From Nitrospirota bacterium (GTDB lineage Bacteria; Nitrospirota; Nitrospiria; SBBL01; JAADHI01), in assembly GCA_029261195.1 (NCBI GenBank), contig JAJDBU010000010.1, positions 1 through 48,172 of the forward strand: a stretch of DNA of 48,172 nt. Reading direction: 5' to 3'. Positions 1 to 48,172 of the stretch are shown one piece after another (within the stretch, counting starts at the first letter, position 1; the number at the start of each line of letters is the position of its first letter). Under the pieces are notes generated by a model. That model saw nothing but the letters and a program-made list of their open reading frames with translations. It did not search any database and was not told the DNA's origin. A program made the position numbers and the translations under genes.

Positions 1-64
1 ATAGGACAAAAGATGCCGCTTATGAGCTTGCGAGTGACATGAGTGAAGGATCAGATCAGAAAAA

Positions 65-84
65 CGTGAGAAATTTTTCTCACG
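65..84. repeat. Perfect 9-bp inverted repeat with 2-nt spacer
   Basis: CGTGAGAAA (65-73) and TTTCTCACG (76-84) are perfect inverted copies separated by TT. It may be a protein-binding palindrome or a hairpin ending an upstream transcript. The gene to the left is not in the window. Confidence 0.5.
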
Positions 85-112
85 AAATCGCTGTGCTCCT
101 TCTGAGGGGTAA

Positions 113-138
113 GCGGGCCTGACTTTTTCAGCAAGCCC
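113..138. repeat. Small bulged hairpin
   Basis: GGGC (115-118) can pair with GCCC (135-138), and CTGA (119-122) with TCAG (128-131), leaving CAA bulged. A T-run lies in the loop rather than after the stem, so this is not a typical terminator. It may be part of a dispersed repeat, which needs the rest of the genome to judge. Confidence 0.35.
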
Positions 139-251
139 TAATTATTTTTATAAAAACTTTTTATTAAAGTAAGTAGTAGTAGTGCAAGGGTTTTTATATG
201 AAAAAAATTCATAACTCATTTAAAGATAACATTTTTTTATGGTGATAGTAA

Positions 252-260
252 TGTGGATAA
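252..260 (-). promoter_or_regulatory. DnaA box, exact consensus
   Basis: TGTGGATAA on the plus strand is the exact reverse complement of the consensus TTATCCACA. It lies in the AT-rich segment about 190 bases before dnaA, upstream of the dnaA promoter. Confidence 0.75.
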
Positions 261-283
261 ACTAAGCGATTATTCTATTCATA

Positions 284-312
284 TTGATTGTCCTCAGTCC
301 TTTGCGTATAAT
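284..312 (+). promoter_or_regulatory. dnaA promoter (TTGATT-17-TATAAT)
   Basis: A -35-like TTGATT (284-289) is separated by 17 bases from a perfect -10 TATAAT (307-312). Transcription would begin near 319. The two proximal DnaA boxes at 399-430 would then lie in the transcribed leader, suggesting autoregulation. Confidence 0.6.
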
Positions 313-398
313 TCCACAGCTAAGAGTAATTCCCACCTGATGAGATTGTTTCTAATTCCATTTATTGAATCTAAACTTTTGAAAAAATAATAAAAAAA

Positions 399-407
399 TA
401 ATCCACA
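399..407 (+). promoter_or_regulatory. DnaA box, one mismatch
   Basis: TAATCCACA differs from TTATCCACA at one base. It immediately follows the A/T tract at 382-402 and lies 40 bases before the dnaA start. Confidence 0.6.
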
Positions 408-421
408 GTTGTTTATAATGC

Positions 422-430
422 TGTGAATAA
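422..430 (-). promoter_or_regulatory. DnaA box, one mismatch
   Basis: TGTGAATAA is the complement of TTATTCACA, one base off consensus. With the box at 399-407 it forms an inverted pair just before dnaA. Confidence 0.55.
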
Positions 431-446
431 CTTTTAGGTTTCTTAT

Positions 447-1769
447 ATGAGATTAGATTTAATATGGGAAAGGGTCTTACTTCAAATTAAGTCTGTCATT
501 AAAGAGCAGGCTTTTGATTCTTGGCTTAAGCCGACTTTTCTTCACTCTATAGGAGAAAAAGAAATCGAAGTCTCAGTTCCAAACCGATTTTTCGGGGAAT
601 GGATTACAGATCATTATCACTCGATGATTATTGATGGATTAAAGAAAGAATTGTCCCAAGAAAACATAAAGGTTAAATATGTTTCGAGAGAGGATATATC
701 AGACAAAATAGAAATTATTAAAAAAGAGAAACAAAAAAAACAATCGGGTTATAATCTCAACCCACGCTACCAATTTGATAGTTTTGTTGTGGGTACAAGT
801 AATCAGTTTGCACATGCTGCATCTCTTAAAGTGGCAGAGCGTCCTGGTGTAACTTATAACCCTTTATTTCTTTATGGCGGTGTCGGACTTGGGAAAACAC
901 ATTTGTTAAGCGCTATAGGAAATTATCTCTATACGGATAATAAGAGCATTCGTATTACCTACCTTTCTGCAGAAAAATTTACAAATGATGTCATTAATTC
1001 TATTCGTTACGATAAAATGGCAGAATTTCGCAACAGGTATCGTAATGTTGATGCACTTTTAATTGATGATATTCAGTTTATTTCCGGGAAAGAGCGGACT
1101 CAGGAAGAATTTTTTCATACTTTCAATACACTCTATGAATCGAGTAAGCAGGTGGTCATTTCAAGCGACCGTTCAGTGAAAGAAATATCCGATATTGAAG
1201 AGCGGCTCCGATCACGATTTGAAATGGGTTTGATTGCGGATATTCAGCCCCCCGATCTTGAGACAAAAATTGTGATTCTTCGTCGTAAAGCGGAAATTGA
1301 AAATATATCGCTTCCCAATGATGTTTGCCTTTTTTTAGCAAGTAACATCAAAACAAATGTCAGGGTATTGGAAGGCTCGTTAATCCGCTTAGGTGCTTTT
1401 AGCTCTTTGACTGATCAAAAAATAACTGTTGAAATGGCAAAAAGGGTCTTGAGTGATACCATTCAGGAACGTAAAAAAAATATTACGATTGAAGAGATTA
1501 TCAAGGCAGTCACAGAGCGATTTCAGATTAAAGTGAGTGAGTTAAAATCGAAAAAAAGAACAAAAAATCTGGTCACACCCAGACAGATTGGCATGTATTT
1601 GTCCAGGCAACTGACTTCACAGTCTTTTCCAGAGATTGGAAAGGCCTTTGGTGGAAAAGACCACTCTACAGTGATTCATGCCTACAAACAGATTGATAAA
1701 TTAAAAAATGAAGACTATAACTTGAAGGCGACCCTGGAAGATTTGGCCAAGCGCTTGAGGGAGGCATAG
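447..1769 (+). CDS. dnaA: Chromosomal replication initiator protein DnaA
   Basis: DnaA binds origin DNA, oligomerises with ATP and opens the duplex to start replication. The 440-residue protein is of usual length. It has an N-terminal helicase-interaction domain (about 1-80), a short charged linker, an AAA+ core with Walker A GGVGLGKT at 144-151, Walker B LLIDDIQF at 204-211 and the ERLRSRF box near 252-258. The C-terminal DNA-binding domain carries GGKDHSTVIHA near 402-412, which reads the DnaA box. The ATG at 447 has only a weak ribosome site (TAGG about 10 bases upstream). The gene is very AT-rich (about one third G+C in the line 1021-1080) compared with gyrA. dnaN follows after 45 bases. 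Identification is certain from the motifs. Confidence 0.98.
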   Translation: MRLDLIWERVLLQIKSVIKEQAFDSWLKPTFLHSIGEKEIEVSVPNRFFGEWITDHYHSMIIDGLKKELSQENIKVKYVSREDISDKIEIIKKEKQKKQSGYNLNPRYQFDSFVVGTSNQFAHAASLKVAERPGVTYNPLFLYGGVGLGKTHLLSAIGNYLYTDNKSIRITYLSAEKFTNDVINSIRYDKMAEFRNRYRNVDALLIDDIQFISGKERTQEEFFHTFNTLYESSKQVVISSDRSVKEISDIEERLRSRFEMGLIADIQPPDLETKIVILRRKAEIENISLPNDVCLFLASNIKTNVRVLEGSLIRLGAFSSLTDQKITVEMAKRVLSDTIQERKKNITIEEIIKAVTERFQIKVSELKSKKRTKNLVTPRQIGMYLSRQLTSQSFPEIGKAFGGKDHSTVIHAYKQIDKLKNEDYNLKATLEDLAKRLREA

Positions 1770-1814
1770 ATATCATTACTCGTCCTGAGATGAGGATCAT
1801 AATGAAAGTTAACG

Positions 1815-2936
1815 ATGAAAATTAAAATAGACAGAAAAGATCTTCTAGCCGGGATACAACGTGTTCATGGTGTTGTAGAAAAAAAGAATACAATGCCTAT
1901 TCTGACACATATTTTGATGAATACTCAGGATCAGAGTGTCTCCTTTTTTGCAACCGACCTTGAGGTCGGCATACAAGGTCATTTTCCGGCAGAAGTCATT
2001 GAAGCTGGCAGTATTACGGTTTCAGCAAGAAAACTCCATGAAATTGTAAGAGAATTTCAAGAAGGACCGGTCAGTATACAATCTGACACCAATTATTGGA
2101 TTGTGATTGAATCGGGGAAGAGCCGTTTTAGAATCGTTGGTCTGCCTCCTGAAGAATTTCCCGTCGTCCCGCCGATCAATAGTGAAACGAGTATAGAAAT
2201 AAATGCGACTCTTTTTTCCAGTTTAATAAGACGGACGCTTTTTGCGGCGGGAGAAAATGCAGCGCAGTATATCCTGAACGGATTGCTCATCCAAATAGAA
2301 AAGAATTCGGAACGTAATGGCCTGATTCGTTTAATTGCAACCGATGGACACCGTTTGGCCATTACGGAAGGTGAAGTGAGTGGGCCGAATTCTTTTAACG
2401 AAGAAGGAATAATTGTTCCTAAAAAGGCGATATTGGAGATCAAAAAAGCCCTGGATGAAGGCGATGTAGAGGGAAACCCGAATCTCTCCATCGGAGATAA
2501 TCTCTTGGTCTATCGTTGGGGAAGTGTTTTGATTACTTCTCGCTTGGTCGAAGGGGACTTTCCAAATTATCAAAAAGCCATCCCTGTTGGAAATGACAAA
2601 CATGTTTCAATGCAAAAGAGTGATTTGGAAGGGGCGCTTCGAAGGGTTTCCGTCTTGGCCAGAGAAAAGACAAGTGCGGTGAAGTTCAGCCTCGAAGCAG
2701 GACGGATTATTTTAAGTGCAAGTAATCCTGAGATGGGTGAAGCACAGGAAGAGATTGAAGCCTCATTTGAGGGAGAAGGTTTTGTTACCGGATTTAATGC
2801 CCGCTACCTCTTAGATGCCCTTTCTGCGATTACAAAAGAAGAAGCGGTACTGGAATTCAAGCAGGCGGACTCCCCTTGTTTAATCAAAGAAAAATCAGAA
2901 GGTTTTCTCTCCGTTATCATGCCCATGCGTGTTTAA
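1815..2936 (+). CDS. dnaN: DNA polymerase III beta sliding clamp
   Basis: DnaN forms the ring-shaped dimer that tethers the replicative polymerase to DNA. The 373-residue length matches the family (E. coli 366). The signature ATDGHRLA is at about 175-182, and the C terminus ends in IMPMRV, close to the conserved end that lines the peptide-binding pocket. An ATG at 1802 is followed by a stop after seven codons, so 1815 is the right start, with GAAAG at 1804-1808 as ribosome site. It lies 45 bases after dnaA and 60 bases before gyrB. recF, which often sits between dnaN and gyrB, is missing here. Confidence 0.97.
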   Translation: MKIKIDRKDLLAGIQRVHGVVEKKNTMPILTHILMNTQDQSVSFFATDLEVGIQGHFPAEVIEAGSITVSARKLHEIVREFQEGPVSIQSDTNYWIVIESGKSRFRIVGLPPEEFPVVPPINSETSIEINATLFSSLIRRTLFAAGENAAQYILNGLLIQIEKNSERNGLIRLIATDGHRLAITEGEVSGPNSFNEEGIIVPKKAILEIKKALDEGDVEGNPNLSIGDNLLVYRWGSVLITSRLVEGDFPNYQKAIPVGNDKHVSMQKSDLEGALRRVSVLAREKTSAVKFSLEAGRIILSASNPEMGEAQEEIEASFEGEGFVTGFNARYLLDALSAITKEEAVLEFKQADSPCLIKEKSEGFLSVIMPMRV

Positions 2937-2939
2937 TGA

Positions 2940-5429
<2,490 letters not shown>

Positions 5430-5488
5430 TTCATCAATTATCACTTTTTCCCCCCATTCAAGGGAAAACTAACGATTACGGAGCTTAA

Positions 5489-7963
5489 ATGCCGGATCTC
5501 GAACACAGAACAACTGTAAACCTGGAAACAGAAATGAAGGCGGCCTACATCGATTACGCGATGAGCGTCATTGTTGGGCGTGCCCTTCCCGATGTCCGGG
5601 ATGGTCTGAAACCCGTACATCGACGGATCCTTTATGCGATGTTCCGGGAAGGCCTGCTTTCCAACCGGCGCTATTCAAAATCGGCCGGTGTCGTTGGCGA
5701 AGTCCTCAAAAAATACCACCCTCACGGCGATACGGCGATTTACGACACAATGGTTCGCATGGCGCAAGACTTCAATCTGCGTTACACCCTCGTTGACGGG
5801 CAGGGAAACTTCGGTTCCGTCGATGGGGATCGGGCTGCCGCCTATCGTTATACCGAGGCTCGCCTGACGAAGGTGGCCGAGGAAATCCTGGCCGACATCG
5901 ACATGGATACGGTCGATTTCACGCCGAACTTTGACGAAACGGTGATGGAACCGCTTGTCATGCCCTCCCGGATTCCCAATCTGCTGATGAACGGCTCCAC
6001 AGGTATTGCCGTCGGCATGGCGACCAATATTCCTCCTCACAATCTGGGAGAACTCTGCGACGGTCTCATTGCCCTCTTAAATGATCGTGAACTCCCGATT
6101 GAAGGGCTCATGGAACACATCAAGGGTCCGGACTTTCCGACCGCCGCTTTTCTCTATGGCAGGGAAGGCATCGACAATGCCTTCAGAACCGGTCGGGGCA
6201 TTCTCGTACTTCGAGCCCGCGCGGTGATCGAGGTCCATCCGAGAACGGAACGCGAGACCATTGTCGTGACCGAACTTCCGTATCAGGTCAACAAGGCGCG
6301 TCTTCTTGAAAAGATCGGTGGCCTGGTCCGGGCCAAGAAACTCGAAGGGATCTCTGAACTGCGAGATGAATCTGACCGGGACGGGATGCGGATCGTCATC
6401 GAACTGAAGAAGGGAGAGATTGGCACCGTCATTCTAAACCAGCTTTACAAACACACCCAGATGCAGAACTCCTTCGGTGTCATCATGTTGGCCCTCGTCA
6501 AGAACCAGCCGAAAGTGATGAACCTTAAGCAGATTCTCCAGCACTTTCTGGATTTCAGGCGGGAAGTCATCGTCAGGCGTAGCCGTTATGAACTCCGTCA
6601 GGCCGAGGCCCGCGCCCATGTACTGGAGGGCTTGAAGGTTGCACTGGATCACCTCGACGCCGTGATTGCTTTAATCCGGGGCTCGGCCTCACCCGACATC
6701 GCGAAGCAGGGTTTGATCAGTCAATTTGAGCTTTCGCTCATCCAGGCTCAGGCCATTCTGGAAATGAGACTCCAGCGCCTCACCGGCCTGGAACGTGAAA
6801 AACTCATTGCGGAACTCAATGCCATTCTGGAAAAGATTGCTGCATTAAAAACACTGCTTGCAGACGATGAGCTCATCCGCAGGGTGATTAAGTCCGATTT
6901 GAAGGAGATCAGGGAAAAGTATGCCGATGCCCGCCGCACAGAAATTGTTCCGGACACCGGTGAGCTAAAGATTGAAGACCTGATCGCCCAGGAAGAAATG
7001 GTGATTACGGTTTCTCGGAGCGGTTATATCAAGCGAAGTCCGTCCTCGAATTACCGGAGCCAGCGAAGGGGCGGCAAGGGAAAGGTCGGGGCCGGTCTGA
7101 AAGAGGAGGACCTGGTGCGCCATCTCTTCATCGCATCGACCCACGATTATCTACTCTTTTTTACTGATACAGGACAGGTCTACTGGTTGAAGGTCTACCA
7201 GGTGCCGGAAGCGAGTCGGACTTCCAAGGGAAAGGCCATCGTCAACCTGCTCCAGCTTGCCCAGACCGAAAAAATCACGGCGATTTTATCCGTTGATCAG
7301 TTTGACGAGGGGCGCTTTGCCGTTATGGCAACCAAAAATGGCACGATTAAAAAGACGGCCTTGAGTGCCTATAGTCACCCCAGAGTGGGCGGCATTCGCT
7401 CAATCAACCTGGCAGAGGGAGATCGATTAATCTCTGTCCGTCTCACAGCAGGCAATCACGACATCCTGTTAGGGACACGACACGGCTTTGCCATCCGCTT
7501 TTCAGAGGAAGATGTGCGCGCAATGGGGCGGATTGCCACCGGCGTGATCGGGATTCGACTGCGGCGGGGTGACGAGGTGATCAGCATGGAGACCCTGGCT
7601 CCCGATCAACGGACATCGATTTTGACGGCGACGGCAATGGGTTTTGGTAAACGGACGGAACTCTCCGAATACCGGCGTGCCCATCGTGGCGGCAAAGGGG
7701 TGATTACCATTCAGACCAGTATAAGAAATGGAGAAGTCATTGATGCCTTCCAGGTCGATCAAGAAGATGAAGTGATGATGATCACCGAAAATGGAAAAAT
7801 TGTTCGACTCAGAATGGCAGATATCCGTGTTATCGGTCGCAACACCCAGGGGGTGACTCTCATCGATATGGCTGAGGGAGATAAACTGGTTTGTGTCGCA
7901 AGGTTGGTTGACAAGGGAGACCGACTCGAAGCGGGAGAAAACGAAGCAGGTGATGAGGATTAA
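5489..7963 (+). CDS. gyrA: DNA gyrase subunit A
   Basis: GyrA cleaves and rejoins DNA during supercoiling. The 824-residue protein has the winged-helix/tower core with the catalytic tyrosine at 121 in AAAYRYTEARL. The C-terminal beta-pinwheel carries a GyrA box, QRRGGKG, at 525-531, which marks true gyrase rather than topoisomerase IV ParC. The position matching E. coli Ser83 in the quinolone region is Thr82 (HGDTAIYD). Ser and Thr both occur naturally there. ACGGAG about 8 bases before the ATG is a good ribosome site. G+C is near 60 percent in the line 5941-6000, much higher than dnaA. The TPR gene downstream follows after 12 bases. Confidence 0.98.
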   Translation: MPDLEHRTTVNLETEMKAAYIDYAMSVIVGRALPDVRDGLKPVHRRILYAMFREGLLSNRRYSKSAGVVGEVLKKYHPHGDTAIYDTMVRMAQDFNLRYTLVDGQGNFGSVDGDRAAAYRYTEARLTKVAEEILADIDMDTVDFTPNFDETVMEPLVMPSRIPNLLMNGSTGIAVGMATNIPPHNLGELCDGLIALLNDRELPIEGLMEHIKGPDFPTAAFLYGREGIDNAFRTGRGILVLRARAVIEVHPRTERETIVVTELPYQVNKARLLEKIGGLVRAKKLEGISELRDESDRDGMRIVIELKKGEIGTVILNQLYKHTQMQNSFGVIMLALVKNQPKVMNLKQILQHFLDFRREVIVRRSRYELRQAEARAHVLEGLKVALDHLDAVIALIRGSASPDIAKQGLISQFELSLIQAQAILEMRLQRLTGLEREKLIAELNAILEKIAALKTLLADDELIRRVIKSDLKEIREKYADARRTEIVPDTGELKIEDLIAQEEMVITVSRSGYIKRSPSSNYRSQRRGGKGKVGAGLKEEDLVRHLFIASTHDYLLFFTDTGQVYWLKVYQVPEASRTSKGKAIVNLLQLAQTEKITAILSVDQFDEGRFAVMATKNGTIKKTALSAYSHPRVGGIRSINLAEGDRLISVRLTAGNHDILLGTRHGFAIRFSEEDVRAMGRIATGVIGIRLRRGDEVISMETLAPDQRTSILTATAMGFGKRTELSEYRRAHRGGKGVITIQTSIRNGEVIDAFQVDQEDEVMMITENGKIVRLRMADIRVIGRNTQGVTLIDMAEGDKLVCVARLVDKGDRLEAGENEAGDED

Positions 7964-7975
7964 GCGGAGAATAAT

Positions 7976-8815
7976 TTGTTACAAAAGCTACGAACAGGTT
8001 TTAAGGTCCTCAGCCTCCTGGGGCTTATCGCTGCTTGTGTACTATTCATCGGCTGGGGCATTTCAGCGCGTGAAGACTGGATGGCAAACGACTTGATGGA
8101 GGTCGCTGAAAATAAGTGGCAGCATGAGGATTACCTCGGAGCGATTCGTAATTTTGAACAGGTTGTCGAACAATATCCTGAAAATAGAGTCCTTTCTGAG
8201 GCACACTACGGAATCGGTATCGTTTCATTCTTGTACATGAACGATGCAAAAGCGGCAGAAATCGCATTTAAAAAGGTTGTCCAATTAGAAAAATCGATCG
8301 CGGGTCTGGTGGAGCGTGGTTTGGAAGCCCGAAGGCATCTGGCTGAAATCTATGAAAAGAAGCTGGATCAGTTAAGTGATGCGATCGTGATCTACGAGGG
8401 CATCATTGAAGTGAGTCCGGATCAGGAAGAAGTGCTGTCGAGCCGTTACAAAGTTGGAGAACTCTATGCCGCTTTAGGTGACTTGGCACAGGCCCGGATA
8501 GAGTGGGATCTACTTGTCAAGAGAGATCCTGCGAGCCACTGGGCTGCCGAAGCCCTTTACCGAAAAGGCGGAAGCTACTTTGGTGTCGGGGCATGTAAAG
8601 AGGCGATTTCTGTCTACAGGGTGCTCTATACAGACTATCCGAATGATGAAAAGAGCCCTTATGCGAAGCTGAATGCCGCCGATTGTCTGCAAATGGAAAA
8701 CCAGCCTAAAGCAGCTTACGCACTCTACAAAGAACTCGAAACAAACCATCCAAACAAGGTCCTGATTGCCCGAAAGATAGCCGCATTAGAGCCCCTCACC
8801 CAGACGACAAATTAG
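7976..8815 (+). CDS. Membrane-anchored TPR repeat protein
   Basis: The 279-residue protein has one N-terminal hydrophobic helix (about residues 11-27, an uncleaved signal anchor) and then a chain of tetratricopeptide-like helical pairs (about 40-270) with the usual spacing of A, G, Y and P residues. Such proteins act as periplasmic scaffolds; several families, including YfgM-like and YbgF/BamD-like proteins, look similar, and I cannot choose between them. The start is a TTG at 7976, supported by GGAGA at 7966-7970 five bases upstream and by the signal anchor beginning at once. It is probably cotranscribed with gyrA, 12 bases away. Confidence 0.8.
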   Translation: MLQKLRTGFKVLSLLGLIAACVLFIGWGISAREDWMANDLMEVAENKWQHEDYLGAIRNFEQVVEQYPENRVLSEAHYGIGIVSFLYMNDAKAAEIAFKKVVQLEKSIAGLVERGLEARRHLAEIYEKKLDQLSDAIVIYEGIIEVSPDQEEVLSSRYKVGELYAALGDLAQARIEWDLLVKRDPASHWAAEALYRKGGSYFGVGACKEAISVYRVLYTDYPNDEKSPYAKLNAADCLQMENQPKAAYALYKELETNHPNKVLIARKIAALEPLTQTTN

Positions 8816-8828
8816 CAGCTGACCAGCC

Positions 8829-8857
8829 TTGTCAAATCTTAAAGTCATTCCAGTAAT
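8829..8857 (+). promoter_or_regulatory. Possible promoter (TTGTCA-17-AGTAAT)
   Basis: TTGTCA (8829-8834) and AGTAAT (8852-8857) with a 17-base spacer precede the lipoprotein gene. The -10 matches only four of six consensus bases, so this is tentative. Confidence 0.3.
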
Positions 8858-8935
8858 TTTTTAACCGGAATCCATATGATTTGTTTAGCTGTTAAGGTGA
8901 TCCTCTTGCCCCCTCTACTCTCTGGAAGGAAAACA

Positions 8936-10258
8936 ATGAAGATTCGATTCAATGTACCCATAAACATGAAATTAATAATATTAGGCGGAGTCCTGATCTT
9001 ATTATCTGGGTGTGGGGCATCTCTTCATCCCCTTTATATGCCTGAAAGTTTGGCGCCATCAAGTCACAATTTGAGGGAAGTCGATACTTCACTCTTGCTG
9101 AATACAAGGCATCCTCTTTCATATCCAGAATCAATGGTAGAACTGTCATCACACTTTTTCAAGGGGTTTAAAGCCTATTTTAAAGCTTATGCTCCCACTT
9201 GGAATGTAATCACTTCTGGTGATGCCGAGTTTTCAGTTAGTGTTGATCTTGATCGTGATGGAATATCTGTTTGGGCAGATCCACTTGCGACAAGTAAAAT
9301 TGTTCATCATGGCCATAGGGGGAATACTGATATTGGTATTTCAAAAGTTTCGATGAAATCCCAAATAGGTTTTGGGCAACAACTCGGCCTCCATGCCAAG
9401 CATGAGAACTACAATTTAGGGGGGAAGGCTGCACGAGACGTTTATAATCTATTGGCGCAATCGCCAATAGTGACAAATATCGCCAGAAATCAGAAAGAAA
9501 AGAAACGGGCAGGACAAAGAGCAGAAGAAAAGGCTAAACGGCTTCGGAAGGAATTGTCCGCACGAAAGACGCGGTGCCTTCAGGCCAATGACACGGTATC
9601 CTGCCAGGAATACTTGAAAACCGCAACAGACCTATCTGGAATCAATGAGGCAAAAAAAATATTGAGAGAAGGGGCCGCGCTAAAAATGCAGGTACGCATG
9701 GCTACCTTAAGGAAAAATCAGGTCTGCAAGCTCAAAGAAGGGAAATGGCTCTATTCATCCAAAACCTGTGTAAACAATTTGGCACATGGAAAAGGCGTTG
9801 CGTTGCACCTGAATGGTCAACTGAAATTTGAAGGTACTTTCAATAAAGGGGTGCGCGTGACCGGCTTGCTCAGTTATAACAACGCGCCGATGTATGACGG
9901 CCCGATTGCCGCAGGCAAACCCGACGGCATGGGCATCTGCTTTCACAAAGGAGAGCCGGAAGAGTGTAAATATTACAAAGGCAAGCGAGTGGATGTAATC
10001 TACAAACAACGCATCGCCATGCTCGAACAGCAGCGTATTATGGATGCAAAAATCAAACAAATGGCAGATCAGCAGAAACAACAGCTTGATGCCATGCAGG
10101 AGAACATCGATTCCGTAAAAAGCCGGTCGGCATCGGGTCGGAGTGGTGACGATGAGCCTACGACACTTGGCGGGGTCTTGGTGGATGCCGCAGCCGACAA
10201 GCTGAGGGACAAAGCCGCCGACAAGGCCGTTGACCTCTTGTTTGATGCGCTTTTTTGA
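8936..10258 (+). CDS. Lipoprotein with coiled coil and MORN-like repeats
   Basis: The 440-residue product starts with a lipoprotein signal; the lipobox LLSGC ends at Cys26. An ATG 60 bases further upstream is in frame but has no ribosome site, whereas GGAAGG at 8924-8929 precedes the ATG at 8936. The middle (about residues 175-250) is a Lys/Arg/Glu/Ala-rich coiled coil. Then two or three MORN-like units of the form hGKGxxxhxNGxxxFEGxF and YDGPIAAGKPDGMG follow. A second charged helix (Gln/Met/Lys-rich) and an Asp/Ala/Lys-rich tail end in DLLFDALF. The role is unknown. It may be an envelope scaffold. The A+T-rich first half resembles dnaA more than gyrA in composition. Confidence 0.75.
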   Translation: MKIRFNVPINMKLIILGGVLILLSGCGASLHPLYMPESLAPSSHNLREVDTSLLLNTRHPLSYPESMVELSSHFFKGFKAYFKAYAPTWNVITSGDAEFSVSVDLDRDGISVWADPLATSKIVHHGHRGNTDIGISKVSMKSQIGFGQQLGLHAKHENYNLGGKAARDVYNLLAQSPIVTNIARNQKEKKRAGQRAEEKAKRLRKELSARKTRCLQANDTVSCQEYLKTATDLSGINEAKKILREGAALKMQVRMATLRKNQVCKLKEGKWLYSSKTCVNNLAHGKGVALHLNGQLKFEGTFNKGVRVTGLLSYNNAPMYDGPIAAGKPDGMGICFHKGEPEECKYYKGKRVDVIYKQRIAMLEQQRIMDAKIKQMADQQKQQLDAMQENIDSVKSRSASGRSGDDEPTTLGGVLVDAAADKLRDKAADKAVDLLFDALF

Positions 10259-10326
10259 GAGAAAATATCGGGCACGGAGTTGGGCATTTAGCGAAAATTA
10301 AAAGATTTATGACTGCGGTACAATGC

Positions 10327-10356
10327 TTGACAGTCTGTCCCATGCCTCGGTATGAT
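10327..10356 (+). promoter_or_regulatory. Promoter of the bd-like oxidase gene (TTGACA-18-TATGAT)
   Basis: A perfect -35 TTGACA (10327-10332) and a five-of-six -10 TATGAT (10351-10356) are 18 bases apart. An ATG at 10352 lies inside the -10 box, so transcripts from this promoter could not use it as a start. This favours the ATG at 10403. Confidence 0.65.
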
Positions 10357-10402
10357 CCCCGATTGTTCACCAGTAGAACACGTCACTTTTAATGGTTTTT
10401 TC

Positions 10403-12355
10403 ATGATCCGGCGACATCGTGGCACTGTCCCATTCTCAGGGCGGTTCTTTTCTTTTTTTCTTTTCTTTTCTCTGTCCCTCTTTTTAACGTCCCTGCCGGT
10501 CTATGGGGAAAATTCACCTTCGCCTGAAATTCATACTGACACTCAATCAAACACTCCAGGAAAAATTTCAGAGGACATCTACCTCCGTATCGATGGGCCT
10601 ATTTCGGGTCCTCCGGCGCCGAAGATGAAATATCCCGAAAGCTACGGAGAAAGCTTTGTCTCAGATAATCGCTCCATCCTCTGGATCTTCATCCAACAGC
10701 ACTTTTTCTTAGGCAGTTTCATCATCGGTGTACCGATGATGGCCTGGATGCTGGAGCTTTTCAGCTTTTTTCGCCGGAAAGCCAATCCGACTGGATCTAA
10801 AAAATACGATGCACTTGCAGGCGAATTCATGCGGATTGCTCTCCCCTTTTATCCTTTGACCATTATTTTCGGTTTCTTTCTTCTGGCCGCCTTTGTCTTT
10901 CTTTACGCAGACTTTTTTAAATATATGTCGACCGTATTCAAGCCGGTGATGTACTGGTACGGCATCGCCTTTTTTATGGAGAATGTGCTCCTCTATGCCT
11001 ACACGCTCACCTGGAGGCGCTGGCAGGAGGGAAGCCAAAAACGGAAGCATCTCATTCTGGGCGGGGCAACCGTCTTTAACGGTCTGGTCATTATCTATCT
11101 GGCTAACGCCTTGATGGCCTTTATGATGTCTCCCTCCGGCATTGATGCAGAAGGGCATTACCTCGGTAACATCTGGAACGCCGTCAACACCGCCCTTTGG
11201 AATCCGCTCAACATCCATCGCATTCTCGCAAGCATCATGTTCAGCGGTGCGGTCATCGCAGCCTATGCCGCCTTTAAAATGATGACGACGCGCGATCCCG
11301 AAAAAAAGGCCCACTACGATTGGATGGGCCATGTCTCCATTATGATCGCCATCGTGAACCTGTTCATCCTTCCCTTTGCCGGTTACTGGTTTGCCAAAGC
11401 GATTTTTATCTACCGTCAGCGCATGGGCGTCACGCTCATGGGAGGGCAACTGAGCTGGCCCTTTATCATGCAGGCCATGTTGATTGGACTTATTTTTATG
11501 ACCGTCAGCTACTATCTCTGGCAGGGCACAGCACGAATGCACGGCACGCACCGTTACCGGCATCTGGTGAAATATATGATGATGGTGCTTGCCGTCGCCT
11601 TCATGATTTGGGCGACGCCTCACACAATTCCTGCCACCAGTGGCGAGTTTAAGGCGATGGGAGGAACGCAGCACCCCATCGTCGGTTATTACGGTACGAT
11701 GGCGGCGAAAAATACCGCGATCAATACGATGATCTTAAGTTTCGGGATCTGCTACATCATTTTTCAGCGTTGCAATAAACAGATCACCGTTTCGTGGTCC
11801 CGCTGGGGAAACCGGGCGATGATCCTACTTTTTGCCGGAACAGAGGCCTATGTAATCTTTATCGGGGTTTACGGTTTTTTCATTCCGGCAGCGCTTCGTG
11901 TGAAACTCGCCTTTCCTCAGTTCGCCGCTACGATGGGCGCCTTGGGGGGGGGGATGATTCTCAATCTAGCCATGTTAAGGCGCTCCAAACTGCTCGGGCC
12001 GATACAGTGGGGCAAACTACCGACAGGCGGTTCAGTCGCCCTCTTTTCTCTGGCTGTCTTCATTTCAACTACAATGGTCTTAATGGGCTATATTCGCTCT
12101 TCCGTCCGACTTGACTGGCATATTACAGAAGTGATGCGGGATACCACGCCCTGGGCCGCAACCCCTCCGATGTCTTATTCGATGAGCATGGTTCTGCTCA
12201 ATGTGGTAATTTTCTGGTGCATCGCCGCTCTGATTTTCCGATCGGGAAGCACCCGATCAGTCTCCATCCCCTACATCAGGCCGGAAGGCATGTCAGACCT
12301 TGCCACTCAGGAAAAAATCTCCTCCGACCGGCCGACCGGAACAGAGTTCTCTTGA
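10403..12355 (+). CDS. Cytochrome bd-like oxidase subunit I (CydA-like), single subunit
   Basis: This 650-residue protein has a signal-like N terminus (RRHRG, a long hydrophobic stretch, VYG then EN), a proline-rich periplasmic linker and many membrane helices aligning with CydA. Comparing with E. coli CydA from memory: His100 (QQHFFLG) matches the heme b595 ligand His19, His272 (NIHRILAS) matches the heme b558 ligand His186, and FFMEN carries the Glu107 match. Glu99 appears lost, and the quinol-binding GRQPW is degenerate (EVMRDTTPW). No cydB lies nearby. Similar divergent single-subunit bd-like proteins are known in Nitrospira and have been proposed as oxidases. The start at 10403 is chosen because the upstream in-frame ATG overlaps a promoter. 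Electron donor and acceptor are unknown. Confidence 0.8.
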   Translation: MIRRHRGTVPFSGRFFSFFLFFSLSLFLTSLPVYGENSPSPEIHTDTQSNTPGKISEDIYLRIDGPISGPPAPKMKYPESYGESFVSDNRSILWIFIQQHFFLGSFIIGVPMMAWMLELFSFFRRKANPTGSKKYDALAGEFMRIALPFYPLTIIFGFFLLAAFVFLYADFFKYMSTVFKPVMYWYGIAFFMENVLLYAYTLTWRRWQEGSQKRKHLILGGATVFNGLVIIYLANALMAFMMSPSGIDAEGHYLGNIWNAVNTALWNPLNIHRILASIMFSGAVIAAYAAFKMMTTRDPEKKAHYDWMGHVSIMIAIVNLFILPFAGYWFAKAIFIYRQRMGVTLMGGQLSWPFIMQAMLIGLIFMTVSYYLWQGTARMHGTHRYRHLVKYMMMVLAVAFMIWATPHTIPATSGEFKAMGGTQHPIVGYYGTMAAKNTAINTMILSFGICYIIFQRCNKQITVSWSRWGNRAMILLFAGTEAYVIFIGVYGFFIPAALRVKLAFPQFAATMGALGGGMILNLAMLRRSKLLGPIQWGKLPTGGSVALFSLAVFISTTMVLMGYIRSSVRLDWHITEVMRDTTPWAATPPMSYSMSMVLLNVVIFWCIAALIFRSGSTRSVSIPYIRPEGMSDLATQEKISSDRPTGTEFS

Positions 12356-12380
12356 AGAAAGCTTAGTAGGGCTTTCTTTA
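12356..12380 (+). terminator. Weak intrinsic terminator after the bd-like oxidase gene
   Basis: AGAAAGC (12356-12362) pairs with GCTTTCT (12371-12377) around an 8-base loop, beginning at the base after the stop codon, then TTAAATT. The T-tract is short, so efficiency is doubtful. Confidence 0.45.
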
Positions 12381-12432
12381 AATTCAAATTTGCGTTGCAT
12401 CGAAGCAAGCGGCTTTGATAAGTTGCTCCACC

Positions 12433-13443
12433 GTGATTATGCTCGCCATCGAAAGCTCCTGCGATGAGACCGCCCTTGCCGTCTTAAAAGACGGGAAAAC
12501 GCTTCTTTCCGATCTCATTTCATCTCAGATTGATCTGCATAAAAAATATGGCGGTGTTGTGCCCGAACTGGCTTGTCGACGGCACATTGAAGTCATCGGC
12601 CCTCTCTTGAAAGAGACGCTTGAAAAATCGGGTGTCCCTCTTGAAGCGATAGATGCCATTGCCGTCACTGCCGGACCTGGTCTTGTCGGAGCCCTGCTTG
12701 TCGGGGTTTCCTTTGCAAAATCACTTTCCTACGCACTTGGCATTCCCCTCCTCGCGGTTCACCATTTAGCAGGCCACATCAATGCCGCTTTTATTGAACA
12801 CGCCGATATTCCATTTCCCGCAGTGGCTTTAGTGGTTTCAGGTGGCCACACAAACCTCTATGCGATGGCACGGCGAGGCGATTATCGCCTGGTTGGAAAA
12901 ACAATTGATGATGCGGCAGGCGAAGCCTTTGATAAGGGAGCGAGAATGCTCGGCTTCGGCTACCCGGGAGGGCAGGTCATTGATCGGCTCGCCCTTAAGG
13001 GCAACATCGACCGATTTAATTTTCCCCGGCCTTATCGTTCAAAGCTGCACTGCGATTTTAGTTTTAGCGGTCTGAAAACCTCCCTGAGGCAAAAGCTACT
13101 CAACTTGGATCCGACTTGCTTGAAATCAGCTCAATTTCAGGCCGACATTGCCGCCGCTTACCAATCCGCCATCGTAGAGAGCCTCGTGGAAAAAACATTC
13201 CAGGCGCTTGCAAAAGAAAAGGCCGTCGCCATCATCCTCTCCGGAGGGGTTGCGGCAAATTCACTTCTAAGAAAGCGGATGAAAGAGGAAGGCGATAAAC
13301 GTGGTTTCCCGGTCTATATCCCTTCCCCGCAATATTGCACAGACAATGCCGCAATGATTGCCATGGCCGGGGCAGAACAATACGACAAAGGCCGTTTCGC
13401 TTCCTGCGATCTCAACCCCGATCCAAACCTGCCATTACGGTAA
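12433..13443 (+). CDS. tsaD: tRNA N6-adenosine threonylcarbamoyltransferase TsaD
   Basis: TsaD transfers the threonylcarbamoyl group to A37 of ANN-decoding tRNAs (t6A), working with TsaB, TsaC and TsaE. The ASKHA-fold signature LAIESSCDETA is at the N terminus, the metal-binding HHLAGH follows near residue 113, and VVSGGHTNL, DDAAGEAFDKGARMLG and LSGGVAANS are the further family boxes. Three starts are possible: TTG 12415, GTG 12433, ATG 12439. The GTG gives MIMLAIESS, the best match to the usual short N terminus, but no clear ribosome site separates them. It follows the oxidase terminator and is probably transcribed alone. Confidence 0.93.
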   Translation: MIMLAIESSCDETALAVLKDGKTLLSDLISSQIDLHKKYGGVVPELACRRHIEVIGPLLKETLEKSGVPLEAIDAIAVTAGPGLVGALLVGVSFAKSLSYALGIPLLAVHHLAGHINAAFIEHADIPFPAVALVVSGGHTNLYAMARRGDYRLVGKTIDDAAGEAFDKGARMLGFGYPGGQVIDRLALKGNIDRFNFPRPYRSKLHCDFSFSGLKTSLRQKLLNLDPTCLKSAQFQADIAAAYQSAIVESLVEKTFQALAKEKAVAIILSGGVAANSLLRKRMKEEGDKRGFPVYIPSPQYCTDNAAMIAMAGAEQYDKGRFASCDLNPDPNLPLR

Positions 13444-13565
13444 GTAGTAAGCCCTTGAATGGCTTTCCTGTTTTTCGTTACTTGCTCCCCCGAAAAAAAC
13501 TTTCCCTGGTATAATTAAATAATGTGGGGTTCTCCTACAAAATTCTGTATATATTTCGCCCTTTC

Positions 13566-13593
13566 TTGACAACCGACAATCCTGTGATAACTT
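13566..13593 (+). promoter_or_regulatory. Possible promoter of the envelope operon (TTGACA-16-TAACTT)
   Basis: A perfect TTGACA (13566-13571) is followed 16 bases later by TAACTT (13588-13593), within a TGTGATAACTT context. The -35 is convincing, the -10 is not. It lies about 60 bases before the first gene of the three-gene envelope operon. Confidence 0.4.
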
Positions 13594-13650
13594 AAATACT
13601 GTTGGCCTGCTCTCGTCTGCCCCAAGCACATTTGAGCAGGAACAATCGGA

Positions 13651-16600
13651 GTGTGGCACGCGCTCAAAAACATTTTGAGGAGGGAACGGGTGCCGTTTTT
13701 ATTTAAAAACCGCGACATTTTCGTCGTGGAAAATCAGCATTATCTTCTCTGTTTAATCCTCTTAGCCCTGATGCTCTTCAGCCCCGTTTTGAGTCACAAG
13801 GTCGAGGCGAAAAACAGTGCAGGAAAAATCTTTAACGAAGGATTAAAGGCTCTGACTGAAAAAGATTTCAGTTCGGCAGAGAGCTCTTTTCTTTCAGTGC
13901 TACAGATTGCGCCTAAACATGCAGGGGCTTTTTATCACCTCGGTGTCCTCTCTCTTTCAAAAAACCAACTCGACCAGGCCCTGAAGTATTTAAAGCAGGC
14001 CACTCGCATTGATCCTGACTTCTTGCCTGCCTTCCTTCGCATGGCAGAGGCCTATGAGCAGCAGGGGAAATTAAAAGAAGCGATCAAGGCACTCAATACT
14101 GCCTCCCGCCTTGTGAAAAATAAAGACGATGAGATAGCGGAAAACATATCGCAAGGCATCACCCGTCTAAAAAATCAGGAACAAATTCGTCAAAGCATTC
14201 GATTACTCCGCGGAGGGAAACACCTTGAAGCAAAGGTGATCCTTCAGGATGTGCTTTTAATCGAGACCGATATTGCAGAGGCCCACCACTTTTTGGCCGT
14301 CTCTTTAGGCATTGAAGGCAAATTTAAGGAATCCATCAAACATTTTAAAACGGCGCTCCGCCTTAAACCGAACTTAAGTGAGGCAAGAAGCCGACTCATC
14401 GAATTGTATCTGGCTACAGGACAACTTGAGCACGCGCGAGAGGCCGTCGAGAGCGCTCTTTTTTTTCTTGACGATCAGGAGGGTCTTTCAGCTCAGACAT
14501 TCGAAGTACAACTCGACAGCCTGGAAGACCGAATCGTGAGTCATCGTTTGATGGATAAGGCTCTGCAGCAGATCAAAGACAAAAAGAGCGGTGATGCGGC
14601 CACAACCTTTAAGGCCCTCATTCAGACCAATCCCGATCACGCGCTTGCGTATTTTAATCTTGGCATTCTCTCAGCGCAGGAAAAAAAGTTTGACCAAGCC
14701 ATCCCTTTCTTTGAGAAGGCAATCGCGGTCAATCCGGAATACAGAGAGGCACACGAACGTTTAGCGCAGGTCTACGAACTCACACGTTTCTACTCACGGG
14801 CAAGGAAACATTATGAGGAGGCCTTAACCTCCCTTGATGACCAAAGCGCCCCTGAAGGTAAGGCGCTTAAGACAATGATCACCCGTGTCAATGAGGCACA
14901 AGTCCAGTCAGGTCTTGCCGCAGATGAAGCGATGCAAAGCGGAAATGCCGCTTTGATCGAGTTCAAACTTGATCTTGCCATTCAATATTATAAGCAAGCC
15001 AGTTTTTTTAATCGGGAAGATGCAGAAATTAGATATCAATTAGGTCTTTTGTATGAACGGAAAAAACGCCCCGGCCTCGCGACGCAGGCAATGCAGGCAG
15101 CCATTGAACTTTCACCCGGCCACCTTGCAGCACAAAGCTATCTCGCAAAACGCGATGAAACCAGTGGTTTTTTCTACCAGAGCCTCAAACGATGGAAAGA
15201 AATCCAGGGAGGCGCAGAAAACAAGGTACGATTAGAAGGTCTTATCAAAGTAATCGAAGAACAAACGACACCCTTAATGACAAGAGCCATGCAAGTCGCA
15301 GAAGAAGGCGATCCCCTCTCCGCCATCGAAATACTCAAAGAAGCGCGCACATTGGCGCCGGACGATCCCCGTATACGAAGCGCTTTAGCCGGGTACTACC
15401 AAAGGGCGAACTTGCCGATCAAGGCTTTTAATGAACTGAGCGCTGCACGGCTTTTTGAACCAGAGCAGGCGAAACATGATTGGGGGATTGCCAAGCTCTA
15501 CGAAAATGCAGGGCAGTGGTCTGATGCAGCTATTCACTTTAACAAGGCCCTGGAGGCAAAAATCAGTTCAGAGACCCTGAAAAAGAAGGCAGAGCAAGGG
15601 CTCAACCTTGCCATTAAAAAACAAAAAGACATTAAAGCAGCCAATAGATACCTCAAGCGAGCCCGTCGACACCATGAGAAACAAGACTACCGCACAGCCA
15701 TCCGCTGGTATGAAAAAGTCTTCCGACTTTTCCCCGGCCATACCGCCTCTCTTTATTGGGCCGCTACGGCCTATGAAAGCCTGTTCGATTATAAGTCAGC
15801 CTTATCCCTGTATCAGGCCATTCTTGAGGTTGATGACAAGAACACCCTCGCCCACCAGCGTCTCGGTTTTATCAGCGAAGTAGACGGAGAAATTGAAGCG
15901 GCCATTATACATTACCAGACAAATCTTACCTTATCGAAAGGACGGAACAACCGGGAAACCGACTGGGTAAAAGGGCGTTTAAAACCCCTCGAAAAGCGCC
16001 TGAATGTCTCCCTCAATCAAACCCTGCTCAGCTACGACAGCAATCCGACACGCTCATCCAATCCACAGCCGGACCTCCGTTCAAGCGCCGGAATCGGCCT
16101 CAGCTACCTGCTCAAAAAAAACCGGCGACTCCAGATTCCAGTCGGGTTTTCAAGTGACACCCTCTTCTTTTTTGAATCGAACATCCTCTTCAGCCAGCAG
16201 TCGCTCTCTATTGCCGCCAAGGGAGCACGGCGTCCTTTTTCTTATTCCGCCGGCTACAACTTTCAGTTCGGACTCGCAGAAGGCGGGCCGACCGGCTTCG
16301 ATCATATTACTGCTTTGAATTTGGCGTGGTTCTCAAAAAAGGACTACTCCGCCGCCTTAGACTTGAGCTTCGACAGCTTTATTTCGCCTTCGTCCAAACG
16401 CTTTAATGCGAAACGATCCATGTTGCGCCTAAGCGCTCGAAAAGACACGGACAAATATAGAAGTACCCTTTGGTACCGATTTTTCGATAACGATGCAAAC
16501 CTGAACGACCAGGCCTCCGGCTCACACGACCTCGGGTTTTCCTACACATGGCCACTAAGTGAGAAACTCAGGGCCTCCCTTTCTTACGAGGTCAACAGTA

Positions 16601-16881
16601 CCCGTTTTTCCAATATCGATTCTTTCGGAAAAAAGCGTAGAGAAAACCTAACTCAGACCGCAAGCCTGGGGCTCTCTTATCGCCTTGAGGAAACGGTGAT
16701 TCTCAATGCGAGCTTCGTGGAAAGGCACAACGACTCCAACCTCCTTGCAGGTGGCGCCACAATCGAGGAACAACTCGCTGGTCAGGCGGTCACACAGGAA
16801 CAACAGATATCCGGTCAGGCCGCCTCCCTCGGCGACTATTCTCAAGGCCTTATCAGCGCCAGTATTTCATGGTCCTTTTAA
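13651..16881 (+). CDS. Large TPR protein with C-terminal outer-membrane beta-barrel
   Basis: The 1076-residue protein starts with a signal sequence (hydrophobic about 31-48, then VEAKN). About 730 residues of TPR repeats follow, with clear units such as AGAFYHLGVLSLSKNQLDQA and ALAYFNLGILSAQEKKFDQA. From about residue 790 the pattern changes to alternating polar/hydrophobic strands (ending SISWSF), typical of a barrel whose terminal Phe is read by the BAM machinery. The same order is known from exopolysaccharide export proteins (BcsC, PgaA), so polymer export is a reasonable guess, but no synthase gene is adjacent. The GTG start has AGGA 9 bases upstream. It overlaps the next gene by 13 bases. 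Confidence 0.85.
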   Translation: MWHALKNILRRERVPFLFKNRDIFVVENQHYLLCLILLALMLFSPVLSHKVEAKNSAGKIFNEGLKALTEKDFSSAESSFLSVLQIAPKHAGAFYHLGVLSLSKNQLDQALKYLKQATRIDPDFLPAFLRMAEAYEQQGKLKEAIKALNTASRLVKNKDDEIAENISQGITRLKNQEQIRQSIRLLRGGKHLEAKVILQDVLLIETDIAEAHHFLAVSLGIEGKFKESIKHFKTALRLKPNLSEARSRLIELYLATGQLEHAREAVESALFFLDDQEGLSAQTFEVQLDSLEDRIVSHRLMDKALQQIKDKKSGDAATTFKALIQTNPDHALAYFNLGILSAQEKKFDQAIPFFEKAIAVNPEYREAHERLAQVYELTRFYSRARKHYEEALTSLDDQSAPEGKALKTMITRVNEAQVQSGLAADEAMQSGNAALIEFKLDLAIQYYKQASFFNREDAEIRYQLGLLYERKKRPGLATQAMQAAIELSPGHLAAQSYLAKRDETSGFFYQSLKRWKEIQGGAENKVRLEGLIKVIEEQTTPLMTRAMQVAEEGDPLSAIEILKEARTLAPDDPRIRSALAGYYQRANLPIKAFNELSAARLFEPEQAKHDWGIAKLYENAGQWSDAAIHFNKALEAKISSETLKKKAEQGLNLAIKKQKDIKAANRYLKRARRHHEKQDYRTAIRWYEKVFRLFPGHTASLYWAATAYESLFDYKSALSLYQAILEVDDKNTLAHQRLGFISEVDGEIEAAIIHYQTNLTLSKGRNNRETDWVKGRLKPLEKRLNVSLNQTLLSYDSNPTRSSNPQPDLRSSAGIGLSYLLKKNRRLQIPVGFSSDTLFFFESNILFSQQSLSIAAKGARRPFSYSAGYNFQFGLAEGGPTGFDHITALNLAWFSKKDYSAALDLSFDSFISPSSKRFNAKRSMLRLSARKDTDKYRSTLWYRFFDNDANLNDQASGSHDLGFSYTWPLSEKLRASLSYEVNSTRFSNIDSFGKKRRENLTQTASLGLSYRLEETVILNASFVERHNDSNLLAGGATIEEQLAGQAVTQEQQISGQAASLGDYSQGLISASISWSF

Positions 16882-18566
16882 TCATGCGCCTATTTTTATT
16901 AAAAACAACTTTCTTCCAAAACAGGTCTGGACGGCCCGGCCCTGGACGCTTCATCGCACAAAATGCCACCCTCTTGCTCATCGTATTATTTTCGTCTGCG
17001 TCTCTGCTTGCTGCCGAACCCGACTTTGGGCTTGAACCTGGGCTTGAACTTGGAAATGACAACGAGCTGAATGAAAAACACGATATTCAGGACATTTTAT
17101 CAACGATCAATGCCGAAGCGCCCGAGAAAAAACGGATTGAGATCGAAAGAAAGCATTTCAATGCGGAGCAATTGGCATCTCCTGTCACGCCCAAACTTAA
17201 TCCTGTCATCAACCGAATGCTTGAGCATTTCAAAGAACACATGAGCTGGGGCGGCTACTTTAGAAATGAAACGGCCTTTAGAATTGTGAGACCGGCCGCA
17301 TTTACCAAAGTCCGTTCCATCCTTCAATTGGAAAACCGCTATCGATTACCAGGTGGGATGAGCCTATCAGGACGTGGCCGCTGTTTTTATGACCATGTCT
17401 ATGACATTGAAAGCGTCAGTGTCATCCATCCGAGAAAAGGGCCGGAACAGATTCTCGGAGGCAATCTTGATGATGCGGCCGTTGCGGCGATCAGGTCTGA
17501 AAACGTCCGGGATGTCGAGATTGTACAAAACCGCTGCGAGCTGAAAGAGCTTTATCTCGATGCGGGTATTGACCATATTGATATCCGTATCGGAAAACAA
17601 ATTGTGCGCTGGGGGGTTGTCGAAGGGGCTCGTGTGACCGACGAGATCAATCCGCTCGATTTTTATGAGCTGATTTTAAGGGACATTGATGATCGCTACA
17701 TCCCTCTCTTCATGCTCAAGACAGACTTCTACTTTGGCCGGGACAGCCTTGAAACCCTGTTTATTCCGGAGCATCGAGGTCATCGCCCCGCACCCAGGAG
17801 AACGCAATGGGAGCAGTTTCGAGAACTACCCGGACTGGTGAAACCCAAAGACGCATGGCAGGACTTTCCACATCATCTGGACAACGCGGAATATGCCTTT
17901 CGCTACAAGCATGTCTTTACCGGCTTCGAACTATCCTTAAGTTATTTTTCCACCTGGGATGACTTCCCGGCATCCTTTCGAACCATTGAAGGTTTGGGTC
18001 TTTTTGCTGCCAACCCGGAAGTGAATTTTAAACCCGATTTCACTCGATTAAATATCTACGGCACAACCTTTTCAATCACCTTGCCAAACCTTATTTTTAA
18101 CGCAGAAGCGGCCTATGTCGATGGGAAGCACTTCGGTGCACGACTCGGAGAAGGGATAAACACAGTAGCAGGAGAACTTCAGAGCGATTATGCAAAGTAT
18201 GCCATCGGAATCGATACGCACTTTTTAGGAATAGATGTTTCTCCGGCCCTCATTCAGCAATACATCATTGACTACGATGATCGCATCATGGTTGATCGTA
18301 TCGATACCGTCGCAGCCCTCTTTTTACGGAAAGAACTCCTGCACAATATCTGGACCCTCAACCTGCTTGCGATCTATTTCATCAACAACAAAGACATGCT
18401 CATACGACCTCGATCCGATTACAACCTCTCCGACCGTCTCCGCTTTTCATTCGGAGTGGATGTTTTTGAAGGAAAAATTGGAACTGGCTTGCCCGGAGAA
18501 TTCAACTTTGCGGGTTTTTTCGACAACAACGACCGAATTTTCTGGGAAATTACCTACAGCTTTTAA
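16869..18566 (+). CDS. DUF1302-type outer-membrane protein
   Basis: The 565-residue protein has a signal region (hydrophobic LLLIVLFSSASLLAAEP, about 35-51). It contains the stretch GKQIVRWGVVEGARVTDEINPLDFYE near 240-265, which matches the DUF1302 signature (GKQ..WG....R..D.iNP.D). Members of this family are predicted outer-membrane beta-barrels often encoded with transporters or lipoproteins. The C terminus FWEITYSF ends in Phe, as outer-membrane barrels do. It overlaps the upstream gene by 13 bases and is followed directly by the lipoprotein gene. ATG 16884 is an alternative start. Substrate and function are unknown; it is tied to its two neighbours by gene overlap. Confidence 0.78.
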   Translation: MVLLIMRLFLLKTTFFQNRSGRPGPGRFIAQNATLLLIVLFSSASLLAAEPDFGLEPGLELGNDNELNEKHDIQDILSTINAEAPEKKRIEIERKHFNAEQLASPVTPKLNPVINRMLEHFKEHMSWGGYFRNETAFRIVRPAAFTKVRSILQLENRYRLPGGMSLSGRGRCFYDHVYDIESVSVIHPRKGPEQILGGNLDDAAVAAIRSENVRDVEIVQNRCELKELYLDAGIDHIDIRIGKQIVRWGVVEGARVTDEINPLDFYELILRDIDDRYIPLFMLKTDFYFGRDSLETLFIPEHRGHRPAPRRTQWEQFRELPGLVKPKDAWQDFPHHLDNAEYAFRYKHVFTGFELSLSYFSTWDDFPASFRTIEGLGLFAANPEVNFKPDFTRLNIYGTTFSITLPNLIFNAEAAYVDGKHFGARLGEGINTVAGELQSDYAKYAIGIDTHFLGIDVSPALIQQYIIDYDDRIMVDRIDTVAALFLRKELLHNIWTLNLLAIYFINNKDMLIRPRSDYNLSDRLRFSFGVDVFEGKIGTGLPGEFNFAGFFDNNDRIFWEITYSF

Positions 18567-21500
18567 GTGATGACGATCATGATAAAAAAACTAAATCGCT
18601 ATATTGTCTTCCTTTTGATGGTGATGCTTATGATGATGGCTTCTTGTAATCAGCAAGAATTTCCCGGCGCCAGCTCAGTGGACACCAACGCGGCCACTCG
18701 GACCGTCCCTTTCCTGGAGACCTTTATCTTTAACTTTAAAACCGGTGCAGGCCCGATTACTCGTGCGAATCCCGGTGGTAACCTGACGGCCATCTCTCAG
18801 GCTGTTCTGCTCACGATGCTCTCTTCGGCCCAGGAAGAAATTCTGCCGGGGACCGGGGTGGTCACAGGTCTGATCCATGCAAATGGTGCAGCCGTCAAAG
18901 ATGTGGCGCTCAAGGCCACAGATAGCGGAGGAAACCTACTGGCCATTCGGGCGGAAGGACGCTTCGTCGGTAACGACCTGCTTCTACCTGATGGTACAAA
19001 GTGCCCGATACAGGATACTGAAACCATTGTCCTTGACAATATCTGTATCAAGGGCAGCTTGTTTTATAACAGCCTGGGCGGTGTACCCGATTTCTCAAAC
19101 AATAAAGGCACCTCACCTTCGGGGACCTTTACCCTCTTTAATCTCCCTCCGGGAGAGGTCTATTTATGGGCCTTCAGAGGAGGACGAGGTAATGCACGGA
19201 TCAAGGTCTTTGACGGCAGAGTGTCGGTGGGAAAGGTAGCGGTCGTCCCGATTCCGATCTCCACCGTTCTGGTCGATGGACAAGCCACAGAGGCAGAGAC
19301 CACAGATCAAGTGATATTCATTGAAAATGCTGCGGTCACCTTACTTGGCAGCTCTGAAACCAGCCTGAGTACAAAGACCGATTCTGTAGGTCAGTACACC
19401 CTTAACCCCGTAGGAACCAGCGGAAACCACTTGATCAAAATCGCAAAGAGCGGACATTGGACGAGCTATCATGCCCTCAATACCTCTCCCTTTCAGTCAA
19501 CAGACGCACTACCCGATGTCACCTTAAATTTAACGCTATTCTCAAACAGCTATATTAATAAAATTATCGCCCCTGCCAGAATTGCAATCGACGCCAACAG
19601 GGCTGTGCTGACCGGGCGAGCCCGGTTTGGAAACGGCACCTCTCAACACTGTGCCAAATTTACTGTCACCAATGCAGCGGGGCAAGATTTGCTGACAACA
19701 GGAGGCGGGGGGGCCGTATTACTCTACAGTCCGGCCAAGCCCGACCCGCTAAGCGGGATTGATACGCTTCGACCGAACTGCGTCAATCCGGCTGACGGCA
19801 ATCAAACCGGCACCGACGGTTTTTATTTTATCTATAACCTGCCTCCGGGTGAGGTTGATGTCCGCTTTAAATCAACTGTTTCAACCGGGACACCCGGCAA
19901 CGAAGACATCTCAAGCGGCGGCGGTATTTCTAATGTATTCAAGGGGGTCGTCCTCGTACAAGATTTTTCCGTTTCCGGAACTGCCCAGTCTCAAGAACTC
20001 TCAGGAAGCATTCTCGATGAAAATAAGACGGCAGTGGCAGGCGCACGAATCACCATCCTGGGCATTACAGAGAAGAACTATCAATACGACGATGCCGGTA
20101 CATCAAAAACTTTTGCCTTTCCCCTTGATGCAATCAGTGGTGTCGGCGGTAGCTATGCAATCAGAAAAAACAGCGCTGCAAAGAACTCCTTCCCCTTAGA
20201 GGGCGGAAGCCTCTATCGTCTCAAAGTCACAAAAACCGGCCTTCCCGATACTTACCAAGCAGCCTTCATCAACAAAAACGCAACGACACAGGACCTATTC
20301 AGTGTCAGTACCGCCCTAAGCCCGGCTTCCGGTTTGGGGAAGATCTATGGCAATCTAACTCATCTGGCCAGCGGTCGCCCCGCCACTGATGTGCAGCTTC
20401 AGATCACTGACCTTAGAGGAAAGCTTTTGCAGACCATTAACAGCACTGACGGTGTTTTTCAGAGCATGGATCTTCCTCCCGGGCTGGTGAATCTTGCAAT
20501 TACTTCGGGTGATGATTCAGGTAACATGATTGCCCGTATTTTTGCCGACGGCGTGACTTTTGTCGCCTTTCCGATGTCGAAAGTTATCCCCGCAGAGATT
20601 TCCGTCTCGGGCGGTGTCCGGGATCTTGACAAGTCATTGGTCCCCCAAACCACCTTGAGTGTGCTGGGTCGCACGACGGACCCAGCCGGCAGGCTGAGCG
20701 TCGATGTCTCTGGAAACTACAGCGGTAGCCTTGAATCAAACGGACGTTTTGTGATCAAAGCCGAACAGAACAATTTCTACGACACCTATAATGTCTTTCC
20801 AAACACCGGCTTAGTCACGGCCCTCACGCCCTCCGACCTGTATGCAATCTCTCATTCGCAAATAAAATTAATCGCAGGCACAGCCGGTGTTCAGATTGAC
20901 AACAGCAAGGGCATCGTTGTCGGAACAAGCCTTGCGCATGGTTTTTCGGCGAAGATCTCCACCACCCCCTGCACGGACCCCGGCCCCCATAAAAGCACAC
21001 TCGGTTTTTTCAATCAGGACACCATCATTGATGTGGCGGTCACACAGTGTACGGGACCCGATAGCGTGACGCTGTTTTTTGGAAATGACTCTGGAGACGG
21101 GGGTTTTGTCATTGATCAAAGTTATACCGTCGGCACAAATCCAACAGACATCGCAACAGGTGATTTTAACGGCGACGGCATCGCCGACCTCGTCGTCTCG
21201 AATTTTGTCAGCGCAAACACGGCGGGTGACGTCATCTCTTTTTCTGTTTTATTGGGAGACAAAAAATCAGGATTTACTCTGCAAGCCCTGCCGGTTTCCG
21301 CAAGTGACAACATTGGAAATACCTTCGCTGATCCCAGTGCCGTCGCCGTTGGACTATTTAATGCCGATGCCGATCTCGACATTGCCCTGGCCTATCGAGG
21401 AGATAATCGTATACTGGTTTACACTGGAAACGGAGAGGGCAGCTTCTCACCGAAACTGGATGCCACCACCCAAAATATCGACTCCCATATCGTCGGAGCA

Positions 21501-22493
21501 AACCCCTCGGATCTGATCACCGGAGACTTTAATAAAGACAAGCGTATCGACCTGGCCGTCGCCAACAAAGACAGTAACACCCTGACGGTTTTGCTCGGCA
21601 ATACCGCCGGAGGCTTCCCGACGACCGATACAGTGCCTGTTGGAGACAAGCCTGCCTCACTGGTATCCGTCGATCTGAACGCCGATGGACAAAGCGATCT
21701 GGCAGTCATCAATCAAGTTTCCAGGACGGTCACAATTTTGACCAGTGATGTAAGCGGGAAGTTTCTTCCCCTCACCGACGCAAACGATGTGTTGGTTCCA
21801 GACCTTGTGCTTTCAGGTAATCCCTCAGCACTCACCTGGGGCGATTTTAACGGTGACAACCGGGTGGATTTGGCGATTGCACTACAATCAACAAACGAGG
21901 CCATTGTTTTTTTTGGAGACGGTGATGGTCGATTTACCCAGTCGAGGGCGGAAGCGCTCACTATTACCGCCCCGAATGACATGCTCGCGCTCGATGCCAA
22001 CCAGGATGGTCTTCACGACCTGCTCTCAGTGGGCTCCGGCATTGAGACCCTGCTTGGAACAGAAACGCCAGCCAGCGGAATGTCTGTAGAGGTACGAGAC
22101 CTGAACGGCACAGTCAGCGGCACCACGCTTTATCCTGGAAGCGGCACATCCGGCACTTCGGCAGACGGCAGCTTTGTCATCCTCAACGTTTCTCCCGGAT
22201 TGACAATGACGCGTGTCAGCAGCGGGGGGGCCGGCAACAGTCTCATCGACACCATTGCAGGCGCCGTTGTTTTTACAAAAATCCTGACCGCCACTGTCGC
22301 TCCCTTCCAGATTTCAGTTGCAGGGGCAGCCTTTGATCCTGTCGGTCCCGCACCCGGCGTTCCGGTCGGCAATGTCAAAGTCGAGGTCTTGGGCATGGGG
22401 ATACAAACCACCACCGATGGCCAGGGCGCCTATCAATTTACCCTGGATAGCAACAGCGAATACGCCCTGAAACTCTTCTTTGAAACGCCGTAA
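18567..22493 (+). CDS. Giant lipoprotein with carboxypeptidase-regulatory-like and FG-GAP repeats
   Basis: The 1308-residue product has a lipoprotein signal; the lipobox MASC puts the lipidated Cys at 27. Residues about 95-770 hold repeated beta-sandwich units of the carboxypeptidase-regulatory-like/CnaB sort, each marked by G-F-L-PPGEV or S-G-V-x-D motifs. Residues about 790-1150 hold five or six FG-GAP/VCBS units with calcium-loop motifs (DFNGDGIADL, DFNKDKRIDL, DLNADGQSDL, DFNGDNRVDL, DANQDGLHDL), predicting a beta-propeller. A last regulatory-like domain ends the protein. It abuts the DUF1302 gene. GTG 18567, ATG 18570 and ATG 18579 are possible starts. A surface-exposed binding or scaffold role is inferred from the domains. 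Confidence 0.8.
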   Translation: MMTIMIKKLNRYIVFLLMVMLMMMASCNQQEFPGASSVDTNAATRTVPFLETFIFNFKTGAGPITRANPGGNLTAISQAVLLTMLSSAQEEILPGTGVVTGLIHANGAAVKDVALKATDSGGNLLAIRAEGRFVGNDLLLPDGTKCPIQDTETIVLDNICIKGSLFYNSLGGVPDFSNNKGTSPSGTFTLFNLPPGEVYLWAFRGGRGNARIKVFDGRVSVGKVAVVPIPISTVLVDGQATEAETTDQVIFIENAAVTLLGSSETSLSTKTDSVGQYTLNPVGTSGNHLIKIAKSGHWTSYHALNTSPFQSTDALPDVTLNLTLFSNSYINKIIAPARIAIDANRAVLTGRARFGNGTSQHCAKFTVTNAAGQDLLTTGGGGAVLLYSPAKPDPLSGIDTLRPNCVNPADGNQTGTDGFYFIYNLPPGEVDVRFKSTVSTGTPGNEDISSGGGISNVFKGVVLVQDFSVSGTAQSQELSGSILDENKTAVAGARITILGITEKNYQYDDAGTSKTFAFPLDAISGVGGSYAIRKNSAAKNSFPLEGGSLYRLKVTKTGLPDTYQAAFINKNATTQDLFSVSTALSPASGLGKIYGNLTHLASGRPATDVQLQITDLRGKLLQTINSTDGVFQSMDLPPGLVNLAITSGDDSGNMIARIFADGVTFVAFPMSKVIPAEISVSGGVRDLDKSLVPQTTLSVLGRTTDPAGRLSVDVSGNYSGSLESNGRFVIKAEQNNFYDTYNVFPNTGLVTALTPSDLYAISHSQIKLIAGTAGVQIDNSKGIVVGTSLAHGFSAKISTTPCTDPGPHKSTLGFFNQDTIIDVAVTQCTGPDSVTLFFGNDSGDGGFVIDQSYTVGTNPTDIATGDFNGDGIADLVVSNFVSANTAGDVISFSVLLGDKKSGFTLQALPVSASDNIGNTFADPSAVAVGLFNADADLDIALAYRGDNRILVYTGNGEGSFSPKLDATTQNIDSHIVGANPSDLITGDFNKDKRIDLAVANKDSNTLTVLLGNTAGGFPTTDTVPVGDKPASLVSVDLNADGQSDLAVINQVSRTVTILTSDVSGKFLPLTDANDVLVPDLVLSGNPSALTWGDFNGDNRVDLAIALQSTNEAIVFFGDGDGRFTQSRAEALTITAPNDMLALDANQDGLHDLLSVGSGIETLLGTETPASGMSVEVRDLNGTVSGTTLYPGSGTSGTSADGSFVILNVSPGLTMTRVSSGGAGNSLIDTIAGAVVFTKILTATVAPFQISVAGAAFDPVGPAPGVPVGNVKVEVLGMGIQTTTDGQGAYQFTLDSNSEYALKLFFETP

Positions 22494-22668
22494 TAAAAAA
22501 ATGCCTATGATTAAATAAAGGTAGTTTCAAAAAAGGGGTTTTCCTGAAGTTTTGAGGCAAAACAGAAAATTGTAAAGGGTGACTACTCTGTCTTCGGCCT
22601 GAAGACGGTAAAGGTAGGTCGTCCTAAGCTATTGATCTAGCAGGCAAATACTTGATGACTTTCAAGTT

Positions 22669-22695
22669 TAAGATTAGTTCTACGAACTAATCTTA
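22669..22695. terminator. Perfect 12-bp hairpin at the 3' end of the JAMM gene
   Basis: TAAGATTAGTTC (22669-22680) and GAACTAATCTTA (22684-22695) are perfect inverted copies around a TAC loop, overlapping the minus-strand stop codon. Neither side has a good T-run, so it may be a Rho-dependent or RNA-stabilising hairpin between the two converging transcripts. Confidence 0.45.
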
Positions 22696-23114
22696 TCCTC
22701 AGTGATTTTTTCATCAGCGATCAGGAAGGCCCGTACGACTGGCGTTTCTTTTATTTCCAGAGAAATGATCAGGTAGTGCGTGTCCGGATAAAAAGCGAGA
22801 CGGACATCTGTCGCAGAGGGGTAGGCGGGGGATTCCGGGTGAGAATGGTAAATCGCAAGCATTTCAGTGCCGTTTTTACGCATTTTTTTGAAGGCGCCAA
22901 TCTGTTCTTTCGGGTCCATCACATAGCGAAACCGCCGATCGGTCGGGACCTTTAAATCAAGAGCAGAGGGATCCGCTACCGGAATATTTTGGATTTTGTA
23001 GATTTCCTTGACCGATTCCCCCGTTCCCGCTAGAAGACCACAGCACTCGTTCGGGCTTTCAGCTTTCGCATGTTTAATCATCGTATCGATTATTTTTTTA
23101 GGTATCTGAATCAT
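22680..23114 (-). CDS. JAMM/MPN metalloprotease of the Mov34/PAD-1 family
   Basis: This is a single-domain JAB1/MPN zinc protease of 144 residues. The zinc and catalytic residues are visible: Glu23 (NECCGLL), His90 and His92 in YHSHP, Ser100 and Asp103 (SATD), giving the full E...HxH(x7)SxxD motif. Bacterial members cleave C-terminal extensions from ubiquitin-like or sulphur-carrier proteins, or act as peptidases; the substrate here is unknown. An earlier in-frame ATG at 23150 lacks a ribosome site. The ATG at 23114 has GGAAA about 10 bases upstream and matches family length. It is the last gene of the minus-strand cluster, 132 bases after ldcA. Confidence 0.85.
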   Translation of the reverse strand: MIQIPKKIIDTMIKHAKAESPNECCGLLAGTGESVKEIYKIQNIPVADPSALDLKVPTDRRFRYVMDPKEQIGAFKKMRKNGTEMLAIYHSHPESPAYPSATDVRLAFYPDTHYLIISLEIKETPVVRAFLIADEKITEDKISS

Positions 23115-23211
23115 CTGAGTCGTTTCCAATTGACCTGCATGGTCACGCATGTAGAGTAATTTTAGCTCTTTAACCGAAGTACTTTACCATAGAAAGCGTC
23201 CATTCGTCATC

Positions 23212-23246
23212 ATTAGGTAAGCCTCACATTAGGTAAGCCTCACATT
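23212..23246. repeat. 16-bp tandem duplication
   Basis: ATTAGGTAAGCCTCAC occurs twice head-to-tail (23212-23227 and 23228-23243), followed by a further ATT. It ends just 3' of the LD-carboxypeptidase stop codon. It looks like a recent slippage duplication. Confidence 0.8.
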
Positions 23247-24152
23247 TTATAAAACTGACGACTCAAGCATCTTCACATGTCTTAAGTCAGTATCCAGGCG
23301 AATATTTGCCCCAAACGGGAGAGTGACGGTCGCATCGCCATGTCCAGAAGGGAAAGAAAACAGTATCGGGATTGAGGACTCATCGAAGATATCGAGGATA
23401 ATTTCCGGCAACATTTCCGGATGGCATTGCGGCATCTGACCAAAGATGACCCCACGGACACGCTTAAATTTTCCGAGCGCTTTTAAATAGGACAGCATTC
23501 GGTCAATACGAAAGGGCGCTTCATTCACATCTTCAATGAAGAGGATGCGCCCTGCGGTTTCAATCTCGTAAGGCGTGCCGATTGTGGTACAAAGCAGGGT
23601 CAGACAGCCACCTGTCAAGATTCCTTCTGCTGTGCCCGAGCGGAGAACCTTAAGCCCTTCAAATTCCATCTCAAGTAAGTCCCCCGCAAGTAGGCGAAAA
23701 AGATGACTCTCCAGCGAAGGCTGAATCTCCTTGCTAAAGTGGGTGGCGACCATCGGGCCATGAAAGGTGATCCAGGACAAGGATTGCATGAGATAGATGA
23801 GCAGGCTGGTGATATCACTGGAGCCGACGAAAATTTTGTTCGATTGCGAAAGCGTCTTTTTGTCTAAAAAGGGGATGATCCGGGCAGCGCCAACGCCACC
23901 ACGGGCGCAGAAAACCGCGTCGATTTCCTTGTTCGTAAAGGCCGCTTGAAAATCCTCGGCTCGCTCCCGATCACTTCCTGCAAAGTAGCGATGCGCTTTA
24001 TTGAGGTGTCGTCCCGGAATCACCTTCAGTCCGAGCGCTTCTAATCGAGCAACGCCGCTTTGAATCAGATCATGATCGACACGACCGGCAGGTGCGACTA
24101 CAGCAACCTGCCCCCCTTCCACGAGGCGTTTAGGCTTTATGAAGCGATTCAC
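23247..24152 (-). CDS. ldcA: Muramoyltetrapeptide (LD-)carboxypeptidase, peptidase family S66
   Basis: LdcA removes the terminal D-alanine from cytoplasmic murein tetrapeptides so that the tripeptide can be reused. The 301-residue protein has the S66 nucleophile Ser112 in GSSDIT, the Glu of the triad in FIEDVNEAPFRID and the His region GHGDATVTLPFG. An in-frame ATG exists further upstream, but a GTG at 24152 is preceded by AAGGAG at a seven-base spacing and gives the usual N terminus. The gene overlaps the serine hydrolase by 23 bases. With mpl two genes upstream, the operon covers two consecutive murein-recycling steps. MccF-type immunity proteins share the fold but are unlikely in this context. 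Confidence 0.9.
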   Translation of the reverse strand: MNRFIKPKRLVEGGQVAVVAPAGRVDHDLIQSGVARLEALGLKVIPGRHLNKAHRYFAGSDRERAEDFQAAFTNKEIDAVFCARGGVGAARIIPFLDKKTLSQSNKIFVGSSDITSLLIYLMQSLSWITFHGPMVATHFSKEIQPSLESHLFRLLAGDLLEMEFEGLKVLRSGTAEGILTGGCLTLLCTTIGTPYEIETAGRILFIEDVNEAPFRIDRMLSYLKALGKFKRVRGVIFGQMPQCHPEMLPEIILDIFDESSIPILFSFPSGHGDATVTLPFGANIRLDTDLRHVKMLESSVL

Positions 24153-25266
24153 CGAGAATCTCCTTAAAAACAACATTATGTAGCTCTGGTCGAAAGATCT
24201 TGATCTTCCTGTTTTCATGGCTTGGGTGAACGCGGTTTGTCAAAAGAATCACTGTGAGATCTTTTTCCTGGTCCACCCAGATTGAAGTGCCGGTGTAACC
24301 GAGGTGTCCAAAACTGCTTTCCGAAAAGAACTGACCGGAAGACGAGTTCAAGGAGGATGGCGTATCCCAGCCCAAGCCCCAGGAGCTCTCCTTCGGAAAC
24401 CCTGAGCCTTTTTTCCGACTCAGAAAATGATTTGCAATTTTTGGGTCAAAGGGCCCCTCTTCCTTGAGCGATTTACGCCAAAGCTGAACAAGTTGATAAA
24501 CGCCCATAGCCGTCGAAAAGAGTCCCGCATGCCCTGCAAGCCCTCCCATCGCATAGGCATTGTCATCATGGACGATGCCTCGTATGAAACCGCCGCGCCA
24601 CGAAAGATGTTCCGTCGCTGCAATGGACTGATTCAGACGGTCGAAAGCAGGATCGTTGAGTGGGGAAAAGAAGGGGCGATCATCATGCAGGAGTGAAAAA
24701 ATCTGTGTTTCGCAGAATTGATTGAGCGACATACCGGACACAAGCTCGATCACCTCGCCCAAAACGATAAATCCGATGTCGCTGTAAAGGCTAAGTTCCC
24801 CGGGAGAGGAAATGAGCGCTTCGTTTCGGGCCATCTGATAGACTAGATGCTTTGCTTCCGGAGAGCCTAAAAATCCTCTGTCTGCTTCATCCCGTTTCGC
24901 GATAGACTTGTAATAGGGTCGCCAGTCGGGCAGACCTGCACAGTGATTCAAAAGATGGAACAGGCGAATCCCTGCCTTGCCGCCAGAAGCATAGGAGGGG
25001 ATATGCCTTGAAACAGGGTCATCCAGGTTCAGGCTTCCCTCTTGAATCAGGAGGACAATTGCAGCCGCCGTCGCCAGGGGTTTTGTGAGCGAGGCAATGT
25101 CAAACAAGGTATTGCAGGCGACCTCAGAACGACGCAATTCGAGGTCCTGCAAGCCGAAGGGTTTGTGATAAACGATGTTTCCTTGTCGGGCAACGAGTAG
25201 AACAGCTCCCGGGAAAACACCGGAGACCACCCCTTCAGACATTTTTTGAGAAATGCAATCGTCCAT
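24130..25266 (-). CDS. Serine hydrolase of the beta-lactamase/class C fold
   Basis: The 378-residue protein carries the SxxK motif SLTK (Ser59, Lys62), a YSD in place of the usual YxN, and HLGYTGTS as the third box. No signal peptide is visible, so it is probably cytoplasmic. The ATG at 25266 shares bases with the mpl stop codon (TAATG), a classic coupled start. An upstream in-frame extension (to 25371) would overlap mpl and consists partly of a duplicated sequence, so I reject it. The position between mpl and ldcA suggests action on recycled muropeptides. An esterase or D-aminopeptidase activity cannot be excluded. Confidence 0.82.
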   Translation of the reverse strand: MDDCISQKMSEGVVSGVFPGAVLLVARQGNIVYHKPFGLQDLELRRSEVACNTLFDIASLTKPLATAAAIVLLIQEGSLNLDDPVSRHIPSYASGGKAGIRLFHLLNHCAGLPDWRPYYKSIAKRDEADRGFLGSPEAKHLVYQMARNEALISSPGELSLYSDIGFIVLGEVIELVSGMSLNQFCETQIFSLLHDDRPFFSPLNDPAFDRLNQSIAATEHLSWRGGFIRGIVHDDNAYAMGGLAGHAGLFSTAMGVYQLVQLWRKSLKEEGPFDPKIANHFLSRKKGSGFPKESSWGLGWDTPSSLNSSSGQFFSESSFGHLGYTGTSIWVDQEKDLTVILLTNRVHPSHENRKIKIFRPELHNVVFKEILGESLHKA

Positions 25267-26744
25267 TAGATCGGTGATTCGTAGATCGGTGATTCGGGGT
25301 CGCGAAAAATCTCTAATTGAGCCAGTAATTTTTGATGGATACCGTCGAAACCCCCGCAAGACATGATGCAAACCAGGTCGCCCGGCTGAAGCGCTGTTAT
25401 CAGTGCCTTAACGATCTGATCAGTGGAAGGGATGAAGCGCGCTGTTTTGTCTTGAGCGTTGATATCAAAAACAAGTTGTTCCAAGTCAAGCCGATCTTCA
25501 GGCTTAATTTTTTCAGGGGCATGCAGCCCCGCCAGTACAATCTGATCGGCTGCTTCAAAGGCAGAGACAAAGGCCTTTTGAAAGACCTTTCGCTTGCTTG
25601 TTGCAGAGCGTGGTTCAAAGACCACCCAGAGTCTGCGAGAAGGGTAGCGCACTTTAAGACCTGCCAATGTTTCAGAGATTGCTGTCGGGTGGTGGGCGAA
25701 ATCATCCATCACCAGGATATCATCGACAACACCGACGAGTTCCTGCCTCCGTTTCACCCCTTGAAAGGATTGCAGGCCATCTTTGATTTGTACCCAGCTT
25801 AATCCGATGTGGTGGCACAAGGCGATGACCGAAAGTGCATTCATGAGATTATGTCGACCGCACAAGGGGCTAGCGATATTGCCCAGTTTTTTATTGCGAT
25901 ACCACACATCAAACCCCAGAACCTCGTCAATGGACTTCACTGCATCGGCATACCAGTCACAATTCGACCGATGAATCTTTTTGTCTAAAGACGATCCGTA
26001 GCGTTCCACCGAGCAGGGGAGATTGCGCACAACAGAGTCTGCTTCCGGTGAACCGGCGGCAAGCAGCAGATGTCCTTCAGGAGGGATGAGTTCGACAAAT
26101 TGTCTAAAGAGGTTTTTGATCACCTCAATGTCGGAGAAGATATCGGCATGATCGAATTCGATGCCGGTCAAAATGGCATGTTTAGGGCGATAGTGAAGAA
26201 ATTTCGGCCCTTTATCGAAAAAAGCCGTATCGTACTCATCCCCTTCCACAACAAAGTACGGCCCCTTGCCGACACGGTGATTGCTGTCAAAATTCTTGAT
26301 CCAGCCTCCGATCAAAAACCCGGGGTCGTAAGCAGCGGAACTGAGTACAGAGGCCAGCAAAGAGGAGGTCGTCGTTTTACCATGTGTGCCCGCAACCACA
26401 AGAGACTGTTTGTCTGTAAGAAAGAATTGCTCAAGAGCAGCGGCCATAGAAAGATAGGGAAGCCCCCGACGCAGGGTTTCGATGACTTCTGTATTATCTC
26501 TTGAAACAGCGTTTCCGATGATGACCCGATCGGTATCGGGAGCAATATGCTCGGCTTTGAAACCCGACTTGCAGACAATGCCTTCCGCCTCAAGCAGGGT
26601 GCTCATCGGCGGATAAACCGCCTTATCAGAACCGCTGATATGGTGACCGGATTTTTTCAAGAGACCGGCAAGCGCGGCCATACCTGTGCCGCAAATCGCA
26701 ATCATGTGGATGCGTTCGGGTTGAGTTAAAATCGGTCTCACCAT
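25266..26744 (-). CDS. mpl: UDP-N-acetylmuramate:L-Ala-gamma-D-Glu-meso-DAP ligase Mpl
   Basis: Mpl attaches the recycled murein tripeptide directly to UDP-MurNAc. The 492-residue protein shows the Mur-ligase order: Rossmann UDP domain with AICGTGMAALAGLL (about 16-29), ATP loop GTHGKTTT at 119-126, EGDEYDTAFFDKGPKFLHY and GIEFDHADIF typical of Mpl rather than MurC, and a C-terminal Mur domain. The C terminus has been lengthened by a 15-bp duplication (ESPIYESPI). No ribosome site is obvious at the ATG. It heads the minus-strand operon mpl, serine hydrolase, ldcA. Confidence 0.93.
   Translation of the reverse strand: MVRPILTQPERIHMIAICGTGMAALAGLLKKSGHHISGSDKAVYPPMSTLLEAEGIVCKSGFKAEHIAPDTDRVIIGNAVSRDNTEVIETLRRGLPYLSMAAALEQFFLTDKQSLVVAGTHGKTTTSSLLASVLSSAAYDPGFLIGGWIKNFDSNHRVGKGPYFVVEGDEYDTAFFDKGPKFLHYRPKHAILTGIEFDHADIFSDIEVIKNLFRQFVELIPPEGHLLLAAGSPEADSVVRNLPCSVERYGSSLDKKIHRSNCDWYADAVKSIDEVLGFDVWYRNKKLGNIASPLCGRHNLMNALSVIALCHHIGLSWVQIKDGLQSFQGVKRRQELVGVVDDILVMDDFAHHPTAISETLAGLKVRYPSRRLWVVFEPRSATSKRKVFQKAFVSAFEAADQIVLAGLHAPEKIKPEDRLDLEQLVFDINAQDKTARFIPSTDQIVKALITALQPGDLVCIMSCGGFDGIHQKLLAQLEIFRDPESPIYESPI
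25267..25296. repeat. 15-bp tandem duplication at the 3' end of mpl
   Basis: TAGATCGGTGATTCG is present twice in tandem (25267-25281, 25282-25296). It encodes the repeated ESPI at the Mpl C terminus and preserves the reading frame. Confidence 0.8.
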
Positions 26745-26796
26745 TCGGAAAGAGAAAGGCTTGTCCTTTCATTTGGGCACAAAATAATATTCGACG

Positions 26797-26825
26797 ATAT
26801 TATTGTATGTAATTGTGTCCGTCAA
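26797..26825 (-). promoter_or_regulatory. Promoter of the mpl operon (TTGACG-17-TAATAT)
   Basis: On the minus strand TTGACG (26825-26820) and TAATAT (26802-26797) have a 17-base spacer. The -10 lies within the dyad AATAATAT/ATATTATT (26783-26804), which could be an operator. Confidence 0.45.
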
Positions 26826-26952
26826 GGTGGGATGAGCGCTTTTGACCGATAAAACCTACACCGTATTCTCGAACAAATCCTTCCTCAAGGCAATGCCCTT
26901 TCATTCCTGTTCCTAATGACCTTGTCGTTCTTTCTGATTTTTTAGACACTTC

Positions 26953-26981
26953 TTGACAAGCTTAAAACGCTGTTGTATATT
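26953..26981 (+). promoter_or_regulatory. Consensus promoter of the TonB receptor locus (TTGACA-17-TATATT)
   Basis: TTGACA (26953-26958), a 17-base spacer and TATATT (26976-26981) form a near-ideal housekeeping promoter, with +1 near 26988. The same -35, spacing and -10 occur before iscR. Confidence 0.8.
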
Positions 26982-26995
26982 GCGCTCGCAATACG

Positions 26996-27018
26996 ATATT
27001 GAGAATTGTTCTCAATAT
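26996..27018. promoter_or_regulatory. Fur-box-like operator dyad
   Basis: A perfect 10-bp dyad, ATATTGAGAA and TTCTCAATAT around TTG, lies just after the predicted transcription start. Its core TGAGAATTGTTCTCA (27000-27014) matches 11 of 14 defined positions of the 7-1-7 Fur consensus. Iron-dependent repression is inferred. Confidence 0.65.
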
Positions 27019-27053
27019 AAGTTAAGTCTAGCGGTCAGCACCATCCAGAACCT

Positions 27054-27094
27054 AAAGGCCCAGAGCAATGAAACAATGCTCCGGGCCTTTTTTT
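27054..27094 (+). terminator. Intrinsic terminator within the TonB receptor leader (possible attenuator)
   Basis: AAAGGCCCAGAGCA (27054-27067) pairs with TGCTCCGGGCCTTT (27077-27090), 13 of 14 positions, followed by an uninterrupted T-run to 27094. It lies between the promoter and the ribosome site of the receptor, and no plus-strand gene upstream needs it. Either it is an attenuator or it ends a small RNA of about 105 nt. Confidence 0.75.
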
Positions 27095-27126
27095 GTGGTG
27101 ATACAACAGACAGAGGAAAGGGAAAA

Positions 27127-29304
27127 ATGATCATGACGGTGAACAGATGTTGTTACAAAACGGGCTTGTTCTTGTTGTTGGGTTTCAGTCTTTACATGGG
27201 ATTTTCGTATCAACCCGCCTGGGCCGAAGAGAAAAAAGGCGGGAAGGTCGCGAATAAACTTGAACTTGAAGAAATCACGGTGACGCCGACAGGAATCAAG
27301 GAGGAACTTAGGGATTTTCATGGAACCGTTGATATCGTCACGGAACAGGATATTGAGGATTGGAAACCGCTTCACAGTATCGACCTACTAAAAAGGTTGC
27401 CCGGTCTCAATGCCTATGATGAAGATCCCGCAGGTTTAAAACCGAGCATCGGTATCCGAGGTCTCGATCCAAGCCGAAGCCGTGGCGGGGTGGTTCTCTT
27501 GATTGACGGCATTCCCTTTAACCCGGGCCCTTATGCCGACCCTGGAGCCTACTATAATGTTCCGATTCAAAGAATCCAACGAATCGAGGTCATAAAGGGA
27601 GGCTCTTCAATTCTCTATGGCCCAAATGCAGTAGGCGGTGTCGTGAACTATATTACGAAGGATCCTCCGGATAAACCGGAGTTCTGGACACGACAAACTT
27701 TTGGAGACGATTCCCTTTGGGTTGGGGAATTTTCCTATGGGGGAAGATGGGAAGATGTCGCAGGCTTCATCGATTTCTCCCGCCGTCAGGGAGATGGCTT
27801 CCGGGATAACAGCGCATTTGAGACCAACGATTTTTCAACGAAGTGGATCTATAATGTCGGAACAAGCTCGGATGTCACGCTTCATTTGAATTACTACGAT
27901 GAAGACAGCGAAACGCCTCGCGGGATGTCTCCGACACAATTTAACGAGAGCGTCAGTTTAACAAAGAGTCCGAATGACTTTTTCATCGGCCAGCGGATCA
28001 GTTTTGATGCAACAATAAACACTCAGTTGACCGCGAACAGCAGCTTCCGCCTACTCCTCTATATGAACATGTTTGAACGATTCTGGCATATCGAGGGAGA
28101 CAGCAAGTTTTTTGGAGATAAAACCGATCCGAATAACATCATTCCTAAAAGAACGCTGAGTGCATTTAAGCGGCGTTTCAATGTCCTCGGTATCGAACCC
28201 CAGTACACCTTGGCGCACAAGCTGTTTGACATCCCGAACGATCTGATTACCGGGATTCGCCTCTCGGCGGAACGTGAAAATGAAAACCGGGCGGAAAACG
28301 ATAACCTGACATCGCGGCATGGCATCACCTTCAGTACCAGCGAACTGGAAGCAGTTGCAGTGGCCTGGTATGTCCAGAATGCCTTTGAGGTGACAGATCG
28401 TTGGAAGGTGACCCCTGGTATCCGGATCGAAGCGGTTCGCATGTCGCGGGATAATAACCTGACTAATTCAAACCTCCAAGATATTGTCGACAAGGGGCCG
28501 AAGGGGGGCACTGTGGGGAGAGAAACCTACCTGACGGTGCTGCCGGGTGTCGGAATGACCTATGACCTCACCCGGGAGACCATCCTGCATGGGGGGATCT
28601 GGCGAACGGCGTCACTCCCCCAGTTTGGATCGGGGGCGGAGGCAATCGATACGGTGACCGGCGTGGTACGGGATAATATCGACCCCGAAATTGGTATGAC
28701 TTACGAACTCGGAATCCGTTCCACCCCCGCCGATTGGCTGGCGGTCGAAAGCACCCTCTTTCTGTTGACCTACGATGATCAGATCGATCGTATAGGGGGT
28801 GTTAATGATAATTTCAACGATTCGCAACATTACGGTCTGGAAGGATCGCTAGTAGTCGATTTCGGGGAATTATCCCGTTCGGCAAAGGGGCTTTCCACCT
28901 ATCTGAACTGGACCGTCATGAAGGCCGAATTTACGAAAGGTCCCTTTGATGGAAAGGATACGCCGCTTGCTCCGGATCTCACCGTGAACGGGGGCATTGA
29001 CTACAAGCATGAAATCAATGCCTCGCAATTTGTTTCAACAGGCATCTCGTTTCGCTACGTCGGTGAACGCTTCTCGGATGAGGAGAATACCGTTAAAGAA
29101 AATGCCAGCGGAAGCAAGGGGGAACTTGAGGCCTATACGGTTTGGGATGCCCGCCTGGCTTATCATCATGAAGACGCGGGGCTTGAACTCTTTGCCGGCG
29201 TCCGGAACCTCTTCGACGAAAAATATAAACTCTGGCGATTCGGGGGCGGGATCATCCCCGGTGTCGATCAGACCGTTTATGGCGGTGTATCCAAATCATT
29301 TTAG
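27127..29304 (+). CDS. TonB-dependent outer-membrane receptor, FecA-like
   Basis: The 725-residue protein imports a metal chelate, probably a ferric siderophore or ferric citrate. It has a signal peptide (about 1-33, ending PAWA), a TonB box LEEITVTP near 47-54, a plug domain with IGIRGLDPS, LLIDGIPFNPGP and VIKGGSSILYGPNAVGGVVNYITK, and a 22-strand-type barrel ending in Phe (VSKSF). AGGAAAGGG at 27114-27122 precedes the ATG; ATG 27133 is also possible. An in-frame TTG at 26953 lies in the -35 box and can be dismissed. Regulation by a Fur-like repressor and a leader terminator is suggested by the upstream sites. Confidence 0.92.
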   Translation: MIMTVNRCCYKTGLFLLLGFSLYMGFSYQPAWAEEKKGGKVANKLELEEITVTPTGIKEELRDFHGTVDIVTEQDIEDWKPLHSIDLLKRLPGLNAYDEDPAGLKPSIGIRGLDPSRSRGGVVLLIDGIPFNPGPYADPGAYYNVPIQRIQRIEVIKGGSSILYGPNAVGGVVNYITKDPPDKPEFWTRQTFGDDSLWVGEFSYGGRWEDVAGFIDFSRRQGDGFRDNSAFETNDFSTKWIYNVGTSSDVTLHLNYYDEDSETPRGMSPTQFNESVSLTKSPNDFFIGQRISFDATINTQLTANSSFRLLLYMNMFERFWHIEGDSKFFGDKTDPNNIIPKRTLSAFKRRFNVLGIEPQYTLAHKLFDIPNDLITGIRLSAERENENRAENDNLTSRHGITFSTSELEAVAVAWYVQNAFEVTDRWKVTPGIRIEAVRMSRDNNLTNSNLQDIVDKGPKGGTVGRETYLTVLPGVGMTYDLTRETILHGGIWRTASLPQFGSGAEAIDTVTGVVRDNIDPEIGMTYELGIRSTPADWLAVESTLFLLTYDDQIDRIGGVNDNFNDSQHYGLEGSLVVDFGELSRSAKGLSTYLNWTVMKAEFTKGPFDGKDTPLAPDLTVNGGIDYKHEINASQFVSTGISFRYVGERFSDEENTVKENASGSKGELEAYTVWDARLAYHHEDAGLELFAGVRNLFDEKYKLWRFGGGIIPGVDQTVYGGVSKSF

Positions 29305-29335
29305 CGTGTTTTTTCACTGAAAGGAGATAAAAAGA

Positions 29336-29473
29336 ATGAAGATAAAGTATTCTCTTCCGGTGCTTGCTTGCCGGAGTTTTGTAATCTTGCTGAAGAAGCT
29401 GTTTACCGCCAAGGCAGTAAAGAACCCCCTTGCGGGCCGCCGAATTTTGAATGGAGGGAATCTGCCATGCTGA
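29336..29473 (+). CDS. Possible 45-codon small gene coupled to the PepSY gene
   Basis: An ATG at 29336 with AGGAG nine bases upstream opens a 45-codon frame starting MKIKYSLPVLACRSFVILLKK: a basic, hydrophobic peptide. Its stop (TGA 29471-29473) overlaps the start of the PepSY protein gene (ATGCTGA), suggesting translational coupling. It could also be the 5' remnant of a longer gene interrupted when the G+C-rich PepSY segment was inserted. No homologue is recognised. Confidence 0.45.
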   Translation: MKIKYSLPVLACRSFVILLKKLFTAKAVKNPLAGRRILNGGNLPC

Positions 29474-30660
29474 CCTCAGGCACTTTCAAAACCTGGTATC
29501 TGGTCCACAAATGGACCAGCCTGGTCTGCACGGCCTTTGTGTTGTTGCTCTGCCTGACCGGGCTGCCGATGATTTTCGCCCATGATATCGAGCGCTTGCT
29601 TGGCGATAGACCCTATCCTCCGGAAATGCCCGGGTATTCTGCAAATATGGATCGCATGGTCGAAGTCGCGAAAGCGCAGCGGCCAGACGAGTTCGTCCGA
29701 GCCGTGTTTCAACCGCGCGACACGCCCGGCGCATGGGTGGTGTCGATGGGCTTGACACCGGACGCGATTGATTCCTCCTTCTTATTCTGGTTTGATGCGC
29801 GCACGGGCGAACTGCTGCTCAGCCGCAACCCGCAAGAAGGCGTGATGCATGTGGTGGACAAGCTGCACGTCGAACTGTTCGCGGGGCTGCCCGGAACATT
29901 GTTCCTCGGCGTCATGGGATTGCTGTTTGTCGCCTCAATCGTTTCCGGCGTGGTCGTATACGGCCCATACATGCGCAAGCTGCCGTTCGGCGCCGTGCGG
30001 CGCGAGCGAGCGCCGCGTCTGAAATGGCTCGACCTGCACAACCTGCTCGGCATCGTCACCGTCGGCTGGGTGCTGGTGGTCGGTTGCACCGGCGTGGTCA
30101 ATGCCCTGGCCCGGCCGACGTTCATCTATTGGAACGCCACCGAACTTGCGGCGATGACTGCACCCTGGCGGGGCAAGCCCGTTCCCACCACATTTGCTTC
30201 GCTGGATCTCGCCGTGAAAACGGCGCGCGCCGCCGAGCCGACCCTGCAGCCCGCCTTTGTGTCCTTCCCTGGCCAGGTGCTCGCGGGGAACCACCACTAT
30301 GGGGTGTTTATGCGCGGCACCACGCCGTTTACTTTGCGGCTGATGAAGCCGGTGCTGATTGATGTAGAGACGGGAGAATTAACCGCTAAACGCGACATGC
30401 CCTGGTACGTGACCGCGTTAAAGGTTTCCCAGCCGCTCCATTTCGGCGATTACGGCGGCATGCCGCTTAAAGTTCTGTGGGCCGTGCTCGATCTGATCAC
30501 CATTGTCGTGCTTGGCAGCGGGCTCTATCTGTGGTGGGTGCGGCGAAAGACGCCGATTGAGGCGCGTTTTAATCTGATTGAGCGGGAGGAAAAGGGATTC
30601 TGCGCCCTTGCATCCAGCCTGGAAACAGAGGCGGCCACCGGGAAGGGGGGTACATCATGA
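29467..30660 (+). CDS. PepSY-associated transmembrane protein (putative ferric-siderophore reductase type)
   Basis: The 397-residue protein has four membrane segments: about 17-38 (after YLVHKWTS), about 153-178, about 190-215 and about 345-370 (ending LYLWWVRRK). Between them lie two PepSY-like periplasmic domains (FWFDARTGELL, IDVETGELTAKR), and conserved histidines lie close to the membrane (HKW, HVELF, DLHNLLG, PLHFGDYGG). Such proteins are often paired with TonB receptors, and some bind heme and reduce ferric siderophores. The ATG at 29467 has GGAGGG at 29453-29458. An in-frame start at 29368 has no such site. G+C is about two thirds in 29941-30060, far above the receptor gene, suggesting acquisition from another genome. 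Confidence 0.85.
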   Translation: MLTSGTFKTWYLVHKWTSLVCTAFVLLLCLTGLPMIFAHDIERLLGDRPYPPEMPGYSANMDRMVEVAKAQRPDEFVRAVFQPRDTPGAWVVSMGLTPDAIDSSFLFWFDARTGELLLSRNPQEGVMHVVDKLHVELFAGLPGTLFLGVMGLLFVASIVSGVVVYGPYMRKLPFGAVRRERAPRLKWLDLHNLLGIVTVGWVLVVGCTGVVNALARPTFIYWNATELAAMTAPWRGKPVPTTFASLDLAVKTARAAEPTLQPAFVSFPGQVLAGNHHYGVFMRGTTPFTLRLMKPVLIDVETGELTAKRDMPWYVTALKVSQPLHFGDYGGMPLKVLWAVLDLITIVVLGSGLYLWWVRRKTPIEARFNLIEREEKGFCALASSLETEAATGKGGTS

Positions 30661-30875
30661 GCGCGAGTTTAAGCCTTGAGCGCATCTACGGCGCGCCGCT
30701 CGCGCTGGCGGTTTTGAACGGGATCGGTTTGATCTCCGCGCTGCTTGCCGACGGGTTCTGGGACGGGGTGTCGTGGATTGCGTTATCGACGACCGTCGCG
30801 GTGATCGCCTGGTTTGCCTTGCGAAAGGAAATAAAACCAACGGAAAGAGAGGATGCCTCTCTTAACCTCACATAA
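30657..30875 (+). CDS. Small two-helix membrane protein
   Basis: A 72-residue protein with two hydrophobic helices (about 12-32 and 38-56) and a charged C-terminal tail. It overlaps the PepSY gene by four bases (ATGA), with GGGGGG just before the ATG as ribosome site, so it belongs to the same transcript. Its composition matches the G+C-rich PepSY gene, and the two probably moved together. The function is unknown; an accessory of the PepSY protein is the natural guess. Confidence 0.7.
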   Translation: MSASLSLERIYGAPLALAVLNGIGLISALLADGFWDGVSWIALSTTVAVIAWFALRKEIKPTEREDASLNLT

Positions 30876-30892
30876 AAAAGAAGAATTTAAAG

Positions 30893-31102
30893 GTGCGCCG
30901 GTTTCACTTTTTGATTATGGATCTCCACCAACTCAATTTTTTTGGATTTAAAAAGGTACTGACCATCATTCCGGGGCTTCCTCTCCTGATTGCGATTTTC
31001 ACAGGTATGATCATGTGGATGACGCCCAAGTGGCGTAATTATTTAAAAACTAAAGCGAATAAAAAGAAAGAGGAAGCTGGATACGTCAGAGGGATAAAGT
31101 AA
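30893..31102 (+). CDS. Small PepSY-associated-helix-like membrane protein
   Basis: A 69-residue frame with one strong membrane helix, LPLLIAIFTGMIMWMTP (about 29-45), then a very basic tail (KWRNYLKTKANKKKEE). The helix plus basic tail resembles the terminal segment of PepSY-associated membrane proteins. The start is uncertain: GTG 30893 overlaps its own AAAGG, and ATG 30917 lacks a site. It follows the previous gene by 17 bases but is less G+C-rich, closer to the host. It may be a native remnant of the gene replaced by the imported PepSY gene. Confidence 0.55.
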   Translation: MRRFHFLIMDLHQLNFFGFKKVLTIIPGLPLLIAIFTGMIMWMTPKWRNYLKTKANKKKEEAGYVRGIK

Positions 31103-31168
31103 GCGCAGGCTGAGTTTTAAAGATTTAGAAGGGGGTTTCCTTATTCTTGCGCCGGATAAGGAGGTTTT

Positions 31169-31267
31169 GAAGTAACCACATCAATCGTGGCTTGTCGCTA
31201 CGCTCGATGTGGTGCGACTTCAGAACCACCCGGTCCAAGGTGGTTCATTCGCTTGCCACCTTGGACC
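31169..31267. repeat. Two tandem hairpins in an intergenic region
   Basis: First hairpin: GAAGT (31169-31173) and ACCACATC (31175-31182) pair with GATGTGGT (31206-31213) and ACTTC (31217-31221). Second: GGTCCAAGGTGG (31232-31243) pairs perfectly with CCACCTTGGACC (31256-31267). They lie between the converging iron-uptake and ISC transcripts. Terminator function lacks T-runs; a dispersed palindromic repeat is the other option. Confidence 0.6.
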
Positions 31268-31336
31268 AAATCTTCAAATTCAATTTTCCCTTCTTTAATT
31301 CTCTATATGTGAAAAGGGATGAGGGTGATGCCGGAT

Positions 31337-31549
31337 TCAATCCGCCGCATCCTGATATTCCTCGTGCCAGGCCATTTGAATGGCCTCAAGGATGCCTTCA
31401 TTGGAGTCTTTCGGGTCATCTTCAAATTCGCTGAGATCAGTAACTCGCTGATGCAGGTCGGTAAACCTCAGGGTGAGAGGGTCGGTGTCGGGATATTTTT
31501 CAAAGAGCCTGATACCGATTTCTTCCGAATCTCGCCATTCTAAACGCAT
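31337..31549 (-). CDS. iscX: Iron-sulphur assembly accessory protein IscX
   Basis: IscX is a small acidic protein that binds IscS and iron and tunes the speed of cluster assembly. The 70-residue product matches the family from end to end: MRLEWRDSEEIG, YPDTDPLTLRFTDLH, FEDDPKDSNEGILEAIQMAW. The ATG at 31549 is preceded by GGGAGAG at a seven-base spacing; a longer frame begins 21 bases earlier without a site. It is the last gene of the isc operon, 27 bases after fdx. Confidence 0.92.
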   Translation of the reverse strand: MRLEWRDSEEIGIRLFEKYPDTDPLTLRFTDLHQRVTDLSEFEDDPKDSNEGILEAIQMAWHEEYQDAAD

Positions 31550-31576
31550 TGAATTTCTCTCCCATTTCAATTCGGT

Positions 31577-31909
31577 TTAATGCTGCGTTGCCCGTCGGAA
31601 GGCTTGTAGGGGGCTGGGGATTTCGACGGCACAGTCCCCTTTAATCTCTGCCTGGCAGGCAAGGCGGGAGGTGAGGGTTAAACCCTCGGCCATGTCGAGG
31701 CGGTCTTCCTCCTCTTCTTCCATTTCGGAGAGATGATCCATCCCCTCCTTAACGATGACGTGGCAAGTGGTGCAGGCACAGCTCCCGCCGCAGTTGTGTT
31801 CCAAATCAATGTCATGATCGAAGGCGACATCCAGGATCGTATCTCCTGCTTCTGCTTCGACCGTGACATTGTCATTCGGGTCGCTTGCTAAAAATGTGAC
31901 TTTCGGCAT
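31577..31909 (-). CDS. fdx: ISC-type [2Fe-2S] ferredoxin
   Basis: Fdx supplies electrons for cluster assembly on IscU. The 110-residue protein has the adrenodoxin-type ligand set Cys40, Cys46, Cys49 and Cys85 (C-x5-C-x2-C...C), with an additional Cys44. The acidic helix EMEEEEEDRLD and the ACQ motif are typical. The ATG lies just after the hscA stop. It is cotranscribed with hscA and iscX. Confidence 0.95.
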   Translation of the reverse strand: MPKVTFLASDPNDNVTVEAEAGDTILDVAFDHDIDLEHNCGGSCACTTCHVIVKEGMDHLSEMEEEEEDRLDMAEGLTLTSRLACQAEIKGDCAVEIPSPLQAFRRATQH

Positions 31910-31912
31910 CCT

Positions 31913-33766
31913 TTAGCCTTCTACGTCTGTGAGTCGTTTATCTTGAAGGGCTTCTTTGACGGAACGGGACATCAAGTCTCCTGCGAGCTTTTGTGTGCTT
32001 TCATCCAGTCGGTTGAGCCCCTCTCGAATGGCTTTCCCTTGTTGATTGGACAGGGCGGTTTTTAAGTCCGCTATGGCCGTTTCGATCTTGTGTTTCTCCT
32101 CATCGTCGAGCAGATCTGTCCCTTGTTTCAAGGCTTTTTCTGAATGCCGGAGAACGGTTTCGGCTTCATTCTTCAATTCAACCAGAATCCGTTTCTCCAT
32201 GTCTTCTTTGGCATGCTCCATGGAGGTCGCAATCATGTCTTCGGTTTCTTCATCGCTCAGTCCATAAGTGGGTTTCACTTCGATGGACTGGGCGCGACCG
32301 CTCCGCAGGTCTTTGGCTGTGACGTTTAAAATACCGTTTGCATCGATTAAAAAATTCACCTCGATCCGTGGCATGCCCGCCGGCATGGGATCGATCCCTG
32401 TCAGGTTGAATTTTGCGAGCGAACGGCAGTCCGTCACCATCTCCCGCTCGCCCTGAACAACGTGGATGGACACAGATTGCTGCCCGTCAACAAAGGTCGA
32501 AAAGCTCTCCTTGGCGCTGGTCGGGATGGTTGCATTTCGAGGGATGAGTCGGCTGACGACGCCGCCCATCGTTTCAATGCCGAGAGAAAGCGGGGTGACA
32601 TCAAGCAAAAGCAAGTCACTTAGTCCGCCAGAGAGAATATCGGCCTGGATGGCGGCTCCCATCGCAACAACCTCATCCGGATCCAGTTCGCTGTGGGGTG
32701 TTTGTTTGAACAGGGCGGCCACGCTCTCCTTGACCAAGGGGATGCGGGTTGACCCGCCGACCAGGACAACCTCTTTCACGTCGTCTACCTTCAAGCCTGC
32801 ATCGGCAAGTGCCCGTTTGCAGGAAGAGAGGGTTCGTTTGACGAGCCCCTGAATCAGTGCTTCAAATTCCTTTTTCTGGATCTCCCGCCGGTAAGCGCCT
32901 AAGCCCTTCGGTAGCGCCAGGACGAAAGTTGCGGATGTTTTTGTCGATAGCTGACATTTGATATCTTCAGAGATCAGTCGTGCTTGTTGCAACAATTCCG
33001 GAATTTGATTGAGGTTGACCTTGTGTTGCTCGAGTACCTCATCCCGGACCATCCGCACCAGCGCTTGATCGAAATCGTCCCCGCCAAGGTGGGTATCTCC
33101 GTTGGTTGAAAGCACTTCAAAGATCCCATTCCTGATCTTTAAAATCGAGATATCAAAAGTACCGCCGCCAAGATCATAAATCGCGATAATGCCTTCTTTT
33201 TCCTTTTGTAGACCGTAGGCAAGCGATGCGGCGGTGGGTTCGTTGACGATTCTTAAGACTTCCAAACCGGCAAGTCGTCCGGCATCTTTTGTCGCCTGTC
33301 GCTGGCTGTCGTTAAAATAGGCGGGCACGGTAATCACTGCTTTCGAGACGGGCGCTTGAAGGGCAGCTTCGGCTCGACTTTTCAGCTCACGAAGCACAAA
33401 AGCCGAGATTTCAGGAGGGGTATAGCGCTTTTCTCCGATCGCGATGCGAATGGCCTCTTTTTCTTCTCCAACCAGGGTAAAGGGGATTAACTGGAGGTCT
33501 TCTTCTAGATCTTCCCGCCCTTTGCCCATGAAGCGTTTGACCGAATAGATTGTTCTTTCGGGGCAAGAAACCAGCTTTTCTTTCGCCTTTTCTCCAACAA
33601 GGACCTTTGACGTATCTCCGCTTTCATCAAAAGAAACAATCGAGGGGAGAGCCGCACGTCCAGAGGCATCTCGAATGATGCGGGGCGCTGTGCCGTCCAT
33701 GTAGGCGATGAGACTGTTGGTCGTGCCTAAATCTATTCCGACGATGTGGGACTTTTTATCGTGCAT
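31913..33766 (-). CDS. hscA: Hsp70-type chaperone HscA for Fe-S assembly
   Basis: HscA uses ATP to release the cluster from IscU together with HscB. The 617-residue length equals E. coli HscA (616). The nucleotide domain has [10 protein letters not shown] near the N terminus, [11 protein letters not shown] and [10 protein letters not shown]; the substrate domain begins [17 protein letters not shown]. It differs from DnaK by the shorter C terminus and lack of the EEV tail. The ATG at 33766 has GAGGA six bases upstream. It lies 15 bases after hscB and its stop is three bases before the fdx start. Its partner IscU carries the LPPVK recognition motif. Confidence 0.95.
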
Positions 33767-33781
33767 GACTCTTCCTCATCT

Positions 33782-34522
33782 TTATCCTACCTCGTCCAGT
33801 GCTTCGCGAATCTCTTCAACAATGCGATCCAGGTAGCTGTCGTGTGAAAGGATCCGTTGCATTTCCTTGAGACAGTTTCGCTGCTGATTACTGTAGCTGT
33901 GATCTATTCTAAAGACTTCCAGTCCATCCCACTCGAATGAAAGTGCCTTCAATTTTTCGCCCGCTGCATCGCGATGGCCTTCCATTGCTTCAAGGTCTGC
34001 TTCGAGGGCCGTCATCCACTGGGCTTGTTCATCCGAACTGGCGGCTTCGAGGGCTTCGAGATGCTCCTGAATTTCAAGGATTTCTTCAAATAGTTCGGCA
34101 GGTGCAGCGGCAGGAACATCCCCTTCCTGCCCCGTAAGCTGAATAAGATAAGCCATCCTTTTTTTAGGGTCTTTTAATGTGCGATAAGCCCGGGTCAGGT
34201 GGGCCGTGTTTTCAAGGCTGATCATTTGCTCTTCTTCTGAAGTCTTCTGATAATAATCGGGATGGAATTTGCGACTTAAAACGTAATACTGCTTTTCAAG
34301 CACATCCAGATCAATCGTAAGCAGATAGCCCAGTTCAAAGAGTGTGAAATAGTCTGTATCTTTCAGGAATTGCTGAAGCGCTGTGCAATGAGAACAGTTG
34401 TAGAGATCTTCTACCTCACTTTCACAGCTCCAGCAAGGGCGCTTGGTTTCCTCTTTATTAAAAAAAGAAAGCCCCTCATCAAGGCCGGATTTAAGGCCGG
34501 ATTTTTCCGGAACGATGTTCAT
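33782..34522 (-). CDS. hscB: Fe-S co-chaperone HscB with N-terminal zinc-finger-like domain
   Basis: HscB is the J-protein that brings IscU to HscA. The 246-residue protein has the J-domain motif HPD at 87-89 and the C-terminal Hsc20 helical domain. In addition, residues about 28-50 carry two CxxC pairs (Cys30, Cys33, Cys43, Cys46) in RPCWSCESEV and NCSHC, an N-terminal metal-binding knuckle. E. coli HscB (171 residues) has none, whereas human HSC20 does. The ATG at 34522 follows AGGA at five bases. Two earlier starts have no site. Confidence 0.92.
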   Translation of the reverse strand: MNIVPEKSGLKSGLDEGLSFFNKEETKRPCWSCESEVEDLYNCSHCTALQQFLKDTDYFTLFELGYLLTIDLDVLEKQYYVLSRKFHPDYYQKTSEEEQMISLENTAHLTRAYRTLKDPKKRMAYLIQLTGQEGDVPAAAPAELFEEILEIQEHLEALEAASSDEQAQWMTALEADLEAMEGHRDAAGEKLKALSFEWDGLEVFRIDHSYSNQQRNCLKEMQRILSHDSYLDRIVEEIREALDEVG

Positions 34523-34563
34523 GGAATTCCTCATGAAGTACTCAAGAAGCACTCAAAACGTTC

Positions 34564-34935
34564 TCAAGTCGAGAACGATTCTCCACAGCCGCAGCTCTGT
34601 GTTGCATTCGGATTGATAAACTTAAAACCTCCGCCAACCAGCGCTTCACTATAATCGAGCGTGACACCAGCCAAATAAATGGCGCTTTTTTTATCGACGA
34701 GGACCCGAAGTCCGTCAAATTCATAGCTGTTGTCATGGGCTGTGATTTCCGTGTCAAAGTTGAGTTGATAGCTTAATCCCGAACAGCCTCCGCCTTCGAC
34801 ACCCAGACGTAAGGCCGCAGCGCCCAGATTTTTTTTCTCGATGATGCCTTTAACCGCTTTAACTGCGGCAGGACTCAAATGAATGCTTTGTTCTGTCTCA
34901 ACATGCGTTTCTGTCGTTGTTGCCGTTTCACTCAT
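34564..34935 (-). CDS. iscA: A-type Fe-S carrier IscA/ErpA
   Basis: A-type carriers pass clusters from IscU to target enzymes. The 123-residue protein has the three ligand cysteines: Cys51 in GGGCSGL and Cys115/Cys117 in SCGCGESF. The first 15 residues are a Thr/Glu-rich extension. AAGGA lies eight bases before the ATG, and its start is three bases after the iscU stop. The name IscA is chosen by operon position; the sequence is also compatible with ErpA. Confidence 0.93.
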   Translation of the reverse strand: MSETATTTETHVETEQSIHLSPAAVKAVKGIIEKKNLGAAALRLGVEGGGCSGLSYQLNFDTEITAHDNSYEFDGLRVLVDKKSAIYLAGVTLDYSEALVGGGFKFINPNATQSCGCGESFST

Positions 34936-34938
34936 CAG

Positions 34939-35322
34939 CTATTCCTTTTCATTTTTCTTTTTGTAATCGGAGATCGCCGCCTTAATCGCATCTTCCGCCA
35001 AGACTGAACAATGGATCTTGACCGGTGGCAGATTCAACTCACTCACGATTTCAGTGTTCTTGATTTTAAAAGCCTCATCAATTGTTTTACCTTTGACCCA
35101 TTCCGTTGCAAGTGAAGAACTCGCAATGGCGCTGCCGCAGCCGAAGGTCTTGAATTTTGCATCTTCGATGACGCCGGATGAGATTTTCAGCTGTAGTTTC
35201 ATTACATCGCCGCACTCTGGTGCGCCGACAATTCCGGTTCCGACTTCATTGTCTTTCTTGTCGAAGCTGCCGACATTTCTCGGGTTGCTGTAATGATCAA
35301 TGACTTTATCACTGTAAGACAT
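34939..35322 (-). CDS. iscU: Fe-S scaffold protein IscU
   Basis: IscU is the scaffold on which [2Fe-2S] and [4Fe-4S] clusters are made. The 127-residue protein is nearly the same length as E. coli IscU (128). It has the three cysteines Cys37, Cys62 and Cys105, Asp39, and the HscA-binding motif LPPVK at 98-102. The ATG at 35322 has a strong AAAGGAGG site. A longer frame running back to 35352 overlaps iscS and is rejected. Confidence 0.96.
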   Translation of the reverse strand: MSYSDKVIDHYSNPRNVGSFDKKDNEVGTGIVGAPECGDVMKLQLKISSGVIEDAKFKTFGCGSAIASSSLATEWVKGKTIDEAFKIKNTEIVSELNLPPVKIHCSVLAEDAIKAAISDYKKKNEKE

Positions 35323-35336
35323 ATTGTTATCCTCCT

Positions 35337-36551
35337 TTAATGTGCCGTCCATTTCACGGTGTTTAGATCAATTCCCTCTTTTGCCATTTCGTAAAGGGGC
35401 GACATTTCTCGTAGTCTGTTCACTGTTTCAACAACCCGCTCCCCAACGTAGTCAATCTCTTCATCGGTGGTAAAGCGTCCGAGTCCGAAACGAATCGAAG
35501 AATGGGCCAAGTCATCCCCCACACCCAATGCGCGCAGTACATACGATGGCTCCAGGCTTGCGGTCGTACAGGCCGAACCGGAGGACAGGGCGATCTCTTT
35601 TAAACCCATCAAAAGCGACTCCCCCTCCACATAAGCAAAGCTCAGGTTCAGGTTTTGCGGAAGTCGTTTTTCCGGATGGCCGTTGAGATAGACTTCATCC
35701 AATTCCTTCATGAGATGGTCCTGGAGTTTAAGCCGCATTCGCTTCATTCGGGCCGCTTCTTCGAGCATCTCTTTCCCTGCGATTTCACAGGCCATGCCCA
35801 GACCGACGATGCCGGGCACATTGAGAGTACCGGAGCGCATACCGCGTTCATGTCCGCCGCCGTCAAAGATCGGAGCGAGGCGAACTCGCGGGTTCTTTTT
35901 CCGGACATAAAGCCCGCCGACACCCTTGGGTCCATAGATCTTGTGCGCCGAAAAAGACATGATGTCGATGCCCATCGCATCCACATCCACCGGAAGTTTG
36001 CCGACGCCCTGTGTCGCATCACAATGAAAGAGGATACCATTTTCTTTTGCAATCCGGCCGATTTCCGCAATCGGCTGAATTACCCCGACCTCGTTGTTGG
36101 CATGCATGATGGAGATCAGGATCGTCTTGTCCGTGATGGCTGCCTTGAGCGCCTCAAGATCGATTAATCCATCCCGATCAACCGTTAAATAAGTCACAAC
36201 TGCACCCTCTTTCTCAAGGTGCTTTGCCGTGTCAAGAATCGCCTTATGTTCCGTCACTGCCGTAATAATGTGGTTACCTTTTTCCCGGTACATCTCGGCA
36301 GCGCCCTTCAGGGCGAGGTTGTTCGATTCCGTGGCGCCACTCGTGAAAATGATTTCCTTCGGGTGACAGTGAATCAATTGGGCGATCTGTTCTCTCGATG
36401 TCGCCACTCCCTTTTCCCCCTCCCAACCGAAGGAATGGTTCCGGCTCGCCGCATTCCCGAAAGTTTCCGTAAAATAAGGCAGCATTACTTCCATGACACG
36501 CGGGTCAACGGGTGTAGTTGAATGGTTGTCCAAAAAAATCGGCAGTTTCAT
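35337..36551 (-). CDS. iscS: Cysteine desulfurase IscS
   Basis: IscS is a PLP enzyme that takes sulphur from cysteine for Fe-S clusters, thiolated tRNA and other uses. The 404-residue length equals E. coli IscS. The PLP lysine is Lys204 in [10 protein letters not shown], the PLP-stacking histidine lies in TEHKAI, and the active cysteine is Cys328 in [10 protein letters not shown]. The long loop with SGSACTT is the group I (IscS/NifS) mark. AGGA lies eight bases before the ATG. It follows iscR by 25 bases. Confidence 0.97.
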
Positions 36552-36576
36552 ATTTATTTTCCTATCTCCTTATCGT

Positions 36577-37035
36577 TTAAGGCGAAATATTAGATAATCC
36601 CCGGATCGCCTTCTTTTGATCGATCGCCTCATTCTCATTGCAGATCGTATCAATAGTGATGTTGTCCAAAAAGTCCACAAGCTGCTGTTCAATCTTAATC
36701 AGCGGTGTCCGAATGGTACATTGCTCTGTCTGAGAGCAGGAGCTCTCCCCTTCAATGCAACGGATCATTTGAATCGGACCCTCAATCGCTCGAATCACCT
36801 CACCCAATGTGAACTGTTCCGGATCGACCCCTAAAGTATAGCCCCCCTTCGGACCGTTGTGGCTGACAATGATGCCGTTCTTGGAAAGGGTCTGCAAAAT
36901 CTTCGCAAGTTGCTCAAGCGGAATATGGTAGGTCTCCGAGATATTCCGCGTATTCGCAAGAAAGCCTTCTTTCCGGTAGGCCATATAGTTGATGGCCATC
37001 AAGGCATAATCTGTTTTCTTTGTTAACTTCAGCAT
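36577..37035 (-). CDS. iscR: Rrf2-family Fe-S-sensing regulator IscR
   Basis: IscR binds a [2Fe-2S] cluster and represses its own operon when clusters are plentiful. The 152-residue protein has a winged helix at the N terminus (LTKKTDYALMAINYMA...) and the cluster-binding cysteines Cys93, Cys100 and Cys106. The fourth ligand of E. coli IscR, His107, has Arg109 at the matching place. The gene heads the isc operon, with a consensus promoter and two dyads directly upstream. No strong ribosome site precedes the ATG. Confidence 0.9.
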   Translation of the reverse strand: MLKLTKKTDYALMAINYMAYRKEGFLANTRNISETYHIPLEQLAKILQTLSKNGIIVSHNGPKGGYTLGVDPEQFTLGEVIRAIEGPIQMIRCIEGESSCSQTEQCTIRTPLIKIEQQLVDFLDNITIDTICNENEAIDQKKAIRGLSNISP

Positions 37036-37044
37036 AATATTTAT

Positions 37045-37063
37045 GGCGATCTATTTTATCGCC
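37045..37063. promoter_or_regulatory. Leader dyad between promoter and iscR
   Basis: GGCGAT (37045-37050) and ATCGCC (37058-37063) are inverted around a 7-base loop. It may be a second Rrf2 site or a hairpin in the leader. Confidence 0.35.
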
Positions 37064-37078
37064 GATTAATTTAGTCGG
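37062..37078. promoter_or_regulatory. Candidate IscR operator
   Basis: CCGA (37062-37065) and TCGG (37075-37078) flank an AT-rich centre, giving on the minus strand CCGACTAAATTAATCGG. This overlaps the predicted transcription start of iscR and resembles the CGACT-AT-rich-core sites bound by Rrf2 regulators. Inference from position and symmetry. Confidence 0.5.
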
Positions 37079-37082
37079 ACAT

Positions 37083-37111
37083 AATATACCTTTGATATCG
37101 AACCATGTCAA
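37083..37111 (-). promoter_or_regulatory. isc operon promoter (TTGACA-17-TATATT)
   Basis: On the minus strand TTGACA (37111-37106), a 17-base spacer and TATATT (37088-37083) form a consensus promoter about 50 bases before iscR. Confidence 0.8.
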
Positions 37112-37258
37112 GCGCGAATTTAGCGTTTTAAACAGTTCAGCCTGAGCCGAAGCCTGGCCACAGCACGCCGGAGCTTGCTTAAATTAAGAAAAGTGCGCAC
37201 TGACTTCCTGAAACCGCCCCTTGTATTGTCCGCCTCTTCTCTTTTAAACTCCACGCCG

Positions 37259-38989
37259 ATGTTGGAAACTTGGTCAAAAGAAAGCCTCATGAAAGAGGTG
37301 GAAGCCCTTGCGATGATTGCCGCACAACAGGAACCCGCATCGCGTGATGCGGACTATTGGGTGCGTATCGAAAACTTAAGGGAAATTTATCGCGCATCGC
37401 CCGATCTGTTTTCCCACTCTCTCCTGAAATGGCTTCGCAGATTGGCAGAAGGCTCACGTCAACAAGGCTCCCCTAAAGAGGCGCTGGAAACGATCTTCGG
37501 CTACGATCAATTTCGGGCCGGTCAGGAGGAGATCATTCAGGCTGTTCTTTCCGGTCGGGATAGCGTCGGAGTGATGCCGACCGGGGCTGGAAAATCACTC
37601 ACCTATCAGATTCCTGCCAAAATTCTGGAAGGCACGACCCTGGTCATCTCTCCCCTGATTTCTCTTATGAAAGATCAGGTGGACGGGCTGACTGAACTCG
37701 GCATACACGCAACCTACTTAAACTCATCGCTTGAAGCCGATGAGCGACGGAGTCGGATCAGGGGTTTTATGGCGGACAAATATGATCTGGTCTATGTTGC
37801 GCCCGAAGGCCTTGACGGCAGCCTTTTCGATATTTTTTCGCGATGCGAGATCAATCTCATCGCCATTGATGAAGCCCATTGCATTAGTCAGTGGGGGCAC
37901 GATTTTCGGCCTTCTTATCGTAACCTCTCCGGCTTGAAGTCTCATTTCGGGCATATTCCGGTACTCGCCTTGACGGCCACGGCGACCGATAAGGTCATCG
38001 ATGATATTGTTCAGCAGATGGGCATGACCACGCCCTTCCGTTACAGAGGCTCCTTCTACCGGAAAAATCTTCGACTCCATGTCTATAAAAAGGGGAACGG
38101 TCGGAATACGAAACAGGACATCCTTAGACTGGTACAGTCGCGTCGGGGGCAGTCGGGCATCATTTATTGCCTCAGCCGGAAAGCCGTGGAACAGATGGCG
38201 ACTTATCTGGCCAATCAGGATATTCAGGTCATGCCCTATCATGCCGGGCTGTCGCATGAGCGCCGGGCGCAGGCTCAGGAGGCCTTTCAAAGAGATGATA
38301 TCGAGGTCATCGTTGCAACCGTGGCTTTTGGCATGGGCATTGATAAATCAAATGTTCGCTACATCATCCATCGTGATATGCCAAAAAGCGTTGATGGCTA
38401 TTATCAGGAAATTGGCCGTGCCGGTCGGGATGGCGTGGGCAGCGATTGCGTCCTTTTTTATTCCTGGTCAGAGGTCATGAGCTACGAGCGGTTTTTGAGC
38501 GATCTGGAAGATTTGAACCTGAAAGAACGTATTCATGCGGAGACGCGGGCGATGTTTAATCTGGCGGAGCGCACAGCTTGTCGCCAGCAGGCATTGGTGG
38601 CCCATTTTGCCGAGGTCATCCCCCCTTGTGAAACGGCTTGTGATTTCTGTTCCGGCAAGGATATCCTGGAGGAGTTGAGTCCGGTAAAAGAAAGCCGCAA
38701 GCGCTCGAAACGCGTCAGCCCCCCTGCCGTTCAGGCCCCTCACTCCGACGCCCTGGAGCTTGAATTTTCAGAAGAATTGCTGGATCGTTTGAAAAAGCTG
38801 CGTAGACGGCTCGCCGATGAACGGGGCATTCCTGCCTATCTTGTTTTCAGCGACGCAGTCTTAATGCAGATGGCCTCTTTAAAACCTCTGACGGAGGATG
38901 CACTGTTGCAAGTCAGCGGGGTAGGCCCGAAAAAACTGACCGCTTACGGGGCCTTTTTCCTGGGGGTCTTGCGGGAGGCTGCCTCATAG
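37259..38989 (+). CDS. recQ: RecQ-family ATP-dependent DNA helicase lacking the RQC winged helix
   Basis: RecQ unwinds DNA 3' to 5' in recombination and repair. Motifs in order: DQFRAGQEEI (motif 0), Walker A PTGAGKS near 107-113, IDEAHCISQWGHDFRP, ALTATAT, and QEIGRAGRDG. A four-cysteine zinc site follows (ACRQQ...CETACDFC), then after a basic linker an HRDC domain at the C terminus. The winged-helix RQC domain expected between zinc site and HRDC is absent. Conversely, about 75 extra residues precede the helicase core. The start is uncertain: TTG 37175, ATG 37259 and ATG 37289 are all in frame and none has a good site. It diverges from the isc operon. Confidence 0.88.
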   Translation: MLETWSKESLMKEVEALAMIAAQQEPASRDADYWVRIENLREIYRASPDLFSHSLLKWLRRLAEGSRQQGSPKEALETIFGYDQFRAGQEEIIQAVLSGRDSVGVMPTGAGKSLTYQIPAKILEGTTLVISPLISLMKDQVDGLTELGIHATYLNSSLEADERRSRIRGFMADKYDLVYVAPEGLDGSLFDIFSRCEINLIAIDEAHCISQWGHDFRPSYRNLSGLKSHFGHIPVLALTATATDKVIDDIVQQMGMTTPFRYRGSFYRKNLRLHVYKKGNGRNTKQDILRLVQSRRGQSGIIYCLSRKAVEQMATYLANQDIQVMPYHAGLSHERRAQAQEAFQRDDIEVIVATVAFGMGIDKSNVRYIIHRDMPKSVDGYYQEIGRAGRDGVGSDCVLFYSWSEVMSYERFLSDLEDLNLKERIHAETRAMFNLAERTACRQQALVAHFAEVIPPCETACDFCSGKDILEELSPVKESRKRSKRVSPPAVQAPHSDALELEFSEELLDRLKKLRRRLADERGIPAYLVFSDAVLMQMASLKPLTEDALLQVSGVGPKKLTAYGAFFLGVLREAAS

Positions 38990-39059
38990 ATTTCAATATT
39001 CCCCTATGCTAGACTTTCGACGTTTTTCTCATAGATTAAAGAGGTAAAGGAAAATCATA

Positions 39060-40100
39060 ATGCGGTCATTTATCCGGGAAATGGAAGAAAAGGCGATCAG
39101 GGGAGAACGGCTCTCTTACGGAGAGGGTTGCCGTCTGATCAGAGCCGAGGGTCCCGATATTCTGGACCTCATCTCATCGGCCAATCGGGTTCGGCTTCAT
39201 TATTTTGGAGATCAGATCAGCCTTTGTTCGATTGTGAACACCAAGTCGGGCGACTGTTCGGAAAACTGTAGTTTCTGTTCACAATCCGCTTATCATGGGA
39301 CACCAATTGAAACCTACCCCCTTCTTGATTCGACTGCGATACTTGATGCGGCAAAGACGGCGGCGGACAATAATGCAGAGGCCTTTGGCCTGGTTGCAGC
39401 CTGGTGGGGCTTGCGGGAAGGGCCGGAGCTTGAGGCCATTCTTGAGCGGATTCGAGATCTTGCGGCCGCCGGACACCTTCGAACCGACGCCTCGCTCGGC
39501 ATCATTGACACAGAGGCCATTGCCTTTAAACTCAAAGACGCGGGCCTTGCTTACTACAATCACAATCTCGAAACGGCGCGTTCCTTTTTCCCGAAGGTTT
39601 GCGACACCCATTCTTATGATGATCGCCTGAAGACGATAGAATACTGCAAAAGCGCAGGCATGGGAGTCTGCTCCGGTGGTATTTTCGGCATGGGAGAAAA
39701 CCTGGACCAACGGGTCGAACTCGCCGTGGCCCTTCAGGAACTGGACGTCGATGTGGTGCCGCTCAATTTCTTAAATGCGATAAAAGACACACCCCTTGAA
39801 GACATGACTCCGCTCCGTCCGATGGAAATATTAAAAATCATTGCCTTGTTTCGCCTGATGCTGCCTTCAAAAGACATCATGACGGCGGGTGGGCGGGAGA
39901 TCCATCTGCGCGACCTTCAATCCTGGATGTTTAGCGCCGGGGCAAGCCATACCCTGGTCGGGAACTATCTCACGACTTCGGGCCGAAATACGGATGATGA
40001 CCTGAAAATGATTGAAGATTTAGACCTGAAACATAAGACGGCCTGTCATGAAGACTTGGTGACAAAAGAAAATTTAGTGCAGCTAGAACAAGCCTCTTAA
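39060..40100 (+). CDS. bioB: Biotin synthase BioB (radical SAM)
   Basis: BioB inserts sulphur into dethiobiotin to make biotin. The 346-residue protein has the radical SAM cluster cysteines Cys66, Cys70 and Cys73 in CSENCSFCSQS. The YYNHNLETA and VCSGGIFGMGE boxes and the C-terminal GGREIHLRDLQ carry the residues that hold the [2Fe-2S] cluster and substrate in known BioB. GNYLTTSGR near the end is typical too. AAAGGA lies about nine bases before the ATG. No other bio genes are in the window. The enzyme depends on Fe-S supply from the nearby isc operon. Confidence 0.92.
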   Translation: MRSFIREMEEKAIRGERLSYGEGCRLIRAEGPDILDLISSANRVRLHYFGDQISLCSIVNTKSGDCSENCSFCSQSAYHGTPIETYPLLDSTAILDAAKTAADNNAEAFGLVAAWWGLREGPELEAILERIRDLAAAGHLRTDASLGIIDTEAIAFKLKDAGLAYYNHNLETARSFFPKVCDTHSYDDRLKTIEYCKSAGMGVCSGGIFGMGENLDQRVELAVALQELDVDVVPLNFLNAIKDTPLEDMTPLRPMEILKIIALFRLMLPSKDIMTAGGREIHLRDLQSWMFSAGASHTLVGNYLTTSGRNTDDDLKMIEDLDLKHKTACHEDLVTKENLVQLEQAS

Positions 40101-40133
40101 GATAAATATATTTGCAGAAGGAGCGTAACAACA

Positions 40134-41807
40134 ATGGACTGTGACCCCAGAAAACAGAGCCGGATTATCCTGGATGGACCCGATCGTGCCCCTGCCCGTG
40201 CCATGCTGAAAGGGATCGGCCTGTCGAATGAAGACCTGACCAAACCCATCATCGGCGTGGCCAATACCTGGATCGAAACGATGCCCTGCAACTACCACCT
40301 TCGCAGGCTTTCTGCGAAGGTGAAAGAGGGGATTCGCGCAGCAGGTGGCACCCCGATTGAGTACAATACGATTGCCATTTCAGATGGTATTACGATGGGC
40401 ACAGAGGGCATGAAGACCTCTCTCATCAGCCGTGAGATCGTGGCCGACTCGATTGAGTTGGTGGCACGCGGACATTTTTTCGACGGCGTCATCGCCCTTT
40501 CAGGATGCGACAAAACCATCCCCGGTGCGGTCATGGCCCTGGCCCGACTTAATCTGCCTTCACTCATGCTTTACGGCGGTTCCATTGCGCCGGGCCAATT
40601 TAAAGGCCACGATGTGACGATTCAGGATGTCTTTGAGGCCGTGGGTTCGGTTGCAAAGGGGAAGATGTCGATGGACGATCTGGCTGTTCTGGAAGATAAT
40701 GCCTGTCCGGGGCCGGGCGCCTGCGGAGGTCAGTTTACCGCCAATACCATGGCGACCGCTTTTGAAGTCCTGGGTATTTCCTACATGGGCAGCGGAGACG
40801 TGCCGGCAATGGATGCCGAAAAAGATCAGGTGGCCTTTGATGCCGGCAAATTGGTCATGACGCTTTTGAAAAATGACCTCCGGCCCGACCAGATTATCAC
40901 CAGAGAATCTATCGAAAATGCCATCGCCGCCGTTGCCGTCACGGGTGGATCGACCAACGCCGTGCTTCATCTTCTCGCCGTAGCACGGGAAATGGATATC
41001 CCCCTCAATATTGACGACTTCGACCGGATCAGCGAAAAGACCCCCCTGCTTGCCGATCTGAAACCGGGGGGGAAATATGTCGCCTCCGACATGCACCGGG
41101 CAGGTGGTATCCGTCTGATTGCGAAACGTTTGCTTGATGCCGGTGTGCTCCATCCAAATGTCATGACGGTCAGCGGTAAGACGATTGGTGCGGAAGCGGA
41201 AACAGCGAAAGAAACACCGGGACAGGATGTCATCCGACCGCTTTCAAACCCCAAAAAGGCGACCGGGGGACTGGTGATTTTAAAAGGGAATCTGGCACCT
41301 GAAGGCTGTGTCATCAAGGTTGCAGGCCATGAGCGCATGTATCACCAGGGTCCGGCGAAAGTCTTTAACTGCGAAGAAGATGCCTTTGCTGCGGTACAAT
41401 CAAACAGTATTGAGGCGGGCGATGTGATTGTGATTCGTTATGAAGGCCCGAAAGGTGGGCCTGGAATGCGGGAGATGCTGGGTGTCACGGCTGCAATCGT
41501 CGGAGCGGGACTGGGTGATTCAGTGGCCTTGATGACGGATGGCCGTTTTTCCGGGGCCACTCGCGGACTGATGGCCGGACATGTTTCACCGGAAGCCGCC
41601 GTTCGCGGGCCAATCGCCGCACTCAAAGACGGCGATCTTATTACCTTCGATATCGACAAACGAAACTTGAGCGTTGCATTGAGCGATGCCGAATTTCAGG
41701 CGCGTTTGTCAGAATGGAAGGAACCGATTCCACGTTATAAAAGTGGTGTGATGGCAAAATACGCCCGCCATGTCTCATCGGCCTCTGAAGGGGCCATGAC
41801 AAGTTAA
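40134..41807 (+). CDS. ilvD: Dihydroxy-acid dehydratase IlvD
   Basis: IlvD makes the 2-keto acids for valine, leucine and isoleucine. The 557-residue length is usual. The three cluster cysteines are visible: Cys52 (MPCNYH), Cys125 (SGCDKTIPG) and Cys197 ([13 protein letters not shown]). The C-terminal [11 protein letters not shown] and [11 protein letters not shown] are also family boxes. AAGGAG precedes the ATG with a ten-base spacer. It follows bioB by 33 bases and precedes the Kelch gene by 18, so these three may be one transcript. Confidence 0.97.
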
Positions 41808-41825
41808 GTTAGGAAAATTGACACT

Positions 41826-42764
41826 ATGAGTCTTCCGACAGCATCCGGTTCCTGGAACATCTTACAGTCCATGTCGACGGCGCGCTCGCATCCGGCGGTG
41901 GCGGCATTCGAAGGGAAGATCTATGCCTTCGGTGGCGGTGGCCCGAATTTTCTTAGTCTGAATACCTCTGAAGTTTACGACCCTACCTTAAACCAGTGGT
42001 CTCCTGTTTGTTCAATGCCGACGACTCGTTCCGGTGCGATGGCGGCCGTGCTGGGGGATGTGATTTATGTGATGGGCGGCGGTTTCAAAAAGCCGGATGG
42101 GAAGTTCAAGTTTCTCACAACGGTAGAGGCCTATTATCCCTTAGAAGACCGCTGGGAAGAAAAACCTGCCCTACTCCAACCTCATGATTACCCCGCCTGT
42201 GCTGTCCTTGACGGTCAGATCTATATCATAGGAGGACACCATCCCGATGCCACAGAAGGAGGCCCGCAAACCGATCCGGCTTTCGCCTTTTCTCAACGCT
42301 GGGATGGAAAATCTGAGCAATGGGAAGAAATCCCTCTAATGCCGACACCCCGTTTTGCTTCTTCTGCCGTGAGCATTGACAACAAAATTTGGGTCATGGG
42401 AGGTGTCGCCTTCACCCCGGAAGGTTTTAACGAATACGACTTGATCGAGATTTTTGACCCCCAACACGGAACATGGTCTCGGAGTACTGTTTCCCTTCCC
42501 TGGTCTTCTGCTGGTCAGGGCACCTGTCTGCTTAATGGCTGCCTTTACAGCTTCGGCGGATTTCGAGAAGGGGTCGGTATCGGCTTACATGCTGCGGTCT
42601 GCAACTTGTCCGAAAAAAACTGGTCGGAGCTTCCAGAGATGCCACATAGGCGTGCCGCAATGGGTGTGGTCGTTATTAATGAAACGATCTACCTCATCGG
42701 GGGCTGGCGTGCGGACCGTTCGGTAAAAGACTCTGTCGTCGCCTATCAAGATACGCGGTCTTAA
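41826..42764 (+). CDS. Six-blade Kelch-repeat beta-propeller protein
   Basis: The 312-residue protein consists of six Kelch units, each with a hydrophobic strand ending in a double glycine (IYAFGGG, IYVMGGG, IYIIGGH, IWVMGGV, LYSFGGF, IYLIGGW) and most with a W about 20 residues later (NQWSP, DRWEE, EQWEE, GTWSR, KNWSE). A six-bladed propeller is predicted. There is no signal peptide, so it should be cytoplasmic. N-acetylneuraminate epimerase (NanM) has this fold but is exported, so that name is not given. It follows ilvD by 18 bases. Confidence 0.85.
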   Translation: MSLPTASGSWNILQSMSTARSHPAVAAFEGKIYAFGGGGPNFLSLNTSEVYDPTLNQWSPVCSMPTTRSGAMAAVLGDVIYVMGGGFKKPDGKFKFLTTVEAYYPLEDRWEEKPALLQPHDYPACAVLDGQIYIIGGHHPDATEGGPQTDPAFAFSQRWDGKSEQWEEIPLMPTPRFASSAVSIDNKIWVMGGVAFTPEGFNEYDLIEIFDPQHGTWSRSTVSLPWSSAGQGTCLLNGCLYSFGGFREGVGIGLHAAVCNLSEKNWSELPEMPHRRAAMGVVVINETIYLIGGWRADRSVKDSVVAYQDTRS

Positions 42765-43134
42765 CAAAGCGTCCCTCCCCATCTCATTGCTGAATGCAGG
42801 AGCCTGAATTCAAACACACAAAATAAAATAATCAACCAATCCATCCATCCTTTTTTTTATCCAAAGCCCCTTTCGCCTCAAAGGCTGTGAGTGCTTCGAG
42901 CAGTCCTCCGGTACGCCAAAAAAGACGAGGGTTCCACGTCCTTGACTTTGCTCAAGCGAAGCTCCTATTCTGAGAATAAATATCAATGTCAGCGACTAAA
43001 TAAAATGGAAAAGCGACACTAAGGGGGTGGTGCCTATGCATAAAAAGTCAGTCGTCGTTTATTTCTGATTAGAACACCAGTACTTGAAACGCTGCTTTTG
43101 TAGCGGTATTTCAGGACGAAAAAGGAGGAATAAA
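42765..43134. other. Intergenic region, possible weak promoter
   Basis: No gene is visible. TTGACT (42942-42947) with TATTCT 18 bases later (42966-42971) is a possible promoter for the exported protein. A small hairpin (CGCTGC/GTAGCG, about 43090-43106) precedes its ribosome site. Confidence 0.35.
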
Positions 43135-43653
43135 ATGAAAGGATATAAGATATTTCTCATGGTAGTGATGCTTCTTTTGATGCCGGTTTTCTCATCCGCC
43201 CGTGCAGAAAGCTACCCTTATCTGTTGGAACGGAATCTCACATCACATCGAAGCATCGCCAGCTCGGTTTGGGCTGTGATGGGTGACATGGTTTTTTTGA
43301 GTACTGAAGAACGCACCCTGCGGACCTTTGGGCTCAGTGAATGGAAACAGGAAGGATTTGCCATGCCGAAAGAAGGGGATGAGGTTTCACTCATCCTGGA
43401 TTATGGCAATACCATCATTGACATCACTGAATCGGGTGGTAAGGGTGGTTTCTTTGGAAACGAAGTCAGCGGAAAGGTTCATCTCTTCAACGGCCCACAC
43501 ATGTGGATCGCGATCAAAACGAATGATGGCGAAATGCAGGCTTTTGCCCTGAAAGATGCTGCCGCGACAAAATTAAATGGCATCGAATCCGGCAGACCCA
43601 TCATATTGGCTTTGGATGGAGAGAATCGGGTGATGGATGTTTTTCGACCTTGA
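43135..43653 (+). CDS. Exported protein of unknown function with internal duplication
   Basis: The 172-residue product has a cleavable signal peptide (MKGYKIFLMVVMLLLMPVFS, cleavage after ARA). The ATG at 43135 is preceded by a perfect AAAGGAGG site; an upstream in-frame ATG is not. The mature part contains two similar units of about 50 residues. Unit one: FLSTEERTLRTFGL...GDEVSLILDYGNTIIDI. Unit two: AIKTNDGEMQAFAL...GRPIILALDGENRVMDV. Both look like small beta-barrels, and a Gly-rich segment (GGKGGFFG) lies between them. The family is not recognised. A good terminator follows. Confidence 0.75.
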   Translation: MKGYKIFLMVVMLLLMPVFSSARAESYPYLLERNLTSHRSIASSVWAVMGDMVFLSTEERTLRTFGLSEWKQEGFAMPKEGDEVSLILDYGNTIIDITESGGKGGFFGNEVSGKVHLFNGPHMWIAIKTNDGEMQAFALKDAAATKLNGIESGRPIILALDGENRVMDVFRP

Positions 43654-43679
43654 ATCAAGTAGGTTCGTCTGTAAACCCT

Positions 43680-43716
43680 AAAGCCGTCCCGCAAAAAATC
43701 TGTGGGGCGGCTTTTT
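43680..43716 (+). terminator. Intrinsic terminator after the exported-protein gene
   Basis: AAGCCGTCCC (43681-43690) pairs with GGGGCGGCTT (43704-43713) with one G-T pair, and TTTTT follows through 43716. It also overlaps the stop codon of the opposing CHAP gene. Confidence 0.8.
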
Positions 43717-44314
43717 AGGTGCTGGACTTTGGACGAAGCCAGCCTTCCGGGACGAGCTTTCCGCCGGGAACTTTCGGGCCGGTAACGGTGTGTGTGGCGG
43801 AATCGTAAGGCAGTATACCGGTGCCGTGTTGAGAAAAGTTCTGTTCAATGACCTCTATGTGGTCATTTGCGACTGAGGTGATGATTGCAACATGGCCGTA
43901 AGGCCCACCTTTAAAAACGATAATATCATCGGGGAGTGGCGCAGTCGATCCGCCATTTTTGAAGGCATTGAGGCCCTTAGCCTCTGCCGTTTTAAAATAG
44001 TTCTTCGCGTCTCCAGCCCAAAGTTTTCCCGTCATCCCGTCGCGTGTTTCAATGCCCTTGACACGGTGATAGAAGCGTCGGACATATTCAACACACTGAT
44101 ATTGTAGACCGTAGACGGAATTCCCCTGACAACTGCCATAAGGATATGTGCCGTTGGATCGGGCGGGAACACCCTTGTAGGAAGCAATTGTAGAGGCGCA
44201 GGGTGCCCCTGCTGAAGGTTTTCCGCTTGCCGGCAATGCACTAAGAATCATTACGATGAAGAGAGTAAAAAGGGGAAGGGATCGATTTCTTAGAGTGGAT
44301 GATTGTCGAAGCAT
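43715..44314 (-). CDS. Exported CHAP-domain hydrolase
   Basis: CHAP domains are NlpC/P60-related amidases or endopeptidases that cut peptidoglycan peptides or glutathionylspermidine. The 199-residue protein has a signal peptide (hydrophobic 13-28, ending ALPASG). The catalytic Cys74 is in YQCVEYVRRFY, His141 in GGPYGHVAIITSV, and the third polar residue is in VIEQNF. Six conserved residues around W99 and PDDIIVF fit the family. Periplasmic cell-wall hydrolysis is most likely. The gene is alone on the minus strand and its 3' end sits on the terminator of the converging gene. Confidence 0.87.
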   Translation of the reverse strand: MLRQSSTLRNRSLPLFTLFIVMILSALPASGKPSAGAPCASTIASYKGVPARSNGTYPYGSCQGNSVYGLQYQCVEYVRRFYHRVKGIETRDGMTGKLWAGDAKNYFKTAEAKGLNAFKNGGSTAPLPDDIIVFKGGPYGHVAIITSVANDHIEVIEQNFSQHGTGILPYDSATHTVTGPKVPGGKLVPEGWLRPKSST

Positions 44315-44621
44315 TCCGAGCAGGGTAGTAAATTCTTTATTGAAAGGTCAAATTTAAAAAAATCATCTCTAGTATTCAGTTGAGCAGTTTATCTGCAAAA
44401 GTAGATTCTAAAGCGCTTTTCTCTCCTTTTTTAGGCATTTCAAAAAGTATTTCAGTGTCGATCGCCCGATTGCTATTGAAGCCTATTTTTCAATAAGCTC
44501 TGCCCTGAGAGATCTGTTGACATTCTTAAGGGGGGGTGATAATTAAGCCTCGCATGTCGCCCCGAGTACGTAATAGGTACGATCAAGGAAAAATCATCTT
44601 TCTAAAGGAGAGAAGCTAGCG
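44315..44621. other. Intergenic region with the purE promoter
   Basis: No gene is visible. A hairpin, TATTGAA (44474-44480) with TTCAATA (44489-44495), and a promoter-like TTGACA are present. The region separates the CHAP gene from the divergent purE. Confidence 0.4.
44517..44543 (+). promoter_or_regulatory. Candidate purE promoter (TTGACA with extended TGATAAT)
   Basis: A perfect TTGACA (44517-44522) is followed by GATAAT (44538-44543), which is preceded by T as in an extended -10. The spacing of 15 bases is short, and a G-run lies between, so strength is uncertain. Confidence 0.45.
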
Positions 44622-45113
44622 ATGCCTACTGTAGAAGCTAATAAAACACCGTTCGTCGGCATTATCGGGGGCAGCAAGAGCGATTTTCCGATTCTGGAAC
44701 TTGCGGCCGAAATGCTCAATTCGCTCGAAATCTCTAATGAATTGAAGGTTGTCTCCGCCCATCGTACACCCGATTATCTCTTCTCATACGCCGAATCGGC
44801 TGAAAGCCGTGGTGTGGAAGTGATTATCGCGGGCGCCGGAGGCGCAGCCCACCTGCCCGGTATGGTTGCGGCCAAGACCCACCTGCCGGTGATCGGGGTG
44901 CCGATTCCGACAAAAAACCTTCAAGGGCTCGACTCCCTGCTTTCCATCGTTCAGATGCCGCGTGGCATTCCTGTCGCGACGGTTGCAATCGGGGGGGCGC
45001 AAAATGCGGCCTTATTGGCAACGGCCATCCTGTCTCTAAAATATCCAGAAATCAGAAAACGCTTGCTTGCATATCGCGCAGAGTTGACCCGCTCCGTGCT
45101 TGAAGGAAATTAA
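44622..45113 (+). CDS. purE: N5-carboxyaminoimidazole ribonucleotide mutase PurE
   Basis: PurE moves the carboxyl group of N5-CAIR to give CAIR in purine synthesis. The 163-residue protein is a class I PurE: GSKSD at 17-21, SAHRTP at 45-50, [12 protein letters not shown] and the [10 protein letters not shown] helix. The partner purK directly downstream confirms the class I route. AAAGGAGAG precedes the ATG. The purK start is three bases after its stop. Confidence 0.96.
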
Positions 45114-45115
45114 TT

Positions 45116-46276
45116 GTGAGTTCAATGAGTTCAAGCTTTCGTAAGGTCGGGATTTTAGGTGGCGGCCAGTTGGGCACCTTTTTTACGATCGCCGCCAAAC
45201 GACTTGGACTTCAGGTCAGCGCCTGGGACAATCATCCGGAAGCCCCCGCTCGCCTGTGGGCAGACCGCTTTAGCAATGCCGATTTTAATGATGAACAGGC
45301 CTGTGAAAATTTTATCGAGGAAAATGAAGCGATATCATTTGAGTGGGAAAATATCCCGGTCGCCCTGCTCAAAAAAATAGAGGCTAAAAGACCGGTCCGG
45401 CCGGGGAGCGAGGTCTTGTGTCTGCTTCAAAATCGAATTTTGGAAAAAGGCTTTCTTGTCTTACATCAGTTTCCCGTCAGTCCTTACCGTCAGATTCTGG
45501 AACAGGTAGATTTGCGTGATGCGGCCAATGAGCTTGGTTTTCCCCTAATTTGCAAAACAGCAACAGCAGGCTATGATGGCCTAGGGCAGTTCACACTGAC
45601 AAAAACTGCGGACATCGCACTTTGGACGGCCACGCCAAAGCGATGCCCTCAGGGGTGGATCTTAGAGAAGTACGTTCCTTTCCAAAAAGAACTTTCCGTC
45701 GTCGTTGCACGAAATGAGCAGGGCCAGGTGATACACTATCCGGTAACGGAAAATATTCATGAAGCAGGTATCTTAAGAAGCTGTCAGGTCCCCGCCAATA
45801 TCGACCCGATGCTTTCTCTCAAGGCTGTGGACCTTTCCAAGAAGATTGTATCCGCTTTAAAGGGAGTAGGCGTTTTTTGCATTGAATTTTTTTTGCTGGA
45901 AGATGGAACTTTGCTGGTGAACGAAATCGCGCCGCGCCCACATAATTCAGGCCATTACAGCCTGGATGCTTGCGATTTTTCACAGTATGAACTACAGGTC
46001 AGAGTGCTTTGTGGCCTGCCGCTTTTATCGCCGACTCTTCTCAATCCGGCAATCATGATCAATATCTTGGGCTCTGAAATTACAGCGCTACGGCAACCTG
46101 AATATTTTCATCAGCTTCTATCGATTCCAGGCGCAAAGGTTTATGACTATCGAAAAGAGACGATCAAGAAACGCAGAAAAATGGGACATGTCACTTTGAT
46201 TGCAAAGGACAGCGCAGCCTTATGCTCAAGAGCAAATGCGCTACGGGCGATTCTTGATCGGGCTGCGCTTGAATAA
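45116..46276 (+). CDS. purK: N5-carboxyaminoimidazole ribonucleotide synthase PurK
   Basis: PurK uses ATP and bicarbonate to make N5-CAIR, the PurE substrate. The 386-residue ATP-grasp protein has the N-terminal GILGGGQLG (about 12-20), the PurK box FEWENIP, the ATP-grasp stretch KTATAGYDGLGQ and the metal-binding NEIAPRPHNSGHYS. The GTG start at 45116 is served by AAGGAAA within the end of purE; ATG 45125 is possible. It is an operon with purE. Confidence 0.95.
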   Translation: MSSMSSSFRKVGILGGGQLGTFFTIAAKRLGLQVSAWDNHPEAPARLWADRFSNADFNDEQACENFIEENEAISFEWENIPVALLKKIEAKRPVRPGSEVLCLLQNRILEKGFLVLHQFPVSPYRQILEQVDLRDAANELGFPLICKTATAGYDGLGQFTLTKTADIALWTATPKRCPQGWILEKYVPFQKELSVVVARNEQGQVIHYPVTENIHEAGILRSCQVPANIDPMLSLKAVDLSKKIVSALKGVGVFCIEFFLLEDGTLLVNEIAPRPHNSGHYSLDACDFSQYELQVRVLCGLPLLSPTLLNPAIMINILGSEITALRQPEYFHQLLSIPGAKVYDYRKETIKKRRKMGHVTLIAKDSAALCSRANALRAILDRAALE

Positions 46277-46348
46277 AAATAATGGCGTTGAGCGATCACA
46301 TTTCACAGAAATATGCTGACTTGTTTGAAACACCGAGGAATCAAAAAA

Positions 46349-46378
46349 GCTCCCCTCCAAGTGGAATTGAAGGGGAGC
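46349..46378 (-). terminator. Hairpin with T-run on the minus strand
   Basis: GCTCCCCT (46349-46356) and AGGGGAGC (46371-46378) form an 8-bp stem. Read on the minus strand it is followed by TTTTTT, as in a terminator. No minus-strand gene is known to end here. On the plus strand it lies in the leader of a short ORF. Confidence 0.55.
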
Positions 46379-46407
46379 AAAATCCGTTCATTTCTTAACT
46401 TGGAGGG
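46353..46407 (+). promoter_or_regulatory. Possible riboregulator masking a ribosome site
   Basis: CCCTCCAAG (46353-46361) is the exact complement of CTTGGAGGG (46399-46407), which contains a strong ribosome site. The same left arm can also pair with the hairpin at 46371-46378, so two exclusive folds are possible. Confidence 0.4.
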
Positions 46408-46413
46408 CTAAAC

Positions 46414-46470
46414 AATGAACACTAGAAATATAGCAGATGAGCAACTTTATGTAAATGTCTTCAATCGCTA
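46414..46470 (+). CDS. 18-residue ORF with strong ribosome site
   Basis: ATG at 46414, seven bases after TTGGAGGG, opens 18 codons (MNTRNIADEQLYVNVFNR, then TAG). The ribosome site is better than that of many real genes here, yet the product is tiny. It may be a leader peptide or the first codons of a lost gene, for example a transposase remnant. No downstream frame continues it. Confidence 0.3.
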
Positions 46471-46555
46471 GATACTGTGCTTCAGCCACTTGAACCAACC
46501 TCACTTGATCAATGCAGGACTGTAAAACAGACTAATATAAGCATGAACATGGGAC

Positions 46556-46584
46556 TTGACACATTTTTTTTATGGGCATATAAA
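46556..46584 (+). promoter_or_regulatory. Promoter of the hydroxylase gene (TTGACA-17-TATAAA)
   Basis: TTGACA (46556-46561), a 17-base spacer and TATAAA (46579-46584) lie 65 bases before the start codon. Near-consensus, so probably a strong housekeeping promoter. Confidence 0.75.
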
Positions 46585-46648
46585 TTTACCACTTATAAAG
46601 CACTTTTGATCACCCTCAATAACGGATAGGAGTTACTCTAAAATCACG

Positions 46649-47623
46649 ATGTCTGTTGCCGTAAGCATGTTTGTCCTCATCACTCTTATTGTCGGATCGA
46701 TAAGCTATGTTTATCGCTTTCGAGGGCATGAACGTTATGCCGATTTTGCAGAATACTTTAGAAAAGGGTGGCCGATTTTTACACCCTTAAATTGCGTACT
46801 TTATCTGTTTACGAAGCAGCGGGCACGATGCTCGGTCATGAATATGCAAGACTTCGGAGAGCTTTCGGAGATTCAAGCAAATTGGAAGGTGATTAGAAAA
46901 GAAGTCCTTGCTTTGCATGAAAAAGGGTATTTTGAAACAACGACAAAACCGGGGGGAAGCGCTTATTACGATATAGGTTTTCGTACATTCTACAAGTATG
47001 GATGGAGCAAATTTTACCTTAAGTGGTACGGTGGTTACACCCATCGTTCTGCCATGCGCTTGTGCCCGAAAACGGTGGAAGTGCTAAAAAATATTCCATC
47101 GGTGAATGGGGCCATGTTTACCGTAATGAAGCCCAAGTCCCAACTCACTCGCCACCTTGACCCTGCGGCAGCCTCCCTGAGATATCATCTCGGTTTAGCC
47201 ACCCCGAATTCAGACGATTGTTACATCAATGTCGATGGGGAAAAATATTCATGGCGAGACGGGGAAGCTTTTATGTTTGACGAAACCTATCTACACTTTG
47301 TCCGTAACGATTCGGATCAACCCAGACTCATTTTAATGTGCGATGTTGAAAGGCCTATGAATAGTCTCGGCCTCCTGATTAATTTTATCTATAAATTTCT
47401 GATGCGTTTTACAGTCGTTCCAAATATGGAGGGGGACAGACGAGGTCTTGCTAACCTTGTATTTTCCAGTCTTGCTCCGATTCTTGAGAAGAGCAAAGCG
47501 CTCAAGCAGACAAATAGGAACCTATATTTACTGACTAAGTATTCTGTAAACACACTTTTAATATTTATTGTCGTCGCTCTTATGGCAGGCGGTATCACAT
47601 TATTCTCTACTCTGTTTCACTAA
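46649..47623 (+). CDS. Aspartyl/asparaginyl beta-hydroxylase family protein, LpxO-like
   Basis: The 324-residue protein is an Fe(II)/2-oxoglutarate dioxygenase. The iron ligands are His169 and Asp171 in RHLDP and His216 in YLHFVRN; Arg226 would bind 2-oxoglutarate. An N-terminal membrane helix (about 5-22) and a C-terminal one (about 300-320, LLIFIVVALMAGGITLF) place it at the membrane, as for LpxO, which hydroxylates a lipid A acyl chain in the inner membrane. Substrate identity is inferred. AGGAG lies about 15 bases before the ATG, a long spacing. It has its own strong promoter and no partner gene. Confidence 0.83.
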   Translation: MSVAVSMFVLITLIVGSISYVYRFRGHERYADFAEYFRKGWPIFTPLNCVLYLFTKQRARCSVMNMQDFGELSEIQANWKVIRKEVLALHEKGYFETTTKPGGSAYYDIGFRTFYKYGWSKFYLKWYGGYTHRSAMRLCPKTVEVLKNIPSVNGAMFTVMKPKSQLTRHLDPAAASLRYHLGLATPNSDDCYINVDGEKYSWRDGEAFMFDETYLHFVRNDSDQPRLILMCDVERPMNSLGLLINFIYKFLMRFTVVPNMEGDRRGLANLVFSSLAPILEKSKALKQTNRNLYLLTKYSVNTLLIFIVVALMAGGITLFSTLFH

Positions 47624-48172
47624 TACCTAAATCCTTCAGCACCGATAAAATGAAAAGATGTCTATTTTATTGAGTGGGCTTCAGGTGTAGCGGTAGTCTC
47701 CCCCTGCCATGGGGTCAGCCTTGATACAAAGAACACCTCTTTCTTTCCCTGACTGTCGTCAAAACAAGACACAGAATCCTCTCTACCCAAATCATCAGGC
47801 CAATCTCGTGCCGGAACGCTTAGCCCGAACCCTCCATCATTTCGGTCAGATTTCAATAGAAATCTGCATCATTTAAGCGCTGGCTTCCCGCTTAATATGC
47901 GAAAATGGCCAAAAAGCTGTCAGCCTTTAGACCCTATCCAGGCAAGCTGGAAAGAAAATGAACGACACCGGAAGATTGCGACTCTTGAGGGCATCGACAA
48001 AACCCAAGACAAGCAGATCAAATCCCTTAAACCTAAAAAAATCAGTTAAAAGTTGGCCAGAGTCTGTAAGGTATTGATATTATGAGGGATGAAGACAAAA
48101 AACTCTCTGAAAATGACTCACCCAAAAGGTGAAGACAAATTAGCAGAAAAAAGAGCACTTTTAGCCCCCTTG
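47624..48172. other. Region without a convincing gene; short overlapping frames
   Basis: Only short frames are seen. On the plus strand, one from ATG 47709 (about 55 codons, ending FGQISIEICII) and one from ATG 47897 to 48049 (50 codons, with a charged tail DKTQDKQIKSLKPKK) are in different frames but read on from one another, as if a longer gene had suffered a frameshift. A 64-codon frame lies on the minus strand (47662-47856). An A/T hairpin at 47645-47670 could end the hydroxylase transcript. None has a clear ribosome site. Confidence 0.3.

Follow-up and report, generated by a model that had tools for sequence, protein, structure and literature searches.

The DNA analysed here, a stretch of 48,172 nucleotides to which we refer as the window, contains three consecutive genes whose products are all predicted to reside at the outer membrane, and it raises the question of whether these genes are chance neighbours or encode parts of one apparatus and, if so, what this apparatus would do. 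Gene 1 (positions 13651..16881) encodes an outer-membrane protein that combines TPR repeats with a 14-stranded β-barrel, gene 2 (16869..18566) a DUF1302 outer-membrane barrel of 565 amino acids (aa), and gene 3 (18567..22493) a lipoprotein of 1308 aa. All three lie head to tail on the forward strand; genes 1 and 2 share 13 bp, and the gap between genes 2 and 3 is 0 bp. The ORF positions and the Pfam assignments thus agree with an earlier note on this DNA, made from the sequence alone, which had described the three genes as overlapping or abutting and had seen no glycosyltransferase near them; none was found by Pfam among the scanned genes of the window. For genes 1 and 3 the assigned starts are uncertain, as other possible start codons are located close downstream. 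An Rfam search gave no match.

The window begins with dnaA, dnaN, gyrB and gyrA in this order (447-7963), and is therefore probably located around the origin of replication. It also encodes a 460-aa lipoprotein-like protein with no Pfam match (8876-10258), a 667-aa membrane protein with a partial match to subunit I of cytochrome bd oxidase (51 bits) that we regard as a bd-like oxidase (10352-12355), and a TonB-dependent receptor with a PepSY transmembrane protein encoded behind it, a pair likely involved in iron uptake (26953-30660).

The 1076-aa product of gene 1 starts with a signal sequence, continues with a long periplasmic solenoid in which Pfam recognises many TPRs, and ends with a barrel domain (16000..16878, forward strand) that carries a terminal Phe. 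AlphaFold2 modelled this domain with 14 strands at a pLDDT of 91.8. Foldseek searches with the barrel yielded generic porins as the best matches, with CymA and OmpG near the top, PgaA and BcsC at lower ranks, and no Slam structure among the matches. PF04575, the model of the Slam barrel (T11SS), does not match the window copy of the barrel; it is above its cut-off in Gammaproteobacterial homologues (L098, 30.0 bits against a cut-off of 22), and the genomes G060 and G062 also give PF04575 matches over the cut-off. PF24575, which represents the Slam-type N-terminal TPR, scores 40.2 bits on gene 1 against a cut-off of 35.2, but generic TPR models fit the same repeats far better. Strong PF04575 members were sought in 143 genomes related to G058 and none was found at E<=1e-12, and PDB sequence searches with the barrel and DUF1302 profiles returned TPR or chance matches only. 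Two shorter TPR-plus-barrel proteins (L126:367-1932, 521 aa; L125:547-2163, 538 aa) are above the PF04575 cut-off and constitute a second Slam-like family in Nitrospirota.

The assignment of gene 2 is based on the Pfam model DUF1302 (PF06980; 42.7 bits against a cut-off of 23.2). Its structural model has approximately 18 strands, with a mean pLDDT of only 65, and is porin-like as judged by Foldseek. Named relatives of the window DUF1302 protein come from Ca. Manganitrophus, Ca. Manganitrophaceae and other Nitrospirota MAGs, so that the window would most likely belong to the Nitrospiria, close to Ca. Troglogloeales and related to manganese oxidisers.

The gene 3 product possesses a lipobox (MMMAS-C27), Ig-like CarboxypepD_reg domains (67.1 bits), an FG-GAP β-propeller (104.5 bits; 21069..22046, forward strand) with five Asp-rich calcium-type motifs, and Ig-like domains at its C-terminus. 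The codon of the lipidated Cys27 is found at 18645..18647 (forward strand) and opens a conserved C-x(4)-FP motif, in which C27 and P33 are invariant across 18 homologues. Pfam recognised no 8-strand cargo barrel, a typical feature of T11SS cargo, either in the lipoprotein or in the small secreted proteins of related loci described below. Exposure of the lipoprotein at the cell surface is plausible, and so is export. Genes of the PMT/TMTC-like protein O-mannosyltransferase type are present in or beside six operons, two of them (L080, L081) assigned through Pfam PMT/PMT_2/TMTC matches that are partly below the cut-off, and four (L045, L046, L062, L083) by sequence resemblance. Animal TMTC enzymes modify Ig-like cadherin domains, and the presence of these genes would fit with a glycosylation of the Ig-like domains of the lipoprotein.

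That the three genes form a unit is evident from their relatives. DUF1302 searches of 58 related genomes led to dozens of loci, of which about 40 were mapped, together with the named loci. The triad occurs in the same order and on the same strand in five families of the Nitrospiria (f1, f5, f7, f9, f11). The lipoprotein gene directly follows a DUF1302 gene in 26 of 28 cases; one of the remaining two is at a contig end, and the other is an orphan copy in G014 (G014:C1:1402116; L132:11018-14833) with neither a DUF1302 nor a TPR-barrel gene alongside. Apart from one protein of another family, every TPR-barrel copy that does not lie at a contig end adjoins DUF1302. Pairwise protein distances from 20 modules gave Mantel r values of 0.87, 0.95 and 0.91 between the three proteins, and their trees are congruent, with paralogous modules of one genome clustering by class and not by species in all three; since the genomes compared are kin, the figures for adjacency, co-occurrence and distance are not independent trials. 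A separation of the three genes in relatives, by which the earlier note would have been refuted, was hence not observed.

A further arrangement is a fusion, in which the TPR domain, the 14-strand barrel, a small barrel termed SBx and DUF1302 are joined in one ORF of ~1,580-1,600 aa, with the lipoprotein gene behind it. Four related genomes (G000, G001, G002, G003), that of the window among them, possess this fusion, and a contig-truncated example is present in G007; the second copy in the window genome (contig C43) consists of a fused ORF of 1582 aa followed by a lipoprotein of 1358 aa. Because the triad is kept together in many relatives and the pores are sometimes fused, it is very likely that the proteins belong to a single machine, so far undescribed, which would place proteins on the cell surface or outside the cell. 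We have high confidence, on the grounds of these genomic comparisons, that the TPR-barrel, DUF1302 and lipoprotein constitute a real conserved unit; with its additional parts it is an apparently undescribed outer-membrane unit, and no paper describing the set was found in the open-access library searched.

The undescribed outer-membrane system proposed by the earlier note is thus supported, and it is conserved, but the limitation to three genes was too narrow, since further components are encoded in relatives, namely SBx, small secreted proteins, a LolA-like carrier and an RND-type MMPL pump. Class I loci, to which the window belongs, comprise TPR-barrel, DUF1302 and lipoprotein, in most cases with tsaD upstream, and lack SBx and secreted genes; class II loci place small secreted proteins before the same triad; and fused-form loci hold the TPR-barrel-SBx-DUF1302 ORF plus the lipoprotein. 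In class III, three secreted proteins, DUF1302, a small barrel, the TPR-barrel and a shorter lipoprotein follow each other, while class IV consists of LolA-like, DUF1302 and MMPL, or of DUF1302 without the others. The Gammaproteobacterial form comprises a secreted protein, LolA-like, DUF1302, a small barrel and the TPR-barrel. Beside class IV modules, L064:13866-17000 and L067:6633-7919 encode surface-type proteins (FG-GAP or propeller-like) that start with a CxxCH haem motif, which suggests a redox link in one family.

SBx represents a new family without a Pfam match. With a profile built without the fusion proteins, it was found in the identical 19 of the 58 genomes that possess the TPR-barrel. 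As predicted for a single system, SBx is absent at the window-type loci yet present elsewhere in the same genomes: in each of the seven class I genomes, an SBx gene directly follows an MMPL gene at an unlinked locus, with a LolA-like gene upstream in five of the seven. Tandem arrays of secreted-protein genes follow the unlinked SBx locus in G011, G013, G014, G017 and G003, and these are SEC4-related where compared. In the window genome, MMPL and SBx are located on contig C55, and a fragment of a LolA-like gene, at the edge of the examined stretch, is found with two SEC4 genes on C43. Among the secreted families, hhalign related only SEC2 to SEC3 and SEC4 to SEC9, and more weakly SEC4 to SEC7 and SEC1 to SECg. 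An hxQxhx[DNQES] motif occurs ~3-10 fold more often than in composition shuffles, an excess that alternating β patterns alone could explain in part. In Nitrospirota as well as in Gammaproteobacteria, an O-methyltransferase gene adjoins that of the LolA-like protein (L142:4157-5260, L096:7031-8131), and moaA genes, at some loci accompanied by moaC-like ones, repeatedly flank SBx or secreted-protein genes (L142, L143, L144, L146, L148, also L050 and L062).

We suggest, with a probability of roughly 0.45, that these components form a Slam-like multi-barrel system for export and surface display that is joined to a DUF1302-LolA-MMPL transport module. A single system of several components would then span the envelope, and the three window genes would encode its outer-membrane part. 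The lipoprotein and the small proteins would leave the cytoplasm via Sec, and the former would be lipidated and subsequently reach the outer membrane by lipoprotein sorting. In the periplasm, the TPR solenoid may recruit both, and the Slam-like 14-strand barrel, assembled with the barrels of DUF1302 and SBx, would carry the lipoprotein to the outside and probably do the same for the small proteins. MMPL and the LolA-like protein could supply energy or a lipid or hydrophobic component, and the result would be a layer or appendage of surface lipoprotein, stabilised by calcium and O-mannosylated in some lineages, together with secreted matrix proteins. This functional proposal, which builds on association, architecture and lipobox conservation, carries moderate confidence as to mechanism, as opposed to the association itself. 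Against this proposal stand the lack of PF04575 in the window barrel, of Slam among the Foldseek matches and of a Pfam-recognised 8-strand barrel in the putative cargo, as well as the known roles of DUF1302, LolA-like and MMPL proteins with hydrophobic small molecules. It is also possible, although we consider this more tentatively, that the system is categorically new, with the 14-strand TPR barrel, SBx and DUF1302 united in an obligate complex, at times within a single polypeptide; this complex would be fed by MMPL and LolA-like proteins and build a surface layer from the giant lipoprotein and the small secreted proteins.

DUF1302 proteins are already known from transport modules with DUF1329 (LolA-like) proteins and RND pumps; deletion of AmeABCD (DUF1302, DUF1329, RND) lowers monoterpene tolerance (PMC6394551), and PP_0765/PP_0766 are required for the use of Tween 20 (PMC10866462). 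The system might hence transport a lipid or a small molecule of hydrophobic or amphiphilic nature. DUF1302 would then serve an Ame-type MMPL/LolA-like system as its pore in the outer membrane, and the TPR-barrel, lipoprotein and secreted proteins would be accessories, a view with which the LolA-DUF1302-MMPL-SBx loci of Nitrospirota and the O-methyltransferase genes adjoining LolA-like genes at several loci are in keeping. We nevertheless consider it rather unlikely, as it leaves the almost obligatory 1300-aa lipoprotein, the secreted-protein arrays and the TPR-barrel unexplained, MMPL and LolA-like are missing from the window locus, and a biosynthetic cluster was not found in the loci examined.

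The likeness of gene 1 to polymer exporters, drawn by the earlier note, did not hold up. Polysaccharide export in the manner of PgaA/BcsC would account for the TPR-plus-barrel architecture and for the weak, TPR-driven matches of gene 1 to BcsC and PgaA models, but it is very improbable given a barrel of 14 instead of 16 strands, the Foldseek ranking of PgaA and BcsC below CymA and OmpG, and the lack of a polysaccharide synthase or synthase-type glycosyltransferase in the loci inspected, where the nearby enzymes resemble protein O-mannosyltransferases. An apparatus for metal oxidation or extracellular electron transfer, to which the occurrence of the system in Ca. Manganitrophus and its relatives and the CxxCH motifs of the class IV surface proteins could point, is equally hard to credit: a haem motif was sought in the TPR protein and the lipoprotein and found in neither, the system also occurs in groundwater Nitrospirae and, in part, in Gammaproteobacteria, and the candidates for Mn oxidation in the literature are Cyc2 and PCC complexes. 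Each family does occur elsewhere (DUF1302 without the others, and the single orphan lipoprotein gene), but the conserved gene order, the fused forms, the shared occurrence and the congruence of the trees contradict the notion of three unrelated neighbours so broadly that its probability is minute.

The system is of interest because outer-membrane export is almost unstudied in Nitrospirota, the manganese-oxidising lineage included. The four-family outer-membrane unit, with its predicted three-barrel fusion protein, is a directly testable complex; it may connect Slam-type lipoprotein display with MMPL/LolA-type lipid transport, and it offers DUF1302 a role beyond the transport of small molecules.

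Among known systems, Slam/T11SS (DUF560, PF04575) shares with the triad a TPR domain, a 14-strand barrel, and a gene position beside that of a lipoprotein; T11SS barrels have 14 strands, and PgaA has 16 (PMC8406197). The neighbouring protein, a putative cargo, is recognisable by its lipobox and by its adjacent position, both in the window and for the 26 lipoprotein genes noted above, and the Gammaproteobacterial barrel homologues exceed the PF04575 cut-off. The triad differs in its far longer TPR region, the additional DUF1302 and SBx barrels, a window copy of the barrel that PF04575 does not match directly and a lipoprotein without a recognised 8-strand cargo barrel; the window protein would hence work like Slam without being filed as a member. 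PgaA and BcsC share the TPR region and C-terminal barrel but have 16 strands and synthase partners, and no synthase is found among the scanned window genes. GfcD of the group 4 capsule system, with two barrels in one polypeptide (PMC11494523), is comparable to the fused paralogue in uniting several outer-membrane barrels, whereas the latter has three predicted barrels plus TPR, belongs to other families and lacks a capsule operon. With the Ame-type and PP_0765-type DUF1302-DUF1329-RND/MMPL modules, the system has DUF1302, LolA-like (PF17131/DUF1329) and MMPL proteins in common; LolA-like and MMPL genes, expected at the same locus in such a module, are absent from the window locus and lie on C43 and C55 of the window genome, and the system described here adds the TPR-barrel, SBx, the large lipoprotein and the secreted proteins.
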